In this document: piece by piece, positions 1 through 64,000 of the stretch | Position numbering within the stretch: position 1 is the stretch's first letter | Layout: each line of letters starts with the position of its first letter | NCBI GenBank assembly: GCA_021731085.1 | Contig: JAKFYB010000013.1 | Coordinates: 152,125-216,124, forward strand | Reading direction: 5' to 3' | DNA: 64,000 nt | Source of the DNA: Dehalococcoidia bacterium | GTDB lineage: Bacteria > Chloroflexota > Dehalococcoidia > DSTF01 > JACRBR01 | Position numbers and translations under genes: made by a program | The notes under the pieces: model-generated | What the model was told of the DNA's origin: nothing | The model's database searches: none | Seen by the model: only the letters and a program-made list of their open reading frames with translations

Positions 1-626
1 TACAACTCCGCGTTCGCGACGGCGGTGAATTTTTCGGCGATGTCGTCGGGCACTTGCTGGTAGCCCGCCTGGTCGCGCGCCATCAGCGCAAACGACGGGC
101 GCTCGTCTTCGGATAGCTGTTGTTCCGCGTCCCATAGTCCGGAACGGATGATGCACTTCGGGCAGTGCATGTACGCCTCCTCCACGTGTACGGCGATGCC
201 CAGCGCGGGGAGCTTTCCTTTGACGGCGCAGCGTTCGAGGACATCGGCGTCGCGGATGATCGAGGCGCGGCCGTTCACGCGAAGTGTCCAGTCGGCTCCC
301 GGCACGACGAATATCATGCCGACGTGCGGGTTCTGCAGGATATTGCTGATCGAGTCCGCGCGGTTGTTGCCGGGCCGGTCGGGCAGGACGAGGGTCTCGT
401 CGTCGAGCACCTGTACGAAACCAGGTGCGTCCCCCTTCGGTGAAACATCGCACTGGCCCGCGGCATTCGACGTCGCGAGAAACACGAATGGCGCGCGCTC
501 GATGAACCAGCGGCTGTGTTCGTCGAGGCGCGACATCTCCTTGCGAACCGCCGGCTCGCCCGGCATCGCCATAACGGTGCGCAGCTCTTCGACGGTTGTG
601 ATCACATCGCTGAATGTCGTTGTCAT
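1..626 (-). CDS. FMN-dependent PPOX-type flavoprotein, MSMEG_1061-like (C-terminus cut off)
   Basis: The frame starts at an ATG (624-626) preceded by a GGAGGA ribosome-binding site and stays open to the left edge, so the gene is truncated by the window. About 208 residues are visible. The protein fits the pyridoxamine 5'-phosphate oxidase-like split-barrel fold: an N-terminal helix, then a strand region with FLATSN, a DVSPKGDAPGF segment and a DRPGNNRADS segment, all typical of the subgroup often named MSMEG_1061. A later stretch (AYMHCPKCIIRS) matches the usual conserved C-terminal part of that group. Such proteins bind FMN or F420 and reduce or sense small molecules; the substrate cannot be told from sequence. 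It is read on the minus strand, downstream of the membrane protein at 747-1619. Confidence 0.8.
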   Translation of the reverse strand, partial: MTTTFSDVITTVEELRTVMAMPGEPAVRKEMSRLDEHSRWFIERAPFVFLATSNAAGQCDVSPKGDAPGFVQVLDDETLVLPDRPGNNRADSISNILQNPHVGMIFVVPGADWTLRVNGRASIIRDADVLERCAVKGKLPALGIAVHVEEAYMHCPKCIIRSGLWDAEQQLSEDERPSFALMARDQAGYQQVPDDIAEKFTAVANAEL

Positions 627-685
627 GTGCTGTCCTCCACTTCGTTCCGGTGCGGGGATTGTAACGAACCTTGCTGGGTCAGGAG

Positions 686-705
686 GACGGGCGCCCTCGC
701 CCGTC
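686..705. terminator. perfect hairpin between two minus-strand genes
   Basis: GACGGGCG and its exact complement CGCCCGTC are separated by a 4-nt loop. The hairpin lies between the stop of the membrane-protein gene at 747 and the start of the flavoprotein gene at 626, both on the minus strand. There is no T-run, so a terminator role is only inferred. Confidence 0.4.
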
Positions 706-727
706 GGCTGCGCGGCCTAGCCCTCGC

Positions 728-745
728 GCGCCGCTGCTGCGGCGC
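728..745. terminator. GC-rich hairpin abutting the stop of the 747-1619 gene
   Basis: GCGCCGC and GCGGCGC flank a TGCT loop immediately after the minus-strand stop codon at 747. No T-run follows. Together with the hairpin at 686-705 it probably closes that transcription unit (inference). Confidence 0.4.
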
Positions 746-746
746 C

Positions 747-1619
747 CTAGTCGAGAAGCTGGCCACCGATAACGATCGTGAGGCCGGCGGCCGTCACGAG
801 CGCGAACTCCAGCAGTACTGTCGGCGTAAGGTGCTCAGTGAGGTAGTGCGATATCACACCCGTCGTCAGGTAAAACGTCAGCAGTAGGAAGACAGCCGCG
901 AGGAACCCTTCGAGTGGCACGAAGTACAGCACCCAGCGCGCCTCGCCAAGAATGACGCCAATGACGGCGGCGAAGACCAGCGCACGAATCGGGTCGGCCT
1001 CGACGTCACGGAATACCTCAACCGCGAGCAGCGTGCTGACCAGGCCGACTGAAAGCATCGCCGGCAGCAAGTCCACGTCGAAGCCATACACAACCGAAAA
1101 GAACCCGAACGCCGCGAGATACGTCACGAGATTGAGGACGAAACGCGCGCCCGGGTACGCCGTGTCGTGCAGGTCGACGGAGACGTGCTCAGCGTAGAGC
1201 GCGGCTGCCATCAATACGCCCGCACCAATGACTGCGGGCGCCGCCCAGTACCCAAGGACAACATCCTCGAGGAACAGCCCCGCCGAAAGCGTAAAGAGCA
1301 CCGGCACGAACAGATGCGGCGCCGTATCCGCGACCGAGTGGAAGTTGCCCTGTGGGTGCGCGCGAATGATGCCGTCCGTACCAAGGCCCATCAGCACCGT
1401 CAGGCCGAAGAGGATCCACGGCTCCGCCGGATCCACCATGATGAACAGCCCGAGTCCGACCGTGAAAAGCATCGCCAGGAACGGGATAAGGCCAGCGCGC
1501 GACGTGCCACGTAGCTTCGCACGCATCGGCCCATCGTCGAGCGCGGGCATCTTCTCTTCAGCCATGGGAGATATAGACATAGAAGACTGGCTCGTGGCGG
1601 CGTTCTCCGGCCGCGGCAC
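747..1619 (-). CDS. uncharacterised polytopic membrane protein
   Basis: This is a 290-residue protein starting at GTG (1617-1619). After a hydrophilic N-terminus of about 40 residues it is almost wholly hydrophobic, with about eight predicted membrane segments (for example around residues 43-62, 66-82, 102-120, 125-143, 160-178, 182-200, 212-230 and 237-285). No catalytic motif is visible. I do not recognise the family with confidence. A TAGGAT hexamer lies nine bases before the GTG and there is only a weak AGCAGG ribosome site, so the mRNA may have almost no leader. In-frame ATG codons about 13 and 18 codons downstream are possible alternative starts. It lies between an amidohydrolase and a flavoprotein on the same strand, and the context does not suggest a function. 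Confidence 0.6.
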   Translation of the reverse strand: MPRPENAATSQSSMSISPMAEEKMPALDDGPMRAKLRGTSRAGLIPFLAMLFTVGLGLFIMVDPAEPWILFGLTVLMGLGTDGIIRAHPQGNFHSVADTAPHLFVPVLFTLSAGLFLEDVVLGYWAAPAVIGAGVLMAAALYAEHVSVDLHDTAYPGARFVLNLVTYLAAFGFFSVVYGFDVDLLPAMLSVGLVSTLLAVEVFRDVEADPIRALVFAAVIGVILGEARWVLYFVPLEGFLAAVFLLLTFYLTTGVISHYLTEHLTPTVLLEFALVTAAGLTIVIGGQLLD

Positions 1620-1784
1620 TGCCTGCTGATCCTAACCTCGCCCTTCGCAGGGCGTCAATGCAGCGACAATCGACGTATCTGGAGATGCGCCATAGATGTT
1701 GCGAGAGCGTGTTCGTCGTCAGCCGGTGCAAAGATAGACGCTAGCGGATGGACTATCTTCTGTCGGCCCATCGTCCACCTTCCA

Positions 1785-2798
1785 TCATCGCGTCGTTGGC
1801 TTGCTCCCCGCTGCTTTTGGGCCGGTCGCCTTCGCGCCGTTTTTCGACGCTCGAGCGCCGGCGCCGTTCTTCGATGCATTCGTGCGAACGATGATCGCCG
1901 CCTCTTTCTTCGCGCGGCGCTTCTTCTTCCACGCAGCTTCTTCCTCGCCATAGATCTCGGCGCCGTTCAGCCACCACATACGCTCACGACAGTCTTCGGG
2001 CACGTCCAATAGATCGAAGATCGTGTCCCACCGGCGGATGTGTTCGGCGATTTGTTCCGGCGAAGTGTCTGAGCCAAAGATCAATTTCTCGTAGCCAATC
2101 TCGTGGCCGATGAGCTTGCGCTCGACGGCGTGGCGCTCAATCGTCGTGCCGCCGCTGAAGTCGAAGTAGACGTTGTGCCGCCAGCGCGCGACGGATGCCG
2201 CCTCGTCGTAGTTTCCGGTGCCGCCGAGGTGCGCGCCGATCAGCCGCAGCTCAGGAAAGTTGTTGGCGAGCGTGTCGAGGTGGAATGGCTTCATGCGGGT
2301 TGCCGACATGTTGCGCGCGGTCGAGGCGAAGATCTTCTGCCAGCGGAGGAAGCCCGCAGCCGCCTCCGGGTCGCGGCGGGGGTGCGTGCGCTGGTAGTCG
2401 ATGCCGCCGCCAATCACGCCCATGTGGAGAAGGATCGGCCAGCCAAACTTCTGCGCCGTCTCGTAGACCGGGAAGTAGTCGGGGCAGTCATAGTCGCGCG
2501 CGACGCCGATCATCTTCAGGCCCTTATAGCCCATGTCCCGCAGCTCGGCGAGCCGCTCGGGTGTCGTCGTCTCCGGGTCGATCATCGCCGTCGGGATGAA
2601 CAGGTCAGGGTGGCGATGTGCGTGTTTGATGGACTGCTCGTGCGAAATCCCGAAGCGGCCGCCGCATAGAAGGTTGGCCTTCGTGATGCCAGATTCCTTC
2701 GCGCGCTTGTAGAGGTTTTCGACAAGAGGCTTTGCGTCGGCGTCGGGCTTCTCCCAGTCGCGGGGAAAGTGCATGTGGATATCAAAGATCTTGCGCAC
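1785..2798 (-). CDS. amidohydrolase (Amidohydro_2-type TIM barrel) with basic C-terminal tail
   Basis: This is a 337-residue protein from a GTG start preceded by GGGAG. It has the metal-dependent amidohydrolase fold. The first metal-ligand motif is DIHMH at residues 6-10 (H8 and H10). LLHMG, IGAHLGG and FGSDTSP follow and supply the later His and Asp positions expected in this superfamily. This group includes decarboxylases such as ACMSD-like enzymes and lactone hydrolases; the substrate is not determinable. The last ~60 residues are unusual: Lys/Arg-rich, then low-complexity Ala-Ser-Lys-Asn-Gly with two ASKNGA units. That tail is not part of the catalytic domain and could contact nucleic acid or be disordered. 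Confidence 0.75.
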   Translation of the reverse strand: MRKIFDIHMHFPRDWEKPDADAKPLVENLYKRAKESGITKANLLCGGRFGISHEQSIKHAHRHPDLFIPTAMIDPETTTPERLAELRDMGYKGLKMIGVARDYDCPDYFPVYETAQKFGWPILLHMGVIGGGIDYQRTHPRRDPEAAAGFLRWQKIFASTARNMSATRMKPFHLDTLANNFPELRLIGAHLGGTGNYDEAASVARWRHNVYFDFSGGTTIERHAVERKLIGHEIGYEKLIFGSDTSPEQIAEHIRRWDTIFDLLDVPEDCRERMWWLNGAEIYGEEEAAWKKKRRAKKEAAIIVRTNASKNGAGARASKNGAKATGPKAAGSKPTTR

Positions 2799-2909
2799 GG
2801 CGTCTCCCTCATTGCTGTAGTTCAGTGGGATGGTGATTTCAGCCTAGCGCGAATCAATCGGGAGGAGGAACAGCGATCGTCGAAGGTCGCTTGCGCAACA
2901 GGCGCATGG

Positions 2910-3236
2910 TTACGGGATGAGGCCAGCGCCGCCCTGTTCCTTGATCGCCTTGCGCTCGGCCGCCGTCGATTGCGGCTTGTCGAGCGAATACTGCTTCACG
3001 AGGTTGTCGAACGAGAGATCGGGGCTGGCGGCTTCGATCATCTTGTCGTACTTGGGGTCGAGCGCATCCAGCTTTGACTGGAACGACATGTGGAACTGGA
3101 AGCGGCTGATCATACGCGTCAGCTTCTTGCTACCGCAATCCGGGCACTGCGCCACCCAACCCTCAGCAGGCACAGCGCGCGTGATCACTTCCACGAACTT
3201 CTTCTCTTTGTGGCAGGCGTATTCGTAGATGGGCAT
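2910..3236 (-). CDS. FmdB-family zinc-ribbon protein
   Basis: This is a 108-residue protein beginning MPIYEYAC, the hallmark N-terminus of the FmdB/CxxC_CxxC_SSSS regulatory-protein family. The second knuckle (CPDCGS, about residues 32-37) is intact. The first is degenerate: only one Cys follows the YEY motif, so a normal four-Cys zinc site cannot form unless His supplies a ligand. The C-terminal half is charged and without recognisable motif. Members are small and of poorly known function; some have been linked to amidase or methyltransferase operons. A TACACT hexamer at 3274-3279 could be its -10 element with a leader of about 37 nt. Confidence 0.75.
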   Translation of the reverse strand: MPIYEYACHKEKKFVEVITRAVPAEGWVAQCPDCGSKKLTRMISRFQFHMSFQSKLDALDPKYDKMIEAASPDLSFDNLVKQYSLDKPQSTAAERKAIKEQGGAGLIP

Positions 3237-3299
3237 CGCAGTTCTCGGAGTTTTGGTCTTTCGGTTCGTGCTGAGTGTACCGGCTAGCAGTCAGGCAGC

Positions 3300-3321
3300 G
3301 GACAGCTCTACGGACCTGTCC
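3300..3321. other. short inverted repeat upstream of the FmdB gene
   Basis: GGACAG and CTGTCC are separated by 10 nt, between the stop of the prenyl synthase gene (3417) and the FmdB gene start (3236), both on the minus strand. It could close the upstream unit or be an operator. There is no T-run. Confidence 0.3.
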
Positions 3322-3416
3322 TTACGGGCCGAATGCACCGCGAACGACGAAATCTGGAACCTAGTGACTCGCCGCGACTGCGGCGCTGCTAAAGCTACGC
3401 GGCTACACACTTCGCC

Positions 3417-4394
3417 CTAAGAACGGCGATCGAGGACGTGATCGGCGACGTCCTCTAGTGTCGAGCGCGCCTCAATCGCAGGCAGGTCTTGCAGGGCGGC
3501 CACGGCCTTGTCGCGGAAGTCTCGCGCCACGCTATGTACTTCCTTCACGATGTCACTGCCCCGCACCATATTCACGGCCTCCGCGACGTACTCGGGCTTC
3601 GGCTTCTTCGTGCGGAACGCCTTCTTGATCGGATTGTCCTTGGGATAGCGTTCCATCAGCAGCAGCGAAGGCAGTGTCAGCGTCCCCTGCAACAGGTCGC
3701 TGCCGACGGGCTTGCCCATCTCAGCCTCGTCGCCCGTGAAGTCCAGGATGTCGTCCACCACCTGGAACGCCATGCCGACGTTGAGTCCGTAGGACTTGAG
3801 CGCCTCGCGCTCGGCATCCGAACAACGCGCAACCATCGCGCCGGCTTCCGCTGATGTCGCAAACAGCGATGCCGTCTTGCCCTCGATGCGCGCAAAGTAC
3901 TTCATCGTGTCGTTGCTGTACTCGTACGCGCTGAGGTCCTGGTGGAGTTCGCCGCCCGCGATCGCCATCAGCGTGTGAGAGAAGAGCCTGACGACAGCGG
4001 TGTTGTCAGTACGCGAGATCAGCTCCGACGCGTGGGCGAACATGAAGTCACCCAGCATCACGGAAGCGGCGTTGTTGTAGATCGCGTTCGCCGTCGCGCG
4101 CCCACGGCGCGATGGCGATGCGTCGATCACGTCATCGTGCACGAGCGTTGCCGTGTGCAGCAGTTCGATCGATGCCGCGAGTGGTACGTGGAAGTCGATG
4201 TTGTAGTCGCCGAACTTGCCGGCCAGCAGCGCGATCGCAGGACGCGTGCGCTTCCCTCCCCCACCCAGCACGTGCGCTAGCATCTTCGCGAGCGCCGGGA
4301 AGTTCTCGACGTTCTTGATGCGGTCGAACGTGTCTTCTACGAGGCGCAAGTCTTCCTGGACCGGGCCGTACAGCCCGGCAGTCGCGACCTTCAT
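3417..4394 (-). CDS. all-trans polyprenyl diphosphate synthase
   Basis: This is a 325-residue trans-prenyltransferase. The substrate-binding motifs are clear: GGGGKRTRP near residue 46, the first Asp-rich motif HDDVID followed by SRRGRAT, and the second Asp-rich motif DDILDFTGDE near residue 215. These chelate magnesium and the allylic diphosphate. The product is probably a long chain (C35-C45) for menaquinone side chains, since the two positions before the first DDxxD are not bulky aromatic residues (inference). The start ATG overlaps the stop of tatD by four bases (ATGA) and a GGGAGG site precedes it, so the two genes are translationally coupled. Confidence 0.88.
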   Translation of the reverse strand: MKVATAGLYGPVQEDLRLVEDTFDRIKNVENFPALAKMLAHVLGGGGKRTRPAIALLAGKFGDYNIDFHVPLAASIELLHTATLVHDDVIDASPSRRGRATANAIYNNAASVMLGDFMFAHASELISRTDNTAVVRLFSHTLMAIAGGELHQDLSAYEYSNDTMKYFARIEGKTASLFATSAEAGAMVARCSDAEREALKSYGLNVGMAFQVVDDILDFTGDEAEMGKPVGSDLLQGTLTLPSLLLMERYPKDNPIKKAFRTKKPKPEYVAEAVNMVRGSDIVKEVHSVARDFRDKAVAALQDLPAIEARSTLEDVADHVLDRRS

Positions 4395-5218
4395 CGGGCC
4401 TCCCGCGGCGCAGCCGGCACAGCGGACTCGATACCGAAGAGGCGCAGTGCGTTGCTTGTCGTTATGTCCCCCACAGTCTCGACCGCGATCCCTTTCAGTT
4501 CGGCCACCCTGGCGGCCGCTTCCGCCACATAGGCGGGTTCGTTTCGCTTTCCCCGGTAGCGCTGAGGCGCTCCGTAGGGACTGTCCGTCTCGAGCACAAG
4601 GTACTCCAATGGCGTCTCTCGCACGACCTCCGCAAGCTGGGCCGCCTTCGGGTGCGTCACGGACGTATGCACCGAGATGATGAAACCCAACGCCACATAT
4701 TTGACGGCCATGGCGGCGTTCTCGCTGAAGTAGTGCATCACGCCCAGCGGCCGCCCGTCTGGCAACCGCCCTCCCATCTCAGCCGACCACGTGGACAGCA
4801 AAGGCAAGATATCTTCGTGGGCCTCACGCGCGTGGACGGCGATCGGCTTTCCGACGCGCTGCGCCGTAAGTAGTTGCCGTCGTATGACCTCCAGCTGCCG
4901 ATCGCGAGGCGACAAGTTGCGGTAGTAGTCGAGCCCTATCTCGCCCACGGCGACAACTCGCGGATCGCCTGCCATCTCTTCCAGTGCATCAAGTTCCGCG
5001 TCCGTAGCTTCCGCCGCATCGTGGGGATGCACGCCCGCCGCAGCCCAGACGTCCGCGTGCCGATGCGACAACGCTAGAGCACGTTCGCTGTTCTCTGCCG
5101 TGACGCCGAGCGTGAGGATGCCAACCAGCCCAACAGCACGCGCCCGTTCGACGATCGCATCGCGATCTTCTCCAAAGTCCTTGTCGTGGATGTGGGCGTG
5201 TGTGTCGAACAAACGCAT
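4391..5218 (-). CDS. tatD: TatD-family metal-dependent hydrolase / DNase
   Basis: This is a 275-residue TIM-barrel metal-dependent hydrolase. It begins with DTHAHIHD, the HxH metal pair, and carries VGEIGLDYYRN with the bridging Glu. IAVHAREAHED supplies a His, and ETDSPYGAPQRYRGKRNEP near residue 210 is the C-terminal signature with the metal Asp. TatD enzymes act as 3'-5' exonucleases or deacylases in DNA repair and quality control. It sits between metG and the prenyl synthase on the same strand, an arrangement common in bacteria where tatD follows metG. The gap to metG is only 17 nt, so they are probably co-transcribed. Confidence 0.9.
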   Translation of the reverse strand: MRLFDTHAHIHDKDFGEDRDAIVERARAVGLVGILTLGVTAENSERALALSHRHADVWAAAGVHPHDAAEATDAELDALEEMAGDPRVVAVGEIGLDYYRNLSPRDRQLEVIRRQLLTAQRVGKPIAVHAREAHEDILPLLSTWSAEMGGRLPDGRPLGVMHYFSENAAMAVKYVALGFIISVHTSVTHPKAAQLAEVVRETPLEYLVLETDSPYGAPQRYRGKRNEPAYVAEAAARVAELKGIAVETVGDITTSNALRLFGIESAVPAAPREAR

Positions 5219-5235
5219 GCCATCACGCGGTCCCG

Positions 5236-6912
5236 CTATGCGGAAGCCCGCGCCGCTCCTTCTGCTTCAAGGTCGATCTTCCGGAACAAGGGCGCCGCCT
5301 CGCGCAGTGCCGTTCCCGGCTCTAGCGGCGTCGCATCCCAGCCGAAGTCCTGCAGCACGCCATTGGCACCGAGGTATGTGTGGATATTCGCGCTCGCGAA
5401 CGGCAAGTACGGATAAAACGCCACCTTCAACGCATTGATCGCCGTGAGCGCGACGAACAGCGTCGTGCCGGTACGCTCGAGATCGGTCTTCGCCGTCTTC
5501 CAAGGCTCCTTCTCGCTCAAATACGCGTTTGCCTCCTGCGCGAAACTCATCGCCGATGCGAGGCCCGCCTTCAGGTGCGCACTCTCGATGTGTGCGGCGA
5601 CCTCAGCCAGCACCTTCGTCGCGCCGTCGATGATGCGCTGGTCGGCGTCATCGAGCGCGCCCGGCGTCGGGACGCGACCGTCGAAGTTCTTCGCTGTCAT
5701 CGCCAGCACGCGGTTCACGAGATTCCCCCACGTCGCGACGAGTTCGTCGTTGTTTCGGCGGACCATCTCCGCCTCCGTCATGTCGGTGTCCGACGTCTCC
5801 GGCAGATTCGCAGCGAGCCCGTAGCGGATCATGTCCGGCTGATAGCGCTCGAGATACGACAACACGCTGTCGCCAATGCCCTCGCTCTTCGACGCCTTCT
5901 CGCCCTTGAAGGTGACGTACTGGTTCGCGGGCACGTTCGTCGGTAGGTTCAGACCCTCGTAGCCCATCAGCACGGCCGGCCAGAAGATCGTGTGGAAGAA
6001 GATGTTGTCCTTGCCGATGAAGTAGTACGTCTCGGCTGCTGCGTCCTCCCACCACTTCCGCCACGCCTCCGGATCGCCCTGCTGTTCCGACCACTCCTTC
6101 GCCGCGGACAGGTATCCGATAAAGGCCTCGAACCAGACGTAGATGCGCTTCCCCGGCCCCAGATCCTCCACAGGGATCGAGATCCCCCACTCGAGATCGC
6201 GCGTGATGGCGCGGTCGTGCAGTCCTTCTTCGACCCAGCCGATGCTGTAGTTCTGGACGTGCTTGCGCCACCCCTCGCGCGACTTCAACCACTCCAGCAG
6301 TTGCGGCCCGAAGGCGCTCAGCTTGAAAAAGAAGTGCTCGGTATCGCGCATCTCCGGCGTCGCACCCGTGAGTTTGCTCTTCGGGTTCAACAGTTGCTCC
6401 GGGTCGAGCGTCCGGCCGCAGTTGTCGCACTGGTCGCCGCGTGCCTTCTCGTACCCGCAGTTCGGACACGTGCCTTCGACGTAGCGGTCGGGCAGGAAGC
6501 GCCCCGCCTCCGTGTCGAAAAACTGCTGCGTCGTCCCCTTGTAGATGTAGCCCTTCTTGAGCAGCGCCAGGAACATCTCGTGCACGACCGCCTCGTGGTT
6601 CTTCGTGCCTGTAGTCGTGAAGAGGTCGAACGATATGCCCAACTCCGACCAGTAGCGCAAGAACTCCGGGTGGAACTGGTCGACGACATCCTGCGCCGTG
6701 CGGCCCTCGTTGTCGGCGCGGACCGTGACCGGCGTGCCGTGCTGGTCGCTGCCCGACACCATCAGCACGTCATTGCCAGCGAGCCGGTGATAGCGCGCGA
6801 AGATATCGGCGGGCAGGTACGCGCCCGCCATATGGCCGAGGTGCAGCGATCCGTTCGCGTACGGCCACGCGACGGCGACGAGAATACGGCGCGGGTTCGT
6901 TGAAGCAGTCAA
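5236..6912 (-). CDS. metG: methionyl-tRNA synthetase
   Basis: Class I aminoacyl-tRNA synthetase that charges tRNA-Met. The HIGH-like motif is HLGH in SLHLGHMAGAY near the N-terminus, and the KMSKS loop appears as KASKS. A zinc insertion with CPNCGYEKARG and CDNCG follows the usual MetG layout. The C-terminal anticodon-binding helical domain is present, and the tRNA-binding EMAP/Trbp111 extension is absent. I chose the TTG at 6910-6912, which gives 558 residues and puts the first strand (RRILVAVAWPYANG) at the usual distance. The longer open frame to 7113 would run through a hairpin and past the upstream gene's stop. TACAAT at 6922-6927 sits nine bases upstream and no ribosome site is visible, so the mRNA is likely leaderless. 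Confidence 0.9.
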   Translation of the reverse strand: MTASTNPRRILVAVAWPYANGSLHLGHMAGAYLPADIFARYHRLAGNDVLMVSGSDQHGTPVTVRADNEGRTAQDVVDQFHPEFLRYWSELGISFDLFTTTGTKNHEAVVHEMFLALLKKGYIYKGTTQQFFDTEAGRFLPDRYVEGTCPNCGYEKARGDQCDNCGRTLDPEQLLNPKSKLTGATPEMRDTEHFFFKLSAFGPQLLEWLKSREGWRKHVQNYSIGWVEEGLHDRAITRDLEWGISIPVEDLGPGKRIYVWFEAFIGYLSAAKEWSEQQGDPEAWRKWWEDAAAETYYFIGKDNIFFHTIFWPAVLMGYEGLNLPTNVPANQYVTFKGEKASKSEGIGDSVLSYLERYQPDMIRYGLAANLPETSDTDMTEAEMVRRNNDELVATWGNLVNRVLAMTAKNFDGRVPTPGALDDADQRIIDGATKVLAEVAAHIESAHLKAGLASAMSFAQEANAYLSEKEPWKTAKTDLERTGTTLFVALTAINALKVAFYPYLPFASANIHTYLGANGVLQDFGWDATPLEPGTALREAAPLFRKIDLEAEGAARASA

Positions 6913-6921
6913 ATCGCGGGC

Positions 6922-6927
6922 ATTGTA
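6922..6927 (-). promoter_or_regulatory. -10 element TACAAT for metG
   Basis: TACAAT (5 of 6 to the sigma-70 consensus) lies nine bases before the TTG start of metG and just downstream of the hairpin that ends the previous unit. The expected start of transcription is at or within two or three bases of the start codon. Confidence 0.5.
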
Positions 6928-6939
6928 CCCATCAAGCCG

Positions 6940-6975
6940 AAGGAGGCCGCCCACAGTGCTATGGACGGCCTCCTT
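6940..6975 (-). terminator. hairpin between the MMPL gene and metG
   Basis: A perfect 10-bp stem (AAGGAGGCCG with CGGCCTCCTT), extended by three more pairs after one mismatch, lies 27 nt past the stop of the MMPL transporter gene. No T-run follows on the minus strand, so it may be an intrinsic terminator of the non-canonical type. Confidence 0.55.
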
Positions 6976-7001
6976 GCATCGCCGTATTGCACGTTTTCGC
7001 G

Positions 7002-9236
7002 CTAATCGCCGCCCGCTCCGACGTATTCCGCAGCGACAACCGGCTTCGTCGCCACCGCAGGAGCTGCCTGAGCACCGCCTTCGACGTTGATGCGCGGCAC
7101 CCACTCCAGCCACGCCGGGAAGTACCAGTTCTTGTCGCCGAGCAGTTCCATGCTTGCCGGCACGAGCACCGAACGGACGATCGTCGCGTCGAGCAGCACG
7201 GCGACGGCGAGGCCGAAGCCCATCTGCTGCAGGTCGACCATATCGCCCAGCGCGAAGCCTCCGAAGACCATGAGCATGATGGCTGCAGCGCCCGTGATGA
7301 TGTGCGCCGTCGAGCGCAGGCCGTACGCCACCGCGCCGGTATTGTCGCCTGTCTCCAGGTAGCGCTCCTGGATTCGGCTCAGCAGGAAAACGTGGTAGTC
7401 CATCGACAGCCCGAAGAGCACCGCGAACAGGAAGATGGGCAAGAACGCGGCGATCGTCGGTGACTCCTGGAAGCCCAGTAGGTCCGCACCGAAGCCGTGC
7501 TGGAACACCAGCACCAACAGCCCGTAGGCCGCTCCGACGGACAAGAGGTTCATGGCAATTGCCTTGATTGGAATGATGATCGAGCGGAACACCATCATCA
7601 ACAGGACGAAGCTCAGCGCGAGCACAAAGCCGATGACGATCGGGAGGTATGACGTCATGACGTTGACGTAGTCAGTCGTGCCGGCGGAATTGCCTCCAAC
7701 GTAGACGTTGACGGCATCCGTGTCCTCAAAGGCAGCCGGTATGTACTCATTGCGCAAGCGGTCGACGACTGCGCGCGCAGATTCGTCGAGCGGGTCACCA
7801 TTCACAAGCACGTCGATCGCGATGATGCGCCCGTCCGCGGAGTACTCTGGCTCGCCGAAGCCGCCAAAGTCACTGTCGGACGACACCTGCGCCCGAAGGC
7901 GGTCGATCGCGGCACCAACATCGGGCGACTTCGTGTCACCCTCAATGAGGACGTGAGCCGGACCGAGGCGGCCGGACGAGAACTTGTCATCGAGCACGCT
8001 GAAGGCCTGCGCGGACTGCAAGTGCGGCGGCATCTGCTCCATGCCAGCGGAACCCAGCTTGATTGTCATCGCCGGCACGGCCGCCGCCACCAGGATAGCG
8101 AGCGTGACGCCGACTGAGAGCACAGGCCGCTTGATGACAGCGGCCGTCGTCTTCGCAAAGAAGCCATTCTCGCCCGTCGTCGCGACACGCCCGCCACCAC
8201 GGCCTGGCAGATGGAGCCAGTTGATCTTGTCGCCAAGCAGGCTGAGAATGGCGGGCAGCAGCGTCAACGCCACCGCGACCGCCGAAACGACAACGAGGAT
8301 GGCGCCGATCGCCATGCCCTTGAACACGTTCGAAGGCACGATCAGCAGGCCGGCCAGCGCGATCATCACAGTGACGCCGCTGAACAGCACGGCGCGGCTC
8401 GCTGTGTCACCCGAGCGCACAATCGCTTCAATCTTCTCGACGCCTTTCGCTCGCTCCTCCCGGAAGCGCTCCACGATGAACAGCGTGTAGTCGATGCCGA
8501 CCGCCAGGCCGATCATCGTGATGATGTTGATGACGACGCTGCCGATGCCGAAGACGCGGCTGACAAGCGCAGTCGCGCCGACGGCCACGAGGATCCCCAA
8601 CATGCCAAGGACGACAGGCACGCCGGCTGCAACCGCGGCACCGAATACGAAGACGAGCACGATGAGGGCGGCAGGTATGCCGATCATCTCCCCGTTCTTG
8701 AGGTCGTTCTCGACGGTGTGGCTCCAGTCGCTCTGGATGCTGCCGTCGCCGACCGTCATCGCCTTGAAGCCATCGCGCTCCATGTCGTTCAGCGCGACCA
8801 ACATCGATGCCACCGTGTCCTTTGACTCTTGCAGGTCGCCCGTGAGGACGACGGGTAGAATCGTCGTGAGTCGGTCGGCGGAGACGAGCTGCTCAGCACC
8901 CGTCTCGTAGTAGGACACGACGGATGCGACCTCTGGCACGGTGCGAAGCTTGGCGACGAGTTCGCCGACGTACGTGCGATAACGCGGATCGTCAACGTTG
9001 GCGCCTACAGAGAAGACGACGACGGTCTCCTGTGGTGGCACTTCCCCGCGCACATCCTCCAGCAGTTGCTGGGCCTTCTGCGAGTCGCTTCCAGCGATTT
9101 CCCAGTTGTCGTCGAATTTCATCTGCCCGGTCGAGGCAATCGCGCTCGCGATGAGCACGATCCAAAACCCGACGGCAATCCACGGGTGGCGGGCGCTCGC
9201 ACCGGCGAGCCTGGATGGGGATAAGAACGAGAACAT
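7002..9236 (-). CDS. MMPL/RND-superfamily transporter
   Basis: This is a 744-residue MMPL-family protein with the characteristic duplicated layout: one N-terminal membrane helix, a large extracytoplasmic domain (about residues 40-190), five to six helices, a second helix and domain, and a final helix bundle. The two conserved Asp-Tyr sites in the fourth helix of each half are visible as GIDYTLFIVERFREE and SMDYHVFLLSRIQE; they carry the proton relay. Substrates of such pumps are lipids, hydrophobic drugs or signalling molecules. The ATG is preceded by AAAGGAG. It is third in a minus-strand set with a tetR regulator and an MFS drug pump, which supports an export role under TetR control. Confidence 0.85.
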   Translation of the reverse strand: MFSFLSPSRLAGASARHPWIAVGFWIVLIASAIASTGQMKFDDNWEIAGSDSQKAQQLLEDVRGEVPPQETVVVFSVGANVDDPRYRTYVGELVAKLRTVPEVASVVSYYETGAEQLVSADRLTTILPVVLTGDLQESKDTVASMLVALNDMERDGFKAMTVGDGSIQSDWSHTVENDLKNGEMIGIPAALIVLVFVFGAAVAAGVPVVLGMLGILVAVGATALVSRVFGIGSVVINIITMIGLAVGIDYTLFIVERFREERAKGVEKIEAIVRSGDTASRAVLFSGVTVMIALAGLLIVPSNVFKGMAIGAILVVVSAVAVALTLLPAILSLLGDKINWLHLPGRGGGRVATTGENGFFAKTTAAVIKRPVLSVGVTLAILVAAAVPAMTIKLGSAGMEQMPPHLQSAQAFSVLDDKFSSGRLGPAHVLIEGDTKSPDVGAAIDRLRAQVSSDSDFGGFGEPEYSADGRIIAIDVLVNGDPLDESARAVVDRLRNEYIPAAFEDTDAVNVYVGGNSAGTTDYVNVMTSYLPIVIGFVLALSFVLLMMVFRSIIIPIKAIAMNLLSVGAAYGLLVLVFQHGFGADLLGFQESPTIAAFLPIFLFAVLFGLSMDYHVFLLSRIQERYLETGDNTGAVAYGLRSTAHIITGAAAIMLMVFGGFALGDMVDLQQMGFGLAVAVLLDATIVRSVLVPASMELLGDKNWYFPAWLEWVPRINVEGGAQAAPAVATKPVVAAEYVGAGGD

Positions 9237-9334
9237 GTGGCGGCTCCTTTTCTGCGTCTATCTCTGCCTGTTTCTATGTACGTAGTGTCGATCCAGCAGC
9301 CGGGGCGCAGCGTCGGAGCGGTGGGGGACAGCAT

Positions 9335-9378
9335 CTCCGCTCTTGGGCGGAGCAGATTCCTCCGCCAAAAGGCGGAGG
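9335..9378. terminator. two adjacent hairpins between the pump genes
   Basis: The first hairpin is CTCCGC (9335-9340) with GCGGAG (9347-9352). The second is a perfect 8-bp stem CCTCCGCC/GGCGGAGG with an AAAA loop (9359-9378). Both lie in the 234-nt gap between the MFS pump gene and the MMPL gene. They share the CTCCGC core and may act as processing or termination signals. The rest of the gap holds no gene. Confidence 0.45.
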
Positions 9379-9409
9379 TCGGCTAGAAAGCCAGATGCGC
9401 CGCGCGGTC

Positions 9410-9436
9410 GTAGGGGCGGCCCTATGTGGCCGGCCC
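9410..9436. repeat. dispersed palindromic repeat, copy 1
   Basis: A GC-rich hairpin element starting GTAGGGGCGGCC, with a CTATGT loop. It matches the element at 10987-11012 except for one extra base in the right arm. Both copies are intergenic and flank the MFS pump gene. Confidence 0.65.
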
Positions 9437-9470
9437 TAGCGGGCGTGAGCAGATCGCGTCGTTGTCGTGG

Positions 9471-10946
9471 TTACAGGGGAACCGCTGGCGCCTCAACATC
9501 CGGACTCGGCGCAGGATCAACACTATGTACGGCCGTTGCCATGGTCGACGCAGCATCACGATCGCGGATTAGGAGCGCGACGCTGGCTCCGACGAGCGAA
9601 ATCAGACCGATGAACAGAAACGAGTCCTGAAAGGCGCTCAGTCCACCGACAGGATCGAATGTCGGCCCGAACGACGTGTCGTAGTGCGTGAGTCGGCTCG
9701 TCAGGAACGCCGCAGCCATCGCGACCCCCAGACTCGATGCAACCTGGCTCGTCGCGTTGTAGAGGGATGTCGCGCGGCCAGTCTGAGCAGCTGATATTTG
9801 CGCGTACGTGGCGGCTTGCAGTGGCACCAGCACGAGGCCGAAGCCGATTCCTCGGAAGAACATGATCGCGCGGATGACCCACAGGTTCGTGTCGAGCGTC
9901 ACCCAATACAGTGCGACAGTCATCGCGCCGCAGATCACCAGCCCGGTGCCGATCAGGCGTTGCGGTCCGACGACCCGATAGAGACGGCTCGCGGGCTGCG
10001 CCGTGAGCATGACGCCGATCGCCATCACGAACGTCGTCAGTCCAGCCTCAAGCGCCGTCAGCCCGCGCGCTGCTTGCAACTCCAACGTGATCAGAAAGAT
10101 CATCGCCGAACCGCCGAACATCGTCGCGACCCACGCCAGGTTGCATGCGCGAAACAGTGGGTTCTTGAGGATGCGCACGTCGAGCATCGGCTCCGCGGTC
10201 CGCAGTTCGACGAACACGAATGCGGCGAGGCAAGCAAGTGACGCGAGACCGATGCCGAGCGCCTGCGGATCGCTGAACCCGTAATCACCTGATCGCGTCA
10301 GCGCATAGACGATGCCCGCCAGACCTGCGCCCGCGAGGATGAACCCAGGCGGATCGAACTTACCCGCATCCGGCTCAGTGTGCTCCTTCAGGTAGAGACC
10401 TGAGATGATGAGCGCGGCGATGCCGATCGGGATGTTCACGAGGAAGATCCAGTGCCAGGACGCGTACTCAACGAGAAAGCCGCCGACGACGGGCCCGCTC
10501 GCCGGCGCGATCGCCGCCGGAATGACCATGATGCCGGCGGCCTTCGAGCGTTCTTCGTTCGGGAATGCGCGCCAGACCATCGTGAACGCGACGGGCGAGA
10601 GCATGCCGCCGCCAACGCCCTGCAGAAAGCGGAACGCGATCAGTGATTCGATGCTCCAGGCGAGCGCACAGAGCAACGACGCCGACGTGAACACCGTCAG
10701 CGCGAACATGAACACGCGCTTCGTGCCAAATCGGTCGCCCGCCCAGCCGCTGATCGGGATGAAAATCGCAAGGCTGATCAGGTAGCCGGTGATCACCCAC
10801 TGGATCGTCGTCGCAGACGTAACCTCGAACTCACGCGCGATGTCCGGGATGGCGACGTTGACAATCGTCGTATCGAGCAGCTCCATGAAGATGGAGAAGA
10901 CGCCCACGATGGCGACGATGTACTTGTATTCGACATTCTTCAGCAT
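9471..10946 (-). CDS. MFS multidrug efflux transporter, DHA2 (EmrB/QacA) type
   Basis: This is a 491-residue, 14-helix major facilitator. The N-terminal first helix has MELLDTTIVNVAIP, the DHA2 motif D1 with its membrane Asp. GWAGDRFGTKRVF is the motif A loop between helices 2 and 3. GVGGGMLSPV and the IPAAIAPASGPVVGGFL segment (motif C, the antiporter motif) follow. This family exports hydrophobic drugs in exchange for protons. The ATG is preceded by GAGGG at a proper distance. It lies between a tetR gene and an MMPL pump on the same strand, so it is the likely primary target of that regulator. The substrate is not predictable. Confidence 0.87.
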   Translation of the reverse strand: MLKNVEYKYIVAIVGVFSIFMELLDTTIVNVAIPDIAREFEVTSATTIQWVITGYLISLAIFIPISGWAGDRFGTKRVFMFALTVFTSASLLCALAWSIESLIAFRFLQGVGGGMLSPVAFTMVWRAFPNEERSKAAGIMVIPAAIAPASGPVVGGFLVEYASWHWIFLVNIPIGIAALIISGLYLKEHTEPDAGKFDPPGFILAGAGLAGIVYALTRSGDYGFSDPQALGIGLASLACLAAFVFVELRTAEPMLDVRILKNPLFRACNLAWVATMFGGSAMIFLITLELQAARGLTALEAGLTTFVMAIGVMLTAQPASRLYRVVGPQRLIGTGLVICGAMTVALYWVTLDTNLWVIRAIMFFRGIGFGLVLVPLQAATYAQISAAQTGRATSLYNATSQVASSLGVAMAAAFLTSRLTHYDTSFGPTFDPVGGLSAFQDSFLFIGLISLVGASVALLIRDRDAASTMATAVHSVDPAPSPDVEAPAVPL

Positions 10947-10986
10947 GTGGCCCTCGTGTTTCTGTCCGGTTGCGTGATGCTGTTCT

Positions 10987-11012
10987 GTAGGGGCGGCCCT
11001 ATGTGGCCGCCC
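10987..11012. repeat. dispersed palindromic repeat, copy 2
   Basis: Perfect 8-bp stem GGGCGGCC/GGCCGCCC around CTATGT, preceded by GTAG. Nearly identical to the element at 9410-9436. It lies in the gap between tetR and the MFS pump gene. Confidence 0.65.
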
Positions 11013-11018
11013 GCGCCG

Positions 11019-11669
11019 TCAGGTGCAGTCCGTGCAGTCCTCTGGGTTGGCAGCGATGCCACGGATGATGATGTGAGCGGAACCTTTGACGATGTCGTGT
11101 ACGTCCTCCCGCGGCATGTCGAACACGACCTGCAAGTAGAAGCCGGAGGCGTACGACAGGCCGGCGATCATCTGCGCAACAACATTCAGATCGGCGTCCG
11201 GACGAATGCGGCCCGCGGCCTTGTGACGCGCAAGACGCTCCGTGACGATGCGCACGCGCTCGCCATGCAGCCCCGCGCCGACAAGATGACCGATCTCCGG
11301 ATCGACGATGCCGCGACCGGAGACTACGCGCATGAACTCCCGCTGAAGCCAGAAGAACTCCAGTGACCAGAGCATGATGTTGCGAATCTCGTCGTGAAGG
11401 TTGTCTGCCTCAGGCACGGCTTCGGTGATGAGCTGGCGGGCGCGCTCGCTCTTCCTGCGCACAATCGCCATCAGCAGGCCGCGTTTGCCACCGAAGTAGC
11501 GATGGATGAGGCCTTCGGCACACCCTGCGCGCTCGGCTATTTGGCGGGTCGTGGCAGCGTCGTACCCATGCTCGGCGAAAACCGCCGTGGCTGCATCGAT
11601 CAGCGCCGTCTGGCGGAGGTCTTTGTCATTGCGGCCCTTTTCGACAGCGGGCTCGGCAGTTTCTGGCAT
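11019..11669 (-). CDS. TetR/AcrR-family transcriptional regulator
   Basis: The start is taken at the ATG at 11667-11669, preceded by AAGGAG, giving 216 residues. The upstream extension to 11735 runs through a palindrome and is unlikely to be coding. The N-terminal TetR domain is clear: ALIDAATAVFAEHGYDAATTRQIAERAGCAEGLIHRYFGGKRGLL contains the helix-turn-helix and the conserved YxYFxxKxxL-like end. The C-terminal ligand domain is divergent. The protein ends with two Cys close together (EDCTDC). It probably represses itself and the two pump genes that follow on the same strand, through the palindrome at 11692-11711. Confidence 0.85.
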   Translation of the reverse strand: MPETAEPAVEKGRNDKDLRQTALIDAATAVFAEHGYDAATTRQIAERAGCAEGLIHRYFGGKRGLLMAIVRRKSERARQLITEAVPEADNLHDEIRNIMLWSLEFFWLQREFMRVVSGRGIVDPEIGHLVGAGLHGERVRIVTERLARHKAAGRIRPDADLNVVAQMIAGLSYASGFYLQVVFDMPREDVHDIVKGSAHIIIRGIAANPEDCTDCT

Positions 11670-11691
11670 CGGTGAAAGGCTCCTTGCCTGT

Positions 11692-11711
11692 AAGTGCGCG
11701 CGCACGCACTT
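11692..11711. promoter_or_regulatory. candidate TetR operator palindrome
   Basis: AAGTGCG and its exact reverse complement CGCACTT are separated by six bases, giving a 20-bp inverted repeat of a size typical for TetR-family operators. It lies 23 bases upstream of the tetR start codon, in the divergent gap to the CoA-transferase gene, and could control both directions. Confidence 0.6.
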
Positions 11712-11752
11712 TAGCAGCCCACGTCGTCCCGCCACAAGCCGTCGCTCCTCCC

Positions 11753-11758
11753 TATAAT
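11753..11758 (+). promoter_or_regulatory. consensus -10 element TATAAT for the CoA-transferase gene
   Basis: A perfect TATAAT lies 39 bases before the CoA-transferase start codon. No good -35 hexamer is present at 16-18 bases upstream. Confidence 0.5.
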
Positions 11759-11797
11759 CACGCCACTGATTCGAGCTTGAGCGACGGAGGGATCGTC

Positions 11798-13000
11798 ATG
11801 GGCGGACCGATGGAGGGGATCAAGGTCGTCGAGATGGGCGTCTGGGTCGCGGGGCCGTCATGCGCGGCGATCCTCGCCGACTGGGGCGCGGACGTCGTGA
11901 AGATCGAGCCGCCGAACGGTGATCCGTTTCGCGGGCTGTTCGCATCTGCACTCGGTGCAGCGGTGCCAATCAACCCACCGTTCGAGATCGATAACCGCGG
12001 CAAGAAGAGCATCTGCCTGAATCTCGAGAACGCCGAGGGCCTCGCGCTTGGCAAGAAGCTGCTCGACGAGGCCGACGTCTTCGTCTCGAACATGCGGCCG
12101 CGCGTGCTCGAGCAATTCGGCATGGACTACGAGACCGTCCGCAAGACGAACCCGCGCATCGTCTACGCACAGCTCACCGGCCAGGGCCCCGATGGCCCGG
12201 ACAGCAACCGCGCTTCGTACGACATCGGCGGCTTCTGGTCGCGCGCGGGCGTCGCTGCGTCACTGACGGCAGCGGGACAGTCGATACCGCAGCAACGTGG
12301 CGGCATGGGCGACCATATGACTGGTCTCGCGGGCGCTGGCGCGATCTCGGCCGCTCTCTTCAAACGCGAACGCACGGGTGAAGGCCAGCGCGTCGCGGCG
12401 TCACTCGTGCGTACGGGCGTCTACATGATGGGCTGGGACTACTCGCTCGAAATGCGGCTTGGCGCGCGGACGGCGCCCTACGATCGCTACCACGCGCCGA
12501 ATCCGATCATCAACTCCTTCCAGACGAAGGACGAGCGCTGGATCTGGTTGCTGCTGTTGCAGGGCGACCGTCACTGGCCCGACCTCTGCGCCGCCCTCGG
12601 CCGCAACGATCTCCTGACGGACGAACGCTGGAACAACATCATCAAGCGCCGCGACAACGCCGATGCGCTCGTCCGCGAGCTCGACCCGGTCTTCGCATCG
12701 AAGACGCTGGACGAGTGGGGGCCGATCTTCGACGCGCACAATGTCTGGTTCGCGCCCGTGAACACGATCACGCAGGCACGCGAGGATCCCCTCGTGCAGG
12801 GCGCTGGAGCGTTCACGGAGGTGACCGGCCCGGATGGCGCGATCCCGATGATAAACACGCCGGTGGACTTCTACGGCACACCCCATCAGGCGCAGGGCCC
12901 GTCGCCGGAGCTAGGCCAGCACACGGAGGAGATCTTGCTCGAGATGGGCTACGACTGGGACAAGATCATCGCGCTCAAAGAAGCAGGCGCGATTCCGTGA
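11798..13000 (+). CDS. CaiB/BaiF (class III) CoA-transferase
   Basis: The start is the ATG at 11798, preceded by GGAGGG, giving 400 residues. It begins MEGIKVVEMGVWVAGPSCA, the usual family III opening, followed by ADWGADVVKIE, where CoA binds. The catalytic Asp is most likely D142 in YDIGGFWSR, which aligns with the Asp that forms the acyl-aspartyl anhydride in formyl-CoA transferase. NPIINSFQTKDERWI lies in the middle. These enzymes move CoA between organic acids (oxalate, formate, carnitine, succinate, bile acids); the acid here cannot be told. A perfect TATAAT precedes it. It is divergent from the tetR gene and followed closely by a YCII-family gene. Confidence 0.88.
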   Translation: MGGPMEGIKVVEMGVWVAGPSCAAILADWGADVVKIEPPNGDPFRGLFASALGAAVPINPPFEIDNRGKKSICLNLENAEGLALGKKLLDEADVFVSNMRPRVLEQFGMDYETVRKTNPRIVYAQLTGQGPDGPDSNRASYDIGGFWSRAGVAASLTAAGQSIPQQRGGMGDHMTGLAGAGAISAALFKRERTGEGQRVAASLVRTGVYMMGWDYSLEMRLGARTAPYDRYHAPNPIINSFQTKDERWIWLLLLQGDRHWPDLCAALGRNDLLTDERWNNIIKRRDNADALVRELDPVFASKTLDEWGPIFDAHNVWFAPVNTITQAREDPLVQGAGAFTEVTGPDGAIPMINTPVDFYGTPHQAQGPSPELGQHTEEILLEMGYDWDKIIALKEAGAIP

Positions 13001-13033
13001 TCTGGTTGTTGGTGATTTGTGATTGGAGAAGTG

Positions 13034-13327
13034 ATGGCATACGCGATTGGGATCCTTCGATATCGGCGACCGCTGGAGCAGGTGCAGGAGCACCGGGCGG
13101 CGCATCGCGCCTACATCAGCGACCTCCACGACCGGCGGCATCGTCGTCGCTGGCGGCCCCTTTCGAGCCCATGTTCGGCCGGCGTAATCTTCTCCGTGCC
13201 GGATGATGGCGCGCAGGCCACGCTGGACGCGCTCGTTGCAGCAGATCCGCACGTCATCGGCAGCGTCGCGCAGTATGAGGTGCTGGGGTGGAACCCGCTG
13301 TTTGGTGAGGAGCGACTACACACATAG
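13034..13327 (+). CDS. YCII-family protein with three compensating +1 indels
   Basis: The frame opens at ATG 13034 after GGAG and ends at 13327 (97 residues). The N-terminal half (AYAIGILRYRRPLE, HRAAHRAYISDLH) and the C-terminal half (VIFSVPDDGAQATLDAL, VAQYEVLGWNP) look like a normal YCII/YciI-like protein of the dimeric ferredoxin-like fold. Residues about 33-50 are Arg-rich nonsense. Removing one base at each of 13130, 13164 and 13180 restores TGGIVVAGGPF and EPMFG, the sequence expected in this family. The three insertions add up to a full codon, so the open frame survives. The gene is either slightly damaged or carries sequencing errors. No function is assigned to the family beyond possible dehydrochlorinase-like folds. 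Confidence 0.7.
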   Translation: MAYAIGILRYRRPLEQVQEHRAAHRAYISDLHDRRHRRRWRPLSSPCSAGVIFSVPDDGAQATLDALVAADPHVIGSVAQYEVLGWNPLFGEERLHT

Positions 13328-13382
13328 ATCTTGACGGTGGAACATTCCTTCCGTCGCAATCGTCATGAGTTCGGAGGTCAGC

Positions 13383-13997
13383 ATGTGGCGAATTGTTGCT
13401 GCAGCCTTACTCCTGACTGTACTGGTCACATGCGCAGGTTGCGACGACGAGTCCAAGCCGGGCGTGTTGTACGTCTGCCCCGATCCAGGCTCAGGCAGAT
13501 CATGGGAAGTCCTCTACAAGACGGCCGTAACCATGGCTCCCCGCGTCGAGAGATCATCGCTACCGGGCGTCTTTGCGAACGCGAACGGACAAGAAATCGA
13601 GCTCGCGAGCGGACCCTCTGACTGGTGTGGCATACACTCCGACGTTTTCGAGCTCCAGACGTTTGTCGAGCCTCTGCGCGTGTCCGTAGGCGATGAAGTC
13701 ACGATCGACAATCCGCTGCCAGACGAAAAATTGTTCCAGGCGAGTGCCAACATACAGGGTCCGTTCGCTGTCCCGGCCGCGCAGCCCGGTTCACGCTGGC
13801 TCGTTTGGCCGAAAGGTGGGTGGATTGGGAGTTTCGGGAGCGAGTTCGAAGACGACGGACGGATATCGTTCGAAGCGCCCGACCTTCCAGGAAACTATGT
13901 TGTGAGTGTGTCGTTCGGATTCGAACGAACGGCAGATATGTTCGCGACCAGCAATCGCCACGGAGCATGGGCACTGTACTTGGTTGTCGAGGATTGA
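13383..13997 (+). CDS. putative secreted or lipoprotein of unknown function
   Basis: The ATG at 13383 follows GGAGG by five bases and was preferred over ATG 13365, which has no ribosome site. The 204-residue product starts with a classical export signal (MWRIVAAALLLTVLVTCAGC): a positively charged start, a hydrophobic core and Cys residues that could be lipidated, although the box is not perfect. The mature part has no motif I can name. It contains PLRVSVGDEVTIDNP near its middle and NYVVSVSFGF near the end, suggesting a beta-sandwich. There are no close operon partners; the next gene is convergent. Confidence 0.6.
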   Translation: MWRIVAAALLLTVLVTCAGCDDESKPGVLYVCPDPGSGRSWEVLYKTAVTMAPRVERSSLPGVFANANGQEIELASGPSDWCGIHSDVFELQTFVEPLRVSVGDEVTIDNPLPDEKLFQASANIQGPFAVPAAQPGSRWLVWPKGGWIGSFGSEFEDDGRISFEAPDLPGNYVVSVSFGFERTADMFATSNRHGAWALYLVVED

Positions 13998-14009
13998 CCG
14001 TCATGGATC

Positions 14010-15335
14010 TCAAGCCGCCGTCTGCACGGCTGTCGCCGAATCCACCACCTCCTGCTTATGCGCGAGATAGTACGCCAGCCCAATCCCCACGCCGACAAGG
14101 CACAGCGTCGCCTCAATGAAGATCGCCGTCTGCACACCCCATGCCTCCGCCATGACGCCGGTGAGGTACCCACCGATCGGCGTCGAGCCCGCGAAGAGCA
14201 GCATGTAGAGCGCCATCACACGCCCGCGCAGATGGTCGGGCGTGGCGAGCTGTAGCGATGTGTTGGCGGTCGACGCGAAGGCCGTATTCGCGAGTCCGAG
14301 CAAGAAGAGCAGCGGCAGCGTCAACAACAGCCACTGACTCAAAGCGACGGCGCCGAGCAGGAAGCTGAATGCCGTCGCGCCGACGAACAGCGTCTTCTTC
14401 GTCGCCGTCGCGCGGCTGGCAAGCACAAGCGCCGATACGAGCGCACCGAGCCCCACCGCGCCCGTCATGAGACCAAGCGCGATCTCGCCCGCGTCGAGCA
14501 CGTACTTCGTGAGCAGCGGCAGCATGACGGTGAAGTTGTAGCCGAAGGTCCCGATGATGGCGACGAGGATGATGATGAGCAGCGCCGACGGCGTGCGGAA
14601 TGCGTACGACAGTCCCTCACGCAGCTCGCCGATCGGATTGATCTTGCCAGTCTTACGCGGCGAGCCGAAGAGTTTCGACGTTTCGATCATCAACAGCCCG
14701 ATGATCACGGGGATGAAGCTCACGCCGTTGATGAGGAACGCCACCTTCACCCCAACAGCGGCGATCAAGAAGCCGCCGATCGCCGGTCCGATGAGGCGCG
14801 CGCCGTTGAACATCCCGGAGTTGAGGGCGACTGCGTTCATCAGGTCGTCGCGGCCGACCATCTCCATCACGAACGACTGCCGCGTCGGCTGGTCGAACGC
14901 GTTCGCCACGCCGAGGACAAAGGCCAGCACGTAGATCTGCCAGAGCTGCACGTTGCCTGTCCAGACGAGCGCCGCCAAAACCAGCGCCTGCACCATCGCC
15001 ACCGACTGCGTAGCGACGAGGAAGTTTCGTTTCGGGACGCGGTCGGCGATGACGCCGGCGAACAGCACGAACATCGTGATCGGTAGGAACTGCAGCATCG
15101 TGACCGTGCCGAGCGCCACCTTCGAGTCCGTGAGCTCGATGACAAGCCACGCCTGGGCGATGGTCTGCATCCACGTCCCGCACAAGGAGATGCTCTGGCC
15201 GAAATAGAACAGGCGGTAGTTGCGGTGGCGAAGCGCGCGGAACGTGGCGCCGCCATCCTGCGGCAGATCATCGGCGGAAAGACGGGGTGTGCGCCGCCAC
15301 GGCAGCCGCGACGCCCTCGTCGGCCGGTCATTCAC
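14010..15335 (-). CDS. MFS transporter, MFS_3 / EntS-like exporter
   Basis: This is a 441-residue protein with 12 membrane segments. It opens with FRALRHRNYRLFYFGQSISLCGTWMQ, the typical start of the MFS_3 (enterobactin exporter-like) group, followed by QAWLVIELT and the motif A-like loop ADRVPKRNFLV. FALGVANAFDQPTRQSFV is another marker of that group. Known members export siderophores or macrolides, and many are orphans. The start is ATG 15335 with a GGAG about 12 bases upstream. It is convergent with the putative lipoprotein gene, with 12 nt between stops. The substrate is unknown. Confidence 0.82.
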   Translation of the reverse strand: MNDRPTRASRLPWRRTPRLSADDLPQDGGATFRALRHRNYRLFYFGQSISLCGTWMQTIAQAWLVIELTDSKVALGTVTMLQFLPITMFVLFAGVIADRVPKRNFLVATQSVAMVQALVLAALVWTGNVQLWQIYVLAFVLGVANAFDQPTRQSFVMEMVGRDDLMNAVALNSGMFNGARLIGPAIGGFLIAAVGVKVAFLINGVSFIPVIIGLLMIETSKLFGSPRKTGKINPIGELREGLSYAFRTPSALLIIILVAIIGTFGYNFTVMLPLLTKYVLDAGEIALGLMTGAVGLGALVSALVLASRATATKKTLFVGATAFSFLLGAVALSQWLLLTLPLLFLLGLANTAFASTANTSLQLATPDHLRGRVMALYMLLFAGSTPIGGYLTGVMAEAWGVQTAIFIEATLCLVGVGIGLAYYLAHKQEVVDSATAVQTAA

Positions 15336-15433
15336 TCAATCACGCTCCACGTTACGGTGAGTTGCCCGCGCCCAGTCTATCAACCGCGTACGAGACGTCG
15401 TTCGTCCCAACTCGATCGTCGGTTTCACACCAC

Positions 15434-15461
15434 CGACCACCGACCAACGACCAACGACCAA
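15434..15461. repeat. four 7-bp tandem repeats (CGACCAM)
   Basis: CGACCAC is followed by three exact copies of CGACCAA in the 238-nt gap between the MFS exporter start and the gene at 15574. No function can be inferred. The rest of the gap has no gene I can support. Confidence 0.6.
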
Positions 15462-15573
15462 CGACGTTCTGTCAAACTGCGCGAAAGTTCTTGTGGTACG
15501 CGTGTATATGCATGGCATCGTGTTAGTATTGATTGGGCGCAGATGGCGGCATTCGCTGTGCGCGGGAGGCGTT

Positions 15574-16089
15574 TTGGATTCGGACTACCGCATCGACGTT
15601 TCTGAAGTGAACCGCAACCTCGACGTCGCTGATGTCGTCGCGCTGTACTTTCCTCTCTTACGTAAGACGCTGCTCATGGATCTTCGCACAAACGAAGTCG
15701 ATGGTCCGATGATCCGCGTCGTCCCGATGGCGAACACGCCGGAAGAGCGCTTTCAGTCGCTGTTGAAGATGCGTCCGCGTTTCGGACGCCCAGACAGCAT
15801 CACGATCATTCCTTGGCCCAAGTACATCGGCACGCTCGCCGAGATCGGTATCTGGGAACACATCGTCCGCCGCTACGCAGAGACCGGCCACCCTGAGGTC
15901 GTGCGTGAGTGCGAGACGTGTTTCGCCGGCCTGCAGAAGCTTGAGCGCGCCGAAGTCTCACGCGCCATCCGTGGCGAGAACTACGAGACGATCTGGGGCC
16001 AGCGCGGCGTCGCCGAGCGCATCGGTGATGACGACATCGAACTCGAAGATGACGACGTCGAAGAGATCTACGACGACGAAGATCTGTAG
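15574..16089 (+). CDS. uncharacterised protein, paralogue of the gene at 24610-25050
   Basis: The start is the TTG at 15574, preceded by GGGAGG; it gives 171 residues and aligns exactly with the start of the paralogue. No family name comes to mind. Shared blocks with the paralogue include D-x-x-Y-R-x-D at the start, DVVA, PMI-x-x-VP, EERF-x-SL, RPRF, WP-x-Y, TL-x-E-x-GIW, EC-x-x-x-F, LER-x-EV, and GE-x-Y-x-T-x-W near the end. It lacks a signal peptide or membrane segments, so it is probably cytoplasmic. The C-terminus carries an extra acidic tail of about 25 residues (Asp/Glu-rich) not found in the paralogue. It is the first gene after a repeat-bearing gap. Confidence 0.7.
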   Translation: MDSDYRIDVSEVNRNLDVADVVALYFPLLRKTLLMDLRTNEVDGPMIRVVPMANTPEERFQSLLKMRPRFGRPDSITIIPWPKYIGTLAEIGIWEHIVRRYAETGHPEVVRECETCFAGLQKLERAEVSRAIRGENYETIWGQRGVAERIGDDDIELEDDDVEEIYDDEDL

Positions 16090-16240
16090 CCCGCCCCTCC
16101 GTTGAGTCACGTAGCCCGCCTCGCCGTACCCCTCGCTGCTACACCCTGGGCCGACGTAATCGGCGCACTCGCCTACGCTGATTATCGCTCTCAGGGCCTG
16201 TCGTGATATTCTGGCTTCCGACGAACGGAGGCGCTTTCGC

Positions 16241-16645
16241 ATGTCCGCACGGCAGATAGGCCGACCGAACCCAACGTCACAAGCGCGACTGCAGCTGATT
16301 CTGATCCTGCTCGCTGCGTGGAACCTCGCAGCATTCGTGTTCGAACTGCTGAACACTGGCCCAATTCGTGTCGGCGGCATCGATGGCTTGCTGGGTTCGC
16401 GGGCCGTTGACGGCGCGACCGGCGTCCTCGCGCTCGCCTACATCTTCGCCGCGCGCGACCCGCTCCGGTACCGATTCATCCTGTGGCTCGCGCTCGTCGA
16501 GCAGTTCCTGACGCTCTTCACCGCGACCTTTCACTGGGTACGCGACGACGTCACGGGCGGAGAGATCGCGCTGCCGGTCGTCGTTTCCGCCATCTTCCTC
16601 ATCGCACTGCTGACGAGCCTGCCGCGCCAGGCGGACACGGGCTGA
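16241..16645 (+). CDS. small four-helix membrane protein of unknown function
   Basis: This is a 134-residue protein from ATG 16241, with GGAGG nine bases upstream. It has four predicted membrane helices around residues 15-38, 55-73, 82-104 and 110-128, separated by short charged loops. No motif is recognised. The next gene begins two bases after its stop and encodes a protein with the same helix pattern and similar first helix (LILLxxW), so the two probably arose by tandem duplication and function together. Confidence 0.65.
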   Translation: MSARQIGRPNPTSQARLQLILILLAAWNLAAFVFELLNTGPIRVGGIDGLLGSRAVDGATGVLALAYIFAARDPLRYRFILWLALVEQFLTLFTATFHWVRDDVTGGEIALPVVVSAIFLIALLTSLPRQADTG

Positions 16646-16647
16646 CC

Positions 16648-17286
16648 ATGAGCCACCGCACGCCATCACGTCGCGAAGCGCCGCCCGAACCAGAATGGGA
16701 CGAGGAAGAAGAGGAAGACGTCGTCCACACGCGGAGCGTCATCGACGCCCATAGCCTCTTCCGCATCCTGCTGATCCTGCTCACGATCTGGACGGTCTTT
16801 GAAGGAGTCGCGCTCGCGACGGGCGCGTTCTCCGCCGTCGACGCCGGAACAGATCGCACGGCGGAACGCATGCTCGGCGGCCTGATGATCGTCTTCGGTG
16901 GCATCTATGCCATGCTCGCCTGGCGTCGCGGTCAGTACCGACTGTTGCTGTGGGTGCCCTTCGCCGTACAGCTTGCGATAGTCGTGCCGTTGCTGCTTTC
17001 GTTCGACGGTGATCGTGTCTTACTACTCGTGATCTCCAGCGCGTTCCTGGTGCTGATGCTCTACGTCTGGTGGCAAAGCCGCGATATCGAGGATCCGTAC
17101 GACGACTATGGAGAAGGCGAGGAAGAAGAAGACGAAGAAGAGGACGAGGAAGACGCGGACGCCGAGCTCGAAGAGTACGCCGATGGTGAGGACGAGGAAG
17201 AGCCGCCTCCGCCAAAACGCGCGCCGTCCTCCTCAACGCCACCACCTACCCAGCGCGCCGGCAGATTCAGAAAGCGCGACGGCTAG
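16648..17286 (+). CDS. four-helix membrane protein with acidic N- and C-terminal regions
   Basis: This is a 212-residue protein two bases downstream of the gene at 16241. It opens with a Pro/Glu-rich cytoplasmic segment containing a run of Asp/Glu, then has four membrane helices (about residues 35-58, 72-90, 97-115 and 120-138) that resemble those of its neighbour. It ends with a 60-residue tail that is mostly Glu and Asp, then Pro, then a basic end. Such acidic tails are typically disordered and may bind cations or basic proteins. The stop overlaps the convergent glycerate kinase stop by four bases. Function unknown. Confidence 0.65.
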   Translation: MSHRTPSRREAPPEPEWDEEEEEDVVHTRSVIDAHSLFRILLILLTIWTVFEGVALATGAFSAVDAGTDRTAERMLGGLMIVFGGIYAMLAWRRGQYRLLLWVPFAVQLAIVVPLLLSFDGDRVLLLVISSAFLVLMLYVWWQSRDIEDPYDDYGEGEEEEDEEEDEEDADAELEEYADGEDEEEPPPPKRAPSSSTPPPTQRAGRFRKRDG

Positions 17287-18410
17287 CTCCCCATCGACAC
17301 GAGGCCTGAGACGATTCGCCTGGCGGCCGCCCGAACCAGCTCTGTCGCCCCAGCCATCGACTGCTCCAGCGTCGTCCCATCCGAACGCAGATCCTCGACT
17401 GCATAGAACTCCCCGTCGGGCACGTACGACTCGTCCACGTGGCCAGCGATCACTCCCACGCGCTTGCCGTGTTGACGCGCCAGCCGCGCCACGCCGGACG
17501 CCGTCTTGCCGTATGCGGTCTGGCTATCGAGACGTCCCTCGCCTGTGATGACGATGTCCGCCGCGGCGACCTTAGCGTCGAGGCCCGTGACCTCGTCAAC
17601 AAGATCGAACCCGGGCTCGATCGTCGCGTCGAGCATCGCGACGAGCGCCGCCGGCAGTCCACCAGCGGCGCCACTACCGGGGAGCGCCGCAACATCGCGA
17701 CCGAACTCTCCCTCCAGCACGCCCGCCAAATTGCGTAGCGCGTTGTCGAGAATGCGTACGCCGTCAGGTGACGCCCCTTTCTGCGGTCCGAACACCACTG
17801 CCGCGCCTTCAGAACCGATGAGCGGGTTCGTGACATCACACGCGATGCGTATCCGCGTGGTGCGCACCCGTGGATCGAGGCCCGACGCGTCGACGCGCGC
17901 GAGATTCGCGAGCGCGGCCCCACCCTGCGGGAGGTCACCTCCGTACTCGTCGACCAACCGCACTCCGAGCGCGCGCACAGCTCCTGCACCACCGTCCACC
18001 GTCGCGCTGCCGCCGACTCCGACGATGATCTCGCGCGGCGCGTGGTCAAGCGAGGCGCGGATGAGTTCGCCCGTCCCATACGTCGTCGCGATCAGCGGGT
18101 CACGCTCGTGCTCGCGAAGGAGCACCAGCCCCGACGCGGCGGCCATCTCGATAACGGCCGTGCCATGGGATAACAGCGCGAACGACGCCACGACCGGGCG
18201 CATCAGTGGGTCGGCGCAGTGCACGTCGATGCGCCGGCCGCCCTTCGCTGCCAACATCGCGTCGACCAACCCAGGGCCGCCGTCAGACATCGGCGCTTCA
18301 ACTATCTCGGCCTGAGGAAGTGCGTCCCGGACGCCGAGCGTCATCGCACGCGCGGCTTCGATCGCCGTGAGGCTGCCCTTGAACTCCTGGGGTGCGAGCA
18401 GTATCCGCAT
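17283..18410 (-). CDS. glycerate kinase (GlxK/GarK family)
   Basis: This is a 375-residue protein of the glycerate kinase type 1 family, which phosphorylates D-glycerate with ATP to 2- or 3-phosphoglycerate. It opens with ILLAPQEFKGSLTAIEAA, a conserved start with the LAPxxFKGSLTA block, followed by MSDGGPGLVDAM (usually SDGGEGT; here the Glu is Pro). GVGGSATVDGGAGAV is the glycine-rich block and GEGRLDSQTAYGKT the C-terminal signature. The mRNA is probably leaderless: TAGATT lies six bases before the ATG and there is no ribosome site. No other photorespiratory or glyoxylate genes are nearby. Confidence 0.85.
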   Translation of the reverse strand: MRILLAPQEFKGSLTAIEAARAMTLGVRDALPQAEIVEAPMSDGGPGLVDAMLAAKGGRRIDVHCADPLMRPVVASFALLSHGTAVIEMAAASGLVLLREHERDPLIATTYGTGELIRASLDHAPREIIVGVGGSATVDGGAGAVRALGVRLVDEYGGDLPQGGAALANLARVDASGLDPRVRTTRIRIACDVTNPLIGSEGAAVVFGPQKGASPDGVRILDNALRNLAGVLEGEFGRDVAALPGSGAAGGLPAALVAMLDATIEPGFDLVDEVTGLDAKVAAADIVITGEGRLDSQTAYGKTASGVARLARQHGKRVGVIAGHVDESYVPDGEFYAVEDLRSDGTTLEQSMAGATELVRAAARRIVSGLVSMGS

Positions 18411-18416
18411 CGCGGC

Positions 18417-18422
18417 AATCTA
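18417..18422 (-). promoter_or_regulatory. -10 element TAGATT for glycerate kinase (leaderless)
   Basis: TAGATT lies six bases before the glycerate kinase ATG, which would place the transcription start at the start codon. There is no Shine-Dalgarno sequence. Confidence 0.45.
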
Positions 18423-18439
18423 TCGACCAAGGCTTGATC

Positions 18440-18485
18440 TTGACAGCAGCACAGGCGTTCTACTAGACTTCACATATTAGAACGC
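18440..18485 (+). promoter_or_regulatory. promoter and inverted repeat upstream of the small zinc-ribbon gene
   Basis: TTGACA (18440-18445) and TAGACT (18464-18469) are 18 bases apart. Exact inverted repeats GCGTTCTA (18455-18462) and TAGAACGC (18478-18485) bracket the -10 hexamer. The right arm also starts a TAGnAC-N4-GTnCTA near-palindrome (18478-18493). This is a plausible repressor site covering the core promoter. Confidence 0.5.
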
Positions 18486-18511
18486 TTGTACTATCCCACC
18501 AAGGAGGCGCC

Positions 18512-18643
18512 ATGTCTCGCAGGATTCGAGTTCGAACCATCATCGTGCCCCGCGCACGCGCTTGTCCTGACTGTGGCGGACCACTGGTCCACGCCGAAGG
18601 CTGCGTGACCTGCCCGGTCTGCGGCTTCAGCGCCTGCTCGTAA
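18512..18643 (+). CDS. 43-residue zinc-ribbon protein resembling the class II RNR tail
   Basis: ATG at 18512 follows AAGGAGG by four bases. The product has an Arg-rich N-terminus and then CPDCGG, a linking GC, CPVCG and a final Cys near the end. This pattern resembles the C-terminal zinc ribbon of vitamin B12-dependent ribonucleotide reductases, where the Cys-rich tail handles thiol exchange and metal binding. Here it stands alone. The strong ribosome site, its own promoter and the complete Cys set argue that it is a real gene. Its role could be as a stand-alone metal-binding or nucleic-acid-binding protein; this is inference. Confidence 0.7.
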   Translation: MSRRIRVRTIIVPRARACPDCGGPLVHAEGCVTCPVCGFSACS

Positions 18644-18667
18644 GGCCGCCAAATTGGGTCCGCCAAA

Positions 18668-18681
18668 CGCACAAAAGTGCG
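18668..18681. terminator. short hairpin after the zinc-ribbon gene
   Basis: CGCAC and GTGCG flank an AAAA loop, 24 nt after the stop codon. No T-run; weak evidence for termination. Confidence 0.3.
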
Positions 18682-18714
18682 AAACGAAATAGCCCGCCGT
18701 ACCCGTGTGTATGA

Positions 18715-18730
18715 TGCTGCACATGCAGCA
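18715..18730. other. second short inverted repeat before the AmaP-like gene
   Basis: TGCTGC and GCAGCA flank ACAT, about 50 nt upstream of the AmaP-like start codon. It could be an operator or a second terminator. Confidence 0.3.
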
Positions 18731-18781
18731 CCAATTACCGTCCACGTACTCGCGATGCAGCTACCGTATTGAGTCCGCGCC

Positions 18782-19405
18782 GTGAACGAGGGCGAGGGCC
18801 AGGCCAATCGCTTCATCGTGTCGCTCCTCGCGATGTTGGTGATCTTCGCCGCCCTGCTCACGATCGTCCTGGCCTGGACGGCGGCAGACGCAACCATCGA
18901 ACGCATCAGCAACTTCGCTGGCTTTCTCGAAGATCACAACGACCGCGACGGCAAGCTGATCCTGACGCTCGGGATGGTCGTCGTGATCCTGATCATGGCC
19001 AGCGTGCTCGTCCTCGAGCTCACAGCCTCACCTACGCAGCGCATGCGCGTGCGGTATGTGACGGCGGGCGAGGTGACCATTACGACGGCACGCATCGCCG
19101 AGCACATCGACGAAGCCGTGCGCCGGGTGCCACATGTCGCCGAATCCCGCACGACGGTCGCCCGCAAAGGCAAGCGCATCGACCTCGTTCTCGACCTTCA
19201 CGTCGATCCAGGTGCCGAGCTGGCGCAAACGGCAGACGAAGCTTGCCGGACAGCGCACACTCTCGTCGAGAAACTCGGCATCGAACTTGCCGCCATGCCA
19301 CGAGCGCGACTGCACTATCGTGAGTTACGCTTGCAGGCAGAAGTCACCCAAGGTGATCAGGGAAGCTGGGAGAGGCCGCTGGCCGAGGAGCAACGTGACA
19401 ACTGA
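18782..19405 (+). CDS. AmaP-like alkaline shock membrane-anchor protein
   Basis: This is a 207-residue protein from a GTG start. It has two membrane helices (about residues 11-33 and 59-79) and then a ~110-residue cytoplasmic domain (GEVTITTARIAEHIDEAVRRVP, KRIDLVLDLHVDPG). This is the layout of AmaP, which anchors Asp23-type alkaline shock proteins at the membrane in Gram-positive bacteria. No asp23 or DUF2273 gene is next to it here. Its end overlaps the start of scpB by 11 bases, so translation is probably coupled. The N-terminal ribosome site is weak, and the annotated start is the only good in-frame choice before the first helix. Confidence 0.65.
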   Translation: MNEGEGQANRFIVSLLAMLVIFAALLTIVLAWTAADATIERISNFAGFLEDHNDRDGKLILTLGMVVVILIMASVLVLELTASPTQRMRVRYVTAGEVTITTARIAEHIDEAVRRVPHVAESRTTVARKGKRIDLVLDLHVDPGAELAQTADEACRTAHTLVEKLGIELAAMPRARLHYRELRLQAEVTQGDQGSWERPLAEEQRDN

Positions 19406-20000
19406 CGAAGCGCCATCGCACCTGAAGAAGCGCAAAGCCCGCCTCATCGAACCACCCCCCGAGGAACACCTCGTGCAAGCGGTCGAAGCGATTCTCTTCG
19501 TCGCTGACGCTCCGCTCGAAATCGCCGCACTGTCACGCGTCCTCGCGTCATCAAAGGGCGACATCGTAAAGGCACTGGACGAACTTGCCGAGCAGTGCCG
19601 CGACCGCGGCGTTCGTCTGCAACGGACGGGCGAGCTGGTGCAACTCGTATCGGCCGGTCACACCGCCGTGTACGTCGAGCGCTTTCTCGGTCTCGAACAC
19701 CCGCCGCTCACGAACGCGTCGCTCGAAACGCTCGCGATCATCGCCTACCGCCAGCCGGTCACGCGGCCCGACATCGAATCCGTGCGTGGCGTCGACTGCG
19801 ACGGCCCGATCCGCACGCTCGCAGCACGCGGCCTGATCGAAGAAGTCGGGCGTGCGCCTGTCGCCGGTCGTCCAGTGCTGTTTGGCACAACGGTTCGCTT
19901 TCTCGAATACTTCGGTCTCGAAAGGCCGGATGATCTCCCACCACTCCCGCTCGCCGAAGAGCCGATGGCCGTCGAAGAAGAGGAAGAGGTCATCATCTGA
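19395..20000 (+). CDS. scpB: segregation and condensation protein ScpB
   Basis: This is a 201-residue protein from GTG 19395, with GAGGAG just upstream. ScpB is the winged-helix kleisin-interacting subunit of the SMC-ScpAB condensin complex that compacts and segregates chromosomes. The match is good: VEAILFVADAPLEIAALSRVL forms the first winged helix and LETLAIIAYRQPVTRPDIESVRGVDCDGPIRTLAARGLIEEVGR is the most conserved block of the family. It ends in an acidic tail. scpA is not in the window next to it, which is unusual because the pair is commonly adjacent. The open frame continues further upstream within the AmaP-like gene but without family similarity. Confidence 0.9.
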   Translation: MTTDEAPSHLKKRKARLIEPPPEEHLVQAVEAILFVADAPLEIAALSRVLASSKGDIVKALDELAEQCRDRGVRLQRTGELVQLVSAGHTAVYVERFLGLEHPPLTNASLETLAIIAYRQPVTRPDIESVRGVDCDGPIRTLAARGLIEEVGRAPVAGRPVLFGTTVRFLEYFGLERPDDLPPLPLAEEPMAVEEEEEVII

Positions 20001-20014
20001 CTGCCGAGGGTCGG

Positions 20015-20308
20015 CTGCATGTCGGCGTGACGCGCGTGCGGATCCGCATACCCGATAGCGCGTCGTTGAAGGACAAGCGGCAGGTCATCCGTAGCCTCTC
20101 CCAACGCATCCGGAACACGTACCAGGCCGCTGTAGCGGAGGTCGATGACAACGAGGCTTGGCAGATCGCCACACTTGGCATCGCCGTCGTCGCGAACACG
20201 CATCGTCACTGCGAAGAGGTGCTGAACGCGATCGAAGCTCACATCCGCGAAACTCGCCTGGACGCCGAGATCATCGATATCCAGAAGGACATCGAAGAGT
20301 TCGACTAG
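20015..20308 (+). CDS. YlxP-like (DUF503) protein with probable CTG start
   Basis: The family begins with a strand of the form M-x-VGV followed by IPxxxSLKDKR. Here HVGV precedes TRVRIRIPDSASLKDKRQV. Reaching it requires starting at the CTG at 20015, which has GAGGG four bases upstream; 97 residues result. The nearest standard start is GTG at 20027, which would drop the first strand and has no ribosome site. YlxP proteins are small cytoplasmic proteins often encoded beside rbfA and truB and may assist ribosome maturation; function is not settled. It is 14 nt downstream of scpB. Confidence 0.75.
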   Translation: MHVGVTRVRIRIPDSASLKDKRQVIRSLSQRIRNTYQAAVAEVDDNEAWQIATLGIAVVANTHRHCEEVLNAIEAHIRETRLDAEIIDIQKDIEEFD

Positions 20309-20325
20309 GCGCAATCTCAGCCGGA

Positions 20326-20331
20326 TACAAT
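20326..20331 (+). promoter_or_regulatory. -10 element TACAAT for the antiporter gene (leaderless)
   Basis: TACAAT lies seven bases before the ATG of the cation:proton antiporter gene, which has no ribosome site. The expected transcription start coincides with the start codon. Confidence 0.5.
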
Positions 20332-20338
20332 CCCTGCG

Positions 20339-22021
20339 ATGGAGAGCGAGACCAGCCTGCTCCTCGACGTGACCGTCGCGTTTGGCCTCGCCCTCGTCGG
20401 TGGCTGGATCGCGACGCGGCTGCGCCTGCCCGCAATCGTCGGCTACATCGCAGCCGGCGCCGTCATCTCACCCCTCACACCCGGCTTCGTCGGCGACATC
20501 GAACGGCTGCGCCTGCTCGGCGACATCGGCGTGGTGTTGCTTCTCTTCGCCATCGGCGTGCAATTCACGGTCAGCGACCTCTCGAAAGGCGGCGTGCGTA
20601 TCATCGTCGTTGCCGTTGCTGCCACGTGCGCGGGCTTTGCGGGCGGCTTCGCACTAGCACCGATCCTCGGCTGGACATTGCACGAAGCGACGTTCGCAGG
20701 CGCGGCCGCGGGGATTTGCAGCAGTGTCGTCCTCGTCACGTTCCTCGAACGCCGCGGCGAGATCGCCACTGAGCACGGACGCGCGGCCATCGGCCTTGCC
20801 ATCGTCCAGGACTTGATCGCGGTCGTTCTCATCATTGTCCTGGAAGTCGTTACCGACGACACCGGCGGAACCACGTCGGAAGTGTTTCGAGAAACCGGAT
20901 GGGCTGCACTGAAGGCGTTCGCGTTCGTGGTCGGTGTCCTCCTCTTCGGTTTGCGCATCGTCCCGCTCGTCCTCAATCGCGTCGCGGACGAACGCTCCCG
21001 CGAACTCTTCTTTCTGGCCATCGCCCTTCTTGTCATCGGGACAGCGCTGGCCTCCGAGCAGGTTGGGCTCTCCATTGCGTTAGGGGCGTTTCTCGCGGGC
21101 ATCCTCGTGTCAGAATCGGATCTCTCGCACCGGGTACTGGGCGAACTACTTCCAATTCGCGATGTCTTCGCCGTGTTGTTTTTCGTCGCCGCCGGGATGC
21201 TGATCGACCCCGACGTATTGCAAGATGAGTGGGCTAGCGTCATCGCAATCACGGCCATCATCCTCATCGCCCGCCCGCTCGCCACGTTCGCCGTCATGCG
21301 CCTGACCGGATTCCCTGTCCACACGACCATGATGACTGCAGCGCTGACTGTGCCGATCGCCGAATTCTCGTTCCTCCTGGCTGGCACTGGCCTCGACAAC
21401 GGCGCAATCAGCGGTGACTTCTTCAGCGCGATCATCACCGCCGCTGTGATCTCGATCGTGCTAACCCCGGGGCTGTTACTGGTGGCCGAACGCTTTTCGG
21501 ACATCCGTCCCCTCGCAACGGCTGATGTCACCACCCCACCACCATCTCGGCTGGGGAGGCGCGCCGTCGTCTGCGGCTATAACGAGGTCGGCCGGACAAT
21601 CGTGGCGATCCTCCAGCCTCGCTTTGACGTCCGCGTGATCGAGGACGACGCGCGAGCGGCGCGCGATGCACGATCGCACGACATCGACGTCATCGAGGGC
21701 AACCCCACGAGCCCGGCTGTGCTCAAACACGCGGGAATCGAGGACGCCCGCGTTGTTGTAATCGCGCTCGAAGACCCGTTCGCGACGCGACTGTTTGCCG
21801 AGCGCGCAAGGGAGATCAATCCGCACGTCGACATCGTGGCGCGTGCACTGGTGCATACCGAAGCCGCCAAGCTTCGAGCTCGGAACATTGAGACTGTCGT
21901 CGCCGAAGATGAAGTCGCCTTTGAGTTGGCGCGCTACGGCCTCCACCGTTTTGGACTCTCCACGCGAGAGTCGCTCGCCATCATCCAGCAATTCCGTGCG
22001 CGAGCGCGGCTTCTCGACTAG
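20339..22021 (+). CDS. KefB-type cation:proton antiporter with TrkA-N domain
   Basis: This is a 560-residue monovalent cation:proton antiporter-2 protein. About 12-13 membrane helices run from residue 8 to about 385, including RLPAIVGYIAAGAVISP near the start and LSIALGAFLAGILVSES in the middle (the latter is well conserved in KefB/KefC). The cytosolic end has a Rossmann TrkA-N domain beginning with VVCGYNEVGRTIVAIL, where the usual GxGxxG is GYNEVG; it binds NAD(H) or nucleotides and gates transport. Likely role: potassium or sodium efflux in pH or osmotic stress. A separate ligand-binding TrkA-C domain is not obvious. Convergent with rimO. Confidence 0.85.
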   Translation: MESETSLLLDVTVAFGLALVGGWIATRLRLPAIVGYIAAGAVISPLTPGFVGDIERLRLLGDIGVVLLLFAIGVQFTVSDLSKGGVRIIVVAVAATCAGFAGGFALAPILGWTLHEATFAGAAAGICSSVVLVTFLERRGEIATEHGRAAIGLAIVQDLIAVVLIIVLEVVTDDTGGTTSEVFRETGWAALKAFAFVVGVLLFGLRIVPLVLNRVADERSRELFFLAIALLVIGTALASEQVGLSIALGAFLAGILVSESDLSHRVLGELLPIRDVFAVLFFVAAGMLIDPDVLQDEWASVIAITAIILIARPLATFAVMRLTGFPVHTTMMTAALTVPIAEFSFLLAGTGLDNGAISGDFFSAIITAAVISIVLTPGLLLVAERFSDIRPLATADVTTPPPSRLGRRAVVCGYNEVGRTIVAILQPRFDVRVIEDDARAARDARSHDIDVIEGNPTSPAVLKHAGIEDARVVVIALEDPFATRLFAERAREINPHVDIVARALVHTEAAKLRARNIETVVAEDEVAFELARYGLHRFGLSTRESLAIIQQFRARARLLD

Positions 22022-22048
22022 GCGGCACGGCCAGTATCCGTTGCTGCC

Positions 22049-23368
22049 TCAGCCGATGGGTTCGGCAACGAGGTCGTAGGCCAGCGACTGGAGAACACGT
22101 GCGCGTACGAAGTCGCCCGGACCGAAGTCACCACGCAGCAGCACCAGGCCATCGACTTCCGGAGCATCGCGGTAACAGCGGCCAATCACGAAGTCCTGGT
22201 CGAGGCCCTCCCGCTCACCGCTGCTCAGCGACTCCACCAGCACGTCGACCTCGAGACCAACCATCGCGCGGTTCTTGATGATCGACACCTGCTGCGCGAC
22301 CTCCATGAGCTGACGTTGGCGGCGTTTCTTCGTGCGTTCGGGCACTGGGTTCGGTTCGAGCGCGGCCGGCGACTCGGATTGCGGTGAGAACGTGAAGCAG
22401 CCGACGTGGTCGAAGGCCATCTCCCGGACGAACCCAAGCAGCTCCTGGAACTCCGCGTCGGTCTCGCCCGGATACCCGACGATAAATGTTGTCCGGATTG
22501 CGATGTCGGGCATCGCCGCGCGGAGCGTATCGAGCATTTCACGCACAAGACGCTTGTTACTCGGGCGCTTCATACGCCGAAGCACGCTCTCGCTCCCATG
22601 CTGCAGCGGGATGTCGATGTAGTGCACGACGTTTGGCAGGCGCGCCATCGTCTCTGCCAGCTGCTTCGTCACGTGACCAGGGTAGGCGTACATGATGCGA
22701 ATCCACGGCACCTCTGGACACGCAGCCGATATCCGTTCGAGGAGGTCCGGCAGCCCATCGCGCAGCCCCAGATCGCGGCCGTAGTCGGTGCTGTCCTGCG
22801 CGACGAGCACGATCTCCTTCACGCCCTGACCTGCAAGTCGCCGGGCCTCTTCGACGAGTTCATCCGCAGGCGTGCTGTGCAGCTTGCCCTTCATTTTCGG
22901 GATGATGCAGAACGTGCACGGCGCGTTGCAGCCGTCAGAAATCTTCAGGTACGCGCTCGATCGCGCGGCGGCCACCAGCGGAATGACCTCGGGAATGTCG
23001 AACGGCGGCTCTTCCATGCGCACAGGCTCGAGCTGCTGGACGTAGCTGCTGATGCCCGTCCAGTCTTCCGCGCCAAACACGGCATCGATCTCGGGTATTT
23101 CGGCCTTGAGCTCCGCTCCATGAAGCGCCGTCAAGCACCCGGCGACGACCAATTGCTGGCCACGCGGCTTCCCCTGTGCAAGCTCCAGGATCGTGTTAAC
23201 CGACTCTTCCTTGGAGGCGTCAATGAAGCCACACGTATTGACGATGACCATCTGGGCGGCGCCAGGCTCTGTGACCTCGACGTGTTCGCCTTCGCCGAGC
23301 ACGCGCGCAATGCGCTCGCTGTCAGCGACGTTCTTCGCACAACCAAGAGTGACGATGTGATAACGCAC
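22049..23368 (-). CDS. rimO: ribosomal protein S12 methylthiotransferase RimO
   Basis: This is a 439-residue radical-SAM methylthiotransferase that modifies an Asp of ribosomal protein S12. The N-terminal MTTase domain has TLGCAKN and VNTCGFID, with the Cys ligands of the first 4Fe-4S cluster. The radical-SAM cluster is CNAPCTFC, followed by the IIPKMKGKLHS stretch. The C-terminal TRAM domain contains DAPEVDGLV, characteristic of RimO rather than MiaB. The start is GTG 23368; TACCCT lies five bases upstream and there is no ribosome site, so the mRNA is probably leaderless. It is transcribed in the same direction as the RodZ-like gene 44 nt upstream. Confidence 0.9.
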   Translation of the reverse strand: MRYHIVTLGCAKNVADSERIARVLGEGEHVEVTEPGAAQMVIVNTCGFIDASKEESVNTILELAQGKPRGQQLVVAGCLTALHGAELKAEIPEIDAVFGAEDWTGISSYVQQLEPVRMEEPPFDIPEVIPLVAAARSSAYLKISDGCNAPCTFCIIPKMKGKLHSTPADELVEEARRLAGQGVKEIVLVAQDSTDYGRDLGLRDGLPDLLERISAACPEVPWIRIMYAYPGHVTKQLAETMARLPNVVHYIDIPLQHGSESVLRRMKRPSNKRLVREMLDTLRAAMPDIAIRTTFIVGYPGETDAEFQELLGFVREMAFDHVGCFTFSPQSESPAALEPNPVPERTKKRRQRQLMEVAQQVSIIKNRAMVGLEVDVLVESLSSGEREGLDQDFVIGRCYRDAPEVDGLVLLRGDFGPGDFVRARVLQSLAYDLVAEPIG

Positions 23369-23373
23369 AGTTC

Positions 23374-23379
23374 AGGGTA
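23374..23379 (-). promoter_or_regulatory. -10-like element TACCCT for rimO (leaderless)
   Basis: TACCCT is separated from the rimO GTG by five bases. The same hexamer precedes ribF by six bases. No Shine-Dalgarno sequence is present. Confidence 0.4.
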
Positions 23380-23412
23380 GCAGCCAACGAATCGCCCGAA
23401 AGAAGGTCAGGT

Positions 23413-24075
23413 TCAAGAAGCAGGGACGACGAGCGTGACGGACGTGTTGCTCCCACCTTCGGTACCGGCAGCCGGACTCTGCGACGCTACGACCCCAGGC
23501 GTCCCGTCCGCGCTCTCGGTCTCGACGACCACGTAGCTGAGTCCTGCTTGCTCTAGCGCAACGATCGCGTCTTCTGTCCGCACACCGGCAAGATCCGGCA
23601 CTTCACCTTCCGTGATCTCCCCGACTGGCCGACCAACGCCGACGTCACCACCACCTTCGCCTTCGACGACGGCCGTGGACGGCGGATTCGTGACGGTTTC
23701 ACTCCCATCGCCATCCCCGCGGGAGAAGAACAGGAACGCGCCGGCAACAACGAGCAGCAGACCGACAACGCCCGCAAGCACCACGTTCATGTTCGCGGTC
23801 GAGGCGGGTGCCATCACTTCCGGCAGCGGCCGAATCACCGGCTCCTCCGTCTGCGACTGAAACAGTCGCATCAGTTCAGCCGGATTCAAGTTCAAGTACT
23901 GGGCATAGGTTCGAAGGAACGCGCGGCTGTACACCGGCGCCGGAAACACCTTCCAGTCCTCGCGTTCGAGGGCATCCAGATAGCGCTTCGAAATCCGCGT
24001 ATCGCGCTCCGCGTCCTCAAGGGTGAGGCCGCGCGCGACACGGGCTTGCGAGAGTGTGCGTCCGAGTTCGGGCAT
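23413..24075 (-). CDS. RodZ-like protein: HTH, membrane helix, PASTA domain
   Basis: This is a 220-residue protein. Residues about 4-70 form a RodZ-type helix-turn-helix (LGRTLSQARVARGLTLEDAE, YLDALEREDW, YSRAFLRTYAQYL). A membrane helix follows around residues 96-118. The outer part is a Gly/Glu-rich linker and one PASTA domain (VPDLAGVRTEDAIVALEQAGL to the end). PASTA domains bind peptidoglycan or muropeptides. RodZ normally connects MreB to the wall synthesis machinery, and a PASTA end would tie it directly to peptidoglycan. It lies upstream of rimO, a pairing known in Gram-positives. The start has a TACACT hexamer seven bases before the ATG and no ribosome site. Confidence 0.8.
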   Translation of the reverse strand: MPELGRTLSQARVARGLTLEDAERDTRISKRYLDALEREDWKVFPAPVYSRAFLRTYAQYLNLNPAELMRLFQSQTEEPVIRPLPEVMAPASTANMNVVLAGVVGLLLVVAGAFLFFSRGDGDGSETVTNPPSTAVVEGEGGGDVGVGRPVGEITEGEVPDLAGVRTEDAIVALEQAGLSYVVVETESADGTPGVVASQSPAAGTEGGSNTSVTLVVPAS

Positions 24076-24082
24076 TTGAAGC

Positions 24083-24088
24083 AGTGTA
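24083..24088 (-). promoter_or_regulatory. -10 element TACACT for the RodZ-like gene (leaderless)
   Basis: TACACT lies seven bases before the ATG, with no ribosome-binding site between. Confidence 0.45.
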
Positions 24089-24233
24089 CCGTTCTGGCAG
24101 GCAGTTGAGATGAGACTCGGCTGAATCTACCGTGAGCCTGTGCCACGATCAACGGCAGGTATCTCGCACGCGCCGTTGTTTCACCTGTGCTCAGATTCAC
24201 AAGCGGCAGTTTCGTCGGTTGACAAGCTAAGAA

Positions 24234-24602
24234 TTAGTCCATTCCAAGCTCCTCCAGCCGCTCGTCGTCGATGCCAAAGAAGTGCGCCAGCTCATGCAGG
24301 ACGGTGACCCGTATCTCGGCCATCAGCTCATCGTCCTCCGGAAAGTCCTCCTCGAGCGGCTCCTGATAAATATGGATGACGTCCGGCGCGACGAGGTTAT
24401 ATCCGCTGTCCCGCTCCGTCAGCGGGATGCCGCGATAGAAGCCATACATCGACTCGTGCGGCGCTAGGTCAGCGTCCTCAAGGTCATCCGGCGAGGGACG
24501 GCGCGTCACGACAATGTCGACTTGCTTGAGATGCTCGGCGAAAGGTTCCGGGATGCCTTCGAGGGCCGCACGTATCAGTTCAATGAAGCGAGCGCGATCC
24601 AC
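24234..24602 (-). CDS. zincin-like metallopeptidase (DUF1025 / PF06262 type)
   Basis: The family-consistent start is GTG 24602 (VDRARFIELIRAALEGIP), giving 122 residues. The longer frame upstream overlaps the preceding gene. It has the minimal zinc protease signature HELAHFFGIDDERLEELG near its end (HExxHxxG, with a following Asp) after VHIYQEPLEE-like acidic segments. The family is called metallopeptidase or zincin-like 1; the substrate is unknown. The start codon is seven bases after the stop of the paralogue gene at 24610, so they form an operon. A clear ribosome site is not visible, and translation coupling is likely. Confidence 0.85.
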   Translation of the reverse strand: MDRARFIELIRAALEGIPEPFAEHLKQVDIVVTRRPSPDDLEDADLAPHESMYGFYRGIPLTERDSGYNLVAPDVIHIYQEPLEEDFPEDDELMAEIRVTVLHELAHFFGIDDERLEELGMD

Positions 24603-24609
24603 GGGCGTG

Positions 24610-25050
24610 CTACCTGTGTTGCGCGGGCCAGAGGGTGCGATACCCCTCGCCGCCAATCGCATTGACGACCTCCATCCGCTCCAGCCGCAGAAGCTCGTCG
24701 AAGATGTCGTCGCATTCTTCGGCAACCACGGGGTAGCCGCTGTCGCTCATCCGATCGATGATCGCCGCCCAGATCCCTGTTTCGCGCAGCGTCTGAACGT
24801 AGCGCGGCCACCAGATTGCGCTGATCTTCGGCGGCAGCTTGAAGCGTGGTCGAAGCACCTTCAGGCTCTTGAACCGCTCTTCTGCGCTTTCCACCTTCGG
24901 CACGATCTTGATCATCGGCGCGTCGTGATCACTGAACCGGTTGTCGATGAGCAGGCGCATCGGAATCGTCACGAAGCGAAACGCGACGACATCTGATCCG
25001 CGAACGGTTCGCAGAATGGCATCACGATCGAGCCGGTACTCGTTGTCCAC
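24610..25050 (-). CDS. uncharacterised protein, paralogue of the gene at 15574-16089
   Basis: The start is taken as GTG 25050, preceded by GGAG at seven bases, giving 146 residues. The open frame continues far upstream, but that part overlaps the divergent ribF gene. The product begins with D-N-E-Y-R-L-D, matching the start of the paralogue, and shares the PMI-x-x-VP, EERF-x-SL, RPRF, WP-x-Y and GIW blocks. It has no membrane helix or signal peptide, and no named family fits. It is first in an operon with the zincin-type peptidase. It lacks the acidic tail of the other copy. Confidence 0.7.
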   Translation of the reverse strand: MDNEYRLDRDAILRTVRGSDVVAFRFVTIPMRLLIDNRFSDHDAPMIKIVPKVESAEERFKSLKVLRPRFKLPPKISAIWWPRYVQTLRETGIWAAIIDRMSDSGYPVVAEECDDIFDELLRLERMEVVNAIGGEGYRTLWPAQHR

Positions 25051-25180
25051 AATCAGCTCCAGGAGTGGGGTTCGACGCGGCAGTCTAGCATCAGGCCGCC
25101 CTACGTCCCCGCATCCGTGCTGCAACAAGCGTGTCAACAAATCGCCCGTTCCCAACCTGTAGCCTCGCGCCGCATCGCTG

Positions 25181-25186
25181 TACCCT
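25181..25186 (+). promoter_or_regulatory. -10-like element TACCCT for ribF (leaderless)
   Basis: TACCCT is six bases before the ribF ATG, and no ribosome-binding site is present. The hexamer is identical to that of rimO. Confidence 0.4.
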
Positions 25187-25192
25187 GCGCAG

Positions 25193-26134
25193 ATGTCTCT
25201 CGCCCACGATGAACTCTCTCGCCACGCGACCGGCCGACCGAGCGCGATCACGCTCGGTGTCTTCGACGGCGTGCACCGTGGCCACACACACTTGATCGCG
25301 GGCCTCAAGCGCCGCGCGGCCACACGAGAGTTCGCGAGTGGCATCGTGACCCTGCATCCTTCACCGATACAGGTACTCCGGCCAACGGCGCGCGTCGCGT
25401 ATATCACCAGCCTCGAGGAGCGCATCGAGCTTCTGCGTGCGACTGACGTCGACTTCGTCGCGCCGTTGACCTTCACGTCGGAGGTCGCGGAGCTATCGGC
25501 GCACGACTTCCTCGCGATGCTGCACGACGCGCTCAACATGAAGTACATCCTCATGGGACCGGACAACGCGTTCGGTCGGGGTCGCGAGGGCACCCCCCTG
25601 CGCGTCGCGGAGATAGGCGCAGAGCTCGGGTTCGAGTTGGAGGTACTGGATGATCCGCTCGATGGCGACAGCGGACGCGTGAGCGCCACCGCAATTCGTA
25701 CCGCAATCGCGGATGGCGACATGGAAACGGCGGCGGAACTCCTCGGCCGCGCTTACTCCTTGCGCGGTCCCGTAGTGCACGGCATGGAGCGCGGGCGGAC
25801 GATCGGCTTCCCCACAGCGAACATCGCGATCACGCCGGATCGCGCGCTGCCCGCGTACGGCGTGTACGTGACGCGCGCGCACGTCGGCGGCGAGTCGTAC
25901 ATGGGCGCGACCAACATCGGCATCAAGCCCACATTCGACAACGAGCTGCCGTCTGTCGAAACGTACTTGCTGGACTTCGAGGGCGACCTCTACGGCCGCG
26001 AGCTTCGCGTGGAGATGCTCCATCGGCTGCGCGGCGAGGTGAAGTTCGACGGCATGGACGAGCTCGTAGACGCGATCGCGGCCGATGTCGAAGCAACGCG
26101 GGTATATTTCGCGACCGGTACGGGCCGGCCTTAG
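25193..26134 (+). CDS. ribF: bifunctional riboflavin kinase / FAD synthetase
   Basis: This is a 313-residue protein with both RibF domains. The N-terminal FAD synthetase nucleotidyltransferase domain has TLGVFDGVHRGHTHLI (the HxGH-type motif) and FTSEVAELSAHDFL with FGRGREG. The C-terminal riboflavin kinase domain has GRAYSLRGPVVHGMERGRTIGFPTANI with the PTAN motif that binds magnesium-ATP, and GVYVTRAHV with NIGIKPTF. It makes FMN from riboflavin, then FAD. It is transcribed alone; its stop overlaps the convergent small membrane protein's stop by four bases. Confidence 0.92.
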   Translation: MSLAHDELSRHATGRPSAITLGVFDGVHRGHTHLIAGLKRRAATREFASGIVTLHPSPIQVLRPTARVAYITSLEERIELLRATDVDFVAPLTFTSEVAELSAHDFLAMLHDALNMKYILMGPDNAFGRGREGTPLRVAEIGAELGFELEVLDDPLDGDSGRVSATAIRTAIADGDMETAAELLGRAYSLRGPVVHGMERGRTIGFPTANIAITPDRALPAYGVYVTRAHVGGESYMGATNIGIKPTFDNELPSVETYLLDFEGDLYGRELRVEMLHRLRGEVKFDGMDELVDAIAADVEATRVYFATGTGRP

Positions 26135-26340
26135 CGGAAGACCTGCTTGACGAAGGGTGAAATCTTCGACGCGATCGCCGTCGCGGTCTTTGATGGCTTG
26201 CCGGAAGGGAGCATCGCGACGATTGCCCATGGAAGCAACAGGATGAGTGTGCGCTTGATCGTCCAAGGGGTCGCCTGGAATGTGAATCTATAGTCGTACG
26301 GCAGCTCGATTGTTTTGCGGATTACGGGTTCGCTTGGCAT
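26131..26340 (-). CDS. small single-helix membrane protein
   Basis: This is a 69-residue protein from an ATG with an excellent GGAGGTGAG ribosome site. One hydrophobic helix (LILLLPWAIVAML, about residues 31-44) sits between charged ends. No motif or family is recognised. It lies 37 nt downstream of fabF on the same strand, so it may be the last gene of the fabD-fabF operon. The good ribosome site and the lack of any other gene in the space support it being real. Confidence 0.6.
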   Translation of the reverse strand: MPSEPVIRKTIELPYDYRFTFQATPWTIKRTLILLLPWAIVAMLPSGKPSKTATAIASKISPFVKQVFR

Positions 26341-26377
26341 CTCACCTCCACCTTCGCACCGCGCGCGTTCGGCGAAC

Positions 26378-27643
26378 TCAGTCCTCGTATCGCTGGAAAA
26401 TCACGCTCGCATTGTGCCCACCAAGGCCGACAGAGTTGTTGAGCGCGACGCGGACCTCGGTCTGGCGGGCTTCGTTGGGCACATAGTCAAGGTCGCAGTC
26501 GGGATCCGGTACTTCGTAATTGATCGTGGGCGGGATGGTCCCGGTGCGAATCGCCTGCACACACGCGATTGCTTCGAGCGCTCCGGCGCCCCCCATCAGG
26601 TGGCCATGCATCGCCTTCGTAGAACTGATCGCTAGCCGATACGCGTGCTCCCCAAACGTCGTCTTGATGGCGGCCGTCTCAGCCCGGTCGTTCAGGGCTG
26701 TCCCAGTGCCGTGCGGGTTGATGTAGTCGACTTCTTCCGGCGCCATGCCCGCCTTGTCAAGCGCGCGCTTCATCGCCATCGCTGAACCACGTCCTGTTTC
26801 GAGCGACGCGACCATATCGTGTGCATCGTTGCTGGATGCGTAACCCACGACCTCCGCGTAGATCTCCGCACCCCGCGCCTTCGCGGAGTCGAGCGACTCC
26901 AACACCATCGCGGCCGCCCCCTGCCCCACGACGAACCCGTCACGCCGCTTGTCGAACGGCTTGCAGGCGCGCTCCGGATGCTCGGCGTCATTCGCCAGCG
27001 CGCGAAGGGCGTGGAACCCTGCGTAGAGGATGGGAAGCAGCGGATTGTCAGTGCCGCCAGCGACTACGGCCTCCGCGTCACCTCGCCTGACCGTTTCCCA
27101 TGCCTCACCGATCGAACCGGTGCCCGTTGAGCATGCTGAAGCAACCGCCATGTTCGGTCCGGCCGCGCCGATGTGGATCGCCACCTGCCCTGACGCTGCG
27201 TCCGGAAGGATGCTTGAGATCGTGAACGGACTGATGCGCCGATACCCACTCTTGAGGAAGGTCTCGTTCTGGTTGATCAAGAAGCCGTAACCGCCGCCAG
27301 CGGAGCCGAAGACTACGCCGACGCTGTCGCGATTGCCGTCATCGATCACGAGCCCGGCATCGGCGACCGCTTCCTGCGCAGACACGACGGCGTACTGGAC
27401 GTTCTCGTCCATCCGGCGCAGATCCTTCGCCGGAATCACCGCCTCAGGGTGGAAGTCGCGAACCTCCCCGCCGATCTTCACCTCGAACTCGCTGACGTCG
27501 AACTGTGTAAGCTCGCGGATGCCGCTGCGGCCCTCGACCATCGACTGCCACGCATCGCGCCAGTTGTTGCCAAGGGGGCAGACCGTCCCCATGCCCGTCA
27601 CAACGACGCGCCTGTTTGGGAGCGACTCCGGGCGCTTAGCCAA
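26378..27643 (-). CDS. fabF: beta-ketoacyl-ACP synthase II (FabF)
   Basis: Condensing enzyme of fatty acid elongation. The catalytic Cys is in ASACSTGTGSIGEA; the two His residues are in NPHGTGTALNDRAE and TKAMHGHLMGGAGALE, giving the Cys-His-His triad. It begins RRVVVTGMGTVCPLGN as expected. I used the TTG at 27643, which overlaps the fabD stop by eight bases and gives 421 residues; another TTG at 27664 is possible. Overlap with fabD implies coupled translation. acpP and fabG, often found between fabD and fabF, are absent here. Confidence 0.92.
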   Translation of the reverse strand: MAKRPESLPNRRVVVTGMGTVCPLGNNWRDAWQSMVEGRSGIRELTQFDVSEFEVKIGGEVRDFHPEAVIPAKDLRRMDENVQYAVVSAQEAVADAGLVIDDGNRDSVGVVFGSAGGGYGFLINQNETFLKSGYRRISPFTISSILPDAASGQVAIHIGAAGPNMAVASACSTGTGSIGEAWETVRRGDAEAVVAGGTDNPLLPILYAGFHALRALANDAEHPERACKPFDKRRDGFVVGQGAAAMVLESLDSAKARGAEIYAEVVGYASSNDAHDMVASLETGRGSAMAMKRALDKAGMAPEEVDYINPHGTGTALNDRAETAAIKTTFGEHAYRLAISSTKAMHGHLMGGAGALEAIACVQAIRTGTIPPTINYEVPDPDCDLDYVPNEARQTEVRVALNNSVGLGGHNASVIFQRYED

Positions 27644-28628
27644 GGTGCAACTCGGCGGTCTCAATCTTCGGCAGACTAGGCGCTAGCTCCGCCCACTGCG
27701 CATCATCGAAGATGTCGATCATCTTCGCGTCGCGGTCGAGGCGGCGGCTGATGTTGCTGAGGACGTGGCCCGGACCTACTTCGAAGAACGCAGAGGCGCC
27801 CATTTTGCGCATCTCAAGAAACGCGCGCATCCAGTTGATCGCTCCCGTCATCTGATCCGACAGCTCCTGCCGAACCTCATCGGCCGTCGTCAGCGCGCGG
27901 CCCGTCAGGCTGGAGACGATCGGGAACCTCGGGTCGTGAAACTCCGTCGCGTCGATTGAAGCCCGAAGTTCTTCGCGTGCCTCCGCCATCTTCGGGAAGT
28001 GACCCGGCACGGAAATCGGCAGCGTCACGACGCGGCCACGTTCCTTCATCGCTTCGACAGCGCGACCGAGCGCCGCGAGCGTACCAGAGATGACGGTCTG
28101 TCCTGGGGCGTTTACGGCTGCCACACCAACATCGCCATCAGGCGACACGCTTTCGCAGACATCCCGCACATCCTGATCCGATGGACCGATGACGCTCGCC
28201 ATGCCGCCCGGCCGCTTCTTCGACCACTTGGTCATGATGCGTCCGCGCTCGCGCACAAGCGTCAACGCGTCGGCAAACGAGAGCGAACCGGCCGCAGCTG
28301 CAGCAGAGAACTGCCCGAAGCTGTGCCCAGAGCCATGCGACGGTCGAATCTGCCGCCCGAACTGCTCTGCACGCTCCCGCAGATACGTCAGGTGCGCCCA
28401 ACTCACCGCGAGAATCGCTGGCTGCGTTGTCGTCGTCTTCGATAGCTGTTTCTCGGAGCCCTCCATCACGAGCGTCGTGACATCAATCCCGAGCACGTCA
28501 CCCGCTTCCGCAAAGACTTGCCCCGCCATCGGCGACGCCTCAGCGATGCGCCGACCCATGCCCGCATGTTGCGAGCCCTGGCCAGGGAAAATGAGCGCAA
28601 GCTTGGATGGGGTTGTCGTGGATTCCAT
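27636..28628 (-). CDS. fabD: malonyl-CoA:ACP transacylase (FabD)
   Basis: This is a 330-residue acyltransferase that loads malonate on acyl carrier protein. LALIFPGQGSQHAGMG is the typical start, GHSFGQFSAAAAAG carries the nucleophile Ser (GxSxG form GHSFG), and an Arg (VRERGRIM) and a His (SVPGHFPKM) complete the usual active-site set. The ATG at 28628 is taken; a start further upstream, near 28697, would add about 20 residues and is not supported by family alignment. No strong ribosome site is visible. It is divergent from argF and is followed by fabF. Confidence 0.88.
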   Translation of the reverse strand: MESTTTPSKLALIFPGQGSQHAGMGRRIAEASPMAGQVFAEAGDVLGIDVTTLVMEGSEKQLSKTTTTQPAILAVSWAHLTYLRERAEQFGRQIRPSHGSGHSFGQFSAAAAAGSLSFADALTLVRERGRIMTKWSKKRPGGMASVIGPSDQDVRDVCESVSPDGDVGVAAVNAPGQTVISGTLAALGRAVEAMKERGRVVTLPISVPGHFPKMAEAREELRASIDATEFHDPRFPIVSSLTGRALTTADEVRQELSDQMTGAINWMRAFLEMRKMGASAFFEVGPGHVLSNISRRLDRDAKMIDIFDDAQWAELAPSLPKIETAELHLG

Positions 28629-28770
28629 AGCGGCTTTCGAGAGCGGGATCTCGACGTTTGCTCCGGATCGGATCATATCACAGCTCACAGTACTCAAGAC
28701 CGCCTATGGAAGGGCGAACACGACCGTTAGTCAATCCAGATCAATGTCAACCAGCGAAGCCGTCGGTCGT

Positions 28771-28776
28771 TATACT
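28771..28776 (+). promoter_or_regulatory. -10 element TATACT for argF (leaderless)
   Basis: TATACT (5 of 6 to consensus) is eight bases before the argF ATG and no Shine-Dalgarno sequence exists, so the transcript should begin at or near the start codon. Confidence 0.5.
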
Positions 28777-28784
28777 CAAGTCCC

Positions 28785-29732
28785 ATGACAGCATCCGAAG
28801 ACGCCCTCAAGGGACGCAATCTTCTCTCCATCGCCGAACTCAACGCCGACGAGGTGGAACTGCTGCTGCGCACTGCGCTCAGCCTGAAGCGCGACGGCGG
28901 CGGCCACGATATTCTGCGCAACAAGACCCTCGCGCTTATCTTCGAGAAGCCATCGCTCCGGACTCGCGTGAGCTTTGACGTCGCGATGCAAGAGTTGGGC
29001 GGCCACGCCATCTATCTCAGCCAGGCCGAAGTCGGTCTCGGCCAGCGTGAGCCCGTATCCGACGTCGCGCGCGTCCTCAGCCGCTACGTCGATGTCATCG
29101 CGGCACGCACGTACTCGCACGAGACGCTCCTGAACCTCGCACGCTTCGCCGACGTACCCGTGATCAACGCCCTTTCCGACGAGGAGCATCCCTGCCAGGC
29201 ACTCGCCGACCTGCTGACCGTGCGCGAGCGCTTCGACTCACTTCGAGGCGTGCGGCTGGCATTCGTCGGCGATGGCTTCAACGTCGCGCAGTCGCTGGCC
29301 GAAGGCGCCGCCCTCGCTGGCATGAGCTTCGCAATGGCTTCGCCGGAGGGCTACAGCCTGCCGGACGCAGTACAGAACATGATCGCCGAGACGGCAGCGG
29401 CAAACGGTGGCCGCGCCGACTTCTACGACTCAGCGGCGGACGCGGTCCAGGACGCCGACGTCGTCTACACCGATGTCTGGGCCAGCATGGGCCAGGAGGA
29501 CAGCTACACCGCCCGCAAGGAAGCGTTCACCGGCTACGCGATCACCGCCGACCTGATGGCGCTCGCAAAGCCAACCGCCATCTTCATGCACGACCTGCCA
29601 GCCCACCGCGGCGAAGAAGTGATGGAGGATGTCATCGAAGGGCCGCAATCGGTCGTGTTCGACCAGGCCGAGAACCGTCTCCACGCACAAAAGGCCATCC
29701 TCGCACTGACTGCGGGCGAGCATGCGCGGTAG
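28785..29732 (+). CDS. argF: ornithine carbamoyltransferase, with Asp in place of the active-site Cys
   Basis: This is a 315-residue enzyme of arginine synthesis that joins carbamoyl phosphate and ornithine to citrulline. The carbamoyl phosphate site SxRTR appears as EKPSLRTRVSF; HPCQ is in EHPCQALADLL; the ornithine loop VYTDVWASMGQE holds the Asp and SMG motif that separate OTCases from ATCases. The usual HCLPAHRGEEV is MHDLPAHRGEEV, with Asp (D270) where nearly all OTCases have the catalytic Cys. Everything else is standard, so it is probably still an OTCase, but the substitution is notable. The stop is 12 nt before cdaA. Confidence 0.88.
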   Translation: MTASEDALKGRNLLSIAELNADEVELLLRTALSLKRDGGGHDILRNKTLALIFEKPSLRTRVSFDVAMQELGGHAIYLSQAEVGLGQREPVSDVARVLSRYVDVIAARTYSHETLLNLARFADVPVINALSDEEHPCQALADLLTVRERFDSLRGVRLAFVGDGFNVAQSLAEGAALAGMSFAMASPEGYSLPDAVQNMIAETAAANGGRADFYDSAADAVQDADVVYTDVWASMGQEDSYTARKEAFTGYAITADLMALAKPTAIFMHDLPAHRGEEVMEDVIEGPQSVVFDQAENRLHAQKAILALTAGEHAR

Positions 29733-29744
29733 GTCGCCCGAACC

Positions 29745-30536
29745 ATGAGCGACATCACCGACTTCCTACGCGACAACTTTCAGCAATTCGATGCCGCCGC
29801 CGCGCTCGAGGTCACCATCATCTCGCTGCTGTTGTTCTGGCTGCTGCTGCTGCTGCGTGGCACCACAGCGATGGCCGTTATCCGCGGCGCCTTCATCCTG
29901 TTCCTCGGAGCCGTCTTGCTGGTGCAAGCCTTCGATCTGCCGGTGCTGGATTTCATAATCCGAAACTCCTTCATAGGGCTCCTCATCGCGATGCCGATCA
30001 TCTTCCAACCGGAGCTGCGCCGCGCCCTCGAGCGCGTCGGCCGCACGAGCGCGCGCGCATTCGGCGCCAGCCCCAGCAGCCTGCACACAATCGAGGCCGT
30101 CAATGTTGCCGCGTCCGACATGGCCCGCAAGCAGATCGGCGCCCTCATCGTCGTCGAGCGTGAGACAGGATTACAGGACTACATCGAGACCGGCATCCCT
30201 GTTGACGCCCTCACCTCGCCCGATCTCCTCGAGAGCATCTTCTACCCGAACTCGCCCCTCCACGATGGAGCCGTGATCGTGCGAGATGATCGCGTCGTCG
30301 CCGCCGGTGTCACGCTGCCACTCTCCGACAACACCTTCCCCGGCGAACTCGGCACACGTCACCGTGCTGCCCTCGGGATCTCCGAGCGCACAGACGCGGT
30401 CACGATCGTCGTGTCGGAGGAGACGGGCCGCATCTCTGTCACCGCTGATGGCCAGCTCCACGCCCGCCTTGATGAAGCGCACCTTCACGGCCTACTTGAA
30501 GCGCTCCTTGCCGGGCGCAAGAACGGGACGTCGTAA
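29745..30536 (+). CDS. cdaA: diadenylate cyclase CdaA
   Basis: Makes cyclic di-AMP from two ATP. The 263-residue protein has three N-terminal membrane helices (about residues 22-40, 44-60, 66-82) and a DisA_N catalytic domain. The DGA motif is D174-G175-A176 in LHDGAVIV and the RHR motif is R205-H206-R207 in GTRHRAALG; both are intact. It is followed at once by cdaR (TAATG overlap) and der (ATGA overlap), so it forms a tight operon. Unlike most Firmicutes, glmM does not follow cdaR here. Confidence 0.93.
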   Translation: MSDITDFLRDNFQQFDAAAALEVTIISLLLFWLLLLLRGTTAMAVIRGAFILFLGAVLLVQAFDLPVLDFIIRNSFIGLLIAMPIIFQPELRRALERVGRTSARAFGASPSSLHTIEAVNVAASDMARKQIGALIVVERETGLQDYIETGIPVDALTSPDLLESIFYPNSPLHDGAVIVRDDRVVAAGVTLPLSDNTFPGELGTRHRAALGISERTDAVTIVVSEETGRISVTADGQLHARLDEAHLHGLLEALLAGRKNGTS

Positions 30537-31798
30537 TGGAGTGGTTAAGGCGACTGCCGCGCGCACTCTGGTTCTTCGTCCGCGGGATGGTCACGTCGAT
30601 CGTCGGCAACATCAGCCTTGCGATCCTCTCCGTCGCCCTTGCGCTCAGCTTGTGGCTATTCGTCACAGATGCAGAGAACCCCACCGAACGCCAAACCTTC
30701 AACAGCGCGATCGAGATCTCGTTCGTGAACGTGCCGACGGATCTCGCGATCGCCAACGCATCCGCGAACACGGTTCGCATCGACATCGAAGCGCCCGAAA
30801 ACGAGCTCGAAGATCTCCGTGCCGCCGACTTCACGGCGGAAGTGAACCTTGGCGGCTTGCCCGCGGGCGATGCGGATGTGCCCGTCAGCGTGCGCTCAAC
30901 CAACAGCGACGTTCGCATCGTGCGTACGTCGCCGGAACAGGTGCAGGTAACGTTGGAGCCGCTACGCACGAAAGAAGTGCCCGTGCGCGTCGCCGTCGTC
31001 GGCTCACCGCAACAGGGCTTCGCGGCCGGCGCCCAATCCGTCGAACCTGACACTGCCACCGTAAGCGGCCCCCAGAGCCTCGTCGAGCTTGTCGATGCCG
31101 CCGTCGCCGAGGCGCCCGTAACCGGCCTGCGAGTCGACTTCGAAGAGGAGAGCGTCCCACTCCGTGCGCGTGATGCCCGGGGCGGCGAGATCGGGCGCAT
31201 CACGGTCTCGCCAGCGACCGCCGACGTCAGCGTCGAGATCGAACAGCGTGAGTTCAGTCTCGAGTTCACCGTCAGCCCGCTCATCAGCGGCGCCCCGGCA
31301 TTGGGTTACAACGTGACAGGCATTTCAGTTGATCCGCCGATCGTGACGGTCAGCGGGCCGCTTGGCGAACTGCAGTCGCTTGACCCGATCGCCGGGATCG
31401 CGACGGAGGAGATCGCGCTCGGCGACGCCCGCGCGACCGTCACGCGAACGGTCGATTTGGTTCTCCCGCCGGGCCTCACGGTCGCAGGATCCGACCAGGT
31501 GACTGTCACGATCAACATTGCCCCTGCGCGGGGTGAGGTATCGTTCCTTGTAGTACCCCAGGTGCGAAATGTTGGAGAGGGACTCGTCGTGACTCCATCC
31601 GGCGCGGTATTCGTGACGCTATCCGGCGATGTGCCGACGCTGCAGGCGATCACGCCCGAGTCGATCATCGTTGTCGCCGACGCGCAGGGGCTCGCGGAAG
31701 GCCTGCACATCGTCCCGCTCCAGGTGACCCCGCCCGGCGGCACGACGGTCGTGCGGGTTGAACCAGCGGAGCTGGGTATCGCCCTGACGCCCCGATGA
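30536..31798 (+). CDS. cdaR: YbbR-domain protein CdaR, regulator of CdaA
   Basis: This is a 420-residue protein with one N-terminal membrane helix (about residues 20-42, ILSVALALSLWLFV) followed by extracytoplasmic YbbR repeats; about four can be counted, each with a beta-rich unit ending in VTVSGP or similar (for example ATVSGPQSLVEL and VTVSGPLGELQSL). CdaR binds CdaA through its membrane part and tunes c-di-AMP synthesis, probably in response to the cell wall. The start ATG overlaps the cdaA stop by one base; the stop overlaps der by four. Confidence 0.88.
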   Translation: MEWLRRLPRALWFFVRGMVTSIVGNISLAILSVALALSLWLFVTDAENPTERQTFNSAIEISFVNVPTDLAIANASANTVRIDIEAPENELEDLRAADFTAEVNLGGLPAGDADVPVSVRSTNSDVRIVRTSPEQVQVTLEPLRTKEVPVRVAVVGSPQQGFAAGAQSVEPDTATVSGPQSLVELVDAAVAEAPVTGLRVDFEEESVPLRARDARGGEIGRITVSPATADVSVEIEQREFSLEFTVSPLISGAPALGYNVTGISVDPPIVTVSGPLGELQSLDPIAGIATEEIALGDARATVTRTVDLVLPPGLTVAGSDQVTVTINIAPARGEVSFLVVPQVRNVGEGLVVTPSGAVFVTLSGDVPTLQAITPESIIVVADAQGLAEGLHIVPLQVTPPGGTTVVRVEPAELGIALTPR

Positions 31799-33162
31799 CA
31801 TCTATCCCGTCGCCACTTCCTATCGTCGCCATTGTTGGCCGACCGAACGTGGGCAAATCCGCGTTGTTTAACCGCATCGTTGGTGGTCGGCCCGCGCTCG
31901 TCGAGGATCTCGCCGGCACGACGCGCGACCGTATCTACGGCGATGCGCATTGGGGCGGCCGTGACTTCACCGTCGTCGACACCGGCGGCCTCGAACCCGA
32001 CGTGCCGGGTACCTACACGCCACTGATCCGGCAGCAGGTCGAACAGGCGCTCGACGAAGCACAGATGATCCTGTTCGTCGTCGACACGATCACTGGCATC
32101 ACGGCCGCCGAGTACGAGGTCGCCGACCTCCTGCGCCGGACGAAGAAGCCCGTGCTCCTCATCGCGAACAAGGCCGAGAATCGCGAGCGTGAGGAGGCTT
32201 CCGTCGCCTTCTTCGAGCTCGGCCTCGGTGAGCCCATCGCGATCAGCGCCCATCACGGCCACGGCGTCGCCGATGTGCTGGATATGGTCGTCGAGACGCT
32301 GCCGCACGCTGAGACGGACGATGCCGCGGACGAGGCGATTCGCATAGCGATCGTCGGCCGCCCGAACGTTGGTAAGTCGTCGCTGCTGAACGCAATCCTC
32401 GGCGAAGATCGTGTAATCGTCAGCGACGTTCCTGGCACGACGCGCGACGCAATCGACACGCGGTTCGACTTTGAAGGCACGCCGCTCGTGCTCGTCGATA
32501 CGGCTGGTCTGCGCCGCCGCGGCTCCATCGAGAAGGGCGTCGAACAACATTCGGCCATCCGCGCCCGGCGCGCGCTGGAACGTGCGCAGGTTGCCGTATG
32601 CGTGCTCGACCTATCGGCAGGCTTCATCGCGCAAGACGCGCACGTCATCGGTTACGCGCTCGAAGAGCACAAGGGCGTCGTCGTGGTCGCCAACAAATGG
32701 GACCTCGTACGCGAGGCCGCGGAGTCCGAAGAAGGCTGGACACAGGAGCAGTGGGAGCGCCGCATCAAGTGGAAGGTGAAGTTCGCACCGTGGATGTCAG
32801 TGCTCTTCATGTCCGCAATTGAGGGCGTCGGCGTCCGCGAAGTGCTGCTCGAAGCAAAGCGCATCGGCGCCGAGCGTCACAAACGCGTCGAAACTGGTGC
32901 TCTGAATCAGGCCCTGCGCCGCGCCGTCGCCCAGAAGCCGCCGCCGACGCCGTCTAAGGGTAAGCGCATCAAGCTTCTCTATGTCACGCAAGCGGAGGTC
33001 GACCCGCCGACGTTCGTGCTCTTCCTCAACGATGCCTCGGCGGTGCACTTCAGTTACCGCCGCTACATGGAAAACGTGATCCGCCGCAATTTCGGGTTCG
33101 CCGGCACCTCGATCCGCCTGGTCTTTCGTGGCCGTGGCGACGACATGCCTGACGGCGTCTGA
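31795..33162 (+). CDS. der: ribosome biogenesis GTPase Der
   Basis: This is a 455-residue protein with two G domains in tandem and a C-terminal KH-like domain. The first P-loop is GRPNVGKSALFN near residue 12 and the second is GRPNVGKSSLLN near residue 188; DTGG and DTAGLRRRG are the G3 motifs, and NKAE and NKWD the G4 motifs. Der helps mature the 50S subunit. It ends the cdaA-cdaR-der operon with an ATGA overlap. Being placed with c-di-AMP genes is not typical and may only reflect local arrangement. Confidence 0.94.
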   Translation: MTSIPSPLPIVAIVGRPNVGKSALFNRIVGGRPALVEDLAGTTRDRIYGDAHWGGRDFTVVDTGGLEPDVPGTYTPLIRQQVEQALDEAQMILFVVDTITGITAAEYEVADLLRRTKKPVLLIANKAENREREEASVAFFELGLGEPIAISAHHGHGVADVLDMVVETLPHAETDDAADEAIRIAIVGRPNVGKSSLLNAILGEDRVIVSDVPGTTRDAIDTRFDFEGTPLVLVDTAGLRRRGSIEKGVEQHSAIRARRALERAQVAVCVLDLSAGFIAQDAHVIGYALEEHKGVVVVANKWDLVREAAESEEGWTQEQWERRIKWKVKFAPWMSVLFMSAIEGVGVREVLLEAKRIGAERHKRVETGALNQALRRAVAQKPPPTPSKGKRIKLLYVTQAEVDPPTFVLFLNDASAVHFSYRRYMENVIRRNFGFAGTSIRLVFRGRGDDMPDGV

Positions 33163-33348
33163 CCCTCTCAAAGCCTACTTTCGGCCCGAAACCCGAACTG
33201 AAGCAGACTTTCTCCATTGACGCGCCAGTCTCGCCGTCTCAGAAGATGGTTCTGTTGACGGCCTCTTGTGGTGCATCTGTACCTCACATCGCGTGCCCCT
33301 CGCGGCGGATACTCCCAAAAGAAGCGGTTCCGAATCTGGAGGACGGCC

Positions 33349-36300
33349 ATGCACACCACGAACTACCACTACTGCCTCACCTGTGGCGACCGCGGAGACG
33401 CGAGCGCGCCCACGTGCGACCGGTGCGGTACCCCGCGGGACATCGGCGGAGCCGTGCGACGCACGGGCGTGGCGTTCCTGCTCAACGAACTCCAGACGTA
33501 CCCGCTCTCAGCGACACTCCTCCCGCAGCAGCGCGCACGCATCGGCACGCACTACGAGGACGAGATGGCGCTCCTGATGCCCGCAAGTCAGCGGGCTACG
33601 CCTGCGCCCATCCCCACACCGCCACCGCCTGCGCCTGTCGCATCCGCCGTCATCGCGAGTCACGATGCACCTGCTCGGGCGAGCGGTCTGATGCGGCCGC
33701 CGACGCCCGCCATGGGCGGACGGTCCGCAACGCCGCCAGCTCCGCCACGGCGCGTGTCATCAGTACCGCCGGCCCCGCCGCGGCCTCGCGAACCGCGACC
33801 GGAGTTCGACTGGAGCTGGCTCGCTGAACAGCAGGCGAACCTCTTTCTCTTTGCCGGCGCCTTTCTCACCGTCGTCGCCGCCCTCATCTACGTCGGTTAC
33901 TCCGGCGAAGCCGTCAGCGGCGGTCTCAAGATGGTGCTCCTGTCCGGTTACACGCTCGCGTTTCTCGCGGCTGGCGACGTCTGCATGCGCATCAAGCGCG
34001 TCGAAGCCGCAGGACGCGTGTTCTTCGGCGTTGGCTCGATTCTCGTTCCGTTGAACTTCGTCGCCGCCCACACCATCTTCGGTGACAGTGCCCTGAGCGC
34101 TGAGGCGATGTGGTGCCTCGGCTCAATCGCGACGGCCGCGTTCTACGCCGCCGTGGCTTACGTCGGACTCGGCCGTGTCTATACGTTCGCCGCAGGCGTC
34201 GCGCTAGTCAGCGCTGCTCTCGCGGGTTCGATCGTCGCCAGCGTGCCGATGGAGTGGGCGCCTGCCGGCTTCATCGCCCTGGCGTTGGCCATGTCACTCA
34301 CAAGCGTGGTTGGGCCGGCCAAACTGCGTGAGCGCATCGGCACGATCTGGACGCTGCAGGCGCACGCCGTCGCACTCACGAGCGCCATAATCGTTCTCAC
34401 CATCGCGCCGCTGTCACAGGACAGCGAACTCGAGCTGGACGTCGCGACGCAGTGGTTCCTGCCCGTCACGATGTTCGCCTTCGCCGCCTACGCAATCCTC
34501 CACATGCTCGTCACAAAAGAAGCTGGCGCTGGCATCGCAGCCATCGCTGGCTTCGGAGCTGGATTCGTCGCCATCATCTTCGCGACGGATGCCCCAGTCG
34601 AGTACTACGCCGTCATCTTCGGCGCGCTCGCCGTGACGTTCGGCGCCGCGATGGCGGCCGCTTCCACCACCGATCAACAGTCGAAGCTGCCCAAAGCGTT
34701 CGACGAGACGCTGCGAGTCGCGGGCATCATCAGCACCGGTGCCGCCGTCCTCGTCGGCTTCCTCGTCCTCCAGCAAACGCAGGACACGGTTACCCCCTAC
34801 GCATTGCACTCACGCTGGTTCCTCGCGGGGACCTTCGCGCTGCTGATCCCCTTCTACGCAATCGACGCCCTCTCACGACGCGGACGGCTCGGAGTGACAG
34901 GCGTTGTCCTTGCTACAGCAGGCGCCGCAGCGGGCATCGTCTTCGGATTCGACCTCAGCCCTGAGTACTACGCCGTGTCCTTCCTCGCGCCCGCGCTTTC
35001 CTTCGCCTCGGCCGCGCGCTGGCTCACGCACTCCAAACTCGACCGCTTGCACACCGCCTGGCGCGAGGACGTCTTCCTCCTCGGCTACATCGGTGCCGGC
35101 AGTGCGCTCGCCATCGCCGGTGCGGCCGCCGCCCTCGGCGTGCAGCCCGTCTCCGACTACGAGATGCAGTTCCGCGCCTTCCTTCCGCTCGTCGCGCTAG
35201 GCGCCTTCGCATTCACAATGATCGACGCTTCCCGGGGAGAGCGCGCCGGGATCGTCACCGGGGCCCTGACACTGCTGCTCGTCGGCCCGGCGGTCGTGTA
35301 CGTCATCGACCCAAGCGCCGAGTTCTACGCCTTCGGATTCGTCGCGGCTGGCCTGGCTCTCGCACTCGCCGCACGCTTCGCCCGCGATACGCAGACGTCG
35401 CTGCTCGACGGTGGCTGGCGCGAAGATGCCTTCAACGCAGGACGCCTCGGCGCCGCTACCGCCGTGGCCATCGGCGCTGGCGCCGTGCTCATCGCTCTTG
35501 ACGCTGAACCAGGCACATACGAACCCGCGACCCGCTGGTTCGCGCCCGCCCTGCTCGCCTTAGTCGCCGTCTTCGCAGGACTCGATGCCTCACGCAAGGA
35601 TCGCGTCGGTTCCATCAGTTTCATCGTCTCGTTGATGGCCGTGTCCGTATCGGTGCCGTACGCACTCAACGCAAGCGCCGAGTTCTACGCCTTCGGATTC
35701 ATTGCGACGGCGATCGCCCTCACGCTCGCGGCCCGTTTCGTCCGCGACGCCCAAACGACACTGGCGCACCCATCGTGGCGCGAAGACGCCTTCAACGCCG
35801 CACGTCTCGGCGCTGCCGCCGCCGTCGCTGTCGGCACGGGTGCCGTGCTCGTCTCTCTGGACAGCGACCCCGGCGCCTACGAACCGGCGACCCGCTGGTT
35901 CCTGCCCGCGCTGTTCGCGCTCGTCGCCGTCGTCACCGGACTCGACGCCTCCCGCGCCGAACGTGCTGGTTCCGTCAGCTCAATCTGCGTCGCCGTCGCG
36001 TTCGGCGTCTCGATAACGTACGCCTTCAACGCCAGCGCGGAATTCTACGCCTTCGGTGCAATCGTGCCGGCGCTGGCCCTCGCCGCGCTCGCGCGATTCG
36101 CGCCAGAACTGCGTGGCCTCAACCTGCACTCCATGTGGCGAGACGACGCATTCGACATCGGCCGAGTAGCGACAGCCATCGGCGTCGCGATCGCCGCCGC
36201 CGCCGTCGTCGCTTCAGGCGATCCGAACCTGACGTATGAGCCCGTAACGCTGTGGTTCCTTCCTGCCGTCCTCGGCGCCGCCGTCGCCTTCCTCGCCCTC

Positions 36301-37902
36301 GATGCGTCACGCGGCAGGGCGTTCGGCACGACGGCCGTCCTGTACGCGACCATAGTCGCGACCGCGCTCAGCATCGTCTACGCGCTCGATGGCGAGGCGG
36401 CGTTCTACGGCGCCACACTCGCAGGCGCGACGATCGCGCTAGCAGTCGCAGCCCGCGCGTGGTCGCCGACTTGGATCGACGACCGCGCCCGCGACATCGT
36501 CTGCGTCAGTGGCCTAACCGCATCGTGGGCGCTCTTCGAGGGCGCATACTTCGACGAGCAGCCGCGGATTGGCGCCGCTGTCCACCTCGCAGCAGCATTC
36601 TTCTACGCAGCCGCCGCAATCACCGACGGCAGCACTCTCACACTCGGACGGTTGCTCGATACGCCAGAGGTCGCGCGCGTCCGCGTCGCCAGCGGCTGGC
36701 TCTACGCCTCGGGCCTGACCGCGATGATCGCCTACATTCTGGTTCTCAGCAGCTTGCCCGCAGCCGAAGAAGCCGACGGTGGATCGATGATCATGTCGCT
36801 CATGGCGGCGTCACTCGCATTCGCGGCAGCGGGCCTCGCGACGAAGTTCTGGCGCCCCGAGTTCCGCATGCACCTCTACGTGATGTCGCTCGCTGTCGCC
36901 GTGATGTCGCTCGCGACCGGCCCGACCCCAGGCATGCTCGCCGCCGTCCTCGGCATCTACATCGCCGTTTACGCCGTCCTTGCCTTGATCGAAGACCAGC
37001 CGCTGCTCGCCGTTCCCAGCGTCGTATTCACCTTCGCCGTTGTCCCCGTCTGGCGCGAACACGCCGACGCGGCATGGTGGCTCATCCCCGCTGCATACTC
37101 GACGATCGCGGTCGCAGGCGCGGCAGTCGCCACTCTCGTATCTGAGCGAAAGCAGTGGGTGTACGGCGCGGGCCTTGTCGCTGCCGTGTATGGAGTCGCC
37201 GCTCCGCTCGTCGGCTTCTGGCTGCTCTTCACGCAGATCGACGTCGAGTCCGGTCTGGTCGGCAGCCAGGAACTGCACGAGACCGCGCTGTATCAGGCAT
37301 CGACCGTCGCCGTCGCCGTCCTCGGCGCTCTCGTCGTCGGCGCAGCCTTCGCGCTTGGCCGGCGCTGGATCGTTATCCCGGGCACCATGATCCTGCTCGC
37401 CGCGACGCTCTTCCAGATTGCCCACTACGATCCGGCGAACCCGCAAGCCTACACGGCCGTCATCGGCGTGTACGTCGTGCTCCTCGGCATGTTCGGCTTG
37501 TGGAAGTTCCGCCTCGCACCTGAGTTCGAGGATGCGGCGCCCTGGGTCGAAGCGCTGGGCGCAGCCATCATCATGCTGCCGTCGTTCGTGCAGTCGATCG
37601 ATGGTGGGTACCGCTACCAGTGGATCCTGCTCGTCGAAGCGCTCGCCTTCTTCGCCGTAAGCGTCGCCCTGAAGCGCCGCGGCCTGCTCGGCGCGTCCAT
37701 ATCGGCGCTGGTGCTGGTCGCAGGGCGCGCAGTCGTGGACGCCGTGAACGCGCTGCCGAACTGGATCATCGTCGCCATCGCCGGCTCGTCGCTGCTCGGC
37801 ATCGGCATGGCCATCCTCGTCGGCCGCGACAAGTGGAGCGAAGTCCAGGAGCGCCTGCTCGGCTGGTGGGACGAAACCGGCAACGGCCATTCGGCAATCT
37901 AG
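33349..37902 (+). CDS. giant polytopic membrane protein with N-terminal zinc ribbon and six 120-residue repeats
   Basis: The ATG at 33349 follows GGAGG and gives 1517 residues. Residues 9-26 form a zinc ribbon (C9-x2-C12-N10-C23-x2-C26). A Pro/Ala-rich linker runs to about 165. The rest is nearly all membrane helices, perhaps 40 or more. The first helical part (SWLAEQQANLFLFAGAFL) resembles large bacterial membrane proteins named SCO7613-like or DUF2157-like. From about residue 418 a unit of ~120 residues repeats six times, each marked by E-[FY]-Y-A or a variant, at residues 418, 539, 658, 778, 898 and 1018. No catalytic residues are recognised. Role unknown; possibly an envelope scaffold or sensor. 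Confidence 0.75.
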   Translation: MHTTNYHYCLTCGDRGDASAPTCDRCGTPRDIGGAVRRTGVAFLLNELQTYPLSATLLPQQRARIGTHYEDEMALLMPASQRATPAPIPTPPPPAPVASAVIASHDAPARASGLMRPPTPAMGGRSATPPAPPRRVSSVPPAPPRPREPRPEFDWSWLAEQQANLFLFAGAFLTVVAALIYVGYSGEAVSGGLKMVLLSGYTLAFLAAGDVCMRIKRVEAAGRVFFGVGSILVPLNFVAAHTIFGDSALSAEAMWCLGSIATAAFYAAVAYVGLGRVYTFAAGVALVSAALAGSIVASVPMEWAPAGFIALALAMSLTSVVGPAKLRERIGTIWTLQAHAVALTSAIIVLTIAPLSQDSELELDVATQWFLPVTMFAFAAYAILHMLVTKEAGAGIAAIAGFGAGFVAIIFATDAPVEYYAVIFGALAVTFGAAMAAASTTDQQSKLPKAFDETLRVAGIISTGAAVLVGFLVLQQTQDTVTPYALHSRWFLAGTFALLIPFYAIDALSRRGRLGVTGVVLATAGAAAGIVFGFDLSPEYYAVSFLAPALSFASAARWLTHSKLDRLHTAWREDVFLLGYIGAGSALAIAGAAAALGVQPVSDYEMQFRAFLPLVALGAFAFTMIDASRGERAGIVTGALTLLLVGPAVVYVIDPSAEFYAFGFVAAGLALALAARFARDTQTSLLDGGWREDAFNAGRLGAATAVAIGAGAVLIALDAEPGTYEPATRWFAPALLALVAVFAGLDASRKDRVGSISFIVSLMAVSVSVPYALNASAEFYAFGFIATAIALTLAARFVRDAQTTLAHPSWREDAFNAARLGAAAAVAVGTGAVLVSLDSDPGAYEPATRWFLPALFALVAVVTGLDASRAERAGSVSSICVAVAFGVSITYAFNASAEFYAFGAIVPALALAALARFAPELRGLNLHSMWRDDAFDIGRVATAIGVAIAAAAVVASGDPNLTYEPVTLWFLPAVLGAAVAFLALDASRGRAFGTTAVLYATIVATALSIVYALDGEAAFYGATLAGATIALAVAARAWSPTWIDDRARDIVCVSGLTASWALFEGAYFDEQPRIGAAVHLAAAFFYAAAAITDGSTLTLGRLLDTPEVARVRVASGWLYASGLTAMIAYILVLSSLPAAEEADGGSMIMSLMAASLAFAAAGLATKFWRPEFRMHLYVMSLAVAVMSLATGPTPGMLAAVLGIYIAVYAVLALIEDQPLLAVPSVVFTFAVVPVWREHADAAWWLIPAAYSTIAVAGAAVATLVSERKQWVYGAGLVAAVYGVAAPLVGFWLLFTQIDVESGLVGSQELHETALYQASTVAVAVLGALVVGAAFALGRRWIVIPGTMILLAATLFQIAHYDPANPQAYTAVIGVYVVLLGMFGLWKFRLAPEFEDAAPWVEALGAAIIMLPSFVQSIDGGYRYQWILLVEALAFFAVSVALKRRGLLGASISALVLVAGRAVVDAVNALPNWIIVAIAGSSLLGIGMAILVGRDKWSEVQERLLGWWDETGNGHSAI
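34480..36460 (+). repeat. six tandem ~360-bp repeats inside the giant membrane protein gene
   Basis: Landmark codons for the E-Y/F-Y-A motif lie at 34600, 34963, 35320, 35680, 36040 and 36400, that is 363, 357, 360, 360 and 360 bases apart. Repeats 3 to 5 are closest; repeats 3 and 4 share an identical block of about 28 bases around 35312 and 35672. Boundaries are approximate. Confidence 0.75.
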
Positions 37903-37926
37903 GGCTTGGGGACTGGGAGGCGAGCC

Positions 37927-38502
37927 ATGACAATCCCGGAATGGGCCCGACGCATTCTTGCGGCTGCGGTAGTTGTGGCCACGACTTCGGCGTTCACGTT
38001 CCTCGTTGTCTTCCATCAGTGGCAGGCGCGAGACAATCAGTTCGGCGACGAGATGGAACAGTACCTTGTTGTCTCGGCTTTGATCGTCGCCGCCGGCTTG
38101 TCCGTCATCGGCATCGGCTGCAATCTCTGGAGTGCGCCTGGCGGCGTGCTAATTGCTGACGTCATGCGAGCGGCAAGCGGCGGCGCGTTCGTCGCTACGA
38201 TCCTCTCCGCCACCACGACGCTCTTGCTTGCGCTCGCCGTTGAACCGCCGCCCAGCAGCACGGCCGTGTTTCGTATGAGCTATGCAGGCCTGTTGGCGGC
38301 GAGTCTCGCCGTGGGGCTCCTGACGAGCTGGCTGTCCGTACGCGACCACCGCTCTGTACTTGGAGCGGTCGTAACTTGTGGTGTGCTCACGGGAATAGTG
38401 TGGGGTTACCTTGCAGTCGGCTCGTCAGAGGTGAATCGGTGCGTGGTGCACTACCAATGGCCGCTACACGACACGAGTGACAGGGCGTGTCCAGGTCAGT
38501 AG
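37927..38502 (+). CDS. membrane protein of unknown function
   Basis: ATG 37927 follows GGGAGG and begins a 191-residue protein with five predicted helices (about residues 10-31, 47-66, 77-100, 111-130 and 140-160). Two Cys sit in its last 25 residues. There is no recognised family. It lies 24 nt after the giant membrane protein gene and 54 nt before plsY on the same strand, so the three may be one transcription unit. Confidence 0.6.
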   Translation: MTIPEWARRILAAAVVVATTSAFTFLVVFHQWQARDNQFGDEMEQYLVVSALIVAAGLSVIGIGCNLWSAPGGVLIADVMRAASGGAFVATILSATTTLLLALAVEPPPSSTAVFRMSYAGLLAASLAVGLLTSWLSVRDHRSVLGAVVTCGVLTGIVWGYLAVGSSEVNRCVVHYQWPLHDTSDRACPGQ

Positions 38503-38556
38503 CCCTTGGCTTTCCCAGCTCGCTGGGCAGTACTCTATGGCCGGAGGGATTCCACG

Positions 38557-39252
38557 ATGTGGGCTGCTATCGCCGTTAGCGCTGTCATTGGGTACCTGAT
38601 CGGTTCGATCCAGTGGGGCATCGTCATCGGGCGCGCGACCCGCGGGGTCGACATCCGCGACTACGGTAGCGGCGCGACGGGCACCACAAACGTCATCCGC
38701 ACGTCGGGCGCGAAAGCCGGTGCGCTAGCGATGATACTCGACATCGCGAAGGGCATCGTGCCCGTGTACCTGGGCTTCGCCATCGCGATGCTCTTCGGTG
38801 TGGATGCGCACGACGATCAAGCGTGGGCCGCCGCGGCCTGCGCATTCGCGGCCGTCGTCGGGCATTGTTGGCCGTTGTACTACGGTTTCCGCGGCGGTAA
38901 GGCCGTCGCTACCGGCTTCGGCGCCGCGCTGGCGATGAATCCACTTGCCGCGCTCGCGCTCCTTCCCGTCGCTGCAGTCATCGTCGGCGTGACGCGGATC
39001 ATGTCGGTCATGACGATCGCGATGTCGCCGATCCTCGCTGCGCTGTTCGTGGTTCTCGCGGCGCTCGACATCAGTCCGTGGGCGTGGGCCGCGTACGCCG
39101 TACCGACGGCGGCCATCATCGTCTTCCGGCACCGTGCCAACATCGAGCGACTGATTGCAGGAACAGAGCCGCGCATCGGCAAGGGCGGCGACAAGAAGGC
39201 GGCGGATTTCGCGGCGACGGGCGCTGCGGAGCCGGTGCAGCCACGCACCTAA
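38557..39252 (+). CDS. plsY: acyl-phosphate glycerol-3-phosphate acyltransferase PlsY
   Basis: ATG 38557 follows GGAGGG and gives 231 residues. PlsY transfers the acyl group from acyl-phosphate to glycerol-3-phosphate, the first step of phospholipid synthesis. The three conserved loops are visible: GSIQWGIVIGR with DYGSGATGTTNVIRTSG, the CWPLYYGFRGGKAVATGFGA loop, and HRANIERLIAGTEPR near the end (typical motif HxxNIxRLxxGxE). About five helices. It usually pairs with a PlsX-based acyl-phosphate supply, not seen in the window. The last ~20 residues are Lys/Ala-rich. Confidence 0.92.
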   Translation: MWAAIAVSAVIGYLIGSIQWGIVIGRATRGVDIRDYGSGATGTTNVIRTSGAKAGALAMILDIAKGIVPVYLGFAIAMLFGVDAHDDQAWAAAACAFAAVVGHCWPLYYGFRGGKAVATGFGAALAMNPLAALALLPVAAVIVGVTRIMSVMTIAMSPILAALFVVLAALDISPWAWAAYAVPTAAIIVFRHRANIERLIAGTEPRIGKGGDKKAADFAATGAAEPVQPRT

Positions 39253-39312
39253 GTGCCTGCGACTGCCTGAGCACGACTCTCATCACGCACTCGAGACAGA
39301 CTTCGAGCGGAG

Positions 39313-40266
39313 CTAGAGCTCCGCTGCAACCTTCGCCGGTTCGGCCACGCGCGGTACAGGCGCCTCCGGAGCGAGGCCGAGGCGGTCGGCGACTTCGATC
39401 AGAAGCAAGCCGAAGCCGTTGACGGCGATCACGAGGATTCCTAACGCGAACCCCGTCGCCGCGCCCTGTGCCGCCGTTCCGCCGCCACGCCGCACCATGC
39501 CCGAGAAGGTCGACTCACGCACGCCCAGCCCGCCGAGCGTCACCGGCAGCAGCAGTGCAACAGCAACAATCCACGTCGTGAAGGCCCAGTACCACCACGA
39601 GAGGTGCGCTCCGAATGCGCGGCCCGTCAGCGCGATCGTCGAGATGTACAGCGCCTGGATGACGAGCGAGAACGCAAACATCTGGTAAACGACGACAAGC
39701 TCGCGGCGATTCGCGAGCAGGTTGCGCAAGAAGTGATCGGGGCTGAGGGTCGGCAATGGCAGGCGTGGCAGTAGCAGCGCAAGAGCAGCCGCAATCGCCG
39801 TCCCACCGGCGAGCGCGAGCAACCCGATGACGAGACTGCCGTAGTGGAACGCCGCGCCGAGCGCACCAAAGCATGACATCGCCGCGTAGCCTGTCGCGCG
39901 TTCGTACAGGACCGTCATCGTCACATCCGCGGCGCGGGCGGATGACTCACGCTGGATGCGGTACACACGATAGACGTCGCCACCGACGGCAGTAGGGAGC
40001 ACGGTGCTCAGTAGGTTGCCCATGCAGTAGGCGCGCGCTACCTGCAACTGGTGAGCGACGACGCCCCGCGCGCGTAACAGCGTCATCCACTTCACGATGA
40101 CGAGCGCCTGCACCGCCACCATCAGCGCGAACGCGGCGAAGATCAGCCAGGGATCAGCGTCTCGAAAGGTATCGACCAGTTCTTCAAGCGACAGCTTGAA
40201 GACCAGTCCCGCAACGATCGCCAGAGATGCGAGCACGCGGATGACGGCAAACAGCCGACTGGACAT
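39313..40266 (-). CDS. flippase-like integral membrane protein (UPF0104 / LPG-synthase TM family)
   Basis: The product has about seven to eight helices. It shows the family's pattern of a first helix (FAVIRVLASLAIVAGLVFKL), ARAYCMGNLLSTVLPTAVGGDVYRVYR (near-invariant PxxxGGDxxR in this family), and LLLPVTLGGLGVRESTF (the LP-x-x-x-GG-x-G-x-RE motif). Members are flippase-like proteins related to MprF's membrane part and to glycolipid enzymes. I used ATG 40266 (317 residues); a TTG at 40323 would extend it into the rodA gene by 32 bases. Neither start has a strong ribosome site. It may follow rodA in one operon. Confidence 0.8.
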   Translation of the reverse strand: MSSRLFAVIRVLASLAIVAGLVFKLSLEELVDTFRDADPWLIFAAFALMVAVQALVIVKWMTLLRARGVVAHQLQVARAYCMGNLLSTVLPTAVGGDVYRVYRIQRESSARAADVTMTVLYERATGYAAMSCFGALGAAFHYGSLVIGLLALAGGTAIAAALALLLPRLPLPTLSPDHFLRNLLANRRELVVVYQMFAFSLVIQALYISTIALTGRAFGAHLSWWYWAFTTWIVAVALLLPVTLGGLGVRESTFSGMVRRGGGTAAQGAATGFALGILVIAVNGFGLLLIEVADRLGLAPEAPVPRVAEPAKVAAEL

Positions 40267-40291
40267 GAAGCCGCTCTGTGCTGGCGGCGGG

Positions 40292-41416
40292 CTAGACTCG
40301 TCGGCGTTTGCGTCGATGGCCAAGAATGCTCTGCAGAATGCCTATCGCTGCAAGGATCGTGACCAGCGAAGAGCCGCCGGCGCTGACGAGCGGCAGCGGA
40401 ACGCCCGTCACAGGCAACAGTCTAATGTTCACCGCGATGTTCACAAATACCTGGAACAGGATGAATGAGGCGATGCCGACGGCGATCAACCGGCCGAATG
40501 CGTCATCTGCGACACCTGCGACGCGCACGCATCGGAAGAGCAGCAGGATAAAGAGCCCAAAAAGAACCATCGCCCCCGCGAAGCCCAGCTCTTCGGCGCC
40601 GACGCTGAAGACGTAGTCCGTCGTCTGCGTGCGGAGGTAGTCGAGCTGCGTCTGACTGCCCTCCGTAAAGCCTTTGCCCCACATCCCGCCAGAACCGATG
40701 CTCACTTCGGCCTGGAGAATGTTGAAGCCGGCGCCGGTTGGATCACTCTCAGGGTCGATCCAGACTTCGAGCCGCTTGAGCTGGTAGCCGTGCGCGAGCT
40801 GCCAGAGAGCGAGCGGTGCGACGATTGCCGTCGCCAACAGCGCCCCCGTGATGAACAGCGGTCGCACGCCGGCGATGACGACGATGGCCAGCCACAGCGC
40901 GCCGAACACCATCGCCGACCCGAGGTCAGGCTCCAGCAGAACGAGGATCGCGGGCAGACCCGCGATCGCGAGCGATGTCGCGAACACACGCGGCGAGTTC
41001 AGGTTGTTCTCGTTGTCGGCGAGAAACTTCGCGAGGAGGATCACAGTCGTGATCTTGGCGATTTCAGACGGTTGTATCTGCGTGCCGCCGATCGTGATCC
41101 ACCTGCTGGATCCGTACTCGGTCTCGCCGGCGAACAGCACATACGCCAGCATCGCGAGTGACACGACGTACATCGAGAGACTCAGCGGGGCGAGGAGACG
41201 GTAGTCGAGCCTCGATGCGCCGAGCAGCGCGGCGAGGCCGAGGATCGCGAACATCACCTGCCGCATGACCGGGTGCGACAGCGCGCTCAGTGATGGTTCG
41301 CCGTAGTTGCTCAGACTGCCGCTGTAGATCAACAGCGCGCCATACACGACGAGTCCCATCGCCGCGAGAAGCATGAACGGATCGAATTCGCGCGACGGCA
41401 GTTTGCGGAGGTTCAT
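40292..41416 (-). CDS. rodA: RodA, SEDS peptidoglycan glycosyltransferase of elongation
   Basis: This is a 374-residue SEDS protein with ten helices. It carries the family's conserved spots: SSRWITIGGTQIQPSEIAK near residue 105 and LEPDLGSAMVF. WGKGFTEGSQTQLDYL precedes TDYVFSVGAEELGFAG, and VPLPLVSAGGSSLV near the end is the SEDS C-terminal signature. RodA polymerises glycan strands together with PBP2. It overlaps the PBP2 gene by four bases and follows mreC, mreD and PBP2, the classical elongasome order. Confidence 0.92.
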   Translation of the reverse strand: MNLRKLPSREFDPFMLLAAMGLVVYGALLIYSGSLSNYGEPSLSALSHPVMRQVMFAILGLAALLGASRLDYRLLAPLSLSMYVVSLAMLAYVLFAGETEYGSSRWITIGGTQIQPSEIAKITTVILLAKFLADNENNLNSPRVFATSLAIAGLPAILVLLEPDLGSAMVFGALWLAIVVIAGVRPLFITGALLATAIVAPLALWQLAHGYQLKRLEVWIDPESDPTGAGFNILQAEVSIGSGGMWGKGFTEGSQTQLDYLRTQTTDYVFSVGAEELGFAGAMVLFGLFILLLFRCVRVAGVADDAFGRLIAVGIASFILFQVFVNIAVNIRLLPVTGVPLPLVSAGGSSLVTILAAIGILQSILGHRRKRRRV

Positions 41417-43365
41417 GGCTGTACCCCCGATGGCGCCTGTCCGACGGGCGAATCGGCCGCGTCGACCCGCTGCTGTTGCTGCTGGAAGTACGCCTCAAGA
41501 ATGCGCGCGCCGAGCGGTGCAGCGTTCGTCGCGCCAACGCCACGCTCCAGGAAGACAGTGACGGCGACGTGGGGCGCGTCGGACGGAGCGAAACCGCTAA
41601 ACCAGGCGTGCGTCTCGTAGTTACCGTCGGCGAACCGCTGGCCGAACTCGGCAGTGCCTGTCTTGCCAGAGATCGAGATGACGTTGGATTGCGCCGGATT
41701 CGCGCTGCCCCATGTGACGGCCTGCCGCATTGCCTCACGCACGATGGCCAGGTTCTCTGCGCTGACACCGACAGTGCCCTCGATCTTCGGTTCGTTCGCG
41801 ATGATCACGTGGCCTTCGGAATCGCGCACTTCACGCACGATGCGCGGTGTGAGCAGCGTGCCGCCGTTGGCTACGGCGGCGACGACGCGCGCCATCTGGA
41901 TCGGCGTAGCGGCGACAAAGCCCTGGCCGATGCCCATGTTGTAAGTGTCGCCGAGTACCCAGACGTCGCCGGGGAAGGTCTCTTCCTTCCACGCGGGGTC
42001 GGGAATTACACCCTCGGCCTCGCCGGCGATGTCGATGCCCGTTTTGCGTCCGAGGCCAAACTGGCGAGCGTACCGCGCGAGACGCTCGACGCCGAGGCCG
42101 TTGAAGTTCTCGCCGTACTCGTGGTAACCACCGGCGAGGTAGTAGAAGTACACGTCGGACGACATCGCAAGGCCGCCGTAGAAGTCGAGCGTGCCGAGCG
42201 TGCGCCAGTCCTTGAATGTGTAGACAATCGATGGGTCGTACTGGTTGGGCACCTGGATGGAACCGCGGCTCGTGATCGTCGTGCCCGGGTTGGCGATGCC
42301 CTCCTGTAGCGCTGCAGCGCCGGTGATCTGTTTGAAGATCGAGCCTGGCGCGTACTGCTCCGCGAGCGCGTGGTTAACGAGCGGCTTCTTCGGGTCGTTG
42401 AGGTATTGCTCCAGGCGTACTTCGTCGACCTTGCCGGAGAAGATGTTGTTGTCGTACTCCGGCAACGAGACGAGCGCGAGCACCTCGCCCGTGTTTACGT
42501 CCATAACGACGGCCGCAGCCTGCCCCCCGTTCGAGGCTGCGCGCGTGAGCTCCGTGACTTTCTTCTGCAGCTCAAGATCGAGCGAGAGGATGAGGTCGTA
42601 GCCAGGCGTCGACGGTGTTTCGGAAATCGTGCGGAGTTCGCGGCCGAGTGCGTCCTTCTCGATCTCTTGCTCGCCCATCGTGCCGCGCAGGAGGTCTTCG
42701 TACTGCGCCTCGACGCCCGCCTTCCCCAGTCGGTCGCTGTTGATGTAGCCCTGACTTTCAAGCTCGGCAAACTCCGCCTCGTCGATGCGGCCGATGTAGC
42801 CGAGGATGTGCGAGAGTTCAGGGCCGCCCGTGTAACGGCGGATCGGCTCGACGATGATTTGCACGCCGGGCATCTGCCCAAGCTGCTCACGCACATAGAA
42901 CGCCATCTCGCGGTCGAGGCCCTCGCGGATGATGAGCGGCGTAAACGGATTGTTTGATTTGCGCGCGGCCGTGATCTGCAGCGATGTCTCGAGAGCGTCG
43001 ACGCCCAGCATGCGCTCTAGCGCGCCGACGACCTGAAGTTGCTGATCCTCGGGTACGTCCGCGGGCACGACGGCGGCCGCATAGCCGGGCACATTATCGA
43101 CCACCTGGACGCCGTTACGATCGTAGACGAGCCCACGCGACGGCGATATTGGTTCCTTGCGGAGCTGGTTGAGCGCGGCGCGCTGAACGTACGTGTCGCC
43201 GTTGACGAGCTGCAATCGCGCGAGCTGGATCGACAGGGCGACGAACGCGAGGACGATCGCGACGCGCAGGAACCACAGCTTCACCTGGAGTTCGCGTTTG
43301 GGGTCGGAGGTGTCAGGCGGATCCGACCGCCATCGCCTTCGTCGTGTTCCTGAGAGAATGCCCAT
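41413..43365 (-). CDS. mrdA: penicillin-binding protein 2 (class B transpeptidase, MrdA)
   Basis: This is a 650-residue class B PBP that crosslinks peptidoglycan in elongation with RodA. It has one N-terminal helix around residues 30-50, a dimerisation domain (PSRGLVYDRNGVQVV), and a transpeptidase domain. The catalytic SxxK is S342-x-x-K345 in PGSIFK; the SxN position reads SSD in MSSDVYFYY, which is common in PBP2; KTG is in GKTGTAEF. It comes after mreD by 39 nt and overlaps rodA. The C-terminal tail has a Gln run (about four) and is unstructured. Confidence 0.92.
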   Translation of the reverse strand: MGILSGTRRRRWRSDPPDTSDPKRELQVKLWFLRVAIVLAFVALSIQLARLQLVNGDTYVQRAALNQLRKEPISPSRGLVYDRNGVQVVDNVPGYAAAVVPADVPEDQQLQVVGALERMLGVDALETSLQITAARKSNNPFTPLIIREGLDREMAFYVREQLGQMPGVQIIVEPIRRYTGGPELSHILGYIGRIDEAEFAELESQGYINSDRLGKAGVEAQYEDLLRGTMGEQEIEKDALGRELRTISETPSTPGYDLILSLDLELQKKVTELTRAASNGGQAAAVVMDVNTGEVLALVSLPEYDNNIFSGKVDEVRLEQYLNDPKKPLVNHALAEQYAPGSIFKQITGAAALQEGIANPGTTITSRGSIQVPNQYDPSIVYTFKDWRTLGTLDFYGGLAMSSDVYFYYLAGGYHEYGENFNGLGVERLARYARQFGLGRKTGIDIAGEAEGVIPDPAWKEETFPGDVWVLGDTYNMGIGQGFVAATPIQMARVVAAVANGGTLLTPRIVREVRDSEGHVIIANEPKIEGTVGVSAENLAIVREAMRQAVTWGSANPAQSNVISISGKTGTAEFGQRFADGNYETHAWFSGFAPSDAPHVAVTVFLERGVGATNAAPLGARILEAYFQQQQQRVDAADSPVGQAPSGVQP

Positions 43366-43404
43366 GTTTTGGTGCTTAGTGTTTCGTAATCGATGATTGG
43401 TCTT

Positions 43405-43905
43405 CTAGAACGAGAGTTGACCCATGCGCTTCGCGGGTTTGGCGAACCGCATGAAGAAGTAGACGAACGGTGCCAACGCGACGTTCACGATGGCTGCCGG
43501 GATGACGAACGATTCGATGCCAGTCATGATGTCGAGCGTGCCGCCGGATGCCATCGTGCTCAATAGCATCACCATCTCATACGCGATCGTTGAGCCGAAG
43601 ACGATGAACAGCACGAGCACCAGATCGCTGTGGATGATGTGCAGTTCGCGGATGACGCCGAAGCCTGCGATGGGCAGCAGCGCGAGCAGAACCACACCCG
43701 GCGACTGCAGGCCTACGAGCCCTAGCGTGATGCCGGAGACGAGGATCATCGGCAGCACGTCGTCGAGCCCACGCACGACGAGCCATGCGACGAGAAACAC
43801 AAGCATTAGGTTCGGCGACACACCCATGATTTTGAACTGTTCAACCGACGACGCCTGCACGATGGCGAGCAGGAAAGCGATGAGGGCCCCCGTCCAGTAC
43901 CTCAT
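43405..43905 (-). CDS. mreD: rod shape-determining protein MreD
   Basis: This is a 166-residue protein with five helices, highly hydrophobic, with short loops. MreD diverges greatly in sequence and is mainly recognised from size, topology and position between mreC (4-nt overlap) and the PBP2 gene. It couples MreC to the wall synthesis complex. mreB is not in this window; in many bacteria it stands just upstream of mreC, but here the upstream gene is mogA/moaB. Confidence 0.85.
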   Translation of the reverse strand: MRYWTGALIAFLLAIVQASSVEQFKIMGVSPNLMLVFLVAWLVVRGLDDVLPMILVSGITLGLVGLQSPGVVLLALLPIAGFGVIRELHIIHSDLVLVLFIVFGSTIAYEMVMLLSTMASGGTLDIMTGIESFVIPAAIVNVALAPFVYFFMRFAKPAKRMGQLSF

Positions 43906-44729
43906 TGCGGGCTCTCCAGCGTGCGTGGCACGAACGACGTCAGGACGAGCACCTTCTCGAGCTTCGAGAGGCTGGCGAGGTGGTCGACCTCTACCTTCTG
44001 GAACAGATCCTGCTCGGCTGTCTGCACAGACGAGACACGCCCGATGACGACGCCGGCTGGATAGCGGCCACCAATGCCCGACGTCACGACGAAGTCACCT
44101 TCCTTCAGCGCCGCGCCCTGCCCGACGAACTCCATGACGAGTGATCCGTCGTAGTTGCCGCTGACGACGCCATCCGCCCGCGACTCCTGCACGATCGCGC
44201 TGACGGCGCTCTTCGGATCAGTAATAAGCGTCACCCATGCGTGGTCGCTCGATGTCTTGGTGACGACACCAACAAGGCTCCGCCCTTCGGACACGACAAT
44301 CATGCCCTCGCGCACGCCGTCGCCGCTGCCGGCGCCGATCGCGATGACGTTGCGCGCGTTGCTCGAGTCACGCGCCACGACGTCCGCATCGAGGAAGACA
44401 TCGGCTGGGAATTGCTGGCGCACGAGGTTGAGGTCGTCGGTTGTCTGTTGTTGGATCTCTTGCTCGCGGGCGCGTGCGAGTTCGTTCGTGAGACGCTCGT
44501 TCTCTTCGCGGAGAGCGCGGTTCTCATCCGACAGGGCGCCGGCGTCGGTGATGTTGTTCACCCAATCGGCGACGGGTCTAGTGACGGTGCTGAGCGTGGT
44601 CTGCACCGGCGATGTGACGTTGAGGGTCACGTTTTCGACGGGGTCGAGAAGAGTGAGCCGCGCGGCGGCCATCAAGGCAAAGGCAGCAATAGCGATGAAG
44701 CTGGTCCAAGCCAGCGTTCGCGCGGTCAT
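43902..44729 (-). CDS. mreC: rod shape-determining protein MreC
   Basis: This is a 275-residue protein from ATG 44729. It has a single N-terminal helix around residues 7-28, then a coiled coil rich in Glu/Arg/Gln (SDENRALREENERLTNELA), and the beta-barrel periplasmic domain with VVSEGRSLVGVV, VTLITDPKSAVSAIV and TSGIGGRYPAGVVIGRV, all conserved in MreC. It scaffolds PBP2-RodA. A start further upstream (44783) is open but adds an Arg-rich lead not typical for the family. GGAG lies 11 bases before the ATG. Confidence 0.9.
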   Translation of the reverse strand: MTARTLAWTSFIAIAAFALMAAARLTLLDPVENVTLNVTSPVQTTLSTVTRPVADWVNNITDAGALSDENRALREENERLTNELARAREQEIQQQTTDDLNLVRQQFPADVFLDADVVARDSSNARNVIAIGAGSGDGVREGMIVVSEGRSLVGVVTKTSSDHAWVTLITDPKSAVSAIVQESRADGVVSGNYDGSLVMEFVGQGAALKEGDFVVTSGIGGRYPAGVVIGRVSSVQTAEQDLFQKVEVDHLASLSKLEKVLVLTSFVPRTLESPQ

Positions 44730-44958
44730 ACGCAAGCGTCTCCTGCCGCTGGATGGCGGCACGGCCTTTAGCGGCCGCGGCAATGTTGCCGCATCACGCG
44801 CGCGCGGACGAATCCCACCCCCGTAGGCGTCGACCGCAAGTCGACCGTCCGTGCTGCGCTAGAGAAGGGTGTGAGCCGCGAAGAGTATAGCCCATCGAGT
44901 CTGGGCGGACGATGATCCCGGTTGCGGAGATGTTACGCGACGGCAAGCCCGGTCGAGC

Positions 44959-45441
44959 CTAGTGTTCGGTCTGGCCGCGCAACAAATCCACGGCGTGCGG
45001 GAGCTGGTCAATGACAGCGCCGAGGTTCTCCCGAACAGCCTTTTCGCTGCCGGGAAGATTGAGGATGAGCGCGCGTTTCCGCACTACGGCGACGGCGCGA
45101 CTGAGCATCGCCTTCGGCGTCTGTTGCATACCGGCTGATCGCATCGCTTCGGCAATGCCGGGAACGATGCGGTCTGCGATATCGAGCGTCGCCTCCGGCG
45201 TGACGTCGCGTTCGGCGAGTCCAGTGCCGCCGGTCGTAAGAATGAGGTCGATCTCAGCGCTATCAGCCCAGGCCGAGAGCTTCGCGCTGATTTGATCCCG
45301 CTCGTCAGGGATGATCTCGCGGCGAATGACATCCCCACTTTTACCCACAAGTTCCGCGATGGCGTTGCCGCTCGTGTCGGCACGTTCACCGCGGCTGCCT
45401 TTGTCGCTGATCGTGAGGATTCCGACGCGCATCTTCTGCAT
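44959..45441 (-). CDS. MogA/MoaB molybdopterin adenylyltransferase-type protein
   Basis: ATG 45441 starts a 160-residue protein beginning MRVGILTISDKGSRG, the conserved start of the MogA/MoaB family. TTGGTGLAERDVTPEAT holds the GGTG and the conserved Asp and Thr of the active site; LNLPGSEKAVRENL is the C-terminal signature. MogA adenylates molybdopterin in cofactor synthesis; MoaB is of similar fold. TACGAT lies six bases upstream of the ATG and no ribosome site is seen, so it is probably leaderless. It is divergent from the mraZ operon. Confidence 0.9.
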   Translation of the reverse strand: MQKMRVGILTISDKGSRGERADTSGNAIAELVGKSGDVIRREIIPDERDQISAKLSAWADSAEIDLILTTGGTGLAERDVTPEATLDIADRIVPGIAEAMRSAGMQQTPKAMLSRAVAVVRKRALILNLPGSEKAVRENLGAVIDQLPHAVDLLRGQTEH

Positions 45442-45447
45442 GCGGCC

Positions 45448-45453
45448 ATCGTA
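45448..45453 (-). promoter_or_regulatory. -10 element TACGAT for the mogA/moaB gene (leaderless)
   Basis: TACGAT lies six bases before the ATG, without an intervening ribosome-binding site. Confidence 0.45.
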
Positions 45454-45545
45454 ACAGCGACAGAGACGCTGTGACGAGTCGGTCCGGCTCCCGTAGGCCA
45501 ACAACTAAAGTGGTAAGAAATGGATCAAATAGTCGAGCCAGGTGA

Positions 45546-45573
45546 TTGACATCGAATCATGTGGTGGTAGGAT
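45546..45573 (+). promoter_or_regulatory. sigma-70 promoter of the dcw cluster
   Basis: TTGACA (45546-45551) and TAGGAT (45568-45573) are separated by 16 bases, 69 bases before mraZ. The -10 hexamer overlaps the first of three MraZ-type boxes. Confidence 0.65.
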
Positions 45574-45589
45574 ATGGGGACGCGTGGGA
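45565..45589 (+). promoter_or_regulatory. MraZ binding site: three TGGKN direct repeats at 10-bp spacing
   Basis: TGGTA at 45565, TGGGG at 45575 and TGGGA at 45585 are each followed by five spacer bases, giving an exact 10-bp period. MraZ is known to bind TGGGN repeats separated by five bases and repress its own operon. The site overlaps the -10 region of the promoter, so bound MraZ would block RNA polymerase. Confidence 0.75.
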
Positions 45590-45641
45590 AACCCTTGGCT
45601 CAGGATGGAGCCTGTGAGCAACTGGCAGGACCCAAAGCTCC

Positions 45642-46082
45642 GTGCATTTCGTTGGGACGTTCGACTATGTGATGGACGAACGCGGGAGAGTGCCCCTCCC
45701 CCCGGTCTATCGCGACGCCTTCCGCGAGGGGCTGGTGCTCAGCCAGGGACTCCCCGACCAGTGCCTGCGGGTGTACACACGGCAGGCGTTCGACAAGCTG
45801 GCCCAGGAAGTACTCGAGGACTCGACGCTGACCCAGGGTGGGCGCGACCTCCGGCGGGGCTTCTTCGGCACGGCGCGGCACGCGGAGCTCGACAAGCAGA
45901 ACAGAGTGCTGATTCCGCCTCCGTTACGGCAAGTAGCCGGACTGGAGAAGCAGGTCCAGGTCGTCGGGAACGGCGAGTATCTGGAGATCTGGGCGGTCGA
46001 GGGCTGGGAAGCCGAATCTGCAAGACTTATGTCCAGCATTGGTTCGACGATGGAGTCGGCCAGCGAACGGCGGAAGCAGTGA
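45642..46082 (+). CDS. mraZ: MraZ, transcriptional regulator of the dcw cluster
   Basis: This is a 146-residue protein from GTG 45642 with the two SpoVT-AbrB-like half domains. The first has FVGTFDYVMDERGRVPLPPVYRD and the second AELDKQNRVLIPPPLRQVAGL; each contains the conserved DxxGR or DxxxR turn that forms the DNA contact. It is the first gene of the division and cell-wall cluster and sits below the three-repeat site it should bind. Its stop overlaps a possible GTG start of rsmH. Confidence 0.93.
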   Translation: MHFVGTFDYVMDERGRVPLPPVYRDAFREGLVLSQGLPDQCLRVYTRQAFDKLAQEVLEDSTLTQGGRDLRRGFFGTARHAELDKQNRVLIPPPLRQVAGLEKQVQVVGNGEYLEIWAVEGWEAESARLMSSIGSTMESASERRKQ

Positions 46083-46084
46083 TT

Positions 46085-47017
46085 ATGCCCAGCGTCACCC
46101 ACATCCCGGTCATGATGCGCGAAGTGCTCGACGCGCTCGATGTGCAGCAGGGCGGCCGTTATGTGGATTGCACGCTCGGCGGCGCAGGCCACGCCGAGGC
46201 GATACTCGAGCGTTCAGCGCCAGGTGGCACGCTGCTCGGCATCGACGCGGATCCCGCCGCGATCGAACGCGGTCGCGAGCGTTTGGCCCGCTTCGGCGAC
46301 GGCGTACGCCTCGTCCAGGGCAACTTCAGCGATGTCGGCGATATCGCCATGCAAATGGAGTTCGCACCGGTGAACGGTGTGCTGATGGACCTCGGGCTCT
46401 CGTCGTTTCAGCTTGCCGAAGAGCGTGGATTCAGCTTCCGCGACGACGCGCCGCTCGATATGCGGTTCGGAAGCGAAGGGCTGAGCGCAGCGGAGATTGT
46501 GAATGAATGGGGCGAGGCCGAGCTGGCCGACCTCATCTTCAAGTATGGAGAAGATCCGGCGAGCCGAAGGATCGCCCGTCGCATTGTCGCAAGCCGCCCA
46601 ATCGGGACGGCTGTTGAACTAGCCAAAGCCGTCGAGCAGGCCGTGGGTAGAAGGGCCAATCTGAAATCCCACCCCGCCACCAGGACGTTTCAGGCCCTTC
46701 GCATTGCGGTCAATCAAGAGCTGGCATCGCTGGCCACCGCACTTCCTCAGGCCTACGGCCTGCTCGGCTTTGGATCCCGCCTCGCTGTCCTCAGCTATCA
46801 CTCGCTGGAGGACCGCATCGTCAAGGAGTACATCGCGCGCGAGTCGCGGGACTGCATCTGCCCCCCGGCCCTGCCGGTGTGCCAGTGCGGCCACAAGGCA
46901 ACGCTGCGGCGTGTCACGAAGGGCGCGCTGACGCCGACGCTGGCGGAAGTCGCCGCGAACCCACGAGCGCGAAGCGCACGCCTCCGCGCCGCCGAACGCA
47001 TCGCAGTAGCGGCATAG
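46085..47017 (+). CDS. rsmH: 16S rRNA (cytosine1402-N4)-methyltransferase RsmH
   Basis: This is a 310-residue SAM-dependent methyltransferase (MraW). HIPVMMREVLDAL starts it, VDCTLGGAGHAEAIL and GIDADPAAI are the SAM-binding motifs, and DLGLSSFQL with GFSFRDDAPLDMR are signature blocks. HSLEDRIVKE is near the end, and a Cys-rich patch (CICPPALPVCQCG) follows. ATG 46085 was taken; a GTG at 46079 overlapping the mraZ stop is also possible. The open frame extends upstream through mraZ but is not coding there. Confidence 0.93.
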   Translation: MPSVTHIPVMMREVLDALDVQQGGRYVDCTLGGAGHAEAILERSAPGGTLLGIDADPAAIERGRERLARFGDGVRLVQGNFSDVGDIAMQMEFAPVNGVLMDLGLSSFQLAEERGFSFRDDAPLDMRFGSEGLSAAEIVNEWGEAELADLIFKYGEDPASRRIARRIVASRPIGTAVELAKAVEQAVGRRANLKSHPATRTFQALRIAVNQELASLATALPQAYGLLGFGSRLAVLSYHSLEDRIVKEYIARESRDCICPPALPVCQCGHKATLRRVTKGALTPTLAEVAANPRARSARLRAAERIAVAA

Positions 47018-47026
47018 AGGGGCGCG

Positions 47027-47461
47027 ATGGTAGCCATCCACCGCCGCGCTCTTCCCGCCCCACGCGCATTCCTCAAACAGCGTCAGGGTTGGCTCCTGCT
47101 TGGGCTCGCAGGCGTGTTGGCGATAGGCGTGATGGCGTTCCAGGTGAACCAACTGAGCTCCGCCACTGTGACGTCATACGAGATCAATGCGCTGAATCGC
47201 GAACGCGCCGCCAAGCAGGCGGAGAATCACGAGCTGGAGAAGGAAGTGGCGCGACTGTCATCCCTTGCGCGCGTAGACATCGAGGCCCGCGTGCGGCTAG
47301 AGATGGTGCCGGCGACGCGCACGATGTACGTCGAGGTCGCACAGCCGCTGCCGGAGCAGCAGACGTTGCCAACACGCTTCCTACCGACGAGCGGCGATGA
47401 AGCAGCCGCCGCAGAGGATTCGATCTGGACGCGGTTCCGGCGCGCATTGCCGCTGTTCTAG
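47027..47461 (+). CDS. ftsL: FtsL-like septum protein
   Basis: This is a 144-residue bitopic protein. It has a basic cytoplasmic start, one helix (about residues 22-40), then a leucine-zipper-like coiled coil (NALNRERAAKQAENHELEKEVARLSSL) and a short tail. FtsL links FtsQ/DivIB and FtsB/DivIC to the FtsWI synthase. The identification rests on position between rsmH and ftsI plus this layout; primary sequence is weakly conserved in the family. Confidence 0.82.
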   Translation: MVAIHRRALPAPRAFLKQRQGWLLLGLAGVLAIGVMAFQVNQLSSATVTSYEINALNRERAAKQAENHELEKEVARLSSLARVDIEARVRLEMVPATRTMYVEVAQPLPEQQTLPTRFLPTSGDEAAAAEDSIWTRFRRALPLF

Positions 47462-47528
47462 AGGTGGCGCCGTTCAGGCGTGGTGTGTGGGTGGCTGCTC
47501 GCGAAGGGCGCGAGCGGATTGAGGGCAG

Positions 47529-49262
47529 ATGTTCGGACAACGCGGACGCATGAGCGTACGAATATTCATCCTTGGCGGAGCTTTTGCCTTCTGTGCGATC
47601 GCGCTCGGCGTTCGGGTGGCCTACGTGCAGCTCGTTCGCGCGGACCACTACCAGAGCGAAGCACGAAACGAGCACTTCGGCCAACAGGAAATCCGCGCGC
47701 CGCGTGGCGCCATCCTCGACCGCAACGGCTATCCGCTCGCAACGACGGTCGATGCATATGACATCTGGATCAACCGCGAAGAGTGGCAGAACATGGCCGA
47801 CGCTCAACGCGCGGCCGCCTTCATCGCGCCGCTGATCGGCCGAGAGCCGGCCGAGCTGTTGACTGCGGTGCGGGGAGAGGACGAAGGCCTCTACCTCGCG
47901 TTCGGCGGCCTCGACTTCAACAAGGGCGCGACGCTCCACGACGCCGATGCCCCCGGCCTACGTGTCGTCCTGACGACCAAGCGCGCACACCCGGAAGGTG
48001 ACCTCGCGTCGACCGTTCTCGGGTTCGTTGGGCGCGATCATGTCGGTCTCACGGGCATCGAGGCGGACTTCGACGCGGAGCTCGGCGGCACGCCGGGCAC
48101 GATCTATTTCGAGCGCGACAGCATCGGCAACCGCATCCAACTCGGCGCGGAACGCGTCGGTCAGGCCCCGGAGGCCGGTGGCGATATCCAACTGACCATC
48201 GACCGCTACATCCAGCGCCTCATCGAAGGCGAATTGGAAACGCAGATCGCACAGACCGGGGCCCTTGGCGGCACAATCATCGTGATGGACCCGAAGACCG
48301 GCGAGGTGCTTGGCATGGCCAGCGCGCCGGGCTTCCGATTGTCACATCTCGACCTCAATGGCGATGTGAACCAGGCACTCTTCAAGAACCGCGCCGTCAC
48401 AGACGTGTACGAACCGGGTTCGGTATTCAAGACGCTCACGGCGGCGATGGCCATCGACCTCGGGCTCGTGACACCTGAATCGACGTACGTGGATAACGGT
48501 GCGGTGTACATCGGCGAGTCCACAATTCGGAACTGGGATCTGAGCACAAACGGCCCAGTGACCGTGACCCAAATCCTGCAGCGCAGCCTCAACACCGGCG
48601 CGACGTGGATGAGCGGCCAGGTCGGCGCCGACAACTTCTATCGCTACGCGAACGACTTCGGCATCGGCCGCGCAACGGGCGTCGGTCTAGGCGGAGAGCC
48701 GGACGGCCTGGTGCGCGACAACACAGACCCTGCGTGGGCGGAGGTCGATCTTGCGACCAACAGCTTCGGCCAGGGCATCGCTGCCACGCCACTGCAGGTG
48801 ATCACCGCGATCGCTTCGTTCGCCAACGGCGGCAAGCTGATGCGACCGTACATCGTGAAGCAGATGGACACGCCTGACGGCGCGCGCACGTTCGATCCCG
48901 TCGTCGTGCGACAGGTGGTCAAGCCGGAGACCGCGGCGACGATCTCGGACATCATGAATCAGGTGGTTGAAGGCATCCCCGGCCACCTCGCGGCGATCCG
49001 GGGCTATCACGTCGCCGGCAAGACAGGCACGACGACTGACGCGACGCTCGCTGATGGCGCGGTGCTCAAAGGCAACGTGGCGTCGTTCATCGGCTTCGCG
49101 CCGGTCGACGATCCGCAGATCATCATGCTGGTTAAGCTGGACTACAAGGAAGACCGCCTTGGCGGCCAGTTCTCGGCGCCGGTGTTCGCACATCTGGCCC
49201 CCAACATTCTTGCGTACCTGGGTGTGCGGCCGGAGGGACCGCAGCTAGTTACAACGCAATAG
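47529..49262 (+). CDS. ftsI: FtsI / PBP3, septal class B transpeptidase
   Basis: This is a 577-residue class B PBP for septal crosslinking. There is one helix near residues 10-33, then the PBP dimer domain (RAPRGAILDRNGYPLATT), then the transpeptidase domain with S298-x-x-K301 (PGSVFK), SLN at 353-355, and KTGT in VAGKTGTTT. No PASTA repeats follow, in contrast to many Gram-positive homologues. ATG 47529 follows GAGGG. murE, which usually comes next, is missing. Confidence 0.93.
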   Translation: MFGQRGRMSVRIFILGGAFAFCAIALGVRVAYVQLVRADHYQSEARNEHFGQQEIRAPRGAILDRNGYPLATTVDAYDIWINREEWQNMADAQRAAAFIAPLIGREPAELLTAVRGEDEGLYLAFGGLDFNKGATLHDADAPGLRVVLTTKRAHPEGDLASTVLGFVGRDHVGLTGIEADFDAELGGTPGTIYFERDSIGNRIQLGAERVGQAPEAGGDIQLTIDRYIQRLIEGELETQIAQTGALGGTIIVMDPKTGEVLGMASAPGFRLSHLDLNGDVNQALFKNRAVTDVYEPGSVFKTLTAAMAIDLGLVTPESTYVDNGAVYIGESTIRNWDLSTNGPVTVTQILQRSLNTGATWMSGQVGADNFYRYANDFGIGRATGVGLGGEPDGLVRDNTDPAWAEVDLATNSFGQGIAATPLQVITAIASFANGGKLMRPYIVKQMDTPDGARTFDPVVVRQVVKPETAATISDIMNQVVEGIPGHLAAIRGYHVAGKTGTTTDATLADGAVLKGNVASFIGFAPVDDPQIIMLVKLDYKEDRLGGQFSAPVFAHLAPNILAYLGVRPEGPQLVTTQ

Positions 49263-49367
49263 CCAGAACGGGCAAACGGCTCGCCGTCAGCGGCGGCCGA
49301 TCTCCCAGCCGCTACGGCGGCAGCCGCCTGATCGCAGGCGGGCGCGTCCGATGGCAGGCGGACGAGC

Positions 49368-50729
49368 ATGATTACTGCGAAGGAAATCGTAGCCGCGCTG
49401 CGGCCGACGCTTCTCGAAGCGCCGGAAGACGATCGCGCGCGCTTCGAGCATGCGGTCGTCGACTCGCGCAAGACGGGCGCGGGCGATCTCTTCATCGCGC
49501 TGCCTGGCGAGAACGTCGATGGCCATGACTTCGTCGCTGATGCAGCGGCGCACGGCGCCGGCGGTGCGATCGTCGAGCACAAAGTGGACTCCGACGTCGC
49601 GCAGTACGTCGTGCCGGACGCACTCGCGGCGCTGCAGGCGATCGCACGGGCGCGGCGCGCGTCGCTCACGCAGCTCAAGGTCGTTGGCGTGACCGGCAGC
49701 GTAGGTAAAACGACGACAAAGGAACTAACCGCAGCCGTGCTTGCGTCGAAGTACGCGGTGCTGAAGAACGAAGGCAACTTGAACAGCGAGATTGGTATGC
49801 CGCTGGTGCTGCTCGAACTGAAGCCCGAACACGAGCGCGCCGTGCTCGAAATGGGGATGTGGGCGCCGGGCGAGATCACGCTGCTGTGCGACCTCGCGCG
49901 ACCGGAGACAGGCATCGTGACGAACGTCGGGCCATCGCACCTCGAACGGATGGGGACGATCGAAGCGATCGCCAACGCCAAAGCCGAACTCGTCGAAGCC
50001 CTGCCGGCAGATGGCACTGCGATCCTGAACATCGACGATCTGCGAGTCGCATCGATGGTCGCGCGCACAAAGGCCAATGTGATGACGTACGGCCTGGCAG
50101 ATAACGCAGACATCCGCGCGCTCGACATCGAGAGCGGCGGACTCGCTGGCGTGCGGTTCACACTGGCGCACGGCGACGCACGGGCGACGGTCTACTCGCG
50201 GTTGCCGGGACGAGCGATGGTCCACAACGGGCTCGCGGCCGCAGCGGCTGGCATCATCGACGGCATCCCGGTCGAAGATGTCGCAGCGGCGCTGAGTGCG
50301 GCCCAGATCCCGACGAGGCTGGCGGCACACGCTGGGCCGAACGGCTCGACGATCATCGACGACACCTACAACGCGAGCCCAAGCTCCATGCGTGCCGCAC
50401 TCGAGCTGCTCGGCGAGGTCGCGGGCCGCAAGATTGCCGTCCTCGGCGACATGCGAGAGCTTGGTTCGGCAGAACACGACGGACACGTCGAAGTCGGACG
50501 CGTCGCGGCCGAGTCGGCGGACGCGATCTACGCCGTCGGCGACCTCGGACGCGTGATCGGCGAGACCGCGCGTGATGCCGGGCACACGAATGTGAACTTC
50601 GTCGTCGACAAGGACGTGCTCGCGAAGACGCTACTGCCCCAACTCGCGCCGGGCGACGTAGTGCTCGTAAAGGGATCGCGCGCCCTCGCGTTGGAGACCG
50701 TCGTCGAACAACTGGAGGCGCTTGCATGA
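49368..50729 (+). CDS. murF: MurF, UDP-MurNAc-tripeptide D-alanyl-D-alanine ligase
   Basis: This is a 453-residue Mur ligase adding D-Ala-D-Ala to the UDP-MurNAc-tripeptide. DSRKTGAGDLFIALPGENVDGHDF is the substrate-binding N-domain typical of MurF, VTGSVGKTTTKELT is the ATP P-loop, and NEGNLNSEIGMP is the MurF-specific loop. DDTYNASPSSMRAAL marks the C-terminal domain. It starts 105 nt after ftsI (that gap holds only GC-rich sequence with no gene) and overlaps mraY by four bases. Confidence 0.93.
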   Translation: MITAKEIVAALRPTLLEAPEDDRARFEHAVVDSRKTGAGDLFIALPGENVDGHDFVADAAAHGAGGAIVEHKVDSDVAQYVVPDALAALQAIARARRASLTQLKVVGVTGSVGKTTTKELTAAVLASKYAVLKNEGNLNSEIGMPLVLLELKPEHERAVLEMGMWAPGEITLLCDLARPETGIVTNVGPSHLERMGTIEAIANAKAELVEALPADGTAILNIDDLRVASMVARTKANVMTYGLADNADIRALDIESGGLAGVRFTLAHGDARATVYSRLPGRAMVHNGLAAAAAGIIDGIPVEDVAAALSAAQIPTRLAAHAGPNGSTIIDDTYNASPSSMRAALELLGEVAGRKIAVLGDMRELGSAEHDGHVEVGRVAAESADAIYAVGDLGRVIGETARDAGHTNVNFVVDKDVLAKTLLPQLAPGDVVLVKGSRALALETVVEQLEALA

Positions 50730-51697
50730 CGCACGCACTGCTCACAGGCGCCATCGCGGCGATCATCGCAGCGCTTCTCGGCGGGCCAGTCATCAAGTTC
50801 CTACAGGCGCGCGGGCTCGCAAAGGCAATCAGCACAGACGGTCCAGAGTCGCACTTGTCCAAGGCGGGCACGCCGACAATGGGCGGCTTGCTGATTTTCG
50901 GCGTCGCACTAGCTGTCGCGCTGGTGTCGGCCGTGCCCAAGGACACCGATGCACTACTGCCGATCGTTGTCGCCGCGATCCTGCTCGGCATCGGCGTGTT
51001 CGATGACGCGGGCACGCTTGTAGACCGCGAGAAACGCGAAGCTCACGACCGCATGAACATGATCATGAAGCTCGTCGGCTTCACAGGCATCGCGATCGTC
51101 GCCGCGCTGCTGCTGTACGGACCGATGGACGCACCGCGCATGTTCATCCCGGGCCAGGACAAGCACTACGACATTGGCATCCTCTACATGCTGGTCGCCA
51201 TCGGCGTGATCATCTCGGTGATCAGCGCCGTCGGCGTGACAGACGGGCTCGACATGCTCGGCGGCGGGACAACCGGAGTGGCGTACGCCGCCTTTGGCGC
51301 AATCGCCTTGATGCAGGACCAGGTGGCCGTCGCCGCGTTCGCGTTTGCCGTCTTCGGTGCGCTGGTCGGCTTTCTCTACTGGAACGCCTTCCCCGCGCGT
51401 CTCTTCATGGGCGATGCCGGCTCGCTCCCGCTTGGTGGCGGACTGGCGATTCTCGCGCTAATGACCGGCTGGTGGACGCTAGTGCCGGTCATCGGGATCG
51501 TCTTCCTGATTGAGATTATGTCCGTTTGCATCCAGATCTTCGTCTTCAGGACACAGAACAGGCGTCGGTTCTTCCGCATGGCGCCCATCCACCACCATTT
51601 CGAGGAATTGGGTTGGCATGAAGTGACTATCACGGCGCGGTTCATCGCGTTGGGGATCGTTGGGGCGCTCGTGGGTGTGGCGCTGGCGTTTTGGTGA
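50726..51697 (+). CDS. mraY: MraY, phospho-MurNAc-pentapeptide transferase
   Basis: This is a 323-residue protein with ten helices that makes lipid I. Conserved spots: SKAGTPTMGGLLIF near residue 47, FDDAGTLVDREKREAHDRMNM (the Asp pair; the usual DDxxK reads slightly differently), VTDGLDMLGGGTT with the catalytic Asp, MGDAGSLPLGG and HHHFEELGWHE near the end. The start overlaps the murF stop. The next gene, murD, is 141 nt away, with a hairpin and a palindrome between. Confidence 0.93.
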   Translation: MTHALLTGAIAAIIAALLGGPVIKFLQARGLAKAISTDGPESHLSKAGTPTMGGLLIFGVALAVALVSAVPKDTDALLPIVVAAILLGIGVFDDAGTLVDREKREAHDRMNMIMKLVGFTGIAIVAALLLYGPMDAPRMFIPGQDKHYDIGILYMLVAIGVIISVISAVGVTDGLDMLGGGTTGVAYAAFGAIALMQDQVAVAAFAFAVFGALVGFLYWNAFPARLFMGDAGSLPLGGGLAILALMTGWWTLVPVIGIVFLIEIMSVCIQIFVFRTQNRRRFFRMAPIHHHFEELGWHEVTITARFIALGIVGALVGVALAFW

Positions 51698-51756
51698 TTT
51701 ATGTCACTTTGAGGGCACCTCGAGTAGGTCGCTCAGGCGGAGACCACGAGCGAGAA

Positions 51757-51772
51757 CCCGCGCTCCAGCGGG
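51757..51772. terminator. hairpin between mraY and murD
   Basis: CCCGC and GCGGG flank six bases, about 60 nt after mraY. No T-run. It precedes a perfect palindrome and may be a weak terminator. Confidence 0.35.
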
Positions 51773-51788
51773 CAAACGAGAACCACCA

Positions 51789-51809
51789 CCAGATACGAAT
51801 CGTATCTGG
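51789..51809. promoter_or_regulatory. perfect 21-bp palindrome upstream of murD
   Basis: CCAGATACGA and its exact reverse complement are separated by a single A. It lies 30-50 bases before the murD ATG, just upstream of TTGACA at 51815-51820. The symmetric form suggests an operator controlling the second half of the dcw cluster; a hairpin in RNA is also possible. Confidence 0.55.
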
Positions 51810-51838
51810 GGCGCTTGACAGGTAAATGATAACGTGAT

Positions 51839-53245
51839 ATGACAGGTGAACGAGACAGCCTGGTGGGGAAACGGGTGACCGTTATCGGTCTCGGAATTGA
51901 GGGCGTCGACGCTGCTCGCTATGCCGTGGCTCACGGCGCCGAAGTGCGCGTCCTCGATTCGAAGAACGAAGCGACACTCGCCTCCCGCCTCGAAGAACTC
52001 GAGGGTCTTCCTATTACATACGTACTTGGGCGGCCACAGACGATCGACGACATCGCTGGCAGCGATGCGGTTTTCGTCTCCCAGAGCGTGCCCCTGAAGC
52101 TGCCGCTCCTCGCCGAAGCCCGCGAACGCGGCATCCCGCTCACATCAATGACCCGCTACTTCCTCGAGCACTGCCCCGGTCCGACGATCGGCATCACCGG
52201 CAGCAGCGGCAAGACGACGACCACGGCCCTCGTCGCGGCGATGCTCGCCGAGGACGGCCGGTCATATCGCGTCGGCGGCAACATGGGCAAGGGGCTATTG
52301 GGGCTGCTCGATGGCATCGACGCGAAGACGTGGACGGTGCTCGAGATGAGCCACACGCAGCTCCAGATGACGGACCGAAGCCCGCACATCGCGGCGATAC
52401 TGAATATCACGCCGAACCACCTCGATCAGTTCTCGTGGGACGAGTACGTCGCGCTGAAGCAGAACATCGCCCGCTACCAGAGCGCCAAGGACATCGTGGT
52501 GCTCAACGGCGACGACGCGCTCTGCGTCGAAGCGGCGGACCTCACACCCGCAACGAAGTGGTCGTTCACCATGACAGCCTCCCTGCCGGGGCATGGAACA
52601 TTCCGTCGAGACGCTGCTGTCGTCCTCCGAACAAGTAGAGGTGACGAAGCAGTCGTCGCCCTGGACGAGATCCCACTGCGCGGCGAACACAACATCGCTA
52701 ATGTTCTCGCGGCCACAGCGATTGCGGCAGCAGCAGGGGTGCATCGGGACGACATCGCTCAGGCGATCACGAAGTTCAAGCCGGTCGCACACCGACTCGA
52801 GGAGGTCGCGGAGATCGATGGCGTGCGGTGGGTGAACGACAGCATCGCGACGACGCCGGAACGTACGCTCGCCGGCATCCGATCGTACGATGAGCCGATC
52901 GTGCTGCTCCTCGGCGGGCGCGACAAGGACCTTCCGAAGGACGAACTCGCACAGGAAGCGCTGCAGCGCTGCGTCGGCGTCGTCCTCTTCGGCGAGAGTG
53001 CCGCGCTCTTCGAGGCTGCATTCGCGGCCAACGCCGGATTCGCTGCCGAGCCACCGCAAATGACGCGCGTCGAGACGCTGGCTGAGGCTGTCGCCGCGGC
53101 TGCGGAGATGTCCGGCGCGGGCGATGTCGTGCTGCTGTCGCCGGCGTGCACTAGCTTCGACGCCTTCCCGAACTTCGAGGCGCGGGGCGAGGAGTTTCGG
53201 CGCCTCGCACGCGCGATGGCATCGACGAGCGGGGAGGGCGACTGA
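51839..53245 (+). CDS. murD: MurD, UDP-MurNAc-L-alanine:D-glutamate ligase
   Basis: This is a 468-residue Mur ligase adding D-glutamate. VTVIGLGIEGVDAARYA is the N-domain Rossmann start, ITGSSGKTTTTALV is the ATP P-loop, and NDSIATTPERTLAGI is the MurD signature. GGRDKDLP is near the end. ATG 51839 lacks a ribosome site, and the AT-rich upstream TGATAA could be the -10 of a leaderless start. It shares its stop with the ftsW ATG region (one-base overlap). Confidence 0.92.
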   Translation: MTGERDSLVGKRVTVIGLGIEGVDAARYAVAHGAEVRVLDSKNEATLASRLEELEGLPITYVLGRPQTIDDIAGSDAVFVSQSVPLKLPLLAEARERGIPLTSMTRYFLEHCPGPTIGITGSSGKTTTTALVAAMLAEDGRSYRVGGNMGKGLLGLLDGIDAKTWTVLEMSHTQLQMTDRSPHIAAILNITPNHLDQFSWDEYVALKQNIARYQSAKDIVVLNGDDALCVEAADLTPATKWSFTMTASLPGHGTFRRDAAVVLRTSRGDEAVVALDEIPLRGEHNIANVLAATAIAAAAGVHRDDIAQAITKFKPVAHRLEEVAEIDGVRWVNDSIATTPERTLAGIRSYDEPIVLLLGGRDKDLPKDELAQEALQRCVGVVLFGESAALFEAAFAANAGFAAEPPQMTRVETLAEAVAAAAEMSGAGDVVLLSPACTSFDAFPNFEARGEEFRRLARAMASTSGEGD

Positions 53246-54507
53246 TGGCAGTCACCGCGCACCCCACGCGCCTGAAGACGTCCGGCCCTGACTACATGAT
53301 CGTTGCTGCGGTCACGGTGCTGGTCGTGATGGGGATTCTCGCCGTCTACAGCAGCAGCTTCGCGCTGGGGCTGCTGGAGTTCGGCGACGCGAACTACTTC
53401 GTCGTGCGCCAGGTGATGTTCGCTGTGCTTGGCGCGACGGCGATGTGGCTGCTGATGAAGATGGACTATCGCCAACTGCGATGGCTCAGCCCGCTGCTGA
53501 TGCTAGCGGCGATCGCTGGCCTCGTGGCCGTGCTGCTGCCAGGCATCGGCGTCGAGCGCAACGGAGCAGCACGTTGGATCTATCTCGGCGGGCCGGTGCC
53601 GCCGCTGCAGCCGTCAGAGTTCGCCAAGCTGGCGCTCATCATCTACGTCGCGGCATGGCTCGCGGGCCGTGGCGACAACATCAAGACCTGGTGGCTGGGA
53701 TTCTTCCCGTGTGTGCTGCTCGTCGGCTTTGTCGCCGGACTCATCATGATGCAGCCGGACATGGGCACGACCATCGTGATCGTCGCGACGACGATGACGA
53801 TGGTGTTCGTCGCCGGAGCATCGCTCACGCACCTGGCAGCGTTTGGCGGCGTAGCGGGCGTCGTCGCGACGATCCTCGCTTTCAGCGGTGACTATCGCGC
53901 CGATCGCATCTTCGCGTTCACGAGCGCGGAGGATGATCCGAGCGGGCGCGGCTTCCACACGCTGCAGTTGCTCATCGCGCTCGGCAGCGGCGGCGTCGAT
54001 GGCATCGGGCTTGGCGCGAGCAGACAAAAGTTCTTCTACGTGCCGGGCGCGCACACGGACGGCATCTTCGCCATCATCGGCGAAGAGCTGGGGTTCATCG
54101 GCTGCGCAATCGTCCTCGGCGTGTTTGCATTCCTCATGGTGCGCGGCTTCCGCGTGATCTTCCGAGCGCGCGACGACTTCGGCGCGCTGCTCGCCGTCGG
54201 AATTCTCTCGTGGATCGGATACCAGGCGGTGATCAACATCGGTGGCGTCACACGCATGCTGCCGCTGACGGGCATCCCGCTGCCGTTCGTGAGCTATGGC
54301 GGCTCTGCCCTGCTGGCGATGCTCGCGGGCATAGGCATCCTCCTCAGCGTCTCGCGCTACGGCGTCGACGGAAAAGCCGTGGGTGGCAAGCCCACCACCG
54401 TCGACGGTTCTGACACCATCGTGCGTCGCGTGAAGAAGCGACCGGAGCGCGGTGAAGCGCCTCCACGGCAAACGAGGCAGCGACGGGCGCCCGAGGCAAC
54501 GACGTGA
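53245..54507 (+). CDS. ftsW: FtsW, SEDS septal peptidoglycan glycosyltransferase
   Basis: This is a 420-residue SEDS protein with ten helices, the septal counterpart of RodA. ARWIYLGGPVPPLQPSEFAKLALI and MMQPDMGTTIVI are conserved. GSGGVDGIGLGASRQKFFYVPGAHTDGIFAIIGEELGFIG includes the usual central signature, and GIPLPFVSYGGSALL is the C-terminal motif. It acts with FtsI. The end is a basic cytoplasmic tail of about 40 residues (Lys/Arg-rich). It lies between murD and murG in normal dcw order. Confidence 0.93.
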   Translation: MAVTAHPTRLKTSGPDYMIVAAVTVLVVMGILAVYSSSFALGLLEFGDANYFVVRQVMFAVLGATAMWLLMKMDYRQLRWLSPLLMLAAIAGLVAVLLPGIGVERNGAARWIYLGGPVPPLQPSEFAKLALIIYVAAWLAGRGDNIKTWWLGFFPCVLLVGFVAGLIMMQPDMGTTIVIVATTMTMVFVAGASLTHLAAFGGVAGVVATILAFSGDYRADRIFAFTSAEDDPSGRGFHTLQLLIALGSGGVDGIGLGASRQKFFYVPGAHTDGIFAIIGEELGFIGCAIVLGVFAFLMVRGFRVIFRARDDFGALLAVGILSWIGYQAVINIGGVTRMLPLTGIPLPFVSYGGSALLAMLAGIGILLSVSRYGVDGKAVGGKPTTVDGSDTIVRRVKKRPERGEAPPRQTRQRRAPEATT

Positions 54508-54523
54508 GCGCGGAAGAGGTGCG

Positions 54524-55621
54524 GTGAGAGTGGTACTGGCTGGAGGCGGCACTGGTGGACATGTGTACCCGGGCCTTGCCATCGCCAGAGCGCTGGGTGT
54601 CGAGATGAAGGCGCGCAGCGAGAACCTCGACCTGCTGTACATCGGCGTCCGCGGCCGCATCGACGAGACGATCGTCCCGCGCGAAGGCATCGCGTTCAAA
54701 GCGGTTTCCGCGGGCCCGTTGCGTGTGTCATCACCGATCAGCTTCGTGACGAACGTCGCCAAGCTCGGCCTCGGCGTGCTGCAGTCACTCTGGGCGTTGA
54801 TGCGATTCAAGCCGGACGCAGTGTTCGCGACCGGCGGGTACGCGAGTGTGCCTGTCGGTGTCGCAGCGCGACTGCTGCGCAAGCCACTGGTCGTATTCCT
54901 CCCCGATGTCACGCCTGGTTGGGCCGTCCGCCTCCTGTCCAAGCTCGCGACGCGGATGACCACAACGTCGGAACGCGCTCTGGAGTATCTGCCGGCCAGC
55001 AAGACCGTGGTCGTCGGATATCCCGTGCGCGACGAGTTCTGGTCGCTGACGCGCGACGAAGCACGCACCCGCATGGGCCTGCCGCTCGACGCGAAGGTGC
55101 TGCTCGTCACGGGTGCCAGCCTTGGCGCGCGGAAGATCAATGAAGCCGTTGTCGACGGGCTGCCGCAATTGTTGGAGCAATGCATCGTCGTGCACGTGAC
55201 GGGCGCGTCCGACGAAGCATGGGCAAACGAACAGCGCGCCATCGTCACAGGAAGTGCGACGCGCGAGCGGTACATCGTGCGCGGCTACATCGATGACATG
55301 CCGTCGGCGATGGTCGCTGCGGACGTTGCCGTGATGCGCGCTGGCGCTTCCACGCTTGGGGAACTGCCCGCGGCAGGCCTTCCTGCGGTGCTGGTGCCCG
55401 GCGAGTACGAAGGCTGGTCGCAAGCGCCAAACGCCGAGTACCTCCAGGAGCAGGGCGCAGCGGTGATGCTTCGAAACGCGGAGCTGTCGACGCTGGCCGG
55501 CATCGTGACGGGCCTGCTCGCAGACAACGCACGGCTTGCATCGATGAGCGCGTCGATGCGCACTCTCGCGCGGCCCGATGCGGCGCGCGATCTCGCGCGC
55601 ACGCTGATGGAGGCCGCATGA
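54524..55621 (+). CDS. murG: MurG, UDP-GlcNAc transferase
   Basis: GTG 54524 follows GAGG and begins RVVLAGGGTGGHVYPGLA, the exact N-terminal signature of MurG. The 365-residue enzyme adds GlcNAc to lipid I to form lipid II at the inner membrane face. FATGGYASVPVGVAA and GASLGARKINEAV are conserved, and RAGASTLGELPAAGLPAVLVPGEY is the donor-site block. An open frame reaching 54452 overlaps ftsW and is not used. It overlaps murC by four bases. Confidence 0.92.
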   Translation: MRVVLAGGGTGGHVYPGLAIARALGVEMKARSENLDLLYIGVRGRIDETIVPREGIAFKAVSAGPLRVSSPISFVTNVAKLGLGVLQSLWALMRFKPDAVFATGGYASVPVGVAARLLRKPLVVFLPDVTPGWAVRLLSKLATRMTTTSERALEYLPASKTVVVGYPVRDEFWSLTRDEARTRMGLPLDAKVLLVTGASLGARKINEAVVDGLPQLLEQCIVVHVTGASDEAWANEQRAIVTGSATRERYIVRGYIDDMPSAMVAADVAVMRAGASTLGELPAAGLPAVLVPGEYEGWSQAPNAEYLQEQGAAVMLRNAELSTLAGIVTGLLADNARLASMSASMRTLARPDAARDLARTLMEAA

Positions 55622-57021
55622 CACGCACTGCGACGACGGCCACCATTCCGCACCGCGTCCACCTCGTGGGCATCGGCGGCGCCCACATGTCGGCGATCGC
55701 GCAGATTCTGCACGCCTGGGGCCATGCGATCACTGGCTCAGACCAGAAGCAAAGCGCCATGACCGACAAGCTCGCGGCGCTCGGCATCAGCGTACGGATC
55801 GGACACGCCACGGAGAACGTGGGCGATGTCGAACTCGTCGTCTTCACGTCAGCCGCGCACGGCGACAATCCCGAGATCACGGAGGCGTCACGCCGCGGCA
55901 TACCCGCCATCAAGCGCGCTGAGATGGTGGCTCGCCTCATGCAGGGGCGATACAGCATCGCCGTCGCCGGGACGCACGGGAAGACGACGACGAGCGGCCT
56001 CATCGCGCACATGCTCGTCGAGGCAAAGCTCGACCCGACCTACCTCATCGGCGGCGAAGTGCGCAGTCTCGGAACGAACGCGGCGCCAGGCAACGGCCGC
56101 TACATCGTCGTCGAGGCGGATGAATACGATCGCGCGTTCCTGAGCTACACGCCGGACGTCGCCGTCGTCACGAACATCGAGCCAGACCATCTCGACATCT
56201 ACGGCACGATCGAAGAGCTGCAGGCGGCCTTCGCGCAATTCATGGCCGCTTCGCCGGACGACGGACACGTCATCGCATCGGCCGACAGCCCGCGCCTGCG
56301 CGATACCGTCGCCGCGGGCGGAATGACGGCGCACGACGTGTCGACGTATGCCGTCGATCAGGAAGCGACGTGGCGCGCGACGGGCATCGTGCCGGTCGAA
56401 GGCGGCCAGACGTTCTCCGTCTCACACCTCGGCAACCTGATTGGCACCTTCAAGATCACACTGCCTGGCAAGCACAACGTCAGCAACGCGCTTGCCGGCA
56501 TCGCCGCCGGCTCGACGATCGGCATCGAGCACGACGTCATTCGCGCGGCGCTCGCGACGTACCGCGGCGCGCAGCGGCGCTTCGAGTTCGTCGGCGAGGC
56601 GAATGGCGTCACCGTCATGGACGACTACGCGCACCACCCGACGGAAGTACGTGAGGGAACGATCGCGGCCGCTCGACAGGCATTCCCAGGACGCCGCCTC
56701 GTGCTGCTCTTCCAACCGCACACGTTCACGCGCACCGCGTACCTGCTCGATGAGTGGAAGGCCTGCTTCGCCGGTGCCGACGCGCTCTACATCACGCACA
56801 CCTACGCGGCTCGTGAAGACGCTGACGCCGGGCTGTCCGGTCGTGACCTCGCAGCGAGTATCACTGCGCCGCCGACGACGTACGTCGACTCGTTCGAGGA
56901 AGCGGCGGACAGGCTCGCCGCAGATCTGCGAGACGGCGATGTGTTCTTCACCGTCGGCGCCGGCGACGTTGATAGCGTCGGGCCGATGGTCCTCGACCGG
57001 CTGAAACAGCGAAAGGGTTGA
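55618..57021 (+). CDS. murC: MurC, UDP-MurNAc:L-alanine ligase
   Basis: This is a 467-residue Mur ligase that adds the first L-alanine. HLVGIGGAHMSAIAQIL is its N-domain, VAGTHGKTTTSGLIAHML is the P-loop, and EADEYDRAFLSYTPDVAVVTNIEPDHLDIY is strongly MurC-like. DDYAHHPTEV is the signature in the third domain. In this window MurC and MurD supply the first two stem residues, but no MurE for the third residue is present. It overlaps murG and murB by four bases each. Confidence 0.93.
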   Translation: MTRTATTATIPHRVHLVGIGGAHMSAIAQILHAWGHAITGSDQKQSAMTDKLAALGISVRIGHATENVGDVELVVFTSAAHGDNPEITEASRRGIPAIKRAEMVARLMQGRYSIAVAGTHGKTTTSGLIAHMLVEAKLDPTYLIGGEVRSLGTNAAPGNGRYIVVEADEYDRAFLSYTPDVAVVTNIEPDHLDIYGTIEELQAAFAQFMAASPDDGHVIASADSPRLRDTVAAGGMTAHDVSTYAVDQEATWRATGIVPVEGGQTFSVSHLGNLIGTFKITLPGKHNVSNALAGIAAGSTIGIEHDVIRAALATYRGAQRRFEFVGEANGVTVMDDYAHHPTEVREGTIAAARQAFPGRRLVLLFQPHTFTRTAYLLDEWKACFAGADALYITHTYAAREDADAGLSGRDLAASITAPPTTYVDSFEEAADRLAADLRDGDVFFTVGAGDVDSVGPMVLDRLKQRKG

Positions 57022-58034
57022 CCAGCGTGTGGCAGGAGGCCGCAACAACGGACGTCATGGATGAGCGCTTGATCACCGAGCTGCGCAACATCGCGCCGAC
57101 GAAAGCCGCCGAGCCTTTGTCGCGTCACACGACGTTCGGCATCGGCGGGCCTGCCGACGCATTCGTGACCGTGCGCTCCTCGCAGGAACTGTCGCGCGTA
57201 GTGATGATGACGCGCGAGTTCGCGGCGCCGCTGTTCGTCCTTGGCTCAGGCAGCAACGTGCTCATCGGCGACCGCGGCATACGCGGGGTCGTGATCGACA
57301 ACCAGGCGAAGTCATGGCGCGTAACACCCCTCCACCTCGGCGAGGACAGCCCGGTAGCAATGCCGGCAGCCTTCAAGGACGTCCCGCCCGACGAGTGTAT
57401 GACGCTCTGGTGCGAGTCCGGCGCATCGTTCGCGGCGCTGGCGCGGCAGATGGCCCGCGACGGGTTCGCCGGCATCGAATGGGCCGCGGGCATCCCCGGC
57501 ACGTTGGGTGGCGCCGTCGTCTACAACGCAGGAGCCTACGAGGGCTGCATCGCCGACGTGCTTCTGGCGACATCGCTGCTCACCGGCAGCAACGGCGTGA
57601 AGTCGATGACCAACGCCGAGATGCAGTTCTCCTACCGCAACAGCATCTTCACCCACGGCGCCTGCGAAACGTGCGTCGTCCTGTCGGTCGAGCTAGTCCT
57701 GCGGCGCGGAGACGCGAATACCCTGCTCGCAAAGATCATCGAGTTCGACCGCGCGCGGCTGGCCGCACAACCACGTGGACGTAACAGCGGCAGCACCTTC
57801 AAGAACCCGACCGGTGACAACGCCTGGCGCCTGATCGACGCCGTCGGTCTCCGCGGTCACCGAATCGGCGACGCGAAGATCAGCGAAAAGCATACCAACT
57901 TCATCGAGAACATCGGCGCCGCGCGCGCGGCCGACGTCGCCGCCCTCATGCGCGATGCACAGCGTCGCGTGAAAGAACAGTTCGGCATCGACCTCGAGCC
58001 CGAGGTCGAGCTGGTCGGCGAGGGATTCGAATGA
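57018..58034 (+). CDS. murB: MurB, UDP-N-acetylenolpyruvoylglucosamine reductase
   Basis: This is a 338-residue FAD protein reducing UDP-GlcNAc-enolpyruvate to UDP-MurNAc. RHTTFGIGGPADAFV and LGSGSNVLIGDRGIRGVVI bind FAD. AGIPGTLGGAVVYNAGAYEG and FSYRNSIFTHG (catalytic Ser) follow, and NFIENIGAARAADV near the end holds the conserved Glu. The TTG at 57018 (overlapping the murC stop as TTGA) is used; ATG 57057 is a possible shorter start, with AGGAGG 19 bases upstream. Stop overlaps ddl by four bases. Confidence 0.92.
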   Translation: MTSVWQEAATTDVMDERLITELRNIAPTKAAEPLSRHTTFGIGGPADAFVTVRSSQELSRVVMMTREFAAPLFVLGSGSNVLIGDRGIRGVVIDNQAKSWRVTPLHLGEDSPVAMPAAFKDVPPDECMTLWCESGASFAALARQMARDGFAGIEWAAGIPGTLGGAVVYNAGAYEGCIADVLLATSLLTGSNGVKSMTNAEMQFSYRNSIFTHGACETCVVLSVELVLRRGDANTLLAKIIEFDRARLAAQPRGRNSGSTFKNPTGDNAWRLIDAVGLRGHRIGDAKISEKHTNFIENIGAARAADVAALMRDAQRRVKEQFGIDLEPEVELVGEGFE

Positions 58035-59128
58035 GCACGAAGATGCGCCTCGGCGTCGTCTACGGTGGCCGCTCGGCGGAGCACGAAGTGTCCGTCGTCT
58101 CGGCTTCTGCCGTCCTGCGCGAGGCGGACAGCGCGCGCTTCGAAACAGTGCCGTTCGGCGTCACGGGCGAAGGACACTGGTTGACGCCGCAAGAATCGCA
58201 GATGCAGCTCAAACGCCGCATCGCCCCATACCACAACCGCATGTCGGCCGACGTGCCCTCGCTGCTCGAACGCCAGGATGTGCTCGACGAGCTGCGCGCA
58301 GTCGATGTTGTCTTTCCGCTCGTGCACGGCGTGAACGGCGAGGACGGCACACTGCAGGGCATGCTCGAGATGTTCGGCATCCCGTACGCCGGTTGCGGTG
58401 TCGCGGCGAGCGCCGTGGGCATGGACAAGACACTGCAGAAGCGCCTCTGCGACGAAGCGGGCCTGCGAATCGCGAAGTACATGGTCGTCTTCGAACATGA
58501 ATGGGAGTCCGGGCGCGGCGACGTCATCGCCGCCATCGAGCGCCTCGGCTATCCAGCGTTCGTGAAGCCATCGAACGGCGGTAGCAGCGTCGGCGTCAGC
58601 AAGGTCTCGTCGCGCGAGGATCTCGGCGAGGCGATGCGGCTCGCATTCGGCATCGACCGCAAGGCCGTCGTCGAAGAGACGATCGTCGGGCGTGAGGTCG
58701 AGTGCGGTGTGCTGGGCAACGAGCTTGTCGATGCGTCACCCGTCGGCGAGGTGATCCCCGCCGGCGATTTCTACGACTACCGCGCGAAGTACATCGAAGA
58801 CAGCGCGCGCCTCATCGCACCAGCCGAACTGCCGACCGGCGCCGCCGACCGCATCCGCGAGCGTGCCGTCGCCGCATTCAAGGCCATCGACGGCGAAGGG
58901 TTCGCGCGTGTCGACTTCTTCCTGCCGGAGGACGGCGAGCCTGTACTGATCGAGATCAACACGCTCCCGGGCTTCACGCCGATCAGCATGTTCCCGCGGC
59001 TGTGGGAACTCGCCGGCGTCTCGTACAGCGAACTTATCACGCGCATCGTCGAGCTTGGGCTCGCGCGCGGCGAACGCGACGCGAAGAAGGACAGCGCCGC
59101 AGCGACCGAGGGGGTGGCCAATGCCTGA
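58031..59128 (+). CDS. ddl: D-alanine--D-alanine ligase
   Basis: This is a 365-residue ATP-grasp enzyme making the D-Ala-D-Ala dipeptide for MurF. VVYGGRSAEHEVSVVSA near the start holds the Glu and Ser residues. VFPLVHGVNGEDGTLQGMLEMFGIPYAGCGVAASAVGMDK is the family signature, KPSNGGSSVGVSKV binds ATP, and LIEINTLPGFTPISMFPRL holds the metal site and Asn. The Tyr of SYSEL near the end is typical of D-Ala-D-Ala rather than D-Ala-D-Lac ligases. It overlaps murB and ftsQ. Confidence 0.93.
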   Translation: MSTKMRLGVVYGGRSAEHEVSVVSASAVLREADSARFETVPFGVTGEGHWLTPQESQMQLKRRIAPYHNRMSADVPSLLERQDVLDELRAVDVVFPLVHGVNGEDGTLQGMLEMFGIPYAGCGVAASAVGMDKTLQKRLCDEAGLRIAKYMVVFEHEWESGRGDVIAAIERLGYPAFVKPSNGGSSVGVSKVSSREDLGEAMRLAFGIDRKAVVEETIVGREVECGVLGNELVDASPVGEVIPAGDFYDYRAKYIEDSARLIAPAELPTGAADRIRERAVAAFKAIDGEGFARVDFFLPEDGEPVLIEINTLPGFTPISMFPRLWELAGVSYSELITRIVELGLARGERDAKKDSAAATEGVANA

Positions 59129-59981
59129 CTCCCAGAAGACGCCGGGCAAGTGGCCGTATCGCGCAGGCACGCCGTCGCGAAACAAGCGCGTCGTGAAAGT
59201 GACGGAAGAGCCTCCGCGTGGCGTCCTGCGGCACGAGGAGACAGCAGTCCAGCCGTGGATCACGCCGTTGCAGGCGCGCATTGTGCTGTTTGCCGCCGTG
59301 ATCTCCATGGCGCTGGCGGCGTTGTGGTGGGCGTACCACTCGCCGTACCTCACCGTGCAGAACGTGAGCGTGGTCGGAGCGACAAGCGTGCCAGCAGACG
59401 ACGTACAGCGCGCTGCCAACCTCGACGGTCACAGCACGTTCGGGCTCGATCTCGCGGGCGCAGAGGCGCGCATCGAGGCAATGCCAAAAGTGCGCGCGGC
59501 GACGGTCGAGAAGCTGGGCTGGGACACGGTGCGCGTGACGATCGAAGAGCGCGTGCCCTGGGGTTCGTGGCAGATCAACGGCGTCAACGTTCCCATCGAT
59601 ATCGACGGCCACGTGCTTGATGGCGTCGCTGCGCCGGAAGGGTCGCCCGTGATCCAGGAGATCGACCCCAAGCACGCAATCGCCGCCGGCGACCGCCTCG
59701 ACCCGGGCGCGATTGTGCTGGCCGACCGCCTCCTGCGGGAGTCGGACACGGCGTTCGGACGGCAGGTGCAGGCGTTCCTCTACCGCCAGAGTGCGGGACT
59801 CACGGTGATCCTCGCGGCGCAGGATGTCAACGGGAAGCCGCTGTGGGTGACCTTCGGCGATTCGCGCGACTACGACTACAAGGTGGCCGCGCTGTTCGTG
59901 TTGATGCAGCAGGCGAAGGAACAGGATCTCGCGTTGAACATCGTCGATCTGCGGTTCGGCGATCGGTTGAGCTTTAACTAG
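59121..59981 (+). CDS. ftsQ: FtsQ/DivIB-type cell division protein
   Basis: ATG 59121 overlaps the ddl stop by eight bases and follows GAGGGGG, giving 286 residues. A Lys/Arg-rich cytoplasmic segment of about 50 residues comes first, then one helix (about residues 52-74), a POTRA domain (LTVQNVSVVGATSVPADDVQRAAN, AEARIEAMPKVRAATVEKLGWDTVRVTIEERVPWG), and the FtsQ beta domain. FtsQ recruits FtsL/FtsB to the division site. Position between ddl and ftsA supports the call. Confidence 0.88.
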   Translation: MPDSQKTPGKWPYRAGTPSRNKRVVKVTEEPPRGVLRHEETAVQPWITPLQARIVLFAAVISMALAALWWAYHSPYLTVQNVSVVGATSVPADDVQRAANLDGHSTFGLDLAGAEARIEAMPKVRAATVEKLGWDTVRVTIEERVPWGSWQINGVNVPIDIDGHVLDGVAAPEGSPVIQEIDPKHAIAAGDRLDPGAIVLADRLLRESDTAFGRQVQAFLYRQSAGLTVILAAQDVNGKPLWVTFGDSRDYDYKVAALFVLMQQAKEQDLALNIVDLRFGDRLSFN

Positions 59982-60031
59982 GGAATAGCCGCTGGTCGTT
60001 AGGGATAACGGTAACGGCGCAAGGAGGCAGC

Positions 60032-61276
60032 ATGAGCAGGGGAGGAACGTTCGCTTCTATCGACATCGGGACGACGAAGATCGTCACGGTGGTGGGCGAG
60101 GTGACGAACGAGAACCAGACACGCATCCTCGGCGTCGGCATCGCGCCGTCGGAGGGGCTGTCACGCGGGATGGTCGAGAACATCCGCGACGCAACGGAGG
60201 CAATCCGCGTCTCCGTCGAGAAGGCGGAGAAGTCGAGCGGGACGCGCATTCTCTCGGCCCACATCGGCGTCGCGGGCCAGCACATCGACTGCCTCAACAA
60301 CAGGGGCATCGTCGCCATACCGGACCGCTCGCGGCCGATTATGCCGGACGATGTCGTACGCGTGCTCGATGGCGCGCGCGTTGTAAGCATCCCGACGAAC
60401 CGCGAGATCCTGCACGTCATCCCGCGCTACTACGTCGTCGATGGCCAGGACCACATCTCCGACCCCGTCGGCATGTACGGGACGCGGCTTGATGTCGAGA
60501 CGCACATCGTCACCGGCGTCGAGAGCGCCATCCAGAACCTGCGGCGCTGCGTGCAGGATGCCGGCGTCGAGGTCGACGGCCTCATCCTCGAACCACTTGC
60601 CAGCGCGGAAGCAGTGCTAGACGAGGAAGAGAAGGAGCAAGGCGTCGTCCTCGCCGACATCGGCGGCGGCACGACGGACATCGCGCTCTTCCTCGACGGC
60701 AGTGTCTACCACACGGCTGTGCTGCCCGTCGGCGGCAATCACGTAACGCGCGACATCGTCATCGGCCTGCGCGCGCCCTACCAGGCAGCAGAGGATGCGA
60801 AGCGCAAGTGGGGCCACGCGATCCCAAGCATGGTCGAGTCCAGTGAGGAGATCACGCTCGAAGCCTTTGGCTCAGAAGGGAGCAAGACGGAGCCACGGCG
60901 CCGCCTCTGCGAGATCGTGCAGGCGCGTATGGAAGAAGTGCTCGAGATGGTGACGGCGGAGGTGAAGCGCGCCTGCAACGACGACATCATCTCAGCCGGC
61001 ATCGTCCTCACCGGCGGCGGCGCGAAGCTCGCGGGCATCGACCTGCTCGCCGAGCAGGTGACGGGCTGGCCGGCCCGCGTCGGCGCGCCACGCGACCTGC
61101 ACGGACTGACGGACATGCTGCTCGATCCGGCGTACTCGACGAGCGTCGGCCTGCTGCAGTGGGCCGTGCATGAGGCCGAAGCGAGCGCTTGGCACCAGCC
61201 GTCGCGCGCTTCGCTCGACCTATCGGGCATCAAGAAGCGCCTCGGGAGCTGGGCGAAGGTGCTGTTGCCGGAGTAG
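60032..61276 (+). CDS. ftsA: FtsA, actin-like Z-ring membrane anchor
   Basis: This is a 414-residue actin-like ATPase that tethers FtsZ to the membrane. ASIDIGTTKIVTVVGEV is phosphate motif 1, a long 1C domain (RILGVGIAPSEGLSRGMVENI, IGVAGQHIDCLNNRG) follows, VVLADIGGGTTDIALF is phosphate motif 2, and IVLTGGGAKLAGIDLLAEQVTG is the adenosine motif. The C-terminal amphipathic helix (DLSGIKKRLGSWAKVLL) is the membrane anchor. ATG 60032 follows AAGGAGG. Confidence 0.94.
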   Translation: MSRGGTFASIDIGTTKIVTVVGEVTNENQTRILGVGIAPSEGLSRGMVENIRDATEAIRVSVEKAEKSSGTRILSAHIGVAGQHIDCLNNRGIVAIPDRSRPIMPDDVVRVLDGARVVSIPTNREILHVIPRYYVVDGQDHISDPVGMYGTRLDVETHIVTGVESAIQNLRRCVQDAGVEVDGLILEPLASAEAVLDEEEKEQGVVLADIGGGTTDIALFLDGSVYHTAVLPVGGNHVTRDIVIGLRAPYQAAEDAKRKWGHAIPSMVESSEEITLEAFGSEGSKTEPRRRLCEIVQARMEEVLEMVTAEVKRACNDDIISAGIVLTGGGAKLAGIDLLAEQVTGWPARVGAPRDLHGLTDMLLDPAYSTSVGLLQWAVHEAEASAWHQPSRASLDLSGIKKRLGSWAKVLLPE

Positions 61277-61406
61277 AGGGAAGAAAACACAGAGGCACAG
61301 CGGCACAGAGGTGCTTCTGGAACTTGATGAGGTTCGGTTGGCGCTGTCGCAGGTGTGAGTTGAGTGCGCGCGATAGCGGCGGGCAGGACAGCAAGGAGGC
61401 GGTGAT

Positions 61407-63056
61407 TTGAACGAGATGTACAGCGACATGAACGACCCTCTGGCGGTGGAGCAAGACCCGCCAGCGGAGCCGACCACGGCTCAGGCGTCATCGCCTCGCT
61501 ATCAGCAGACCGTGATGTTCGAGGACGAGCTGCGCGAGATGCAGCGGTTGGAGGAGCGGGAGACGGCGGCGCTCGAGGTCGAGACTGTGCCGGAGGCGCC
61601 GCCGGCTACTACCGAGCCGCCTTCGCCCACACCACCCATACGGCGGTACGCGCCACGCGCGTCCACCAGCGCGCCACGTCCGGCACCGGTCGAGGTTCGC
61701 GCTGAAATCGCACCGGAAGCGGCGCCACAGCCCGCAGCAGGTTCGACGACACCGTTCGTCGCGCACCAGACCGCCCCGAACGAAGAAGCGCGAAGCGAGA
61801 ACATCATGGCTGCATACGCACCCCAAGCCGTACGCGACGCGGCAGAAGTCGAAATCGAAGCAGCAGCCACGGAAGACGATCGGCAGGCAGAAGTGCGGCA
61901 GGAAGCGCCGCAGAGGGAGACGAAGAAGATGGGTTCCAAGGCATACATGGATGGACTGCCACCGATCAAGGTCATCGGGGTAGGCGGCGGCGGTTGCAAC
62001 GCGGTGAACCGAATGATCGAGGAGCAGATCCCCGGCGTGCAGTTCGTCGCCGTCAACACGGACGCGCAAGTGCTGGCGCTCTCGCCGGCCGACGTGAAGC
62101 TCCGCATCGGCGACAAGCTCACGAAGGGCCTCGGGGTCGGCGGCGACCCTTCGCGCGGCCACCGCGCCGCCGAGGAGAGCGAAGACGACCTGATGGAGGC
62201 CGTGCGCGGCGCCGAGATGGTCTTCGTAACGGCAGGCATGGGCGGCGGCACGGGCACTGGTGCATCGCCGATGGTCGCGAAGGTTGCGAAGGACTCCGGC
62301 GCCCTCACCATCGGCGTCGTGACAAAGCCGTTCTCGTTCGAGGGCAAGAAGCGCCGCACCCAGGCGGAGGAAGGCATCCAGCGATTGCAGGATGAGGTCG
62401 ACACCCTCATCGTCATCCCGAACGACCGCCTGCTCCAGATTTGCGACGAGAAGGTGACGATGGAAGAGGCCTTCCACGTGGCCGACGACATCCTGCTGCA
62501 GGGCATTCGCGGCATCAGCGAGATCATCACCCTGCCTGGCGAGATCAACCTCGACTTCGCCGACGTGCGCAAGATCATGGCCGACGCCGGACCGGCGCTG
62601 ATGGCCATCGGCCGCGCATCCGGAGCCAATCGCGCTGAAGACGCGGCTCGCCAGGCGATCGAGAGCCCGCTGCTCGACGTGTCGATCGACGGCGCGCGTG
62701 GCGTGCTGTTCAACATCACCGGCAGCAAGAACCTCGGCCTGCACGAGATCAACGCGGCGGCGCAGGTGATCGCCGATGTCGTCGACGAGGAAGCGGAAAT
62801 CATCTTCGGAACGGCCCTGGACCCGCGCATGGGCGACGAAGTCCAGGTGACGCTCATCGCCACCGGCTTCAACCGCCTGCACGCGGTCGACGACCTGCCG
62901 ATCGAATTCCGCAAGGTCGTCCCGGACGACGTCGTGAGCATCAACGAGCCGGTGGAGGAGAAGCCGGCATACGAGTCGCTGGAGGCTGAGGCCGAGGCGA
63001 ACCCTGACAACCGGGAGTTACCGGCGTTCCTGCGCCGTCGGATTACGGCGCGATAA
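61407..63056 (+). CDS. ftsZ: FtsZ with a ~175-residue disordered N-terminal extension
   Basis: TTG 61407 follows AAGGAGG and gives 549 residues. Residues 1-174 are rich in Ala, Pro, Glu and Thr, with two helix-prone stretches (about 32-56 and 135-165), and have no FtsZ similarity. The GTPase core begins near residue 187 ([17 protein letters not shown]); the T4 GTP loop is G279-[18 protein letters not shown] and [11 protein letters not shown] (T7 loop, with its Asp) are normal. Only about 20 residues separate the core from the C-terminal peptide ELPAFLRRR that binds FtsA. An internal ATG at 61929, with AGGGAG nine bases before it, would make a normal 375-residue FtsZ. Confidence 0.95.
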
Positions 63057-63132
63057 CGCGGAATGCCGGAGTTGGAGGAGAAAGGAGGATGTCTAGCCTA
63101 AGCAGAACCCGGGGCTAGCGTAGCCGCCGGGG

Positions 63133-63149
63133 CTTCCCCACCAGGGAAG
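63133..63149. terminator. hairpin downstream of ftsZ
   Basis: CTTCCC and GGGAAG are separated by five bases, about 75 nt after the ftsZ stop; a smaller GGCTA/TAGCC pair lies just upstream. No T-run. Probable end of the dcw operon. The 379-nt region 63057-63435 contains no gene I can support, only this hairpin, the tandem repeat and the nested hairpin listed next. Confidence 0.4.
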
Positions 63150-63260
63150 GAACACAGACGAAGGTCGTGGGCGGCGTTTTGGGAGAGGCGCCGCTCACGG
63201 CTTTCTTGCTGTTAGCGATCCACGAAGGGCATCGAAGGGCGAAGGCACCACGCCTAACCG

Positions 63261-63308
63261 GCTGATCAGCTGACAAGCTGACAAGCTGACAAGCTGACAA
63301 GCTGACAA
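63261..63308. repeat. six 8-bp tandem repeats (GCTGACAA)
   Basis: One variant unit (GCTGATCA) is followed by five exact GCTGACAA units. The array is non-coding, ends in an A-run, and abuts the nested hairpin at 63307-63373. Units are too short for CRISPR. Confidence 0.85.
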
Positions 63309-63373
63309 AAAAGTAGCCCGACCCGGTGGAGTGGAACGGGCAGTTACCACAAGACCGGGAACCTGGGCTACTT
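63307..63373 (-). terminator. long nested hairpin with T-run on the minus strand
   Basis: Three stacked stems are exact: AAGTAGCCC (63311-63319) with GGGCTACTT (63365-63373); CCCGGT with ACCGGG; GTGG plus AAC with GTT plus CCAC, with one bulged base. On the minus strand the structure is followed at once by six T residues. It lies 63 nt after the stop of the kinase-like gene, so it fits an intrinsic terminator, although it is longer than most and could also be a small RNA. Confidence 0.65.
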
Positions 63374-63435
63374 CGGCAGGATTATATCCAGCCGCGCCAA
63401 GAATTGCCATAAGGCCGCGAGTTTCGCGCCACCCG

Positions 63436-63921
63436 TCATCGAACGTGGGCTAGGAGAGCTTCGACCACATCGTCGAGCGGCTTGCGAGTGTCCAGTTCAA
63501 GTGTGGCCCCCTCGCGGAGGCGCGGCTCGACCGTCTGCCGGTAGTGGAGCACCAGGGCGAGTTCCTCCGGGGACTTGCCGTACGTGTTGCCGGTCCGTGA
63601 CGCCAGCCGTTCGGTGAGAACAGAAGGCGGTGCGGAAAGCAGGACAATCTCATCGAACTGCGGATAGAACTTGCCCTGATTGGACGCGCATCCACTGATG
63701 AACAGCACGTCGCTGGTGTCCTCCGAGAGGAGTTGGCGGACCCGATCCTCACGCCAGACCCAGTCCTGATCCACAACTTCCTCTGGCACATCTGAAACGT
63801 CGATGTATTCAGACCAGTCCGGATGGTCGATGTCAACGGCGGCGTGCCCACGTGCGACTAGCGCCTCCACGAGGGTCGACTTCCCGGTGCCCGACATTCC
63901 AGTGATGAGTACGCGTTTCAT
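63436..63921 (-). CDS. P-loop NTPase / small-molecule kinase-like protein
   Basis: ATG 63921 follows AAGGAGGGAG and gives 161 residues. VLITGMSGTGKSTLVEAL is a Walker A motif of the adenylate or shikimate kinase kind, and VDIDHPDWSEY with VLFISGCASNQGKFY resembles small kinases. LLSAPPSVLTERLASRTGNTYG is a lid-like region with Arg residues. The substrate is unknown. The start overlaps the stop of an upstream partial frame by four bases (ATGA), so the two are translationally coupled. It is followed by the hairpin terminator. Confidence 0.75.
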   Translation of the reverse strand: MKRVLITGMSGTGKSTLVEALVARGHAAVDIDHPDWSEYIDVSDVPEEVVDQDWVWREDRVRQLLSEDTSDVLFISGCASNQGKFYPQFDEIVLLSAPPSVLTERLASRTGNTYGKSPEELALVLHYRQTVEPRLREGATLELDTRKPLDDVVEALLAHVR

Positions 63922-64000
63922 GTGCTCCCTCCTTTCGAACCCGCTAGTGCCAGCCACGCCAGATACGCATCGATCGCGTCTCTTATGTTCTGTAGCATAT
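63918..64000 (-). CDS. C-terminal end of a HicB-like antitoxin (partial)
   Basis: A minus-strand frame enters from the right edge and ends in TGA overlapping the kinase-like gene's ATG. The visible end reads NIRDAIDAYLAWLALAG followed by a Gly/Ser/Lys tail. N-I-R-x-A-I-x-x-Y-L is typical of the last helix of HicB-family antitoxins. Only about 27 residues are inside the window, so the call is tentative; nothing of a HicA toxin is visible. Confidence 0.4.
   Translation of the reverse strand, partial: MLQNIRDAIDAYLAWLALAGSKGGST

Follow-up and report, generated by a model that had tools for sequence, protein, structure and literature searches.

The operator through which MraZ acts at the E. coli promoter Pmra was reportedly described by Eraso et al. 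in 2014. According to PMC8475190, MraZ boxes are bound and dcw is repressed in E. coli, and in an mraZ mutant of Mycoplasma genitalium dcw genes are up. PMC7761207 cites one work in which MraZ is called an activator in mycoplasmas, so that the sign of control could differ. The same paper describes a band shift of the mraZ upstream fragment of Burkholderia cenocepacia, with a putative site of four repeats at a 10-bp period, and places the box repeats downstream of the -10 in Burkholderia, as in E. coli. For M. gallisepticum, PMC5282649 gives the MraZ site as (AAAGTGKN3)3, and octamers of MraZ are mentioned both there and in PMC7761207. Structures of MraZ relatives have been solved (9qlr, 9qlg, 9sx6 and 1n0e). 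Inspection of the E. coli MG1655 sequence located the array TGGGA-AATTG-TGGGG-CAAAG-TGGGA, starting 43 bp before mraZ. The sequence-only reading had given as known that MraZ binds TGGGN repeats spaced by 5 nt in E. coli and represses the operon.

The window, i.e. the whole stretch of 64,000 nucleotides of Dehalococcoidia DNA that was analysed, carries a promoter and an array of three boxes situated 77 bp upstream of mraZ, at the head of the dcw cluster (Table 1). The sequence-only reading had placed the -35, the -10 and three boxes with five-base spacers at the positions tabulated, and on re-reading all were exact, five bases separating neighbouring boxes. A promoter scan of positions 45440-45700 returned this as the sole sigma-70-type site, with 10 of 12 matches and the TG of an extended -10, while shuffled sequence gave a mean of 0.1 sites; TTGACA, a spacer within 16-18 bp and TGnTAnnnT, as expected of a sigma-70-type promoter with an extended -10, are all present. 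As for TGGGN, boxes 2 and 3 are exact fits and box 1 reads TGGTA.

Table 1. Features of the mraZ region in the window (window positions; the promoter elements and boxes were read from the sequence)
Feature	Position	Strand	Remarks
TGGTA, upstream partner of the distal element	45511..45515	+	-54 from box 1
Distal A-rich element AAGAAATGGATCAA with TGGAT (45521-45525)	45515..45528	+	candidate auxiliary MraZ box or UP element
-35 hexamer TTGACA	45546..45551	+	also from the promoter scan; TTGAC in 18/18 order genomes
MraZ box 1 (putative) TGGTA	45565..45569	+	TG forms the extended -10; TA opens the -10 hexamer
-10 hexamer TAGGAT	45568..45573	+	16-bp spacer; TAnnnT in 18/18 order genomes
MraZ box 2 (putative) TGGGG	45575..45579	+	about -5 to -1; TGG in 18/18, fourth base G in 16/18 order genomes
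Predicted transcription start (+1)	45580	+	seven bases past the -10; placed from the position of the -10
MraZ box 3 (putative) TGGGA	45585..45589	+	about +6 to +10; TGG in 18/18 order genomes, followed by G in 10 and by T in 8
mraZ, presumed repressor	45642..46082	+	GTG start; PF02381 twice, 87.9 bits; TIGR00242 96.3 bits (cut-off 98.35)
rsmH (mraW)	46085..47017	+	TIGR00006, 316 bits
Remaining dcw cluster, presumed controlled	47027..63056	+	NCBIfam, Pfam domains, ORFs

Like the E. coli Pmra operator, the array of the window consists of three TGGGN-type boxes, spaced by 5 nt and standing immediately before mraZ at the dcw head. The E. coli boxes lie downstream of the -10 (PMC7761207), whereas box 1 of the window is fused with an extended -10. 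The B. cenocepacia promoter PmraBc is similar in having 10-bp repeats (seven bases plus three), an MraZ-bound fragment and overlap with the start site, and dissimilar in having four repeats, located downstream of the -10 (PMC7761207). The mollicute site (AAAGTGKN3)3 shares direct repeats with a GTG core, the 10-bp period and the position at the dcw promoter, but its flanking bases differ (PMC5282649, PMC8475190). Judged by the E. coli and Burkholderia systems, an array downstream of the -10 is not what the window has, its box 1 overlapping the -10; since the repeats, and not the register, are what MraZ reportedly binds, we take the register of the window as a variant.

The product of mraZ, the first gene of the dcw cluster, contains two MraZ/AbrB-like halves, seen as two PF02381 stretches (cut-off 23 bits), and it did not reach the equivalog cut-off of TIGR00242 (Table 1). 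All six models matched were MraZ models, with TIGR00242 the best, and the narrow miss is therefore read as divergence rather than as membership of another family. The D..GR and D...R motifs are present, and none of D12, G15, R16, D84 and R88 varies among 13 sequences, that of E. coli among them; these residues presumably belong to the DNA-binding face of MraZ. Downstream of rsmH, the gene order is ftsL-like, PBP, murF, mraY, murD, ftsW, murG-like, murC-like, murB-like, ddl-like, ftsQ-like, ftsA and ftsZ, in which NCBIfam models scored above cut-off for murF, mraY, murD, ftsW and ftsZ and below cut-off for ftsL and PBP, the remaining genes being assigned by Pfam domains. From gene order and strand, we infer that the cluster is one operon.

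MraZ was found in all 18 genomes of the order that were searched, giving 19 loci, as one genome had two. The arrangement TTGAC-N14-TGGTA-NNNT, with exactly 16 bp between the hexamers, occurred at 18 of the 19 loci, and the same 18 had TGG at +10 and +20 from box 1; these counts, like all others given here, ignore the relatedness of the genomes and hence are not independent. The exception, L009, had GTGTA at box 1 and kept TTGACA, the 16-bp spacer, TAGCAT and boxes 2 and 3, suggesting that box 1 is dispensable there or has been lost. In a gapless alignment of 18 genomes, from which the second copy of one genome (L021) was left out, 15 hexamer and box columns were invariant (2.0 bits), namely TTGAC in the -35, GTA at positions 3-5 of box 1, the T that ends the -10 and TGG in both box 2 and box 3; the base preceding box 3 was likewise invariant. 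Each of the first two bases of box 1 was kept in 17 of the 18 genomes, and the leading T of boxes 1, 2 and 3 in 17, 18 and 18, respectively. Of the 13 columns that separate the -35 from box 1, the one adjoining the box had 1.15 bits and the other 12 had 0.61 bits or less. Box 1 and the mraZ match were 69 to 113 bp apart, depending on the locus. Comparison of relatives had been proposed in the sequence-only reading, and it found the boxes, their 10-bp period and the overlap with the -10 kept at 18 of the 19 order loci; the lack of conservation that this reading had named as a refutation was thus not observed. That reading had rightly seen that box 1 overlaps the core promoter; the box it called degenerate is more than that, since TGGTA, fused with the -10, recurs at those 18 loci. 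It was also noticed that the two mraZ loci of one assembly (L018 and L021, genome G014) had very similar promoters, one of them on a 3.7-kb contig, and perhaps they reflect a mixture of strains in a metagenome bin.

In the class as a whole, an MraZ match was obtained in 237 of 294 genomes, the 18 order genomes included, and 93 further loci were taken, of which 13 were returned as loci and 80 were chosen among the matches listed; the choice of these 80 favours MraZ genes most like that of the window, and one stretch (L098) had 89 bases only. Three TGG at a period of 10 were present upstream of mraZ at 18 of the 19 order loci and at 55 of the 93 class loci among the matches listed, compared with 8 of 5600 shuffles. 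Other periods from 5 to 21 gave 0-2 loci each, except 20, a harmonic of 10, at which arrays were found at 5 of the 19 order and 9 of the 93 class loci. The shuffles used for the box survey, the period test and the EM motif search below were all of single bases. At 38 of the 93 class loci among the matches listed, the strict three-TGG array and the fused box were both absent, and some class loci lacking the strict array had two good boxes and one poor box. The sequence TGGTANNNTNTGG was found at 18 of the 19 order loci versus 14 of the 93 other class loci. Of the 55 arrays outside the order, 18 had a box 1 whose first base was also the final T of the predicted -10, nine began 11-12 bp past the start of the -10, seven were called in the fused register and ten had no promoter called, these calls being made by consensus only and some being poor. 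The loci with another register resemble the window in having 10-bp TGG arrays upstream of mraZ, but the arrays are placed differently on the promoter. The suggestion of the sequence-only reading that the same MraZ control may operate in this distant lineage is supported by the arrays of the order and the class.

Searching the 3.58-Mb genome with TGG-N7-TGGG-N6-TGGG gave one match, at mraZ, and the reversed control pattern gave two; with K allowed at the fourth base, the genome and control matches were two each. In the window, one mismatch being allowed, there were two overlapping matches, both inside the mraZ array, and 19 of 100 shuffles also reached two. The three-box array alone is thus not rare, and it is the place at the mraZ promoter and the conservation that carry the weight. 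The one extra site of the relaxed pattern was on contig 10 (L138), with no recognised cell-division gene near it in the ORF list. We claim no further members of an MraZ regulon, as the strict pattern was single in the genome and the relaxed pattern matched as often as its control.

Taken with its place and conservation, the array is very probably an MraZ operator that represses the mraZ/dcw promoter and forms part of its core. In relatives MraZ is an oligomeric ring; here it would dock on one face of the DNA, on boxes that start at about -15, -5 and +6 and lie one helical turn apart. Bound MraZ would cover roughly -15 to +10, i.e. the -10 and the start site, and would compete with sigma over shared bases and block polymerase from the start site; the outcome would be negative feedback on mraZ and on the downstream cell-division and wall genes. 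Box 1 may be read twice, its TGG by MraZ and its TG plus TAnnnT by sigma, and such sharing would account for the T, instead of G, at its fourth position.

It may be argued that box 1 is an extended -10 (TGn) and nothing else, the true operator consisting of boxes 2 and 3. TG plus TAnnnT alone accounts for four of the five bases of TGGTA, and in L009, where box 1 has no TGG, the promoter and the other two boxes are kept. However, an extended -10 puts no constraint on the base that separates TG from the hexamer, whereas this base was G in all 18 order genomes (in L009, within GTG), and box 1 stands in exact 10-bp register with boxes 2 and 3. This third base was compared at 77 TTGACA-N13/14-TGNTANNNT sites listed from ten order genomes, nine of them mraZ sites and 68 other sites that are a mix of real promoters and chance; G was found at 9/9 versus 13/68, and a spacer of 16 likewise at 9/9 versus 13/68. 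A fourth-base T is also known from another box, for box 3 is TGGT in 8 of the 18 order genomes. The G at the third base and the T found in box 3 favour a dual-use word, with relatedness weakening the count, and TGG running into TAnnnT seems to serve both as an MraZ-type box and as an extended -10. Dual use is nested within, and less certain than, an MraZ operator repressing the promoter; set against dual use only, an operator restricted to boxes 2 and 3 appears unlikely.

Three further explanations concern the array as a whole. Mycoplasma HsdC, another regulator acting at direct repeats, has a site resembling that of MraZ (PMC5282649), and the boxes might be bound by some other regulator while MraZ acts elsewhere; since the array precedes mraZ itself at most of the order and class loci examined, its strict form occurs just once in the genome and E. 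coli has a matching array, we consider this very unlikely. A quadruplex of DNA or RNA, for which G-rich repeats could be conserved in place of a protein site, needs neither an exact 10-bp period nor a leading T. The enrichment of period 10 and not of neighbouring periods, the conservation of the leading T and the presence of only two Gs in box 1 make a quadruplex highly improbable here, even though one has been described at the Staphylococcus aureus mraZ promoter, with G-rich motifs at the mraZ promoters of several other bacteria (PMC11796246). Least credible of all is the view that the block is conserved as an element of the leader RNA or as coding sequence and not as a DNA site. Box 3 does lie past the predicted start, and a downstream stretch, GGATGGA.., recurs in the family of the window, but boxes 1 and 2 lie upstream of that start, the gap between box 1 and the mraZ match is variable, no Rfam match at the gathering score was obtained in the window, and 10 of 11 folded leaders had z between -1.06 and 1.17, the eleventh (L017) having -2.59. 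Leader RNA as the main cause was rejected on the folding of the 11 leaders and the Rfam result.

Two observations on the leaders may be recorded separately. The stretch GGATGGA-CC..TGAGC lies between the boxes and mraZ in the window (45598-45620) and in L004-L010, with slightly varying spacing, and the folded leaders bearing it had no unusual stability. The mraZ leader of L017 (L017:1401-1520) folded better than all 200 shuffles, unlike the other ten leaders, and contains a GGCCCC hairpin.

Upstream of the -35, 15 of the 18 order genomes have an A-rich motif with TGG (consensus AAAAnATGGGGAAA), lying at -40 to -44 relative to box 1, with 17% expected for each and a search range (-46 to -39) that was chosen after the alignment rows had been seen; in L011, L014 and L020, TGG was absent from this position. 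A pair of TGG exactly 10 bp apart, at -54/-44 or -53/-43, occurred in five of the 18 genomes, i.e. in five of the eight of the window's family. In an EM search, the distal motif had a log-likelihood of 80.9, compared with 40.1-45.1 in eight shuffles, but a control region further upstream scored higher (137.3). The conserved stretch in that region was taken to be the start of a divergent gene; unless this holds, the control region counts against the distal motif, and the shuffles are the sole control. The element lies about four helical turns from box 1, hence on roughly the same face, and may serve as an auxiliary MraZ array, as an UP element or in both roles. It is not general outside the order, where TGG at -45 to -41 was found at 9 of 275 positions, one of the higher values among 21 bins that ranged from 1 to 10 of 275, and part of these nine come from loci with a DnaA-box-like sequence. 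A more elaborate arrangement would have operator and promoter merged into one code and a second phased MraZ array (TGGTA at 45511, TGGAT at 45521) wrapping or looping the promoter, with one MraZ ring, or two, holding both arrays; we regard this combination as rather doubtful.

The sequence TGTGGATAA, which we take to be the DnaA box, was found upstream of mraZ, before the dcw promoter, at L023, L034, L044 and L058 only (4 of 112 regions). The distal element was not called a DnaA box, as TGTGGATAA is absent from the order loci. In L023, L034 and L044, a second near match to TGTGGATAA lay 11 bp further upstream. It is possible that TGTGGATAA at these four loci links replication initiation to dcw.

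A limited search of open-licence papers in PMC found none on MraZ sites in Chloroflexota; PMC8871954 and PMC10608941 contain the terms MraZ, Chloroflexi and dcw. Judged by that limited search, the locus combines a known MraZ system with a new promoter arrangement, the fusion of box 1 with the -10. For this lineage, the explanation that we infer as best is that MraZ represses its own promoter by blocking RNA polymerase. Such autorepression would add a deep lineage, represented here mostly by metagenome assemblies, to the few model bacteria in which MraZ control of cell division has been studied. The fused box suggests that one five-base word may be selected by two proteins at once, and the relatives, which keep the 10-bp array and shift its place on the promoter, would constitute a natural experiment.
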